From: Nitrospinota bacterium
GTDB taxonomy: Bacteria > 2-12-FULL-45-22 > JACOWJ01
Reading direction: 5' to 3'
NCBI GenBank assembly: GCA_016176845.1
Contig: JACOWJ010000001.1
Span: forward strand, 1 to 33,022
Length of the DNA stretch: 33,022 bases
This document shows, piece after piece, positions 1 to 33,022 of the stretch. Positions within the stretch are counted from its first letter, which is position 1, and each line of letters opens with the position of its first letter. The notes beneath the pieces are model-generated. The model had not been told where the DNA came from. It saw only the letters and a list, made by a program, of their open reading frames with translations, and did not search any database. The translations under genes and the position numbers were made by a program.

Positions 1-122
1 GAGGCCACCCGCACCAGGGAGCCCAGGGGAGGCGGATCGTGCAGCCGATAGCACTGTGCAGTAATCTCGATGGAGCCGCACTCAACCACCTCGGCGATCT
101 GTTCACCGGAGGAATCCAGCAT
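1..122 (-). CDS. herA: HerA-type ATPase, N-terminal HAS-barrel part only (partial)
   Basis: Only the first 40 or so codons are inside the window; the gene runs off the left edge. The visible peptide starts MLDSSGEQIAEVVECGS and continues with TAQCYRLHDPPPLGSLVRV, which resembles the N-terminal HAS barrel of HerA/DUF87 helicase-translocases. HerA forms a hexameric DNA pump that works with the NurA nuclease in end resection. The assignment gains weight from nurA lying just upstream on the same strand. The ATG at 122 is chosen because family members start a few residues before this barrel. The frame stays open about 16 codons further upstream, so a longer start is possible. Between nurA and this gene lie about 158 bp containing a stop-associated hairpin repeat. 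Confidence 0.6.
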   Translation of the reverse strand, partial: MLDSSGEQIAEVVECGSIEITAQCYRLHDPPPLGSLVRVA

Positions 123-230
123 TCCTAACCCCCGTGTGGCATCCTGCGGATGCCCAAGCCCAATTGGAAATTAGCACGACAACGCGATTTTTCAACTCAA
201 ACTCAGCATATAGGCCGGTGGGCTAAGGGC

Positions 231-280
231 CTTTCAATTTGCATTTTGCATTTTGCATTTTACAATTCCCGCGAAGCGGG
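231..280 (-). repeat. Family A repeat copy 1 (hairpin next to nurA stop)
   Basis: Directly after the nurA stop codon is the perfect dyad CCCGC-TTC-GCGGG (268-280), followed on the minus strand by iterated words of the type TGCAAAA (231-267). The order stop, hairpin, A-rich words is the same in the other family A copies. No T-run follows the stem, so it is not a classical intrinsic terminator. Confidence 0.75.
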
Positions 281-1540
281 CTAAATGGTGGCCCGTCTCT
301 TGGAGAGGCTTTTCCGAGAAGCCTGGGCCCGCATATTTCCCCCCACCAAGGCATCCCGAACCAGCCGGTAAAAGAGCTCTCGATCCGGCCCGCGGATCAC
401 GGCCCTTTCATGCGCCTCCAACAGGCAGACGGGATAGCCTTGCCCCTTCTGGGCCTGGTCCCAGGCGACTGAATGGACCAGATCCAGTTTCCCCCGATCG
501 GCTGCGACCCAGGCGGGCACCTCCACCCGGGCCACCTCGGCCCCCGCGTTCAGGTAGAAGAAGGCCACTCCATGATGGCCATATTCTTTCAAGATCCGCG
601 AGGAGCTGCGAAAAAGAGAGCTGCGCTCCCCCGGGGCGAGGAACCGGCCGAACAGGGATCCGTCCACCAGCCCCTCGATCGCGGAGCAGGGGAGTGTCTC
701 CATCTGGCGATAACCACACCGATCACAGTTGACAAGGTCATCCGGGCAGAGACCGACCCGCAGGCTGTTGATCACATCGGCGCTGTTGGGGCGGCTGATA
801 TAGCCGGCCACCGGCAGTCCCTTCTCCTCGAACTGGTCCCAGAGGCTGCGCACCTCCTGCAGGACCCCTGCCCTGAGCTCCTCGGGCTTGCCCTCCAACA
901 TCCACCAGATCAGGGTCCCATCGGAAAAGGCCACCGCGGGTCGGCCCGGTACCTCCGGGGGCTCCAGCAGAGAGAGCAGCTCGCCCAGCTCCATCAAGCC
1001 CCTCCGAAGGGCCACGCCCTCTCCGTTGAGGCTCCCCTTGAGTCCCCCTCCCTGGACTTCCCGAAGAGGCAATCCGAAAGCCGCCTGGGAGGCCCCTCTC
1101 GACTGAGAGGCCGCGGGAGAAAGCAGGGTTTGCGGATAGGCTGCAAGATCCTCTTCTCGGTAGTAAAGCTGGGCTCGGCTGGACAGCAGAGGCCTCTCCT
1201 CCGTGCCATAATGGAACCTCACCATGCCCAAGTTGATCAAATAACAGGAAGAGACCTCGTGGCGGCTGGGATAGATCTGAGATCCATCGACCGCCAAAAC
1301 GGTCACCTCCGGGGAGCGGCCGGGAGCCGGATAGCAACCACCCAAGGGTCCCTCAGGATGGCCCAGCAACCAGGAAGTCCTGGCCCCCTCCACCTTTCGG
1401 GCCAACTCCATCCAGCTCGCCTCCCAGCGCTTCACTTCCCCCAGGGCTACCTGGACCTTTTGCCGGTAGAGGTCCTCCCTCCCAGCCCGGTACGCCACCA
1501 TCTCGTCAATCTGTCTCTTGACCGAAGCCCAATCCAGCAT
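281..1540 (-). CDS. nurA: NurA-domain 5'-3' DNA nuclease
   Basis: The 419-residue product carries the NurA signature around VLAVDGSQIYPSRHE (about residues 81-94); the Asp of VDGSQ is the expected Mn-binding residue. A second acidic motif, AFSDGTLIWW, lies near the middle. Known NurA proteins degrade DNA ends and load with HerA during homologous recombination repair, and the N-terminus of a HerA-like gene follows downstream. The start at MLDWASV is preferred over a longer frame because the upstream radical SAM gene stops one base before this ATG (TAA, C, ATG), a spacing typical of translational coupling. The stop codon TAG abuts a hairpin repeat. Confidence 0.85.
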   Translation of the reverse strand: MLDWASVKRQIDEMVAYRAGREDLYRQKVQVALGEVKRWEASWMELARKVEGARTSWLLGHPEGPLGGCYPAPGRSPEVTVLAVDGSQIYPSRHEVSSCYLINLGMVRFHYGTEERPLLSSRAQLYYREEDLAAYPQTLLSPAASQSRGASQAAFGLPLREVQGGGLKGSLNGEGVALRRGLMELGELLSLLEPPEVPGRPAVAFSDGTLIWWMLEGKPEELRAGVLQEVRSLWDQFEEKGLPVAGYISRPNSADVINSLRVGLCPDDLVNCDRCGYRQMETLPCSAIEGLVDGSLFGRFLAPGERSSLFRSSSRILKEYGHHGVAFFYLNAGAEVARVEVPAWVAADRGKLDLVHSVAWDQAQKGQGYPVCLLEAHERAVIRGPDRELFYRLVRDALVGGNMRAQASRKSLSKRRATI

Positions 1541-1541
1541 G

Positions 1542-2531
1542 TTAAACCGAAGCCCTCCGAAACAAAGAAAGCTGCCCGGCTCCACCGGAAGTTGCGGCGC
1601 GAAAGGCAGCCCGGCCTTCCAGATCGCATAGACCCACGGAAAGATCTGGGTTCTTGCATCGGCAGATCTCTACCTGGATCCCCTCTGCAGCCCCCAAGGC
1701 CTCGATACGCCGATAGAACCCCTCCCGCCAGCCTGAGGGCAGGAGCTGCGTGCAACTCGAGGCGGCGACCCGGTCCAAGGGGGAGCCCGCATAGCGTGAT
1801 TCGATGAGCCGGCTGTGAGAAAGGGGCAATTCTCGCCGCATCTGGCCGAGGATGGCGGGCCGTAAGATCAAATAGCTGAGGGAGACGTCCCGGATTTCCA
1901 AACGGGCCAAGGCTCGAAAGAGGGCCTGAAGGTCTTCCACGCCGTCCGAAATGCCCGGGACCAAAGGATCGATCCGCACGCTCCTCCGGATTCCTGCTCG
2001 CTCCAGGCGGCGCAGGTTGTCCAACCGCTGTTCGGGAGAGGCGGCCCCGGGCTCATAGAGCTGATGAAGGTCTTCGCGGAGGGAATTCAGGCCGATCTTG
2101 ACGAAGACGTTAGCTGGATGACTCGCGAAAAGATCGAGGAACTCGGAAGGGATCCATCCCTTAGTGAGCAGAGAGACCCCGATTCCCCGCTCCAGCAGCG
2201 CCTTCATCGCTCCATAGGAGATCTCCAGGAGCTCCTCAAAGGGTTGAAAGGAATCCGTGGAGGTATTGAAGGAGACATAGCGGGGCCAGGGCTTCCTCCG
2301 CCTGGGGCTATCCAGCTCTCCGCACAACTGCTCTACCAGGTTGGCATAAAGGTAGACTTCTCCCCCGGCAGGGGCATGGCGATAGCTCCGCGCGTAACAG
2401 TAAACGCAGCCGAAGCTGCAGCCCCGGGCAACGTTGACGGCCGGAACCTCCTTCAGACAACCGATGCTGACCGGCTGCAGCACCGGGCTCTGGCGACTCC
2501 CGCTGACCAGGTTTGCTTTGGCTGTCGGCAT
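1542..2531 (-). CDS. Radical SAM protein, SplB-like / COG1533 family
   Basis: The 329-residue protein has a radical SAM cluster motif, CSFGCVYC, with cysteines at about residues 38, 42 and 45, in the context NVARGCSFGCVYCYARSY. This is typical of the SPL-like COG1533 family (also called the PA0069 or Rv2578c type). No substrate is known for this subfamily; spore photoproduct lyase is a distant relative, so a DNA-lesion role is only a suggestion. The ATG at 2531 (MPTAKANL) is preceded by GGAGGGG; a TTG nine codons upstream is less likely. The gene is coupled to nurA by one base, giving the order radical SAM - nurA - herA. A family B element lies immediately upstream (2563-2680). Confidence 0.8.
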   Translation of the reverse strand: MPTAKANLVSGSRQSPVLQPVSIGCLKEVPAVNVARGCSFGCVYCYARSYRHAPAGGEVYLYANLVEQLCGELDSPRRRKPWPRYVSFNTSTDSFQPFEELLEISYGAMKALLERGIGVSLLTKGWIPSEFLDLFASHPANVFVKIGLNSLREDLHQLYEPGAASPEQRLDNLRRLERAGIRRSVRIDPLVPGISDGVEDLQALFRALARLEIRDVSLSYLILRPAILGQMRRELPLSHSRLIESRYAGSPLDRVAASSCTQLLPSGWREGFYRRIEALGAAEGIQVEICRCKNPDLSVGLCDLEGRAAFRAATSGGAGQLSLFRRASV

Positions 2532-2562
2532 CGCCCCTCCATCTTCCCTCCTGCCCAACCTC

Positions 2563-2680
2563 TTTAGGACTGGCGACCAAATAACTTTCCCATGGTCGAA
2601 TGGGATAATAGGTTTTAAGTTTTAAGTTTTAGGTTTTAGGGCTTAAAACTTAAAACCTAAATTTAGTCCACGATCCTTAA
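2563..2680. repeat. Family B MITE-like element, copy 1
   Basis: The left end reads TTTAGGACTGGCGACCAAAT and continues with AACTTTCCCATGGTCGAATG. The centre is a long imperfect palindrome of words GGTTTTAAGTTTTAGG facing CTTAAAACTTAAAACC. The right end ATTTAGTCCACGATCCTTAA is the imperfect inverse of the left end. Compared with copy 2, part of the right arm is missing. No transposase lies inside. Confidence 0.8.
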
Positions 2681-2733
2681 GCCTCGCCATGGGGGAGCGC
2701 TGGGCCATCCCTCCTCATTATGATTCATTCGTG

Positions 2734-2770
2734 CTAGATATTGTATAATAATTAGAGATACTATACTAGA
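2734..2770. promoter_or_regulatory. AT-rich imperfect dyad, possible promoter/operator
   Basis: An AT-rich 37-bp stretch begins CTAGATATTGTATAATAATT and ends ACTATACTAGA, with similar inverted ends (CTAG near each side). It lies upstream of the radical SAM operon and downstream of the Mut7-C gene. It could hold a promoter for the radical SAM operon, but I cannot fix -35 and -10 boxes with confidence. Confidence 0.25.
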
Positions 2771-2797
2771 TTTGGGAATCGGGTGCAAGCGAAAAAT

Positions 2798-3262
2798 TTA
2801 GTCCCCTAGCCAGGCGCGAATCTTCTCCTCCATCCTCTGTCGATGCGTGCCTGGCCAGTAAACCCGGCGGCAGCGGGGACAGCTCATGAAATGATCTTGG
2901 GTGTCGTAGACGAAATCGGGGACCTGGCCCTCTACCTCTCCCTTGGCTACCTCCCGGAGCCTCTCATTGCAAGTAAGGCAAAGGCTGAAGGGCCCCGGGC
3001 GGGCCGGCAGGGAAAAGGCCTGGATCACTTCTCGCAGCTGTTCTTCCAGGTGATCGGACCGGACGAAGAGATGGGCGAGGGCCGCTGCTGCCAGCTTCTC
3101 CTTTAGGGGAGTGGCCCGGGTGAGGACAACCCTGCCCTCTTTCCTGGCCCGCTCTATCATCGACCTCAGATCCATCTGTCGATAATAGAGGGTGTCATAC
3201 CCCAGGACTCTAAGCCACCGGGCCAGCTTGCCCAAGGACGGATCCGTTAGAAAGCGCATCAT
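2798..3262 (-). CDS. Mut7-C RNase-domain protein (DUF82, PIN-like with zinc ribbon)
   Basis: The 154-residue product opens MMRFLTDPSLGKLARWLRVL, matching the start of the Mut7-C (PF01927) family: an Asp in the first strand, then LARWLRxLGYD. It ends in a zinc-ribbon-like part with CLTCNE (about residues 94-99) and CPRCRR (about 128-133). The family is PIN-like and presumed to be a metal-dependent RNase; cellular substrates are mostly unknown. The ATGATG start follows the stop codon of the upstream SDR remnant with no gap, so the two are translationally coupled. Confidence 0.85.
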   Translation of the reverse strand: MMRFLTDPSLGKLARWLRVLGYDTLYYRQMDLRSMIERARKEGRVVLTRATPLKEKLAAAALAHLFVRSDHLEEQLREVIQAFSLPARPGPFSLCLTCNERLREVAKGEVEGQVPDFVYDTQDHFMSCPRCRRVYWPGTHRQRMEEKIRAWLGD

Positions 3263-3586
3263 TTAAGGCATGTACCATCCGCCGCTCACGCAGATGGTCT
3301 CTCCCGTGATGTAGTCGCTATCATCCGAGACCAGAAAGAGGATGGTGCGAGCGATATCGTTCGGCTCCCCACGCCGCCCCAGGGGGATCTGCTTCTCCAC
3401 GCCCTCGAAGAAGCTGGGGGGATAGATCCGGCCGAGGAAGTCGTTGGCCACCTGGGTCGCCCGGCCCAGGTGAACATCGCTGACCACGACGTTCGCCCCT
3501 TCGCCGGCCAGGAGGCGAGCCGTTGCCTGACCGATCCCTGCCCCTGCTGCTCCCGTAATGATCGCCACTCGATTTTCCAACTTCAT
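3263..3586 (-). pseudogene. Short-chain dehydrogenase remnant with in-frame internal deletion
   Basis: The 107 residues join an SDR N-terminus to an SDR C-terminus. [20 protein letters not shown] carries the Rossmann glycine motif, and [14 protein letters not shown] through [14 protein letters not shown] is the usual C-terminal end. A normal member has about 250 residues; here about 140 are missing near residue 50, including the NNAG motif, the catalytic Ser and YxxxK. It cannot be an active oxidoreductase. The frame is intact, so the deletion is a multiple of three, and the Mut7-C ATG follows its stop directly. ATG 3586 is chosen because the upstream frame is made of family A repeat sequence. 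Confidence 0.75.
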
Positions 3587-3610
3587 CCCTCTGCCTCCTC
3601 CTGGCAAAGC

Positions 3611-3818
3611 CAGAATTGGAAATTGAAGATTGGAAATTGGAAATTTTACCGTGAAAATGCCAAAGTCTATCGAAGGTCCATTTTTATGCCCGGGGACGGT
3701 CAACTTTGCTTGGGCATGTCGGTTTCCAATGAAAGAAATGCCTTGTCTTTGTCCCTTTCAATTTCCAATTTCCATTTTACAATTTGCAATTTGCAATTTT
3801 CCATTCTCGCGAAGCGAG
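3611..3818. repeat. Family A repeat pair (copies 2 and 3)
   Basis: At 3611-3648 the sequence is iterated words AATTGGAAATTGAAGATTGG. At 3757-3805 the complementary words (CAATTTCCAATTTCC, then TTTGCAATTTGCAATTTTCC) appear, followed by the perfect hairpin CTCGC-GAA-GCGAG (3806-3818), one base from the stop codon of the M48 gene. The facing arms make this either one about 200-bp inverted structure or two opposed copies. It separates the M48 gene from the SDR remnant. Confidence 0.75.
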
Positions 3819-3819
3819 A

Positions 3820-4653
3820 TTAGTCTCGACTCCTCATCTGGGCCTTGACCCGCAGCTTGGTCTTGATCCGGTCGAAGCGACTCGAAGAGAGGATTGCCGA
3901 TTTCAGGGACTTCGGGTCCAATTTCCCGACCTCGGCCTGAATCGCCTGGATTCTCTCTTCGGTCGGAGGATGGGTGGAAAAGAGAGCCTGAAGGGTCGAA
4001 GGCTTGCCCTCTTGGAGCTTGAGCAGCTTCCTGAAGAAGGTCTCCATCCCCCGGGGATCATAGCCTGCACGGGCTATATATTGCAACCCGTATTTGTCCG
4101 CCTCGGCCTCATCCATACGGCTGAACTTGCGGAAAAGCAGGGCCCCTCCCAGGCCGGCCGCCTGCTGCCCCACCTGACCCGCCCCCGTCACCGCAGCGCC
4201 GATGGTGGCCGCGATTTGGTAAAGCTGGGCCTGGGTGTATTGTTTGGTAGAGTGGCGCTCGGTGATGTGGGCGATCTCGTGCCCCATCACCCCCGCCAAC
4301 TCCGATTCGTTGCTGGCGGTTTCGATCAGCCCCCGGTTGACATACAGGTACCCTCCAGGCAAGGCGAAGGCATTGACCTCCTCCGTATCGATCACCTTGA
4401 TGTGGTAGGCCAGGTCGGGCCGACGGGAGACCTTGGCCAGTTTCTGCCCGATGCTATCCACATATTCGGTCACCTCGGCATCTGCGAGCACCTTCATCTG
4501 GCTCTCCACTTCCTTGGAGATCTGCTTGCCCAGCTCGATCTCGCTGTCTTGGGAGATCAGGTTGAGGCCACAGGCCGCCAGCCAGAGGGCCAATCCACAG
4601 GCGATCAGGGCTTTCCGTAAGCCCAAAGGGAAGAGCAAGCGTTTGCTGCGCAC
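3820..4653 (-). CDS. M48-family zinc metallopeptidase, lipoprotein
   Basis: The 277-residue protein begins with a basic N-terminus, a hydrophobic segment and a lipobox LAAC (Cys 28), so it should be exported and lipidated. HEIAH (125-129) supplies two zinc-binding His and the catalytic Glu; the third ligand is expected in the DEAEAD segment (181-186). The layout is that of single-domain periplasmic M48 proteases such as LoiP or the protease domain of BepA, which act in envelope quality control; there is no C-terminal TPR domain. The downstream stop is followed within one base by a family A hairpin. The gene is followed by the SDR remnant after about 230 bp and lies downstream of recA across a family B element. 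Confidence 0.85.
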   Translation of the reverse strand: MRSKRLLFPLGLRKALIACGLALWLAACGLNLISQDSEIELGKQISKEVESQMKVLADAEVTEYVDSIGQKLAKVSRRPDLAYHIKVIDTEEVNAFALPGGYLYVNRGLIETASNESELAGVMGHEIAHITERHSTKQYTQAQLYQIAATIGAAVTGAGQVGQQAAGLGGALLFRKFSRMDEAEADKYGLQYIARAGYDPRGMETFFRKLLKLQEGKPSTLQALFSTHPPTEERIQAIQAEVGKLDPKSLKSAILSSSRFDRIKTKLRVKAQMRSRD

Positions 4654-4767
4654 GGTAGAACCCCCTTCACGGGAACATCTAACGGTCTATCCGGAAACCC
4701 CTCTGGCTCCTCAGACTTTTCGGTCCGGGGAGGCCTTCTGGGAGGTTTTCGGATAGGCTCTAAAGCT

Positions 4768-4912
4768 AAGGACTGGCGACCAAATAACTTTCCCATGGTC
4801 GAATGGGATAATAGGTTTTAAGTTTTAGGTTTTAGGTTTTAGGGCTTAAAACCTAAAACCTAAAACTTTCTGCAGGGAACCAAATGGGCAAGTTATTTAG
4901 TCCACGATCCTA
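4768..4912. repeat. Family B MITE-like element, copy 2 (most complete)
   Basis: This copy has both ends. The left end AGGACTGGCGACCAAATAAC continues CTTTCCCAT. The right end, read in reverse complement, is AGGATCGTGGACTAAATAAC and continues TTGCCCAT, giving imperfect terminal inverted repeats of roughly 28 bp. Between them is a palindrome of GGTTTTAAGTTTTAGG words. About 145 bp in all, with no coding capacity. It occupies the gap between recA and the M48 gene (4654-4929); the rest of that gap shows no gene. Confidence 0.8.
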
Positions 4913-4929
4913 AAGCCAGGCCCCCGGTT

Positions 4930-5967
4930 TCAGCTGAGGGCGACGGCCTCCCCCTTGGGGGTTAAGCCCATCCGTTCCCGCAGCTTCCCTTCCAGCTCGA
5001 CCGTCAACCGGGGATTGTCTCGCAGGAAGCGCCGGGCATTGTCCCTGCCCTGGCCGATCTTCTCCTCGCCATAGGAATACCAGGCCCCGCTCTTCTGGAT
5101 AAGGCCGCCCTCGACGCCCAGGTCGATCAGCTCCCCTTCCTTGGAGATCCCTTGCCCGTAAATGATATCGAACTCGGCCTCCTTGAAAGGAGGGGCCACC
5201 TTGTTCTTGACCACCTTCACCCGGGTGCGATTGCCCACGATATCCTCCCCCTCCTTAAGCGCCGCTGTCCTGCGAATATCGAGCCGGATAGAGGTATAGA
5301 ACTTCAGGGCGTTCCCCCCCGTGGTGGTCTCGGGGTTGCCGAACATCACGCCGATCTTCTGGCGGATCTGATTGATGAAGATGGCGATCGTCTTGGATTT
5401 GCTGGTCACCGCAGTGAGCTTGCGCAGGGCCTGCGACATCAGGCGGGCCTGCCCGCCCATCTGGGGGTCTCCCATATCGCCCTCGATCTCCGACTTGGGC
5501 ACCAGGGCGGCCACCGAATCGATCACCACGACATCGACCGCCCCGGTGCGGATCAGCACCTCAGCGATCTCCAGGGCCTGCTCCCCGAAATCCGGCTGCG
5601 AGATCAACAGGTCATCGGTTCTGACCCCCAATTGTTGGGCATAGTTGAGGTCCACGGCGTGCTCGGCGTCGATGAAGGCCGCTATTCCCTCCTGTTTCTG
5701 GGCCTCGGCGACGATGTGCAGGGCCAGCGTGGTCTTTCCCGAGGCCTCCGGGCCAAAGATCTCGATGATCCTCCCTCGAGGGATGCCCCCGATCCCCAGG
5801 GCCTTGTCCAGGGTGAGGGACCCGGTGGAGATGGTTGGGATATCGGGCAGGACCTGGCTGCCCAGCCGCATGATCGAGCCCTTGCCGAACTGCTTCTCAA
5901 TCTGGGCGCAGGCCTGCTCTATGGCCCTCTCCTTGTTGCTTTTGATGGTATTTCCGTCCATGTTCAT
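4930..5967 (-). CDS. recA: Recombinase RecA
   Basis: The 345-residue product matches RecA length and sequence throughout: Walker A GPEASGKT (72-79), the catalytic region FIDAEHAVD, Walker [11 protein letters not shown], and the DNA-binding loop with [17 protein letters not shown] and [20 protein letters not shown]. RecA forms ATP-dependent filaments on single-stranded DNA for homologous recombination and SOS induction. The start MNMDGNTIK at 5967 is preferred because AAAGGAAAAAGAAG lies just upstream; the longer frame reaching 6051 would overlap thpR and is unlike RecA. It follows thpR by about 80 bp, the usual thpR-recA order. I found no clear LexA box in that gap. Confidence 0.97.
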
Positions 5968-6047
5968 CTTCTTTTTCCTTTTACTCTCTGAGGATGAGAA
6001 TGGATTCCCTGACTGTGAAGCACATAAGCAGTAGGGTACGGGGTTTC

Positions 6048-6638
6048 TCATTTTTCACCCTTCGGGGAAAAGGGGACCTCCTCCAATACGGAATAGACGG
6101 CCCCCGAAGGCTTCAGTTCGCTCTGCATCAGATAGAACCGATCCACCTGGAAGGAATCTTCATCCCCCTTCCAGGCCGAATCCAGGGCGTGGATCACCGG
6201 GGCAAGGGAGCTCCCTCTTCCCAGAGGGGACCTTACCCGTCCCACGGTCAAATGGGGCGTAAATCCCTTCCCCTCTCGGGGAAAACCCAGCCGCCGCAGC
6301 CTTTTCTCCAGCTCTCCTTGCATCCTCAATAAGGCGCCCGATTCTTCTACGATGCCGACCCAAATGACGCGGGGCCGGCTCTCATTCGGGAAGGCCCCCA
6401 CGCCCAGAGGGGAAAGAGAGAGGGGCCCGATCCCTCTGGCCGCCTCTCGCATGCAATCTGCGATGGGCCCAATCTGCTTCGGCAGGATGTCCCCCAGGAA
6501 CTTTAAGGTCAGATGAATATTATCCGGGCCGACCCAGCGAATGGAGCCAGGCAAACCACCTACCTGCCGGGGGAGATCGGCCAACTTGATTCCCAGCGAG
6601 GGGGGGATTTTGATCGCGATAAAAGACCGGATGGACAT
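6048..6638 (-). CDS. thpR: RNA 2',3'-cyclic phosphodiesterase (2H superfamily)
   Basis: The 196-residue protein carries both HxT motifs of the 2H phosphoesterase fold: HLTL (from residue 42) and HLTV (from residue 129). These supply the catalytic His/Thr pairs that open 2',3'-cyclic phosphates on RNA. The start [12 protein letters not shown] is typical of the family. It sits directly upstream of recA. In many bacteria cinA comes just before thpR; here that place is taken by an AT-rich island and pgpA lies beyond. The C-terminus SPKGEK overlaps a small CCCTTCGGGG dyad of the kind seen in the local repeats. Confidence 0.9.
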
Positions 6639-6642
6639 CCTC

Positions 6643-7068
6643 TCATCTTTTCCTGCTTTTTATTGCACTAGGAGTGTAACTGCGTTTAAACCCATGGTAA
6701 ATCCATTTTAACCATTCTTCTAAATCTCGATCTGTTACTCGATCTGGATTTACATAAATCTCTTTCACTGTTTTTATATCACTTCGGGAACGATAATATC
6801 TATTTTTGATGAGTGTGGCCCACTTACCCAACCTGAAATCGAGTTTTCTGAATTTTCTGTAGTAAAAAATGACATAAATAAATTTTTGTGACAAATCTTC
6901 AGATAATTCTATTTTAAGTTTAAATCTACATTCCATTTTTCCATTATAAACGACAACGTTGCATAGACTATACAGGTTTTTCGCAGATTCTACTTCAAAA
7001 ATTACTTTGCCTAAAGAATCATTAATATTTTTGCATAAACATTTTACATTCTCAACAAAAATTCTCAA
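6643..7068 (-). CDS. Hypothetical protein, 3' part of a frameshifted AT-rich gene
   Basis: I do not recognise this protein. The 141-residue frame (from a TTG at 7068) is rich in Lys, Ile, Phe, Tyr and Asn and uses AT-ending codons, unlike every neighbour, which suggests recent transfer. It contains no membrane segment or motif I can name. The coding frame is really longer: upstream, a second frame (about 7105-7230 on the minus strand) reads SYEDDSSEPIVYLFKDKIRE and continues to EETERERE. That frame would join this one if the (GA)8 tract at 7099-7114 changed length. The gene is therefore frameshifted, either decayed or switchable. It sits between pgpA and thpR, where cinA is often found. Confidence 0.5.
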   Translation of the reverse strand: MRIFVENVKCLCKNINDSLGKVIFEVESAKNLYSLCNVVVYNGKMECRFKLKIELSEDLSQKFIYVIFYYRKFRKLDFRLGKWATLIKNRYYRSRSDIKTVKEIYVNPDRVTDRDLEEWLKWIYHGFKRSYTPSAIKSRKR

Positions 7069-7098
7069 ATCTTCCTTAGTATTTGGAGTAATTTTTCT

Positions 7099-7114
7099 TC
7101 TCTCTCTCTCTCTC
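7099..7114. repeat. (TC)8 / (GA)8 dinucleotide tract inside the frameshifted gene
   Basis: Eight uninterrupted TC units on the plus strand (GA on the coding strand). The upstream frame (GRKRSSYEDDSS to ETERERE) and the downstream frame (RKITPNTKEDLRIF onward) meet exactly here. A two-base or other non-triplet change in unit number would move translation between them, as in phase-variable loci. Confidence 0.7.
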
Positions 7115-7317
7115 AGTTTCCTCTATTAAGAAATAATTTATTTTTTTAACTTCATCTTCTCTGATTTTATCTTTAAATAAATAGACAATAGGCTCAGATG
7201 AATCATCTTCATAAGAAGACCTTTTTCTGCCGTTTATTTATTTCGGATCGTTATGGGAAATAAATGGAATCCATCTTTTCATCGTTGATTCGCCCTTGCA
7301 AAGTCCGAATCTTGGGC

Positions 7318-7827
7318 CTACCCCAAAATTTTTATACCATAATAACACAGAAAATGAAAGGAAAAATTGGCCAATATCCCCGCCAGGGCATCATCCACCA
7401 TGATTCCCCATCCGCCCGGCAGGCGTTCCAGCTGGGGCACAGGCTTCCAGATATCCAGGGCTCGAAAGAGGAGGAAAACCAGGATATAAGAAGTGATTTC
7501 CGTCGGGACCCTAAAGGCGGCCAACCAGAAGCCCACGATCTCGTCGATGACCACACAGGGAGGGTCCTTTTGCCCTCTCAGCCGCTCGGCCTCCCCGGAG
7601 ACCACAACGCCCACCCCCAATAGCAAGATCGCCCCCAGGAGATGGACCAGGTCGGAGGTCTCCCGAAATCCCCAGGCGAGTCCCACCCCCCATAAGGTTC
7701 CCACAGTGCCCGGGAGCAGAGGGCTGTAACCTACACCGGCCCCCGTGGCCAGGAAAAGCGCAAGCCGAGAGGCGCAGGGTGCAAAGCGAGAGCCTTTGCC
7801 CCTCGCGGTAACCCCTTCGCCTCTCAT
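7318..7827 (-). CDS. pgpA: Phosphatidylglycerophosphatase A
   Basis: The 169-residue protein shows the PgpA signature in order: GYSPLLPGTVGTLWG, then VIDEIVGFW, then FRALDIWKPVPQLERLPGG and MVDDALAGI. PgpA removes the 3-phosphate from phosphatidylglycerophosphate at the inner membrane. The first 20 or so residues (MRGEGVTARGKGSRFAP) are not conserved in the family and coincide with the perfect hairpin GCAAAG-CGAGAGC-CTTTGC at 7781-7799, so the N-terminus looks repeat-derived. The gene follows dxr by 8 bp, in the place where rseP is usually found in this cluster. Confidence 0.9.
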   Translation of the reverse strand: MRGEGVTARGKGSRFAPCASRLALFLATGAGVGYSPLLPGTVGTLWGVGLAWGFRETSDLVHLLGAILLLGVGVVVSGEAERLRGQKDPPCVVIDEIVGFWLAAFRVPTEITSYILVFLLFRALDIWKPVPQLERLPGGWGIMVDDALAGILANFSFHFLCYYGIKILG

Positions 7828-7835
7828 GCCTCCGA

Positions 7836-9008
7836 CTACCTCCTTAGCCAGCGGCCAATCAAACGGGAGGCGACCTCTCTCCCCCAGTGGTCGGCCTCCA
7901 GCACGGTTTCCAACCCCTTTAGCGGTTGAGGGACATGGCTGTTGATGGTCTCCTCGATGACCCGAGGGATCTGCAAGAAGCCGATCTCCCCCCGCAGGAA
8001 AGACTGGACCGCGATTTCATCGGCGGCGTTGAGGACCGCCGGCATCGTCCCTCCGACCTCGATCGCCCGAAAGGCGTAACGCAAACAAGGAAAGCGCTCC
8101 AAATCGGGCTGATCGAACGTCAGGGAGCCGATCCGGGCCAGATCCAACGAGGAGAGCTGATTGGGAAGCCGTTGGGGATGACCGGGATCGTAAGAGAGGG
8201 CATAAGCGATGGGGATGCGCATGTCGGGAGGTCCCAGTTGAGCGATCACGGACCCGTCATGAAACTCGACCATCGAATGGATGATGCTCTGCGGATGGAT
8301 CAAGATCTGGATACGGGCAGGCTCCACCTCGAACAACCACTTGGCCTCGATCACCTCAAAGCCCTTATTCATTAAGGTGGCACAGTCGATAGTGATCTTC
8401 TCGCCCATCTGCCAGTTGGGATGGCGCAAGGCCTCCTTCTTTCCCACCCAGCTCATCTCTTCGAGGGAAAGGTTGCGAAAGGGTCCTCCCGAGCCGGTCA
8501 GGATCAATCTTCGGATGGCCCGCCGGTCCTCTCCTGCCAGGGCTTGAAGGATCGCACTGTGCTCGCTGTCGATGGGAATGAGTGCTGCCCTGCCGGCCGC
8601 CTGCCGCAGGACCAGCTCTCCCGCCATCACCAGGACCTCTTTGTTGGCCAGGGCAATATCCTTCCCGGCCTCGATCGCCGATAAGGTTGGAATCAGGCCG
8701 GCCGCCCCGACGATCGCCGAGACCACCAACTCCACGCCCGTCAAGGCCGCCAGACGCCTCATTCCATCCGGGCCGGCCCAGACCTCGATCCCCTCGCCCT
8801 TCAGCCTTTCATCGAGCTCCTGAGCCCGGTCTTCCGCGTATAAGGCCACGCATGGAGGCCGAAACTCCCGGGCCTGGCTTTCCAGCTCGTCGAGGTTATG
8901 ATGGGCCCCCAGGCCCATTACCTGGAACTTGTCCCGATTCTGCCGGACGACTTCCAATGTACCGAGGCCGATGGAGCCGGTGGAGCCCAGGATCGCGATC
9001 TTTTTCAT
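7836..9008 (-). CDS. dxr: 1-deoxy-D-xylulose 5-phosphate reductoisomerase
   Basis: The 390-residue enzyme of the MEP isoprenoid pathway converts DXP to 2-C-methyl-erythritol 4-phosphate with NADPH. Seen in order are the NADPH motif ILGSTGSIG (residues 6-14), ALANKEVLVMAG, the metal/substrate site IDSEHSAILQAL, LTGSGGPFR, ATLMNKGFEVIEAKWLF and IHPQSIIHSMVEF. Length and start (MKKIAILG) are normal. It follows cdsA in the usual uppS-cdsA-dxr order, about 95 bp downstream, with a family A repeat in the gap (9055-9104). UppS, CdsA and Dxr link isoprenoid supply to cell wall and phospholipid synthesis. Confidence 0.97.
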   Translation of the reverse strand: MKKIAILGSTGSIGLGTLEVVRQNRDKFQVMGLGAHHNLDELESQAREFRPPCVALYAEDRAQELDERLKGEGIEVWAGPDGMRRLAALTGVELVVSAIVGAAGLIPTLSAIEAGKDIALANKEVLVMAGELVLRQAAGRAALIPIDSEHSAILQALAGEDRRAIRRLILTGSGGPFRNLSLEEMSWVGKKEALRHPNWQMGEKITIDCATLMNKGFEVIEAKWLFEVEPARIQILIHPQSIIHSMVEFHDGSVIAQLGPPDMRIPIAYALSYDPGHPQRLPNQLSSLDLARIGSLTFDQPDLERFPCLRYAFRAIEVGGTMPAVLNAADEIAVQSFLRGEIGFLQIPRVIEETINSHVPQPLKGLETVLEADHWGREVASRLIGRWLRR

Positions 9009-9054
9009 GGGAAATCCTATGCCCCTTCTAACAGGGTGGCCTTAGCGATACTGT

Positions 9055-9104
9055 TTTAAATTTGCAATTTCCAATTTGCAATTTCCAATGCTCGCGCAGC
9101 GAGC
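9055..9104 (-). repeat. Family A repeat copy 4 (hairpin next to cdsA stop)
   Basis: The perfect dyad GCTCGC-GCA-GCGAGC (9090-9104) touches the cdsA stop codon (TAG at 9105-9107). On the minus strand it is followed by words ATTGGAAATTGCAAATTGG (9055-9089). The layout matches the copies next to nurA and rpsI. Confidence 0.8.
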
Positions 9105-9983
9105 CTAACCCTTCATGATCAGGTAGTAATACATTGCTGGGGCAGCAAACAGCAAGCTATCGACCCGGTCCAGCATGCCTCCGTGGCCCGGGAGGAGGCT
9201 GCCAGAGTCCTTGGCCTCCAATCCTCTCTTGATCAAGGATTCTCCCAGATCTCCCAGCTGCCCTAAGGCATTGAGGGCCAGGCCCACAAGCAGGCAATGG
9301 ATCGCACTCCAAGAGCCCAGAAACCAGGTGTGGGCGATCCATGCCCCCAACAGTCCGCCTCCCAGGCCGCCCACTGCTCCTTCCACCGTCTTTTTCGGGC
9401 TAATCCGCCCTGCCAGCGGGTGCCTCCCCCAGCTCCGGCCGACGTAATAGGCCGCCGTATCCCCGAACCAGATCACCCATAGGACAAAGAAGACATAGCC
9501 CCGGCCATCCTCCAGCTCCCGCAAGGGGAGAAAATGGCTCAGCGACCAGCTGACATACAGGATAGCGAAAAGAGTGTTCGAGATGCCCTGTGTGGACTCC
9601 CAAAAATCCCGCCGGCTAAAAAGTTGGCTAACCAGGAGCGTGATGGGAGTGGCGGTCAAGACCAGTTGGATCCATTCCCTCTTTTCCAGGAAGAAGGCCA
9701 GAGCCAGGAGCTCCCCCAAGATCAGCCCTGGCAAAGGATAACAGACCTGTTGTTGGCGGGACAGCATCGTGAAGAGCTCGGTCAGCCCCAGAAGGATGAT
9801 CAGGCTGAGGAGAGAGAAGAAATAGAGAGGCGGGGCCTTCAGGACGAAAAAGATAACCACAGGCAGAAGGAGAGCAGCGGTCAGGACCCGTTTCCCCTTC
9901 GGGGAATTGGAAAATGCCCATCGGAAATTGGAAAGAGCAAATTGAAAATTTCCAATCTTCAATTTGCTCTTTCCAATTTTCAA
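9105..9983 (-). CDS. cdsA: Phosphatidate cytidylyltransferase
   Basis: The protein has many hydrophobic segments and ends with the CdsA signature: SLIKRGLEAKDSGSLLPG followed by HGGMLDRVDSLLFA. It makes CDP-diacylglycerol from phosphatidate and CTP in the inner membrane. The conserved part begins at about residue 31 (KRVLTAALLLPVV). The preceding 30 residues (MKIGKSKLKIGNFQFAL and on) are encoded by a family A repeat. The only start in frame is a TTG at 9983 whose bases overlap the uppS stop (TTGA). So the real start is uncertain, and the repeat seems to have become the N-terminus. Confidence 0.9.
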   Translation of the reverse strand: MKIGKSKLKIGNFQFALSNFRWAFSNSPKGKRVLTAALLLPVVIFFVLKAPPLYFFSLLSLIILLGLTELFTMLSRQQQVCYPLPGLILGELLALAFFLEKREWIQLVLTATPITLLVSQLFSRRDFWESTQGISNTLFAILYVSWSLSHFLPLRELEDGRGYVFFVLWVIWFGDTAAYYVGRSWGRHPLAGRISPKKTVEGAVGGLGGGLLGAWIAHTWFLGSWSAIHCLLVGLALNALGQLGDLGESLIKRGLEAKDSGSLLPGHGGMLDRVDSLLFAAPAMYYYLIMKG

Positions 9984-9998
9984 TCCTCGCGGAGCGAG
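9891..9998 (-). repeat. Family A repeat copy 5 (bridges uppS and cdsA)
   Basis: Bounded by two hairpins, TTCCCC-TTC-GGGGAA (about 9893-9907) and CTCGC-GGA-GCGAG (9986-9998). Inside are facing words GGAAAGAGCAAATTGAA and TTCAATTTGCTCTTTCC. It encodes the last residues of UppS (SIGSLRED), its stop codon, and the first 30 or so codons of cdsA. Confidence 0.8.
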
Positions 9999-10783
9999 CC
10001 GATTGACTGCCGCTGATCGGAGAGCTGCTGGCTGATGATGCCGAAACGCCGCTCTCGCCTTTGGAACTCCAACAGGGCACGCAACAGGTCATCGGCTCTG
10101 AAGTCGGGCCAGAGCGTTTTGGTAAAGTAAAGCTCTGCGTAAGCCATCTGCCAAAGAAGGAAGTTGCTGACCCGCATCTCCCCACTGGTTCGTATCAGGA
10201 GGTCCAGTTCGGGCAAGTCGGCCGTATAGAGGTGCTGCTCGAAGAGGGACTCGTCGATCTCTTCCAGGGAAAGCGAACCCTCTTGGAGCTCCTGGGCGAT
10301 CCTCTGGGCCGCGCTAAGGATTTCCATCCGGGCGCTGTAACTTAAGGCCAGGGTCAACACCATCGCCTCGTTATGCCGGGTTTCCTCCCTGGCCAGCCGA
10401 ATGGCCTCCCTGACCGGTAGGGGAAGATCGCTGATACGGCCGATGACGTTGAACCGGATGTCCTCTTGCTTCATCCGCTCCAATTCCTTATGGATGTATT
10501 CCTCCAGGACCACCATCAGCATGTCGATCTCGGTTTTGGGTCGCCTCCAGTTCTCCACCGAGAAGGAGTATAGGGTCAGGGCCTTAATACCGAGCTCGCG
10601 GCCCGCGGTAACGACCCCATCCACCGCATCTGCACCCGCCCGATGTCCGGCGATCCTGGGCAGGGATCGGCTTTGTGCCCACCTGCCATTTCCATCCATA
10701 ATGATGGCCACATGATCCGGAAGCTTCTCCCGATCCAATTGTTCCAAAAGCCCTTGATCTAACAAATCCCCCGTTTTCCCCAA
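9980..10783 (-). CDS. uppS: Isoprenyl transferase (undecaprenyl diphosphate synthase)
   Basis: A cis-prenyltransferase that extends farnesyl diphosphate for the cell-wall lipid carrier. The conserved blocks are present: HVAIIMDGNGRWAQ with the catalytic Asp, GHRAGADAV, YSFSVENWRRP, and DLLIRTSGEMRVSNFLLWQ with AYAELYF. Length is 267 residues. The start is a TTG at 10783 with a poor ribosome-binding site, so a downstream TTG is possible; the conserved core begins around residue 24. The last eight residues (SIGSLRED) and the stop codon come from the family A repeat, which suggests the original C-terminus was replaced. Confidence 0.93.
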   Translation of the reverse strand: MGKTGDLLDQGLLEQLDREKLPDHVAIIMDGNGRWAQSRSLPRIAGHRAGADAVDGVVTAGRELGIKALTLYSFSVENWRRPKTEIDMLMVVLEEYIHKELERMKQEDIRFNVIGRISDLPLPVREAIRLAREETRHNEAMVLTLALSYSARMEILSAAQRIAQELQEGSLSLEEIDESLFEQHLYTADLPELDLLIRTSGEMRVSNFLLWQMAYAELYFTKTLWPDFRADDLLRALLEFQRRERRFGIISQQLSDQRQSIGSLRED

Positions 10784-10828
10784 CCTTCCATCGCCTTGGA
10801 GGGTAAACCGCCGAACATACCCTCTTTT

Positions 10829-11386
10829 TTATACCTCTAAAACCTCTTTGTTCTTCTTCTCAAGCAGTTCGTCCACCGTCTGGATATACTTATCCGTAAA
10901 TTTTTGGATCTTTTCTTGGGCCCTGTGCGAGTCGTCTTCTGAAACCTCTTTGTTTTTCTCTGCGGCCTTGAGCTCCTCGTTCTTCTCGCGCCGGATGTTG
11001 CGGATGGCCACCTTGCATTCCTCCCCCATCTTTTTGACCACCTTGGTCAGCTCCTTGCGCCGCTCTTCGGTAAGAGGAGGGATGGGGATCTTGATCGCCT
11101 TGCCATCGCTGCTCGGATTCAGCCCCAGGTCAGATTTACGAATGGACCGCTCGATCTCCCCCAGGACCGAGGGGTCCCAGGGCTGGATGGCGATCAAGCG
11201 GCTATCCGGGACAGCCAGAGTGGCCAGGTGATTTAAGGGAGTGGGCGTGCCATGGTAATCTACGACCACCCCGTCCAGGATCGATAGAGAAGCCCGACCC
11301 GTCCTCACCGTGTTCAGCTGCTTCTTCAGCGCCTCGATGGAGTTGTCCATCTTCTTTTCGATATCTTTGTAAATCTTCTCCAACAT
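10829..11386 (-). CDS. frr: Ribosome recycling factor
   Basis: The 185-residue product has the normal RRF length and sequence: LNTVRTGRASLSILDGV, GTPTPLNHLATLAVPD, IQPWDPSVLGEIE, and the C-terminal helix with DKYIQTVDELLEKK. RRF splits post-termination ribosomes together with EF-G. The start (MLEKIYKDIEKKM) lies five bases after the pyrH stop, so the two are coupled. About 45 bp separate it from uppS downstream. Confidence 0.97.
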   Translation of the reverse strand: MLEKIYKDIEKKMDNSIEALKKQLNTVRTGRASLSILDGVVVDYHGTPTPLNHLATLAVPDSRLIAIQPWDPSVLGEIERSIRKSDLGLNPSSDGKAIKIPIPPLTEERRKELTKVVKKMGEECKVAIRNIRREKNEELKAAEKNKEVSEDDSHRAQEKIQKFTDKYIQTVDELLEKKNKEVLEV

Positions 11387-11391
11387 CTCGG

Positions 11392-12108
11392 CTAGCCCCT
11401 TACCAAGGTTCCCAACCTCTCCCCTTCGAGGATCCTCTTGATGCTGCCCCTCTCCTTCAGGTTAAATACGATGATGGGCAATTTGTTATCCATGCAAAGG
11501 GAGACCGCAGTTGCATCCATCACTTTGAGCCCCTTTTTCAGGATATCGATATAGCTAAGATCGGCATATTTCTCGGCGGTCTCATCGAGAAGGGGATCGC
11601 TGGAATAGATCCCATCCACCTTCGTGGCCTTCATGATGACCTCGGCCCCGATTTCCATGGCGCGCAGGGAGGCCGCGGTATCTGTGGTGAAGTAAGGATT
11701 TCCCGTCCCTCCGGCGAAGATCACGACCCGGCGTTTTTCCAGGTGCCGGATGGCGCGGCGACGGATATACGGCTCGGCCAGCTCCCGCATGTCGATGGCC
11801 GTCTGCACGCGGGTGATCACCCCGAGCTTCTCCATGGAATCTTGGAGGGCCAGGCCGTTGATCACTGTGGCCAGCATTCCCATATAATCCGCCGTCACCC
11901 GGTCGATGCCGAAGGAGACGGCCATGGTTCCCCGAAAGATATTCCCTCCCCCGATGACAATGGCCGTCTCTGCCCCCAGCTCCTGGATCTCCTTGACCTC
12001 CTGGGCGATCATCCGGACCGTTTGGGGGTCGATGCCGTAATCGGCATCTCCCATTAGAGCCTCTCCGCTAAGCTTCAGCAGGATCCTTCTGTATTGTAGT
12101 TCGGACAT
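11392..12108 (-). CDS. pyrH: UMP kinase
   Basis: The 238-residue bacterial-type UMP kinase of the amino-acid-kinase fold phosphorylates UMP to UDP. Visible blocks are [12 protein letters not shown] at the N-terminus, [44 protein letters not shown] and [13 protein letters not shown], which bind phosphates and UMP. The start MSELQYRRI is normal and has a GGCGGAGAG ribosome-binding site. It lies in the conserved tsf-pyrH-frr order, 14 bp after tsf. Confidence 0.97.
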
Positions 12109-12122
12109 TCTCTCCGCCGATT

Positions 12123-12725
12123 CTATGACAGCTCCTCTCCCACCTGGTAGCGGATGAAGCGCCGCACCGTAATGTTCTCTCCCAGTTTGGCGATAGCCTG
12201 TTTAATGCGCAGCTCTACGGGGATATCGGGGTCCTTGACGAAAGGCTGCTCCAGCAAACAGACCTCGGAAAAGAACTTGTCCAACTTTCCGGATACGATC
12301 CGATCGACCACCTTCTCCGGTTTCCCGGTATCCCGAGCCTGAGCCGAATAAATCTCCTTCTCTCGCTGGATGACCTCCGGGAGAACCTCCTCTCGGGTCA
12401 CATACAGGGGATTAGCGGCGGCCACCTGCATGGTCAAGTCCTTGACGAGTTGGTTAAAATCCTCGGTCCTGGCCACAAAATCTGTCTCGCAATTGACCTC
12501 GATCAGCACCCCGATCCGGCCTCCTGCGTGGATATAAGAGCCGACTAGCCCCTCTGAAGTGGTCCTTCCAGACTTCCGGGCCGCCGAAGAAAGCCCCTTC
12601 TTCCTCAGGTAATCGATGGCCTTCTCCAGGTCGCCCCCCATCTCCTGGAGGGCCTCCTTGCAATCCATGACCCCAGCCCCGGTTTTATCCCTCAGGTCTT
12701 TCACCATGGCTGCCGTAACTGCCAT
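12123..12725 (-). CDS. tsf: Translation elongation factor Ts (short form)
   Basis: EF-Ts exchanges GDP for GTP on EF-Tu. The 200-residue protein shows [19 protein letters not shown] (N-terminal helical part with the EF-Tu-contacting TGAG/DCK segment) and [13 protein letters not shown] in the core. This is the short form with one core repeat, as in many thermophiles and deep lineages, not the about 280-residue form of E. coli. GGGAGG lies 10 bases before the ATG. It follows rpsB by 66 bp. Confidence 0.96.
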
Positions 12726-12791
12726 TTGAACTTTGCCTCCCCATAGCGACTCTCGGTAATAGGCTTAAGCCTTCCTCGAATGGAATGAAAT

Positions 12792-13667
12792 TTAAATGGA
12801 AGCTTCCAGGGGCTTGGGGCCATTCACTTCCACCCGCTTCTTCGCGCCTCTCTTCCGCTTTCCTTTGCCTCCAACTCCCTCCTCTTCTTCGTCCTCTTCC
12901 CCGGGCAACCTCTCGAAGAGGTCCTCCTGGGACAGCTCGCCTTCCCTGAGCTCTCCTTCGGCCCTCTCGGCCTCCCGGGTCAGGAACTCCGCCCGACCCT
13001 CCATGACCGCATCCGATACCTGAGAGGCGATCAGCCGGATGGCCCGTATGGCATCATCGTTGCTCGGGACGACATACTCGATGCCCTCGGGATCGCAGTT
13101 GGTATCCACCACCGCCACGACCGGGATCCCTAACCGCCTGGCCTCATGTAGGGCGATCCGCTCCTTTCGAGGGTCGATGATAAAAACCGCTTTGGGAAGG
13201 CGGTCCATGGTCTTGATGCCGCCGAGGAACTTTTCCAACCGCTGCCGTTCTTTCTCGAGCTTCAAGACCTCCTTCTTGGAGAGGGCCTCACTTTCGCCTG
13301 CTGCCAGCATGGCCTCCAATCGTTTTAGGCGATTAATGCTCTTGCGAATGGTGGTGAAATTGGTGAGCATCCCTCCCAACCACCTTTGGGTAACGCAAGG
13401 CATATTGCACCGTAGCGCCTCTGCCACGATCGGTTCTTGGGCCTGCCGCTTCGTCCCTACAAACAGGACCTGTTCCCCTTTGGCGGCCGCTCCCTGGATG
13501 AATTCGTAGGCCTCTCTAAGTTTCTGGAGGGTCTTCTGTAAATCAATGATATATATCCCATTGCGGGACCCAAAGATGTACTTCTTCATCTTGGGGTTCC
13601 ACCGCTTGGTCTGATGCCCAAAATGGGCCCCTGCCTCTAGCAGTTGTTTCATTGAGACTACGGACAA
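12792..13667 (-). CDS. rpsB: 30S ribosomal protein S2
   Basis: A typical S2 start, [20 protein letters not shown], followed by [21 protein letters not shown] and [20 protein letters not shown]. Length is 291 residues; beyond about residue 235 is a charged tail ([20 protein letters not shown]) that exceeds the common S2 length. The TTG at 13667 is chosen over the ATG five codons later because a strong GGAGGAGGAG ribosome-binding site sits 7-8 bases before it, and the resulting N-terminus (MSVVSMKQ) matches relatives. A sigma-70-like promoter lies about 100 bp upstream. The leader of about 95 nt holds the dyad ACCGGTGTACCGGT; whether it is a regulatory RNA is not known. Confidence 0.96.
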
Positions 13668-13767
13668 ATTTTCACTCCTCCTCCTCGTGTTCAGGGGGTG
13701 ATCCTTCCGCCAAGGTCAGGACCGGTACACCGGTGAAACGGCAAAATCCTAATCATATCCTATCGAA

Positions 13768-13796
13768 AGTTTAGCGGAAAAAGCGGGGTCAGTCAA
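13768..13796 (-). promoter_or_regulatory. Sigma-70-like promoter for rpsB-tsf-pyrH
   Basis: On the minus strand TTGACT (13791-13796) and TAAACT (13768-13773) are separated by exactly 17 bp. It lies between the argC stop codon and the rpsB leader, so rpsB and the following genes have their own start of transcription. Confidence 0.6.
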
Positions 13797-13801
13797 GCGA
13801 T

Positions 13802-14842
13802 TCATGGGAAGACCGGAGGCCGATCAAGGCCCATCCTCTCGGAGAGCCCAACCATCAGATTCATATTCTGGATGGCTTGCCCCGAAGCCCCTTTGACCAG
13901 GTTGTCCAAGGCCGCAACCAGGATAGCCATCCCGGTTCTTTCGTCCACACTGACCCCGATATCACAACAATTGGAGGTTTCTACGTTGCGCGTGTCCGGC
14001 CGAGAGCCGTCCCCCACAACCCTCACGAAGGGCTCTTGGCGGTAGAACTCCACCAGCAGCTCCTGCAGCTCCTCCGCGGCGATCCTCCGAGCCAACTTGA
14101 GATAGATGGTGCTCAGGATGCCCCGAATCATCGGGGCCAGGTGAGGCGTAAACGAGACCCGGATTGGCCTTCCAGCCTGGAGGGATAGCTCCTGCTCGAT
14201 CTCCGGCGTATGCCGGTGAGCCGCCACCTGGTAGGCTTTCAAACCGCCGCTCCGTTCGCAAAACTGGTAGGGGAGATCCCCCTGGCGGCCCGCTCCGGAT
14301 ATGCCGGATTTACAATCGGCAATGATCGTGTCCCCTTCCAGCAGCCCCTCCTGGAGAAGCGGGGCTGCCGCCAAGATCACGCTGGTCGGATAGCAACCCG
14401 GATTGGCCACCAGGGAACCGGCCCGGATGGCCTCACGCTTCAGCTCTGGCAACCCATAAACCGCCTCTTTCAGCCATCGGGGATCGCTATGGGCCCGCCC
14501 ATACCACTGCGGGTAAGCCTGCGGGTCCTTCAGGCGAAAGTCGGCGCTCAGGTCAATGGCCTTCTTCCCCTTCTTCAAGAGAGCGGGAATGACCTCCATC
14601 GCTGCCCCATGGGGCAGCGCGGTGAAGAACAGCTCGCCCTCCTCAGCCACCTCTTCCACGATCAAGGGTCTGTAAGAGAAATTCAGCCATCCCTTTAAAG
14701 AAGGAAATACCTGATCGATCTCTTGATGGGCATGCTTCTCCGCCGTCACCACCGTGATCTCTACCTCCGGATGGCCGCGCAAAAGCCTCATGAGCTCCAC
14801 ACCGGTATAGCCACTGGCCCCCAGGATGCCGACCTTGATCAT
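13802..14842 (-). CDS. argC: N-acetyl-gamma-glutamyl-phosphate reductase
   Basis: Third step of arginine synthesis: NADPH reduction of N-acetylglutamyl phosphate to the semialdehyde. The N-terminus MIKVGILGASGYTGVELMRLL is the NADP-binding start, and VANPGCYPTSVILA carries the catalytic Cys of the ArgC family. The 346-residue length is normal. The ATG at 14842 is chosen because the open frame upstream (to 15031) only translates the family A repeat and antisense rpsI. It follows rpsI at about 110 bp and probably belongs to the rplM-rpsI transcript, an unusual addition to that operon. Confidence 0.94.
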   Translation of the reverse strand: MIKVGILGASGYTGVELMRLLRGHPEVEITVVTAEKHAHQEIDQVFPSLKGWLNFSYRPLIVEEVAEEGELFFTALPHGAAMEVIPALLKKGKKAIDLSADFRLKDPQAYPQWYGRAHSDPRWLKEAVYGLPELKREAIRAGSLVANPGCYPTSVILAAAPLLQEGLLEGDTIIADCKSGISGAGRQGDLPYQFCERSGGLKAYQVAAHRHTPEIEQELSLQAGRPIRVSFTPHLAPMIRGILSTIYLKLARRIAAEELQELLVEFYRQEPFVRVVGDGSRPDTRNVETSNCCDIGVSVDERTGMAILVAALDNLVKGASGQAIQNMNLMVGLSERMGLDRPPVFP

Positions 14843-14855
14843 ACGACTCCATCGA

Positions 14856-14953
14856 ATTGGAAATTGGAAAATGAAAATTGGAAATTGCAAATTGGAATGA
14901 AATGGAAACCAGGAAAATTTCCAATCTGCAATTTCCAATTCGCGCGCAGCGCG
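14856..14953 (-). repeat. Family A repeat copy 6 (hairpin next to rpsI stop)
   Basis: The hairpin CGCGC-GCA-GCGCG (14941-14953) starts one base after the rpsI stop codon. It is followed on the minus strand by words GAATTGGAAATTGCAGATTGG, then facing words of the inverse type down to 14856. It fills the rpsI-argC gap. Confidence 0.8.
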
Positions 14954-14954
14954 T

Positions 14955-15350
14955 TTATCGCTTGGAGAACTGGAAGCGGGCACGGGCCCCCCTCTGCCCG
15001 TACTTCTTCCTTTCCTTCGCACGAGGGTCACGGGTCAGGAAGCCAGCCCTTTTCAAGGGGATTCGCAGGGAAGGATCTGCCAGCTCCAATGCCTTGGAGA
15101 TCCCATGCCGGATCGCTCCCGCCTGGCCTGACAATCCGCCTCCCCTGGCGGTAGCGATCACATCGAACTGGGCCAGCGTGTTGGTGACCTCGAAAGGCTG
15201 CCGGATCACCATCTGGGAGGTCTCTCGGCCAAAGTATTCCTCCACGGGCTTCTTGTTAACGGTAACCTGGCCGCTGCCCGGCTTGCTCAGCCAGATCCTC
15301 CCTACGGCCGTCTTTCTTCTTCCAGTAGCGTAAAACTTCTGTTGTTCCAT
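14955..15350 (-). CDS. rpsI: 30S ribosomal protein S9
   Basis: The 131-residue S9 has [16 protein letters not shown] at the start, the [17 protein letters not shown] segment, and ends in [17 protein letters not shown], whose basic tail reaches the P-site tRNA. The ATG at 15350 (MEQQKFY) is chosen because GGGAGGAAGGA precedes it directly; the longer frame would translate that ribosome-binding site. It follows rplM as usual, but with an unusual 128-bp gap carrying an inverted repeat. The stop codon abuts a family A hairpin. Confidence 0.96.
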
Positions 15351-15375
15351 TCCTTCCTCCCAATCCATGGGGAAA

Positions 15376-15475
15376 TGTCAATTAGCTCGTAGCTCATAGC
15401 AAAGACGGGCCGGCTTTTTGCCTTTGCTATGAGCCATGAGCTTATTTAGCTTAAAATGGAAATTCCTATGCATCC
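15376..15475. repeat. Inverted-repeat element between rplM and rpsI
   Basis: TTAGCTCGTAGCTCATAGCA (continuing AAG) at about 15379-15402 faces CTTTGCTATGAGCCATGAGC (then TTA) at about 15421-15444, separated by a GGCCGGC-rich loop. To its right is GGAAATTCCTAT (15460-15471), the inverse of a word found twice in the qhp locus. It has no coding capacity and probably forms a hairpin in the ribosomal-protein transcript. Confidence 0.65.
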
Positions 15476-15478
15476 CAG

Positions 15479-15904
15479 CTAGAGCAGAGGCTCCGGCCTT
15501 TGGGCCGCATGAGGGTGATCGGGGCCCGCGTAGACCTTCAACTTCTTGATGGTGGACCGGCCCAGCTTGTTCTTGGGCAACATCCCTTTAACCGCCAGCT
15601 CGATAACCCTCTCGGGCTTCGACTGGAGCAGCTTCTTGCTCGTAATGGATTTCAGCCCCCCTGGGTAACCCGAGTACCGGTAATAAAGTTTCTCGTCGAG
15701 CTTTCTCCCGGTCAGCTTCACTTTGCCCGCATTGATGATGATCACATGATCGCCCGTATCGACGTGCGGAGTAAAGATCGGCTTATGCTTCCCTCGCAGG
15801 ACTTTGGCTACTTCGCTGGCCAGCCTCCCGAGAACCTTCCCCTGGGCATCCACCACGTACCATTTTCTCTCGACTTCTTCTTTCTTGGCAGAAAACGTCT
15901 TCAT
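15479..15904 (-). CDS. rplM: 50S ribosomal protein L13
   Basis: The 141-residue L13 shows [39 protein letters not shown] and the C-terminal [19 protein letters not shown] with [12 protein letters not shown]. The start at 15904 ([10 protein letters not shown]) is the normal L13 start; a TTG two codons earlier is also in frame. The gene starts three bases beyond the stop of the TPR/cNMP gene, so both are probably on one transcript that includes rpsI. Confidence 0.96.
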
Positions 15905-15906
15905 GA

Positions 15907-16683
15907 TCAACTCATCTTCTCCTTGGTATCCCTCAGGCGCTCCTCTAAAAACTTCTTCAGGATCAATTCGATCCGTGGATACCTGGCCTTAACCTCGTCA
16001 AGATCCCTTCGGGTGAGCTCCAATAGCTCTGTCTCGGTCTCCGTCACCACCGTAGCGATCCGCGCCTTTCCCGAAAGAAGGGCGATCTCTCCGAAGAATG
16101 CATCCTCCCCCAGGGTAGCCAGGATCACCTCTTCACCATCCCGATCCTTCTTGGATACCCTCACCTGGCCATGGATGATAATAAAGAAGGAGCTCCCTTC
16201 CTGCCCTTCCCGTATCACCACGGCTCCCGCCGGGAGCTTGTGAACCGCCAGCTTTTGGACAATCTCGGAGAACTCGTCCGGCCTCAAATCAGAAAAGAGC
16301 GGGATGACCTTGCGTCCTTCTTTTGGGAAGGAGAGGCTCAGGGCCTCTACATCTCCCATCAGGCCTCTCTTGGAATAGAGCTCGGCCAACTCCCGATGAA
16401 CCCTTTCCAGCGAAGGATCCAGCCGGACAATGACTTTGTTGACGGCGATGGCCTTGATCAGATCCCCCTCATCCTCGTATTGACGCGCTGCTTGGCCGTA
16501 CTCCCGCAAGGCCGCCTCTTTGTCTCTAGCCTTGACGTACAGCTCCCCGAGCCTCAGGCGAAGTCGGGGATTACGAGGCTCCATCTCAGCCAACTTTTTA
16601 AACTCGGCTGCCGCTTTATCCCACTTGCCCTTCGCCGAAAGCTTTTGGACGGTCTCCTGGATTCGATCCTTTTCTCTGGTCAA
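15907..16683 (-). CDS. TPR protein with cyclic-nucleotide-binding domain
   Basis: The 258-residue protein has an N-terminal helical half (about 1-115) with TPR-like repeats ([20 protein letters not shown], then [20 protein letters not shown]). The C-terminal half (about 125-245) is a CAP-type cyclic-nucleotide-binding domain: [20 protein letters not shown], then [20 protein letters not shown], the phosphate-binding cassette. There is no DNA-binding helix-turn-helix, so it is a ligand sensor or scaffold and not a Crp-type activator. The TTG start at 16683 has GAAGGA upstream and overlaps the stop of a nine-codon reading frame. It leads the rplM-rpsI-argC transcript. Confidence 0.85.
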
Positions 16684-16709
16684 ACTGCTGATCCTTCAGG
16701 TTCCTTCAT
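16680..16709 (-). CDS. Possible 9-residue leader peptide (MKEPEGSAV)
   Basis: A tiny frame, ATG AAG GAA CCT GAA GGA TCA GCA GTT TGA, is preceded by AAGGGAAGAG. Its TGA overlaps the TTG start of the TPR/cNMP gene (TTGA). It may serve translational coupling. Being so short, it could be chance. Confidence 0.3.
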   Translation of the reverse strand: MKEPEGSAV

Positions 16710-16748
16710 GAACTCTTCCCTTTGCTCCTATCCTTCTAAATCTGCGAA

Positions 16749-16777
16749 AGTCTAAAGAAAATGAAGGGCTTTGTCAA
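16749..16777 (-). promoter_or_regulatory. Sigma-70-like promoter for TPR/cNMP-rplM-rpsI-argC
   Basis: On the minus strand TTGACA (16772-16777) and TAGACT (16749-16754) stand 17 bp apart, about 65 bp from the start of the first gene. Confidence 0.6.
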
Positions 16778-16816
16778 GGGAAAAGGCGGAAAGCGAAAAT
16801 TTCCCCGAAAAAACTG

Positions 16817-16845
16817 TTGACTTAAAGGAAAAATTGGCATAGAGT
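16817..16845 (+). promoter_or_regulatory. Sigma-70-like promoter for the glutaryl-CoA dehydrogenase gene
   Basis: TTGACT (16817-16822) and TAGAGT (16840-16845) are separated by 17 bp and lie about 60 bp before the ATG of the plus-strand gene. With the minus-strand promoter it makes a divergent control region of about 220 bp. Confidence 0.55.
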
Positions 16846-16903
16846 GAGCTATACCTTTTTTATTTTTTTTATTATTTTTACCGCGCGTATAGAAGGAGAT
16901 CCC

Positions 16904-18070
16904 ATGGCCAAGTTCCCCGGCGTTGACTTCCTCCACCTCGAATTCTTATTGAGCTCGGAAGAGGTGATGGTCCGCAATACTCTCCGGGACTTCGTGGATT
17001 CCGAGATCCTTCCGATTATTGAAAAGCACAATCGAGACGCCACCTTTCCCCAGCAGCTTATTCCAAGGTTGGGAGATCTGGGGGTCCTGGGGGCCAACCT
17101 CCATGGCTACGATTGTGCGGGCCTCAACAATGTGGCCTATGGCTTGATTATGCAGGAGCTGGAACGAGGGGACAGCGGCCTGAGGAGCTTCGCCTCGGTT
17201 CAGGGGGCACTGGTGATGTACCCCATTTACACCTTCGGCTCGCCCGAGCAGAAGGAGCGCTGGCTTCCCCGGCTGGCTCGTGGGGAAAGGGTGGGGTGCT
17301 TTGGCTTGACGGAGCCCAACTTCGGCTCCGACCCGGGGGGAATGATCACCAAGGCTGTCCGGGAAGGGGGCGGTTACATCTTGAATGGCACCAAGACCTG
17401 GATCACCAACGGCAGCATCGCAGATGTGGCCGTGGTATGGGCCAAGACGGACGAGGGGGTCCGGGGCTTCCTGGTAGAGAAAGGGACACCCGGCTTCTCC
17501 ACCTCGAACATCGAGGGCAAGTTTTCCATGAGGGCCTCGGTGACCTCGCAGTTGGTCTTCGATGATTGCCAGATCCCTCAGGAGAACCTCCTGCCCGGTA
17601 CCCGTGGCCTGAAGTCGCCTCTGATGTGTTTGAGCCAGGCCCGCTATGGCATTGCCTGGGGAGCGATCGGGGCCGCCATGGCCTGTTACGTGACAGCCCT
17701 CCAGTACGCCCGGGATCGGGTCCAGTTCGGCAAGCCCCTCGCCTCCTATCAGCTGGTCCAGGAGAAGCTGGTGGATATGCTGACCGAGATCTCCCAGGCC
17801 CAGCTGCTCTGCCTGCACCTGGGAAGGATGAAGGACCAGGGTACGATCCAACCCAGCCAGATCTCCCTGGCCAAAAGGAACAACGTGAAGGCTGCCCTGG
17901 AGATCGCCCGCACGGCGCGTGACATCCTGGGAGCCAACGGGATTTGCGATGACTACCCGATCATCCGCCACATGTGCAACCTGGAGACGGTCAATACGTA
18001 CGAAGGCACTTACGACATCCATACCTTGATCATCGGCCAGGAGATCACGGGGATTTCCGCCTTCCGCTGA
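16904..18070 (+). CDS. gcdH: Glutaryl-CoA dehydrogenase (acyl-CoA dehydrogenase family)
   Basis: The 388-residue flavoprotein matches glutaryl-CoA dehydrogenase closely: SFASVQGALVMYPIYTFGS, CFGLTEPNFGSDPGGM (FAD/substrate contact), GTKTWITNGSIADVAVVWAK, KGTPGFSTSNIEGKFSMRAS and the C-terminal TYEGTYDIHTLIIGQEITG, whose Glu (about 367) is the catalytic base. It oxidises glutaryl-CoA in lysine, tryptophan and benzoyl-CoA breakdown. Aerobic forms also decarboxylate to crotonyl-CoA while some anaerobes release glutaconyl-CoA; I cannot decide which from the sequence. The ATG at 16904 has GAAGGAGAT just upstream. Electrons should pass to ETF, which is not in the window. Confidence 0.85.
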   Translation: MAKFPGVDFLHLEFLLSSEEVMVRNTLRDFVDSEILPIIEKHNRDATFPQQLIPRLGDLGVLGANLHGYDCAGLNNVAYGLIMQELERGDSGLRSFASVQGALVMYPIYTFGSPEQKERWLPRLARGERVGCFGLTEPNFGSDPGGMITKAVREGGGYILNGTKTWITNGSIADVAVVWAKTDEGVRGFLVEKGTPGFSTSNIEGKFSMRASVTSQLVFDDCQIPQENLLPGTRGLKSPLMCLSQARYGIAWGAIGAAMACYVTALQYARDRVQFGKPLASYQLVQEKLVDMLTEISQAQLLCLHLGRMKDQGTIQPSQISLAKRNNVKAALEIARTARDILGANGICDDYPIIRHMCNLETVNTYEGTYDIHTLIIGQEITGISAFR

Positions 18071-18154
18071 TGCACTTGACTCGGCTTCCTGACTGTTGTT
18101 GCAGCCCTGATTTGAGGCGATATCCCCCTCGAAGCTCCTGAGGAGAGGACCTTT

Positions 18155-18220
18155 CAAAGTGCAAAATGAAAAATGAAAAGTGCAAAGTGATTCCTATTTT
18201 GCATTTTGCACTTTGCAATG
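18155..18220. repeat. Inverted repeat of TGCAAAATGAAA words
   Basis: AAAGTGCAAAATGAAAAATG (then AAAAGTGCAAAGTG) faces TTTTGCATTTTGCACTTTGCA. The words recall family A copy 1. It lies in the about 235-bp gap between gcdH and the SDR gene; I see nothing else there. Confidence 0.7.
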
Positions 18221-18307
18221 GCCTGAGCCCTCCAGTCAAGCCGGCCGAGGAAAGGCGGCCTTAGCGCCTGGCGATTTCGTCGGGCCGCTTAAAATTGCGG
18301 GAAAGAT

Positions 18308-19051
18308 ATGTCAGAGCTCACGGGAAGGATCGCTTTAGTTACGGGGGGTGGCTCGGGCATCGGTCGGGCCACCGCGCTGGTCTTCGCCCGAGCCGGGGCG
18401 GATCTCATCATCAACGATATCTCCCCAGAGAGGGCCGAAGGGGTGGCCTCGGAGGTGGCCGACCTGGGGCGCAAGGCCCTGGCCATCCCAGCGGATGTGG
18501 CCGACCTGGGAGCCGTGGAGGCGATGGCCGGCCAGGCCCTGAAATCCTTCGGCAAGGTGGACATCGTGGTGAACAATGCCGGGATCGGGGTCGAGGTCCC
18601 CTTCCACAAAATGAGCAAGGAGGAATGGGAGCGCATGTTCGCCGTCCATGTGGGCGGCACCTTCCATTGTACCCGCAGCTTACTCCCGCAGATGATGGAA
18701 CGGCGGTGGGGGCGGATCATCAGCATCAGCTCGGTGGCGGGGCTGATGGGGGAGGTGGGACTGGTCCACTATTCGGCGGCCAAGGCGGCCATCCTCGGCT
18801 TTACCAAGGCCCTGGCCCGGGAGATGGCCTCGTACGGGATCACGGTGAATGCCATTGCCCCCGGCCTGATCGATACCCCCTTGGCCCGGTCCATCCAGCC
18901 CGAGCTCTGGCAGAAGTTCGTCAGCGCATCCCCGGTGGGACATGAGGGAAAGCCGGAGGACATCGCCCATGCCTGTGCCTATTTGGCCTCCGAGGGAGCC
19001 AGCTTCGTGACGGGACAGGTCCTCAGCCCCAATGGGGGCATCTGGATGTGA
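18308..19051 (+). CDS. Short-chain dehydrogenase/reductase, FabG-like
   Basis: The 247-residue classical SDR has TGGGSGIG (12-19) for NAD(P), an Asp after the second strand (IINDIS), NNAG (89-92), catalytic Ser 141/142, Tyr 155 and Lys 159 (HYSAAKA), and APGLIDTPLA with the C-terminal TGQVLSPNGG. All catalytic residues are present, unlike the SDR remnant at 3263-3586. It is probably a 3-hydroxyacyl-CoA or similar alcohol dehydrogenase; the substrate cannot be told from the sequence. It sits downstream of gcdH and 24 bp before the CooC-like ATPase. Confidence 0.85.
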   Translation: MSELTGRIALVTGGGSGIGRATALVFARAGADLIINDISPERAEGVASEVADLGRKALAIPADVADLGAVEAMAGQALKSFGKVDIVVNNAGIGVEVPFHKMSKEEWERMFAVHVGGTFHCTRSLLPQMMERRWGRIISISSVAGLMGEVGLVHYSAAKAAILGFTKALAREMASYGITVNAIAPGLIDTPLARSIQPELWQKFVSASPVGHEGKPEDIAHACAYLASEGASFVTGQVLSPNGGIWM

Positions 19052-19075
19052 CAAAATATTTGAGGGATTGAAATT

Positions 19076-19882
19076 ATGGAGGAAAGGTCACCCAAAAACA
19101 GGTTGGTCGCGGTCTGCGGGAAGGGAGGCACGGGGAAGACGGCCTTCATCTCCATCATGACCAAGATCCTTACGCAGCATGATGACCAGAGGATCCTGGT
19201 GATCGACGCCGACCCGGCCATGAGCCTGGCCAACGCCCTGGGAGTCCAAATTACCAAGACCATCGGCGAAATCCGCGAGGAGATCATCAAGAGCGCCGCC
19301 CGGTTCGGGGATGACGAGGAGGAAAAGCTCCGGATCGTAAACACCCTGGACTACATGGTCCTGGAGGCCCTGGCCGAGAAAAGCAAATTCGGCCTGCTGG
19401 TGATGGGCCGCCCGGACGCGGTCGGCTGCTTTTGCCCGGTCAATGACCTGCTGCGGGATGCCATCGAAACCCTTTCGAAGAACTTCGACGTCACCCTGAT
19501 CGACGGGGAGGCGGGCATCGAGCAGATCCATCGGCAGGTGGTCCGGGTGGTCGATACCCCGGTGATTCTGACGGACACCTCCTCCCGGGGGTTGCAGACC
19601 GCCGCCCTGATCAAGAAGATCGTGGAGAGCAAGAAGCTCATCCGGTGCAAGCGGCTGGGCATGGTGGTCAACCGGGTCCGGGGGGATGAAGAGATGGTCC
19701 GGGGGTTCGCCGAGAAGGTCGGGGTGGAGATCCTGGGTTATATCCCCGAGGACGAGAACATCTCCCACTACGACCTGAGGGGTCAGCCGCTGACGGAGCT
19801 GCCGGATGATTCCTCCAGCGTCGTGGCCATCCGGCAGGTCTCCCAGAAGCTGGGGTTGCTTGACGGGGAAGCGGAGGGATGA
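19076..19882 (+). CDS. CooC-like P-loop ATPase (MinD/ParA superfamily)
   Basis: The 268-residue protein has a deviant Walker A, GKGGTGKT (15-22), with the signature Lys 16, a switch with VIDADP (42-47), and GCFCPVND with a Cys-x-Cys pair (118 and 120). CooC uses that CxC pair for metal and dimer formation during nickel insertion into CO dehydrogenase. No carbon monoxide dehydrogenase or other nickel enzyme is in this window, so the partner is unknown. Related ATPases also serve acetyl-CoA synthase and some corrinoid enzymes. GAGGGA lies eight bases before the ATG. The gene follows the SDR and precedes the qhp locus after 255 bp. Confidence 0.8.
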   Translation: MEERSPKNRLVAVCGKGGTGKTAFISIMTKILTQHDDQRILVIDADPAMSLANALGVQITKTIGEIREEIIKSAARFGDDEEEKLRIVNTLDYMVLEALAEKSKFGLLVMGRPDAVGCFCPVNDLLRDAIETLSKNFDVTLIDGEAGIEQIHRQVVRVVDTPVILTDTSSRGLQTAALIKKIVESKKLIRCKRLGMVVNRVRGDEEMVRGFAEKVGVEILGYIPEDENISHYDLRGQPLTELPDDSSSVVAIRQVSQKLGLLDGEAEG

Positions 19883-19983
19883 GATAGATAAGGAGGAGTT
19901 TTAGGCGGAGGCGCCGCCCGATTCGATCGCCCCCCTGAAAGGGGTGCGCGTCCTGCAGGTGGAGGTTCGTGGGAGGAATATTC

Positions 19984-20034
19984 ATGGTTGACCAACCCAG
20001 CCCTTCGACGCTGACGGTTCCTACGGTGGTCTGA
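19984..20034 (+). CDS. Possible 16-residue peptide upstream of qhpA
   Basis: MVDQPSPSTLTVPTVV is preceded by GGGAGGAAT at a good distance. It lies in the 255-bp gap before qhpA. It may be a leader peptide or chance. No similarity is recognised. Confidence 0.2.
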   Translation: MVDQPSPSTLTVPTVV

Positions 20035-20038
20035 ATTT

Positions 20039-20059
20039 ATCGTATAGGAATTTCCTTTT
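20039..20059 (+). promoter_or_regulatory. ATAGGAATTTCCTTTT box upstream of qhpA
   Basis: This box contains the dyad AGGAA-T-TTCCT. Nearly the same 21 bases (one difference) occur upstream of qhpC (23508-23528). It starts about 100 bp before the qhpA ATG. It could be an operator for the qhp genes or another dispersed word. Confidence 0.35.
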
Positions 20060-20137
20060 CCGATGAATGGGGGACCATGAGCAAGGGATAGGGGGAAGGA
20101 GTTCCTATTCCCTGTCCCCCTAATTTAAGGAGTAGCC

Positions 20138-21769
20138 ATGATACCACGAGAGTGGACAAAGGCATTGGCGGCTGTGGCAACCCTCTCCTTCCTCTTAGGA
20201 CTTAGCCCCCCAGTCTTAGCTGCTCCAGCAGGCCTTCCGAAGAATCCCCTCTTTGCCCTGAAGTGCGGTATCTGCCATCGCCCACAAAAGGACGGCCGCG
20301 TCCGCCGGCTGGAGTCGATGCGGAAGAGCCCCGAAGGGTGGGAGAGATCGATCCAGCGGATGGAGCGGCTCCAGCGGGTCAAGCTCCAGCCGGGGGAGAG
20401 GGAGGCCCTGGTCAAGCTCCTCTGCCAAAGCCTCACCCTGGCCCCCGCGGAGAGCCGGAAGGTCTTTTACGCGCTAGCCGGGAAGGACCCCCGAGAAGAG
20501 ATCCCCCCTGGGAAGGAAAAACTGAAAGAGGCCTGTACGCGATGCCATAGCTACGCCACCATCGCGGCCCAACGGCGAACGCGGGAGGAGTGGCTCAAGC
20601 TGAAGTCCCTCCACTTATCCCTCTATCCTGCCCTGGTCTATCAATTGAGGGAGATCGACTGGCCGATGGTGGCCGACGAGATCCTGAAATCCCTGGCCAA
20701 GACGTTTCCCTTCGAAACCCCGGAGTGGAAGGCCTGGAAGAAGCGCCCGGCCCAGAGCTCGGCGGGGAGGCTGGCGGGCTCCTGGCGGGTCATCGGATCC
20801 CAACCTGGCAGGGGAAGCTACGTAGGCTCTCTGGAGCTCAAGCCCTCCGGCGATGGCGACTACGAGGTAAAAAGGACGGTTCTCTACGAAGGAGGCCAGG
20901 AGGAGAGCTGGACGGGAAAGGGGACGCTTTATGGGGGGTATGCCCTTAGGGCTTATTTCTCCACGTCAGAAGGAAGGACCAAGGGGACCTTCAGCTTCTT
21001 CCCAGGCGGGAAGACGATGGAGGGGAGTTGGCTCTGCATGGATAAGCTCTACCTTGCCGGGGATGAGATCGGCCACCGGTGGGGAACGGGGGAGGCGAAG
21101 GTCTTGAGCCTCTCGCCCGGGGCACTGAAGCAGGGAAGCTCCCACGTCCATCTCGCCCTCCAGGGGATCCACCTCCCCACCTCCCCACGGCCCGCCGACC
21201 TCCATCTGGGCCCGGGGATCGCGATCTCCAAGATCCTGAAGGCCAGCCCGGGGCAGCTCGTCGTGGAGGTGGAGGTCCAGGGGAACGCCCCGATCGGAGA
21301 GCGCCATGTGACGGTGGGGAAGGCCTCGGGAAAGGGGATTCTGGTGGTCTACGACCGGGTGGACTACCTGCAGGTTGTTCCCGAGTTCGGCCTGGCCCGG
21401 GTGGGCGGCCAGGCTAACCCGGCCAAGGCGGAACAGTTCGAGGCCATCGCCTATAACCGGGGCCCTGACGGGACCCCCCACACCCGGGATGACCTCCGGC
21501 TGGGGCCGGTCAAGGCCCACTGGTCGGTGGAGGAGTATTTTTATTCCCCAGAGGACCGGGACGTGGAGTACGTGGGGAAGATCGACCAGAACGGCCTCTT
21601 CCTGCCCAGCGCGGAGGGTCCCAATCCCCAGCGGCCCTTTAAAACCAATAACGTGGGCAACGTTTGGGTCGTAGCCACCTACCGGCCGGACGGGACAGAC
21701 CAGGAGCTCAAGGCCAAGGCCTTCCTTTTGGTGACCGTCCAGCTCTTCTTGCAAGAGACCATGAATTAA
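20138..21769 (+). CDS. qhpA: Quinohemoprotein amine dehydrogenase, diheme alpha subunit
   Basis: The 543-residue protein has a signal peptide (about 1-29, ending VLAAPA) and two c-type heme sites, CGICH (43-47) and CTRCH (133-137), in its N-terminal cytochrome part. The rest is a set of beta domains as in the QHNDH alpha subunit. The enzyme oxidises primary amines to aldehydes and ammonia in the periplasm; electrons go from the CTQ quinone of the gamma subunit through these hemes to an external acceptor. AAGGAG precedes the ATG. The gene is first in the qhpA-D-C-B order known from Paracoccus and Pseudomonas. The only unusual feature is the repeat-rich spacing to qhpD. Confidence 0.9.
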   Translation: MIPREWTKALAAVATLSFLLGLSPPVLAAPAGLPKNPLFALKCGICHRPQKDGRVRRLESMRKSPEGWERSIQRMERLQRVKLQPGEREALVKLLCQSLTLAPAESRKVFYALAGKDPREEIPPGKEKLKEACTRCHSYATIAAQRRTREEWLKLKSLHLSLYPALVYQLREIDWPMVADEILKSLAKTFPFETPEWKAWKKRPAQSSAGRLAGSWRVIGSQPGRGSYVGSLELKPSGDGDYEVKRTVLYEGGQEESWTGKGTLYGGYALRAYFSTSEGRTKGTFSFFPGGKTMEGSWLCMDKLYLAGDEIGHRWGTGEAKVLSLSPGALKQGSSHVHLALQGIHLPTSPRPADLHLGPGIAISKILKASPGQLVVEVEVQGNAPIGERHVTVGKASGKGILVVYDRVDYLQVVPEFGLARVGGQANPAKAEQFEAIAYNRGPDGTPHTRDDLRLGPVKAHWSVEEYFYSPEDRDVEYVGKIDQNGLFLPSAEGPNPQRPFKTNNVGNVWVVATYRPDGTDQELKAKAFLLVTVQLFLQETMN

Positions 21770-21777
21770 GGAGGAAT

Positions 21778-21846
21778 AGGGATTCAGGAGTCGGGAATCT
21801 GCATGAAAAGGGAAAATTCCAACTCCTGAATTCGCCTCCTGACCCC
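21778..21846. repeat. Inverted repeat between qhpA and qhpD
   Basis: GATTCAGGAGTCGGGAAT faces ATTCCAACTCCTGAATTC, with CCTCCTGACCCC at the right end. It lies just before the qhpD ATG, which has no clear ribosome-binding site, and may therefore affect its translation. Confidence 0.6.
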
Positions 21847-21853
21847 TTTTCGA

Positions 21854-23470
21854 ATGAGCCGATATCAGCTGAAAGAGGCCCATGAGCTCGTTGTGGACGG
21901 GAAGCGCTACCTCTTTGGGGTGAGCACGGGCGCCATCTTGGGGATGGATGCGCCTGCCGCGCGGGTGGTGGATTTTTTAAAGAACCGGCCGGGCGTTTCC
22001 GTTCAAGAGCTGGCCGCTCACCTGGAGTCGGAAGGCGAGACGGGAGGGACCCAAGAGGCCTTAGAGGAGTTGGTGGCCCTGGAGGTGGTGGGGAGCGGAG
22101 GAGCCGGGGAGTGGAGGGGCGAAGGGGCGGAGGAGCCTAAGGGCAAGGGAAAAATTGCTTCCTTGTCCGCCTGTACCCCTGCACCCTCACACCCTTGTAC
22201 CTCTTCATCCCAGCCCCGTCTGCCGTTTCCAGTCCGGAGCCTGGTCTGCCACATTGCTCGGGACTGCAACCTCCGCTGCGCTTACTGCTACGCGGAAGGC
22301 GGTTCCTACGGCCAAGAGAGGGCCCTCATGGACCCCGAGATGACCTGTCGCAGCGTAGATTTCCTCTTGCGACATTCCGGGGGGAACCGGCGCATCAGCT
22401 TCACCTTCTTTGGGGGAGAGCCCTTGCTCAACCCGCAGGCCCTCCGGGCGGCGGTGCAATACGGAAGGGCTCAGGAGGAGCGATGGGGCAAGGAGATCGA
22501 TTTCTCCCTCACGACCAACGCGACCCTGCTCTCCGAGGAGACGGTCCGCTTCCTGAGCGAGAATCGGATCGGGGTGACGGTGAGCCTGGATGGCCCCGCC
22601 GCGATAAACGATCGGATGCGGACTTACCCGGATGGAAGGGGCTCCTATCAGTCCGTGCTGCCCCAGGTCCGCCTCCTGTTGGATCATCACCGCACCCGGC
22701 CGGTGGCGGCCCGGGTGACGGTAACTCGAGGTGTGGGAGATCTGGGAGAGATCTTTGGCCACCTGCGTGGCCTGGGATTCTCCCAGGTGGGCTTTTGCCC
22801 CGTGTCCACCCGCGATGCGCGCTACGCCCTCTCCCTTGAAGACCTTTCCTCCTTTCTGGAGCAACTCTGCCACCTGGCCTGGCGCTGCATTTCAGTAAGG
22901 GTACCCGAGGCCAAGGGGTTGCAAGAGCCTTCCTTCCAGGGGCTTGAGAGTCTCGAGTGGGCTGGGAAAGATCTCCCTGCGTCCGATTCCCATCCAACCC
23001 GAAGCGGCTATAACCCGGAAGAGGCCGCCGGAAGGCCTCTTCCACTCTCCAATCTTGCTAATTTATTGCGCGAACTGCACCGGGGAGAGCGGCGGCCCTA
23101 TCCCTGCGGGGCAGGCCTGGGCCTGCTGGGCGTGGGCGTCGACGGTGAGATTTACCCCTGTCATCGCTTCGCGGGCTCTCCCGACCTCAGCCTGGGGCGG
23201 ATCGAGCAGGGGTTGGACCTCGGCCGGCAGACCGCCTTCTTTCAGCGGGTCCATTCCACCAAACGGGCGGAGAAGTGCTTGGAGTGCTGGATCCGGTATC
23301 TTTGCGCAGGAGGATGCTACTTCGAGTCCTATGTGCGCCACGGCGACCCCTTCGCTCCCAACCTCGATTATTGCCGATGGTTGGCGGAGTGGATCGAAGA
23401 GGGGCTGAGGCTCTACGTCGCCCTGGCCGAGAATCGACCCGGGATTCTCATGGGACTGCTGGAGGATTGA
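21854..23470 (+). CDS. qhpD: QHNDH maturation radical SAM/SPASM protein
   Basis: QhpD forms the Cys-to-Asp/Glu thioether cross-links of the gamma subunit in the cytoplasm. Seen here: CNLRCAYC with cysteines 138, 142 and 145 for the radical SAM cluster, FFGGEP (185-190) for SAM binding, and a SPASM region with cysteines at about 418, 436, 475, 478, 484, 488 and 507 for auxiliary clusters. Length is 538 residues. Residues about 82-122 (Gly/Glu/Lys-rich, then Ser/Pro/Thr-rich) are encoded by a repeat-like, G-rich then C-rich stretch that looks like an in-frame insertion before the radical SAM domain. The first 80 residues form a PqqD/RRE-like domain that could bind the QhpC leader; this is inferred. 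Confidence 0.88.
   Translation: MSRYQLKEAHELVVDGKRYLFGVSTGAILGMDAPAARVVDFLKNRPGVSVQELAAHLESEGETGGTQEALEELVALEVVGSGGAGEWRGEGAEEPKGKGKIASLSACTPAPSHPCTSSSQPRLPFPVRSLVCHIARDCNLRCAYCYAEGGSYGQERALMDPEMTCRSVDFLLRHSGGNRRISFTFFGGEPLLNPQALRAAVQYGRAQEERWGKEIDFSLTTNATLLSEETVRFLSENRIGVTVSLDGPAAINDRMRTYPDGRGSYQSVLPQVRLLLDHHRTRPVAARVTVTRGVGDLGEIFGHLRGLGFSQVGFCPVSTRDARYALSLEDLSSFLEQLCHLAWRCISVRVPEAKGLQEPSFQGLESLEWAGKDLPASDSHPTRSGYNPEEAAGRPLPLSNLANLLRELHRGERRPYPCGAGLGLLGVGVDGEIYPCHRFAGSPDLSLGRIEQGLDLGRQTAFFQRVHSTKRAEKCLECWIRYLCAGGCYFESYVRHGDPFAPNLDYCRWLAEWIEEGLRLYVALAENRPGILMGLLED
22097..22219 (+). repeat. In-frame repeat-like insertion in qhpD
   Basis: The left side is G-rich (words GGAGGGGCGAAGGGGCGGAG) and the right side C-rich (words CCTGTACCCCTGCACCCTC, CACACCCTTGTACC), facing each other like the arms of an imperfect inverted repeat. 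It adds about 40 low-complexity residues between the N-terminal domain and the radical SAM core without breaking the frame. Confidence 0.55.
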
Positions 23471-23507
23471 AACGCAGCCTTTCGGAAAGACCTTTGAACC
23501 CAACTTG

Positions 23508-23528
23508 ATCGAATAGGAATTTCCTTTT
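23508..23528 (+). promoter_or_regulatory. ATAGGAATTTCCTTTT box upstream of qhpC
   Basis: Second copy of the box found before qhpA, with one difference in 21 bases. It lies about 115 bp before the qhpC ATG, in the 172-bp gap after qhpD. Confidence 0.35.
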
Positions 23529-23546
23529 TAGACAGGATTTACGGGA

Positions 23547-23615
23547 AAGTTTTAAGTTTCAGGTTTTAAGTGTTAAGCAAGAAACCTAAAACTTAACACC
23601 TAAAACTTAAATCTA
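23547..23615. repeat. Family B-like palindrome, copy 3 (divergent)
   Basis: GTTTTAAGTTTCAGGTTTTA faces AAACCTAAAACTTAACACC and AAAACTTAAATC. The central words match family B, but the conserved end sequences (CCAAATAACTTTCCC) are absent. It lies between qhpD and qhpC. Confidence 0.65.
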
Positions 23616-23642
23616 GGCCGCATCACTCGAGGAGACGAAGCC

Positions 23643-23966
23643 ATGAAGCACGTCAAGGCGATTAACCTCAGGGCCCAGGCCCTCGAGGCGCGGGCCAAAG
23701 GGGAGCTGCCGGACATCTACGCCTTGCAGATGCAGCTTCCCATGAGCTGCTCCACCGTCTTCGATCCCGGGTGGGAGGTCGATGGGATGTTCGGGCTGGC
23801 CGGCCTGTGCCAGCCGATGGAGAACGACCTCTACGGCTGCTCGGCGGATTGCTGGTGGCCGGCTCAGGTGCCCGACGAGCTGGTCAATTACCCAGGTTGG
23901 AGCGACCAATGTTCCGCCGCCGTCCGAGACTGGCAGAAGATCAAGTTCATCCAAGGAGGTCCCTAA
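23643..23966 (+). CDS. qhpC: QHNDH gamma subunit, CTQ precursor peptide
   Basis: This 107-residue protein carries the tryptophylquinone. Every modified residue known from the Paracoccus gamma subunit is present at the same spacing: Cys36-Glu45, Cys56-Asp62 and Cys70-Asp78 for the three thioether cross-links, and Cys66-Trp72 for the CTQ cofactor, in CQPMENDLYGCSADCWWPAQ. The first about 29 residues (MKHVKAINLRAQALEARAKG on) correspond to the leader that in the known system is removed by QhpE after cross-linking and export by QhpF. There is no Sec signal. An extra Cys (90) lies outside the known set. GAGGAG lies before the ATG, and the stop abuts the qhpB ATG. Confidence 0.92.
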   Translation: MKHVKAINLRAQALEARAKGELPDIYALQMQLPMSCSTVFDPGWEVDGMFGLAGLCQPMENDLYGCSADCWWPAQVPDELVNYPGWSDQCSAAVRDWQKIKFIQGGP

Positions 23967-25034
23967 ATGAAAAAGCGCATTTCGACCAGGCTCCTCGGGA
24001 TCGTCCTTGGGGGGGCATGGGCCCTTTTCCTGCCGCTATCCGGGTTGGCGCAGGCGGGCCAGGAATGGATCTACATCACCACCCTTCCTAATAAGATCGT
24101 CGTCCTCGATGGAGAAAAGGACGAGATCGTCCGGGAGATCCCGCTGCGGGGTACCCCTTACTACCTGACCGCGACCCGGGACGGTCGGAAGGTCTTCGTC
24201 ATCACTGGCAGACGGCAATACATCGACATCATCGATGCCGAACAGGGCAAGGTGGTGGATTCCATCACCCTCTCCCAGGAAAAATCCAAGGCCCGATTCT
24301 ACGGGCTGGCGGCAAGCCCCGAGGGGGACAGGCTTTACATCAACGTACTGACTTCCCGGGAGGAGCTGGACGAGCTGGTGGCGGAGCCCCCCTACGTGGC
24401 GATGGTGGACCTCAAGACGAAGAAGGTCGTGGGGACCATCCCCGTCCCCTATGGGATCGGGGCCCTCTTTCCCCTGAGCCAGGGGCCACAGGTCTACGCC
24501 TTCGGCCGCGATCTTTACACCCTCGATCCCGTACAACGGAAGATCGTGAGAACCACCGGCCTGGCTCACCCTCAGATCGGCGGGGAGGGTCCAATGAATG
24601 CCCTGCCGTTCTGGACGCACTACGTGAAGGATGGGCTGTTCAGCTCTCCCTACGTGGAAGGGGGAGACCCGGTGACCCACGCTCCCAAGATCGGCCTCCT
24701 GCTCTTCGATACGGTCAACGGGAAGCTCGACAAGATCGAGCTCGGCCCCCCCATCCCCATCTTCTCGGCGGTGGTCTCCCCGGATCGCCAGACCGCTTAT
24801 GGGGTCTTCACCCAGCTCACGGTGGTGGACCTGAAGGAGAAGAGGATAACCAAGGCCGTGCCCCTGCAAGCCTCTTACTATACCCTGGATGTAAGCAGTA
24901 ACGGGAAGAAGCTTTACATCTCCGGGGCGGCCCCCGAGGTGGTGGTGATGGACGCTGGCTCCTTCCAGGTACTGAAGACCATCCCTCTTCCGGGGAATAC
25001 CTTTGACCTGCGGGTGATCCCCCGAGAGTTTTAA
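23967..25034 (+). CDS. qhpB: QHNDH beta subunit (seven-bladed propeller)
   Basis: The 355-residue protein has a signal peptide (about 1-31, ending GLAQA) and YVTN-like propeller repeats with units such as VVLDGEKDEIVREIPL, IDIIDAEQGKVVDSITL, VAMVDLKTKKVVGTIPV and VVVMDAGSFQVLKTIPLPGN. In the known enzyme the beta subunit packs against the gamma subunit and helps form the active site. It starts with the base after the qhpC stop, with GGAGGT inside qhpC. The downstream gap of about 400 bp ends the qhpADCB block. Confidence 0.9.
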   Translation: MKKRISTRLLGIVLGGAWALFLPLSGLAQAGQEWIYITTLPNKIVVLDGEKDEIVREIPLRGTPYYLTATRDGRKVFVITGRRQYIDIIDAEQGKVVDSITLSQEKSKARFYGLAASPEGDRLYINVLTSREELDELVAEPPYVAMVDLKTKKVVGTIPVPYGIGALFPLSQGPQVYAFGRDLYTLDPVQRKIVRTTGLAHPQIGGEGPMNALPFWTHYVKDGLFSSPYVEGGDPVTHAPKIGLLLFDTVNGKLDKIELGPPIPIFSAVVSPDRQTAYGVFTQLTVVDLKEKRITKAVPLQASYYTLDVSSNGKKLYISGAAPEVVVMDAGSFQVLKTIPLPGNTFDLRVIPREF

Positions 25035-25108
25035 CTATTAACCAGCTTCATACTCAAAGTGGTTGAATGTGGAGCATTTGGGATCATGAGCGGAGGTGAG
25101 TCGGGGTA

Positions 25109-25417
25109 ATGATAGTACGAGGTGTCCTCTTAGCGGTGCTAAGAGTGCTATTCTGGGGGATCTACTGGTATCACGGGTATGTCTTTTGGAGCCGTCTCCT
25201 AAAAGACATACTTCACTGCCTGTTAGTACGATGTGGCAGGGTTATCGGTAGGTTCCAGAACAAAGCAAGAAGCATACTCAAAGCCCACTTCCTTGACACC
25301 CGGAGTTGTAGTGGTTTTGAGGGATGCTTCCGATCGGGTGAGACTGTCCACCCTGGGCCCGAGATACTTATAAATAAGTCAATCCGGGAGCGAATGACCC
25401 TATTTGTACCACATTGA
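25109..25417 (+). CDS. Hypothetical small protein between qhpB and the acyl-CoA dehydrogenases
   Basis: I do not recognise this 102-residue frame. Its first 26 residues (VLLAVLRVLFWGIYWYHGYV) are hydrophobic and could form one membrane segment; the remainder is basic with several Cys. GGAGGTGA lies nine bases before the ATG. The composition of 25035-25437 is less GC-rich than the qhp genes, and the word CATACTCAAAG occurs at both 25052 and 25271. It may be degenerate DNA at a join between two blocks and not a gene. Confidence 0.3.
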   Translation: MIVRGVLLAVLRVLFWGIYWYHGYVFWSRLLKDILHCLLVRCGRVIGRFQNKARSILKAHFLDTRSCSGFEGCFRSGETVHPGPEILINKSIRERMTLFVPH

Positions 25418-25437
25418 GTGCAAAGAAAGGAACAGAT

Positions 25438-26622
25438 ATGGATTTCCGATTGACCCCAGCGCAACAGGCCCTGAAAGAGGAGTTCGAAGCGTTCTTCCAA
25501 GAGGAGGCCCAAAGGGCCCCCGAGGGATGGATCGGAGGGATGTTTGGCATCTTTGAGAGCGAGGCAAATTGGGCTTACCACCGCTCCGTGGCCGACAGGT
25601 TGTCCAAGAAAGGCTGGCTCTCCCTGCCATGGCCCAAAAAGTACGGGGGGCAGGAACATAGCTACATCGAGCAGCTGATTTTCAATGAGGTGCGGGGATA
25701 TTATCGGGTCCCGGGGGTCGATCTGTGGGGTCCTCAGATTGTCGCTCCCAGTATCTTGGAACATGGGAGCGAGGAGCTGAAACAGGAATGGCTGCCCCGG
25801 ATCGCCAATGCGGAGATCAACTGGTGTCAGGGGTGGAGCGAGCCCAATTCCGGCTCGGATCTGGCCTCTCTCATGACCCGAGCGGTAGAGGATGGGGATG
25901 ATTTTGTGATCAATGGGCAGAAGATCTGGACGACCGGAGGCCACAAGGCTGACCACATCTTCTTCTTGGCTCGCACCGATCCCAGCGTGCCCAAACATAA
26001 AGGCATCACCTATTTCGTCAGTCCCATTAAAGAGGGCGTCACCGTCAGACCTTTGCTCTTCATGCACGGAAAACATGAGTATAACGAGGTCTTCTTCGAT
26101 AATTTTAGAGTGCCCAAGACGAATGTCGTGGGGAAAGTCAACCAGGGCTGGTATGTCACCATGGCCGGGATCAATTTCGAGCGGTCCATGATCGGGACGG
26201 TGTCTGAGCTGCAGCGAGATCTGGAGGATCTGGTGGATCTCTGCAAACGGACCCAACGGAATGGGCGATCCCTCTATGAAGATCCCTTGATTCGCCAGAA
26301 GATGGCGCAGTTGGACACCGAGCTCGAGGCAACCCGGCAGTGGGCCTATTATGTCGCATGGGTTCAGAGCAAAAAACAGTCCGCAGCTCCCGAGGCCTCT
26401 GCGGCCAAGTATTTCTCCAGTGAGATGACGGTTCGTTTTGCCAACACCGCCTTGGAGATCCTCGGGCTGTATGGCCCATTGAAGGAAGGATCGAAGTGGG
26501 CGAGCCTTCATGGCAAATTTGAGGATTTGTGCCAGGCCAGCCTGGGCGGAACCGTCGCCGGGGGGACGACGGAGATCCAGAAAAACATTATTGCGTGGAT
26601 GGGGTTAAAATTGCCCAGGTAG
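25438..26622 (+). CDS. Acyl-CoA dehydrogenase, PimC-like large subunit
   Basis: The 394-residue acyl-CoA dehydrogenase has WCQGWSEPNSGSDLASL (FAD/substrate region), GQKIWTTGGHKADH, NQGWYVTMAGINFERS and the C-terminal GGTVAGGTTEIQKNIIA. It resembles the large partner of two-gene acyl-CoA dehydrogenases such as PimC/PimD or the FadE pairs of actinobacteria. The next gene encodes the expected smaller partner, so an alpha-beta heterotetramer is likely. The substrate is unknown. AAAGGAAC precedes the ATG at 25438; a TTG eight codons earlier is also open. Codon use is slightly less GC-rich than in the flanking qhp genes. Confidence 0.82.
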   Translation: MDFRLTPAQQALKEEFEAFFQEEAQRAPEGWIGGMFGIFESEANWAYHRSVADRLSKKGWLSLPWPKKYGGQEHSYIEQLIFNEVRGYYRVPGVDLWGPQIVAPSILEHGSEELKQEWLPRIANAEINWCQGWSEPNSGSDLASLMTRAVEDGDDFVINGQKIWTTGGHKADHIFFLARTDPSVPKHKGITYFVSPIKEGVTVRPLLFMHGKHEYNEVFFDNFRVPKTNVVGKVNQGWYVTMAGINFERSMIGTVSELQRDLEDLVDLCKRTQRNGRSLYEDPLIRQKMAQLDTELEATRQWAYYVAWVQSKKQSAAPEASAAKYFSSEMTVRFANTALEILGLYGPLKEGSKWASLHGKFEDLCQASLGGTVAGGTTEIQKNIIAWMGLKLPR

Positions 26623-26708
26623 AGCGAAATGAGCTCTTTGTCCTTAGCCTTATTTGCGATCATGTCTAAAGATCAAAAGGCCGGAGAGAGAATAAACGGA
26701 GAGGGAAA

Positions 26709-27839
26709 ATGGACCTTGACTTCACCGAGGAGCAAGAGGCTTTAAAAAAGACGGCAAGAGACTTCATGAAGAAGGATTTCCCCAATACATTGGTCAGGGA
26801 GCTCGAAGAGGACCCAACGGGATTTCGGGCCGAGATCTGGGGAAAGATTGCTGAGATGGGCTGGCTCTCTGTCATCATCCCAGAAGAATACGAGGGCATC
26901 GGCGGCAGCCTTATGGACCTGGTCGTCCTTTTCGAGGAGATGGGCCGGGCCTGTTTCATCGCGCCATTCTTCTCCACTGTGATCTGTACATTGCCCATCG
27001 TATCTGCAGGCTCCGAAGCGCAGAAGAAAGAGATCCTACCCAAAATATCCAATGGAGAGCTGGTCCTCAGCCTGGCATTGACGGAACCCAGCGCCACCTA
27101 TGAGGCAGCAGGAATTTCTACGAGTGCCGTAGCGGATCAAGAGGATTATGTCATCAACGGAACCAAATTGTTTATTCACGATGCTCAAGTGGCCCATTAT
27201 TTTCTCTGCGCGACCCGGACCCGTATGGATGGACCTCCGGAAGAGGGGATCACGCTCTTTCTCGTGGATGCCAAGAGCCCCGGAATTAAAATCACGCCGC
27301 TTTTAACCATCTCCGACGATAAACAAAACGAGGTGGTTTTCGAGAAGGTGAGAGTGCCCAAGAAGAATATGCTGGGCCCACTGAATCAGGGTTTCCCCCT
27401 CATCCAACATCTCCTGAAGCATGCGATGATGGCCAAATGCGCTGAGATGGTCGGAGCTGCGGATTGGACGATCGAGAATTGCACCGCCTACGCAAAGGAG
27501 AGGGTGCAGTATGGCAGCCTCATCGGCAGCTATGGAATTATCCAGCATTATCTCGCCGAGATGTGGACCGAGATTGGGATCGCCAAACGGTTTACCTACT
27601 ATGCGGCATGGCGGTTAGACCAAGGGCTCCCTTGCGATAAGGAGGTCTCCATGGCCAAGGCCTTCGTCAGCGAGGTGTACCGGCGTTGGACCCGCATGGG
27701 AGTTCAGATCTTCGGCGGCATCGGGACGACCCGAGAGCATGATATGGGGCTATACTATCGCCGGGCCAGGCAGGCCGCTCTCCTGTTTGGGGATCCGGAC
27801 ACCCTGCGGGAGAAGGTGGCGCAAGAGATGGGGCGTTAA
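26709..27839 (+). CDS. Acyl-CoA dehydrogenase, PimD-like small subunit
   Basis: The 376-residue partner of the preceding gene starts MDLDFTEEQEALKKTARDFM, with LALTEPSATYEAAGI, VRVPKKNMLGPLNQGF, AKERVQYGSLIGSYGIIQH and MGVQIFGGIGTTREHDMGLY. The FGGIGTTREH region is the adenine/FAD dimer contact of this family. It lies 86 bp after its partner and 24-33 bp before the UbiV-like gene, so it is read on the same transcript. Why a fatty or dicarboxylic acyl-CoA dehydrogenase pair sits between the QHNDH structural and maturation genes is unknown; it might oxidise the acid derived from the amine substrate. Confidence 0.82.
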   Translation: MDLDFTEEQEALKKTARDFMKKDFPNTLVRELEEDPTGFRAEIWGKIAEMGWLSVIIPEEYEGIGGSLMDLVVLFEEMGRACFIAPFFSTVICTLPIVSAGSEAQKKEILPKISNGELVLSLALTEPSATYEAAGISTSAVADQEDYVINGTKLFIHDAQVAHYFLCATRTRMDGPPEEGITLFLVDAKSPGIKITPLLTISDDKQNEVVFEKVRVPKKNMLGPLNQGFPLIQHLLKHAMMAKCAEMVGAADWTIENCTAYAKERVQYGSLIGSYGIIQHYLAEMWTEIGIAKRFTYYAAWRLDQGLPCDKEVSMAKAFVSEVYRRWTRMGVQIFGGIGTTREHDMGLYYRRARQAALLFGDPDTLREKVAQEMGR

Positions 27840-27872
27840 ATCCGGTATTTATCTTGTCAAACTGTGCGCTCC

Positions 27873-28835
27873 ATGAGGAATGGAGATCTCGTGGAAGCCA
27901 GAGGGAACCTGGAGGAGAAGGGAGACAACCTGGAATGGGCTTTGTGTCTTTCCCAGGAGGCACCTGAGAGCATTTCCTGGGAGAAATTGAAACGATCCCA
28001 GGTCGAAGAGCAGATCAATCCCGGGAAGCCTCCCTTCTCCTTTCTATGGGACGATGAAGCGCTCCCCACGGCCATTTGCTTCTCTCGGCTCTACCTGGGA
28101 GACGAATTCTGTCAGCACCTGATTCCTTCCCAGGCCCAGGTCGATCGTGCCCTCCAGTTCGCTCAAGCCGAAGGGCTGGCCCTCTCTCTGGTCACCCCGT
28201 ACGTGACCGATGAGGGGATCGATCGGCTGAGGGCGCTCTTTTCTTATTTGGCCCTCCACTGCCCCGACGCCGAGGTGATCGTGAGCGACTGGGGAACGCT
28301 CCGGCTGCTGCGGAGGGAATACCCCTCGTTGGTCCCCGTGCTCGGCCGCATCCTGTGCAAGATGACACGCGATCTCTCCCTCGCTCCCCCAGAGAGGCGC
28401 CCGGCCGTGCCGCCCGCGGCCTCGAGGGCCCTCCGGCGCCCGGCCTTGAGCCTTCCTCTCTACCAGCGCTTCCTGGCAGGGCTCGGCATCCAAAGGGCCG
28501 AGCTCGACCTCCCGCCCCAGGGGCTAGACATGACAGGCATAGGGCTTAAGGTCTCCCTCCATCTGCCTTACGGCTACGTGACTACGGGGAGGGCCTGTCC
28601 GATCGGCTCCCTGGATCGGCCCAAGAGAGAGAAATTTCGCCCCATGGACCATTGCCCGGGCCCCTGTCAGCAGGTTGCAGTTGAACTTCTCCCCTCTGCG
28701 TCAGTCAGGCTATTCTATCGCGGAAATACCGTATTCTATCGGTACAGTCAGGAGATGGTGCGGGAGGCATTGGCGCTGGCCAGAGCGGAAAAGGTGAATC
28801 GGGTCGTCCTTCATCCCTCCCCAGAGCCAAAATAG
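27873..28835 (+). CDS. U32-family protein, UbiV-like (4 Cys Fe-S type)
   Basis: The first about 65 residues are not conserved; the rest (from AICFSRLYLGDEFCQ) fits the U32 fold as in UbiV. Counting from a GTG at 27864, four cysteines sit at 83, 245, 264 and 268 (DEFC, GRACPIG, HCPGPC). The spacing resembles the four [4Fe-4S] ligands of E. coli UbiV (39, 180, 193, 197), including the final C-x3-C. The end has LFYRGNTVFYRYS. Characterised UbiU/UbiV, TrhP and RlhA are O2-independent hydroxylation proteins. The gene lies just after the acyl-CoA dehydrogenase pair and before a UbiU-like gene. I use the ATG at 27873. Its job in the qhp locus is inferred. Confidence 0.7.
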   Translation: MRNGDLVEARGNLEEKGDNLEWALCLSQEAPESISWEKLKRSQVEEQINPGKPPFSFLWDDEALPTAICFSRLYLGDEFCQHLIPSQAQVDRALQFAQAEGLALSLVTPYVTDEGIDRLRALFSYLALHCPDAEVIVSDWGTLRLLRREYPSLVPVLGRILCKMTRDLSLAPPERRPAVPPAASRALRRPALSLPLYQRFLAGLGIQRAELDLPPQGLDMTGIGLKVSLHLPYGYVTTGRACPIGSLDRPKREKFRPMDHCPGPCQQVAVELLPSASVRLFYRGNTVFYRYSQEMVREALALARAEKVNRVVLHPSPEPK

Positions 28836-28844
28836 GGGCGCCCT

Positions 28845-28876
28845 CCTCCTCAAGGGGGAAAGGAAGGGATGGGGGT
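28845..28876. repeat. REP-like CCTCAAGGGGG word
   Basis: CCTCCTCCTCAAGGGGGAAA followed by GGAAGGGATGGGGGTA resembles the dispersed element seen again at 32731-32765 (ACTTGGGGGAGAGGGCTGGG). It lies just after the UbiV-like gene. Confidence 0.5.
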
Positions 28877-28902
28877 AGGTCCGCAGACTTTTCGGATAAA
28901 CT

Positions 28903-29013
28903 TTAAGGAATGGTGACCGAATAACTTTCCCATGGTCGAATGGGATAATAGGTTTTAAGTTTTAGGTTTTAGGTTTTAGGGCTTAAAACTTAAAACCTAA
29001 AACCTAAAACTTT
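28903..29013. repeat. Family B MITE-like element, copy 4, right end missing
   Basis: The left end TTAAGGAATGGTGACCGAAT continues AACTTTCCCATGGTCGAATG, as in copies 1 and 2, and the central palindrome of GGTTTTAAGTTTTAGG words is complete. The right terminal part (ATTTAGTCCACGATCC) is absent. The element runs straight into the coding sequence of the UbiU-like gene at GCCGACGAG. It therefore marks a deletion join. Confidence 0.75.
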
Positions 29014-29991
29014 GCCGACGAGTTTTACTGCGGATGGATCCCCGCGGAATGGATATCCAAATACGGCGCCGCTTTCTGGTTAAACCGGAGGGACCCTCGT
29101 CGTGGGAACCTCCTGACCATTCAATCCCTGGCGGAGATTACCCGAAGAGCGCGGTTTTATGACATCCCGGTCTTCCTGACGGTGAACGCCCCCTACTATG
29201 CCCCGGAACAGCATCCCGACCTGATCGGCCTGGTGGAGCGGGCGATTGATCTCGGAGTGAGCGGCTTCATTGTGGCGGATGTGGGGCTGCTGCTCGCCCT
29301 GCAGGATCACGGGATGGAAGCAACCCTGCACCTGAGCAGCGTCGGGAGTTGCCTGAACGGGGAGGCGCTTGGGTTTTACCGCGAGCTGGGAGTCCAGCGG
29401 GTCATCCTGCCCCGAAGCTTGAGCCTGAAGGAGATTGCGGGAATCGCTGCTTCCAGGAAGTCCATCGGAGATGTGGAGCTGGAGGCCTTCGCCTTGAACG
29501 ATGGCTGTGCCTTCGAGGAAGGGCTCTGCCAGACCAGCCACGCCCATGGCGGGGCGTTCTGCCAGAGGGACTGGAAATACCGCTTCTTTTTCTCTCAAGA
29601 TGGAACGGAGCTGCCGGCCGATGCGATCGGGCCGCTGGAAGAACACCGGCAGGACCTTCGGGAATGGATCTGGTACCTGGGCGGCTGTGGCCCCTCCCTC
29701 TCCCCGCGCGGGATTCCCAATGGCCCCTGCGGGCTCTGCGCCGTCCCGGACCTGAAGGGTATGGGAATCGATGTCCTGAAGATCGCGGGACGCCAGGCAT
29801 CTCCCTTAAGGAAGCTGGCCAGTCTCCAACTGCTCCGGGCCATCGTGGAGCTAACCCTGCAGGGCAGAGGGAAAAGAGAGATCCGGGTGGCAGCCCGGCG
29901 CTTTCGGGACACCAAGGAGCTTTGCCAATCGGGCTACATGTGTTATTATCTGGAACAGGAAGGAAAGCCTCAAATCGCTCCAAGCTCGTAA
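29008..29991 (+). CDS. U32-family protein, UbiU-like, 5' end lost
   Basis: The frame opens after a stop inside the family B element and reads ADEFYCGWIPAEWISKYGAA, the usual U32 start minus its first about 20 residues. Later come ATLHLSSVGSCLNG, LGVQRVILPRSLSLKEIAGI, the Cys block NDGCAFEEGLCQ with GGAFCQRDWKYR, and CGLCAVPDL before DVLKIAGRQ. C-x6-C, then a Cys before xWKY, then a Cys before the KIxGR strand match the [4Fe-4S] ligands of UbiU in order. The only ATG/GTG/TTG start is a GTG at 29182, which would drop about 58 conserved residues. It may be a pseudogene, use a rare start, or be a mis-assembly. It ends 17 bp before the ABC exporter gene. Confidence 0.7.
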   Translation, partial: NFADEFYCGWIPAEWISKYGAAFWLNRRDPRRGNLLTIQSLAEITRRARFYDIPVFLTVNAPYYAPEQHPDLIGLVERAIDLGVSGFIVADVGLLLALQDHGMEATLHLSSVGSCLNGEALGFYRELGVQRVILPRSLSLKEIAGIAASRKSIGDVELEAFALNDGCAFEEGLCQTSHAHGGAFCQRDWKYRFFFSQDGTELPADAIGPLEEHRQDLREWIWYLGGCGPSLSPRGIPNGPCGLCAVPDLKGMGIDVLKIAGRQASPLRKLASLQLLRAIVELTLQGRGKREIRVAARRFRDTKELCQSGYMCYYLEQEGKPQIAPSS

Positions 29992-30008
29992 CTCAAAACT
30001 GACCGATC

Positions 30009-31961
30009 ATGCCACTTTCCTGCGAAGTCCGGAAGACCTTATCCTATCTGCTCCCTTATCGGTACCGCATCCTGGCGGTCCTGGGCCTGTCGCTCCTTTC
30101 CGCCCTCCTGAGTCTGGTCGCTCCTCTCCTGGCCAAGTTCGCCCTGGATGAGGTCTTCCCTAGCCGCCGACAGGGGCTGCTCTGGGGGCTGGCCGCCCTC
30201 GCCCTGACCCTCTTCCTCCTGCTCTACCTTCTGGGGGCCCTGCACCGCTACCTCCACGCGCAGGTGACCTCCCAGGTCCTGGCTGACATGCGCCTCAGCC
30301 TCTACCGGCACCTGCAAGGGCTCTCTCCCCGCTTCTATTCCCGGACCAAGGTGGGGGAGATCCTCTCTCGGATCAACGGCGACCTGGCCGAGGTCCAGGG
30401 CATCGTCACCGATGGCCTGCTCAACCTGACGACCCAGCTTCTGACCCTGGTGGGGGCGGTCGGCTTCCTGCTCTACTTAAACCCTCGCCTCTTCCTGATC
30501 AGCGCTTCCCTTCTGCCCCTGGGCGCCCTGTCCCTCAAGAGGCTGCGGCCCCGCGTCCCCCAGGCAGCCCGGCAGATCCGGGAGATCCACGCCCAGATGG
30601 GCAGCCACCTGCTGGAGACCTTCACTGGGATTCGATGCGTCCAGGCTTACGGGAAGGAAGTCGAGGAGGCGCAGCGGCTGGAAGGCGAAAACCGGGCCCT
30701 CATCCGGGCCCTGCTGCGGCTCCAGGTCCTTCTCTCCCTCTCGGGGGGTGTTCCAGGGCTCCTATTCTCTCTGACCGCCCTGATCGCCACCGTCTACGGC
30801 GGCCATCTGGTGATGAAAGGGGAGATGACGTTGGGGGAGCTAGCGGCCTTCATCGCCTATCAGGGCCGGGCCTGGGCCCCCCTCCAGGGGCTGGTGGGGC
30901 TCCACCTGGCCCTCCAGCGGGCCCGGGCATCGCTTCAGAGGGTTTACGAGCTCTTCGACACCCGGCCGGAGATCGAGGAGGGCTTCGAGCGAAGCGTGCC
31001 AAGGCGTCCAGGCCAAAAAGCAGGGATCAGGGATCAGGGATCCGCAAAGACCATTTCCAACCCCTGGCAACTGACCCCTGACAACTGTCTTGGCCCTGCC
31101 TTGGCCGGAGATCTTTGGACCGATCGGAATCGAATCGAGCTCAAAGAGGTCTCCTTCAGCTATGAGCCGGGAGAGACCGTGCTCGCGGAGCTGAGCTTCG
31201 TCATCTCACGGGGAGGCACGCTGGCCATCGTGGGCCCCAGCGGGGCCGGGAAGAGCACTCTTTGCGACCTCCTCCTCCGATTCTTCGACCCCACTGCCGG
31301 CTCCATTGAGGTGGATGGACGGGATCTGCGCTCCCTTCCCCTCTCGGAATGGCGAGGCCAGCTGGCCCTGGCCGGGCAGGAAGACTTCCTCTTCCATGCC
31401 AGCATCGCGGAAAACATCGAGTACGGACGAAGTGGGGCAAGCTTCGAAGAGGTGGTGTCAGCCGCCCGGGCCGCCGCGATCCACGAGTTTATCTCCGGAC
31501 TTCCTCAAGGCTACGCCACGCCGGTGGGGGAGCGAGGGACCCGGCTCTCCGAGGGACAAAGGCAGCGGATCACGCTGGCCCGCGCCATTTTGCGAGATCC
31601 TCCCATCCTGATCCTGGACGAGGCCACCTCTTCCCTGGACCGGCCCACGGAGAAACAGATCCATGAAGCGCTCAGGGCCCTGAGGAGAGAGCGCACCACC
31701 ATCGTCATCACCCATCGCCTCTCCTCGATCCGGGAGGCCGATCAGATCCTGGTGCTTGACGGGGGTCGCATCGTCCAGAGGGGAAGGCATGAGGCCTTGC
31801 TCCGAGAAAAGGGGCTTTACCGAAGGATGGCTTGGGACGAGCAGAGGAGGCGGGCCGAGGAGGAAAGGGGAGAGACCCCCATTCCGATCGCGGAGCCACG
31901 CCCCACCCAATGGGAGGGAACCCCTTCGGGAATGGGTCCCCTGGTCGGAGGGGATCGATGA
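30009..31961 (+). CDS. qhpF: Peptide-type ABC exporter (QhpF-like)
   Basis: A 650-residue half-transporter with an N-terminal six-helix membrane domain (about 15-310) and a C-terminal ATPase: Walker A GPSGAGKST (409-417), Q-loop near 457, signature LSEGQ (513-517), Walker B ILILDE (533-538), and the switch His in ITHRLSS. In the known qhp system QhpF moves the cross-linked gamma subunit to the periplasm. Residues about 337-366 (KAGIRDQGSAKTISNPWQLT and on) come from a repeat-like insertion in the linker between the two domains. There is no N-terminal C39 peptidase, as expected when a separate protease does the cleavage. The stop overlaps the protease start (ATGA). Confidence 0.75.
   Translation: MPLSCEVRKTLSYLLPYRYRILAVLGLSLLSALLSLVAPLLAKFALDEVFPSRRQGLLWGLAALALTLFLLLYLLGALHRYLHAQVTSQVLADMRLSLYRHLQGLSPRFYSRTKVGEILSRINGDLAEVQGIVTDGLLNLTTQLLTLVGAVGFLLYLNPRLFLISASLLPLGALSLKRLRPRVPQAARQIREIHAQMGSHLLETFTGIRCVQAYGKEVEEAQRLEGENRALIRALLRLQVLLSLSGGVPGLLFSLTALIATVYGGHLVMKGEMTLGELAAFIAYQGRAWAPLQGLVGLHLALQRARASLQRVYELFDTRPEIEEGFERSVPRRPGQKAGIRDQGSAKTISNPWQLTPDNCLGPALAGDLWTDRNRIELKEVSFSYEPGETVLAELSFVISRGGTLAIVGPSGAGKSTLCDLLLRFFDPTAGSIEVDGRDLRSLPLSEWRGQLALAGQEDFLFHASIAENIEYGRSGASFEEVVSAARAAAIHEFISGLPQGYATPVGERGTRLSEGQRQRITLARAILRDPPILILDEATSSLDRPTEKQIHEALRALRRERTTIVITHRLSSIREADQILVLDGGRIVQRGRHEALLREKGLYRRMAWDEQRRRAEEERGETPIPIAEPRPTQWEGTPSGMGPLVGGDR
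31018..31095 (+). repeat. In-frame repeat-like insertion in the ABC exporter gene
   Basis: GGGATCAGGGATCAGGGATC (iterated GGGATCA) at the left and CAACTGACCCCTGACAACTG at the right form an element of the word-repeat style seen in the intergenic spaces. It adds about 28 residues between membrane domain and ATPase, keeping the frame. Confidence 0.6.
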
Positions 31962-32716
31962 AGCCGCTTTACACCGGCCAGGGGGTCAAAGTGGCCGTGA
32001 TCGACAGCGGCATCAATCCCTGGCACTCCCATGTAAGGGGCGTGGAGGGCGGGGTGCGGATTCGGGCCACGAAGGGCCCCCTGGCGCTGGAGCTCGACGA
32101 CCGGTATACCGATGATCTGGGCCATGGGACCGCGGTGGCCGGCGTGATCCGCCGCTGGGCGCCGGGATGCGAGCTTTACAGCGTAAGGGTGTTCGACCGG
32201 GCGCTCGTTACTTATCCTTCCGCCTTGATCGAGGGGATCGAATGGTCCCTGGCGGCAGGGATCCGGGTGATCAACCTCAGCCTGGGGACTTCCAATGAGG
32301 CCCACATCCCCTCCCTGCTGGCAGTATGCCAACGGGCCCTGGAGGCGGGAGCTGCTCTGATTGCTGCGGCCGAGACCCGAAACCGAGGGCGTTACCCGGC
32401 TGCCTTTCCCATCGTCTTGGGGGTGGCCGCCCAGGAGGATTGTCGGGAGGAGGAGTTGATCTACGTGGAGGGAGATCCCATTGAGTTTCGCGCCCTGGGA
32501 CAGCCCCTTCCGCTGCCCGGCCTTCCCCAAGGCCGGAACCTTCAAGGATGCAGCTTCGCCGCTGCCCGGGTTACCGGACGGTTGGCCACCCTCTTGGAGG
32601 CCTTCCCTTCCGCCGATCTCCCTCAGCTGCGGGCCCTCTTGATAAACCAGGCCGCCACCCGAAGTACAACTCTACGCAATAACCCCCCATTCCCCTTGGA
32701 GCACCCAAGCCCATGA
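31958..32716 (+). CDS. qhpE: Subtilisin-like serine protease (QhpE-like)
   Basis: A compact 252-residue S8 protease: Asp 16 in VAVIDSG, His 56 in GHGTAVAGV, Ser 199 in QGCSFAAARVTG. There is no signal peptide or propeptide, so it should act in the cytoplasm, as QhpE does when it removes the QhpC leader. The oxyanion-hole Asn, normally in AAGN, appears as Glu (AAAET, about 139), a notable change. The ATG at 31958 overlaps the exporter stop and has GGAGGGG upstream. The exporter-protease pair next to the QHNDH genes supports the assignment. What follows (32717-33022) holds a REP-like word and a possible transposase fragment. Confidence 0.75.
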   Translation: MKPLYTGQGVKVAVIDSGINPWHSHVRGVEGGVRIRATKGPLALELDDRYTDDLGHGTAVAGVIRRWAPGCELYSVRVFDRALVTYPSALIEGIEWSLAAGIRVINLSLGTSNEAHIPSLLAVCQRALEAGAALIAAAETRNRGRYPAAFPIVLGVAAQEDCREEELIYVEGDPIEFRALGQPLPLPGLPQGRNLQGCSFAAARVTGRLATLLEAFPSADLPQLRALLINQAATRSTTLRNNPPFPLEHPSP

Positions 32717-32730
32717 AAATGGCTCACGAC

Positions 32731-32765
32731 ACTCCCCACTTGGGGGAGAGGGCTGGGGTGAGGGG
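32731..32765. repeat. REP-like ACTTGGGGGAGAGGGCTGGG word
   Basis: CTCCCCACTTGGGGGAGAGG followed by GCTGGGGTGAGGGG. A similar word lies at 28845-28876. It is placed shortly after the stop of the protease gene. Confidence 0.55.
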
Positions 32766-32771
32766 CTATTA

Positions 32772-33022
32772 AGGGAGTATATCAAAGGGAGCCCTATTTC
32801 TCAAAGATCGAAGGGCTCCGACCACCCGTGGCTGGCCGAGTTGCTGGGGCTGTCTGCCAATAAGCTTCCTCCCCTCAGGGTCCGATGGTGCCACCTCCAA
32901 AAGGGTCCCCAGGGAGAACTGTTGGCCAGCTGCCCCAAGGTTCCCACAGATCTGGGAGGCAAGGTGGGCTACCACGTCGACAACAAGAACCCCGAAAAGA
33001 AAGAGCTGGTCTTTGGCTACAA
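32772..33022 (+). other. Possible transposase fragment running off the right edge
   Basis: One frame is open from upstream of 32772 to the edge and reads WLAELLGLSANKLPPLRVRW and later PTDLGGKVGYHVDNKNPEKK, then ELVFGY. The last part resembles the segment before the second catalytic Asp of IS4- or IS1182-type transposases (usually ending FFGYKAH). No start codon with a ribosome-binding site is visible, so it looks 5'-truncated. The identification is tentative. Confidence 0.35.

Follow-up and report, generated by a model that had tools for sequence, protein, structure and literature searches.

A U32 protein pair of qhp operons as a candidate O2-independent tryptophan hydroxylase in place of QhpG

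Two adjacent genes found in qhp operons, here called V and U, very probably encode an O2-independent peptidyl-tryptophan hydroxylase that takes the place of the flavoprotein QhpG. Tryptophylquinone cofactor formation is known as an O2-dependent process, and quinohemoprotein amine dehydrogenases nonetheless work in denitrifying anaerobes; the V-U pair would be a specific, testable answer to the question of how CTQ forms anaerobically. An earlier note, made from one 33,022-nucleotide stretch of DNA (the window; contig JACOWJ010000001.1 of the Nitrospinota assembly GCA_016176845.1), had proposed that a UbiU/UbiV-like U32 pair replaces QhpG. This proposal is supported by the complementarity of the pair with qhpG, by its operon slot, by its conserved residues and by both qhp loci of Aromatoleum aromaticum EbN1, although the support is genomic inference only and no biochemistry has been done.

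The gene content described in that note (qhpA-D-C-B, two acyl-CoA dehydrogenases, UbiV-like and UbiU-like genes, an exporter and a protease) was borne out by family matches. All qhp and U32 pair genes of the window lie on one strand, and the features of the locus are as follows:

20138..21769, plus strand: qhpA, alpha subunit; TIGR03908, 468 bits, above the cut-off of 274
21854..23470, plus strand: qhpD; best NCBIfam match TIGR03906 (E 6e-124, 414 bits), under the cut-off of 453
23643..23966, plus strand: qhpC, gamma subunit and CTQ precursor; NF037958, 137 bits, above the cut-off of 50
23967..25034, plus strand: qhpB-like gene, beta subunit (beta propeller); named from its position and best family TIGR03907 (E 9e-51, 173 bits), under the cut-off of 223
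25414..26622, plus strand: acyl-CoA dehydrogenase (PF00441, PF02770, PF02771), inserted after qhpB and ahead of the U32 pair in the window genome
26709..27839, plus strand: second acyl-CoA dehydrogenase (PF00441, PF02770, PF02771)
27864..28835, plus strand: V, UbiV-like half of the U32 pair; named from alignment, cysteine pattern, AF2 fold match to 5D88 and a weak hhalign match to UbiV
28951..29011, no strand: inverted array of TTTTAGG heptamers, replacing the missing 5' end of the U gene
29008..29991, plus strand (open frame; normal start absent): U, UbiU-like U32 protein; PF01136, hhalign match to UbiU and 5D88 fold match
30009..31961, plus strand: qhpF-like ABC exporter (PF00664 and PF00005), in the same slot as in relatives
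31958..32716, plus strand (ORF from 31832): qhpE-like subtilisin protease; best family NF049966 (E 7e-48, 162.9 bits), cut-off 165

The QhpA translation carries two CxxCH haem sites, CGICH and CTRCH, and QhpD, the radical SAM/SPASM maturase that forms the QhpC thioethers, has a CNLRCAYC motif. Window QhpD, QhpB and QhpE each have the named family as their best match yet score under its cut-off, as divergent members would. The likely start of qhpE is the ATG at 31958, in an ATGA overlap with the qhpF stop codon, and the contig ends at 33022, 306 bases past qhpE. When aligned with the gamma subunits of 1JJU and 1JMX, window QhpC was observed to keep Cys36, Glu45, Cys56, Asp62, Cys66, Cys70, Trp72 and Asp78, so that all residues for three thioethers and CTQ are present. 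The window therefore resembles the qhp operon of Paracoccus and Pseudomonas in having homologues of qhpA, B, C, D, E and F with the CTQ and haem residues conserved, but differs from it in carrying V-U in place of qhpG and in the insertion of the two acyl-CoA dehydrogenases.

The apparent lack of QhpG on which the earlier note had remarked also stood: no QhpG was found in the window, and a QhpG profile search of the rest of the MAG gave no match above 23 bits. No haem-copper oxidase was found in the MAG either. Both absences are weak evidence, because the MAG (1.53 Mb in 61 contigs) is only 68% complete. The strand that encodes qhpA also carries, directly ahead of it, genes for an acyl-CoA dehydrogenase, an SDR and a CooC/NifH-like ATPase (16844-19882). 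Elsewhere in the window, a short-chain dehydrogenase fragment on the minus strand (3263-3703) consists of pieces matching SDR profile positions 1-43 and 189-235, its middle seemingly lost.

The UbiU-like gene claimed for the window is present, as its PF01136 match attests, but its 5' end is abnormal. Relatives of U begin with MKIVAPISRV...AGADEFYCG or a near variant, whereas the window frame opens only at NFADEFYCG and offers no ATG, GTG or TTG ahead of 29182; a normal start and about 25 N-terminal residues (MKIVAPISRV...AGA) found in all relatives are thus gone, and the heptamer array stands where they should be. Inverted TTTTAGG arrays also occur in the window at 2613-2662, 4816-4865 and 23550-23612, one of the arrays lying between qhpD and qhpC; the heptamer has 21 matches against 0.04 expected, mostly in intergenic DNA. 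The window U gene may be damaged, may use an unusual start or may be misassembled at the repeat. The case for the function of the U32 pair rests on the relatives.

U matched PF01136 with an E-value of 4e-32 (112 bits against a cut-off of 22.4) and aligned to UbiU over 269 columns (hhalign, 99.8%), but reached only 82 bits against the UbiU equivalog NF047963, under its cut-off of 440. V is very divergent: it had no Pfam match up to an E-value of 5 and no NCBIfam match, gave no score against the UbiV equivalog NF047965, and was linked to UbiV by hhalign only weakly (E 4e-4, probability 36%). For the AF2 models of both proteins, which are of moderate confidence (pLDDT 68-71), the best PDB match was the solved U32 protein 5D88. 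The assignment of V to U32 thus rests on this fold match, the weak hhalign result and the cysteine pattern described below. In the U32 tree, from which the rows TrhP_L121 and UbiU_L133 were disregarded as mis-extracted ORFs, the pair proteins and the canonical U32 proteins form separate clades, and the U and V halves of the tree branch similarly. With the U profile, canonical U32 proteins scored 62-102 bits, versus 411-593 for pair U of the same genomes, and in at least seven pair carriers, canonical UbiU/UbiV or other U32 genes exist apart from the pair. Judged by these sequence comparisons, the V-U pair resembles UbiU-UbiV in kind and is not a member of the UbiU/UbiV equivalogs.

Residues invariant in 32 of 32 rows were Glu159, Cys167, Cys174, Cys185, Cys241, Cys244, Cys306 and Cys312 in U, and Cys83, Cys245, Cys264 and Cys268 in V (numbering of window V, 27864-28835). 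The U residues E159, C167 and C174 match, at identical spacing, E162, C170 and C177 of TrhP, which are essential there (PMC6599085). The cysteines of U form a CX6C, then a CX10C and, further on, a CX2C, while the UbiU pattern is CX6CX16CX38C, so that the spacings of the third and fourth putative Fe-S ligands differ from those of UbiU. In V, the arrangement CXnCX18CX3C corresponds to the UbiV pattern CXnCX12CX3C (PMC6747719) with a longer loop. A ligand role has not been shown for the cysteines of either protein, and Fe-S binding by V-U is inferred by analogy.

These features place V-U beside several known systems. As in UbiU-UbiV, the O2-independent ubiquinone hydroxylase heterodimer of E. coli, a UbiU-like and a UbiV-like U32 gene are adjacent, the Glu and the CX6C that follows it are retained in U and the CXnC...CX3C in V, and the pair coexists with or replaces an O2-using flavin monooxygenase (QhpG here, UbiI/H/F there). 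Unlike UbiU-UbiV, the V-U proteins fall in separate clades, far under the equivalog cut-offs, and are tied to qhp operons; their expected substrate is a protein tryptophan, whereas that of UbiU-UbiV is a lipid quinone precursor. With TrhP and RlhA, which serve in prephenate-dependent hydroxylation of tRNA and rRNA, U shares the U32 domain and the Glu and two Cys at the same spacing. TrhP and RlhA are, unlike V-U, single proteins acting on RNA, and U, although it aligns well, has its own clade. TrhP and TrhO are a parallel case of an O2-free and an O2-dependent enzyme (PMC6599085).

Scanning for qhpC yielded 80 loci, for which gene maps were drawn with profiles. QhpG was identified by Pfam and by its match to PDB 7CTQ; among the ORFs tested, no NCBIfam QhpG model was matched. 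Genome-wide searches with QhpG and V profiles were combined with the qhpC searches. The earlier note would have been refuted by a U32 pair unique to the window genome, but a dedicated pair was observed in 29 of 60 surveyed qhpC+ genomes, and its carriers come from the lineage of the window itself, from the Acidobacteriota and from the Alpha-, Beta- and Gammaproteobacteria. In an even sample of 369 Gammaproteobacteria, V and qhpC occurred in the same two genomes and, among the matches listed, in no other. Among 151 Rhodocyclaceae (the Thauera family), V was present in 14 of 21 qhpC+ genomes versus 0 of 130 qhpC- genomes, again among the matches listed (Fisher 6e-15). Some weak matches may be missed in both counts, and some V proteins of the profile come from the surveyed genomes themselves; 17 V proteins were found de novo (in G076, G078-G081, G431 and 11 Rhodocyclaceae), and qhpC was present in all 17 genomes.

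Presence of the pair was complementary to that of qhpG: of 58 scorable qhpC+ genomes, 21 had the pair only, 29 had qhpG only, eight had both and none had neither (Fisher p=2.6e-9). Here the partial 131-bit match in G071 and the 204-bit match in G072 were scored as QhpG, and a 132-bit QhpG-profile match in G561 was scored as a paralogue because matches of similar size also accompany true QhpG in other genomes. Two genomes were left out, namely G082, a Deltaproteobacteria MAG that is incomplete, and a member of the Bryobacterales (G077, locus L172) with a 60-bit flavoprotein after qhpB; when both were scored as having neither, p was still 1.1e-7. G077, with neither the pair nor a clear QhpG, counts against the reading that the pair replaces QhpG. 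The Fisher p-values are inflated, since the genomes are related and not independent. In the QhpD tree, the pair-only label must change nine times or more on supported branches, and an independent-pairs test found 3-5 pairs in support and none contrary (p 0.06-0.25, with few pairs). A qhpG elsewhere in the genome would also have told against replacement, yet in many pair-carrying genomes none was found anywhere, including the pair-only G514 and G602 with essentially complete single chromosomes.

The commonest gene orders are A-D-C-B-F-E-G (11 loci) and A-D-C-B-F-E-V-U (10 loci), by which V-U occupies the qhpG slot at the operon end, and V directly adjoins U in 32 of 32 loci examined. V-U thus shares with QhpG, the peptidyl tryptophan dihydroxylase (PDB 7CTQ), its operon and its slot after qhpE, and is presumed to share its reaction on crosslinked QhpC; QhpG, unlike V-U, is an unrelated FAD monooxygenase, and it is absent from the 21 pair-only genomes. 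The gamma subunits of pair-only genomes retain Trp43 and every thioether or CTQ crosslink residue. In two Colwelliaceae (a Litorilituus MAG from an oxygen-minimum zone and a Colwellia MAG), qhpG and the pair are adjacent on opposite strands. Two Blastocatellia loci (L174:8016-14401 and L176) have the order D-C-V-U-F-E without alpha and beta genes beside them. The same Blastocatellia have a separate A-D-C-B elsewhere in the genome, so D-C-V-U-F-E is a second cluster there.

One carrier (G566) was recognized as Aromatoleum aromaticum EbN1, its two plasmid contigs matching NC_006823 and NC_006824 (first 6 kb compared). EbN1 has two qhp loci with a V-U pair at each, of which one (L157) also has qhpG and the other (L158) has V-U in the qhpG slot. 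Schmitt et al. reportedly observed in 2019 that CTQ maturation in EbN1 did not require molecular oxygen. Judging by the title of their paper as cited in PMC11231019, two quinohemoprotein amine dehydrogenases of EbN1 initiate anaerobic aromatic amine degradation. QhpG is a FAD monooxygenase, and both oxygen atoms that it inserts come from O2 (PMC7876137); anoxic cells therefore need another enzyme, for which V-U is the obvious candidate. The U32 oxidases characterised so far have ubiquinone precursors and RNA as substrates (PMC11574389). No link between tryptophylquinone and U32 proteins was found in the literature searched, but subscription papers, including Schmitt et al. 2019, were outside its scope, and prior notice is possible.

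Other roles for the pair were weighed against these data. On the strength of the 269-column alignment of U to UbiU and the UbiV cysteine pattern in V, the two genes could be taken for the usual UbiU/UbiV pair of anaerobic ubiquinone synthesis, lying beside qhp by chance. This explanation is barely tenable, however, given that at least seven carriers hold canonical UbiU/UbiV or other U32 genes separately and in other clades, that the score of U against NF047963 is far short of the cut-off and V has none, and that the pair is absent from qhpC- genomes among the matches listed; ordinary UbiUV and chance neighbours were rejected on the separate clades, the sub-cut-off scores and the tie to qhpC. 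Hardly better placed is the idea, suggested by the family name 'peptidase U32', that U and V are peptidases acting on the QhpC leader. Only the Pfam name speaks for it, whereas qhpE, the known leader protease, still accompanies the pair in most loci, the window's included, the gene that the pair replaces is qhpG and not qhpE, and the Fe-S type cysteines are invariant, and on these grounds a leader peptidase role was rejected as well.

Less easily set aside, but still unlikely, is that the pair serves QHNDH maturation in low-oxygen bacteria at some other step, such as electron supply, Fe-S supply or oxidation of the hydroxylated tryptophan to the quinone, while an unrecognised enzyme performs the hydroxylation in pair-only genomes. 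Co-occurrence with qhpC alone does not fix the step, qhpG and the pair are found together in eight genomes, and conserved cysteines are more numerous in U than in UbiU. Against this, the complementarity is specifically with qhpG (0 of 58 genomes with neither) and the slot is shared with it, both pointing to the QhpG step, and hydroxylation of rings or bases is the reaction of every U32 oxidase characterised so far (PMC11574389). Hydroxylation of the tryptophan by V-U in place of QhpG is thus the reading that we prefer.

In a more specific form of this hydroxylase reading, which we hold to be likely but with less assurance, V-U represents a new subfamily of dedicated-heterodimer U32 oxidases that carries out both hydroxylations of a peptidyl tryptophan independently of O2, with oxygen from prephenate or water. 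The heterodimer, the reaction and its substrate are inferred by analogy with the systems above, as are the oxygen source and the independence of O2. In the preferred hydroxylase reading, QhpD would first form the Cys-to-Asp/Glu thioethers in QhpC, and V-U, as a heterodimeric iron-sulfur enzyme, would then place the oxygen atoms on the tryptophan that is to become the cofactor (Trp43 in Paracoccus, Trp72 in the window) without O2, the oxygen probably coming from prephenate, as is thought for other U32 oxidases. QhpF would export and QhpE would trim the modified gamma subunit; the quinone and the Cys-Trp bond would be completed, and the CTQ-bearing amine dehydrogenase would assemble in the periplasm. 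Prephenate is the likely donor because anaerobic ubiquinone hydroxylation draws its oxygen from prephenate (PMC11574389) and RNA hydroxylation requires it (PMC6599085).

If this is true, V-U would be the first of the U32 oxidases to have a protein as its substrate, extending the range of these enzymes beyond small molecules and RNA, and would be the missing enzyme of anaerobic tryptophylquinone formation. Bacteria would then hold QhpG, the pair or both, comparable to UbiIHF versus UbiUV in ubiquinone synthesis and TrhO versus TrhP in tRNA modification. QhpC would also provide a soluble protein substrate for studying the poorly understood U32 chemistry in vitro.

Two further observations concern the edges of this distribution. 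The qhp-type V was absent from plasmid records, where only a distant Roseburia homologue was found: on a plasmid of Roseburia sp. 831b (L145:7449-10137), a distant V-like hypothetical protein adjoins a U32 protein, with a heavy-metal P-type ATPase, but not qhp, nearby. Pairs of the U/V type may extend beyond qhp. In the Bryobacterales qhp loci L172 and L173, the gamma subunits have C-Y-W or C-F-W instead of C-W-W, and the flavoprotein directly after qhpB in L172 (10172-11236) is very divergent, with 60 bits to QhpG; these loci perhaps represent a third route to the cofactor.
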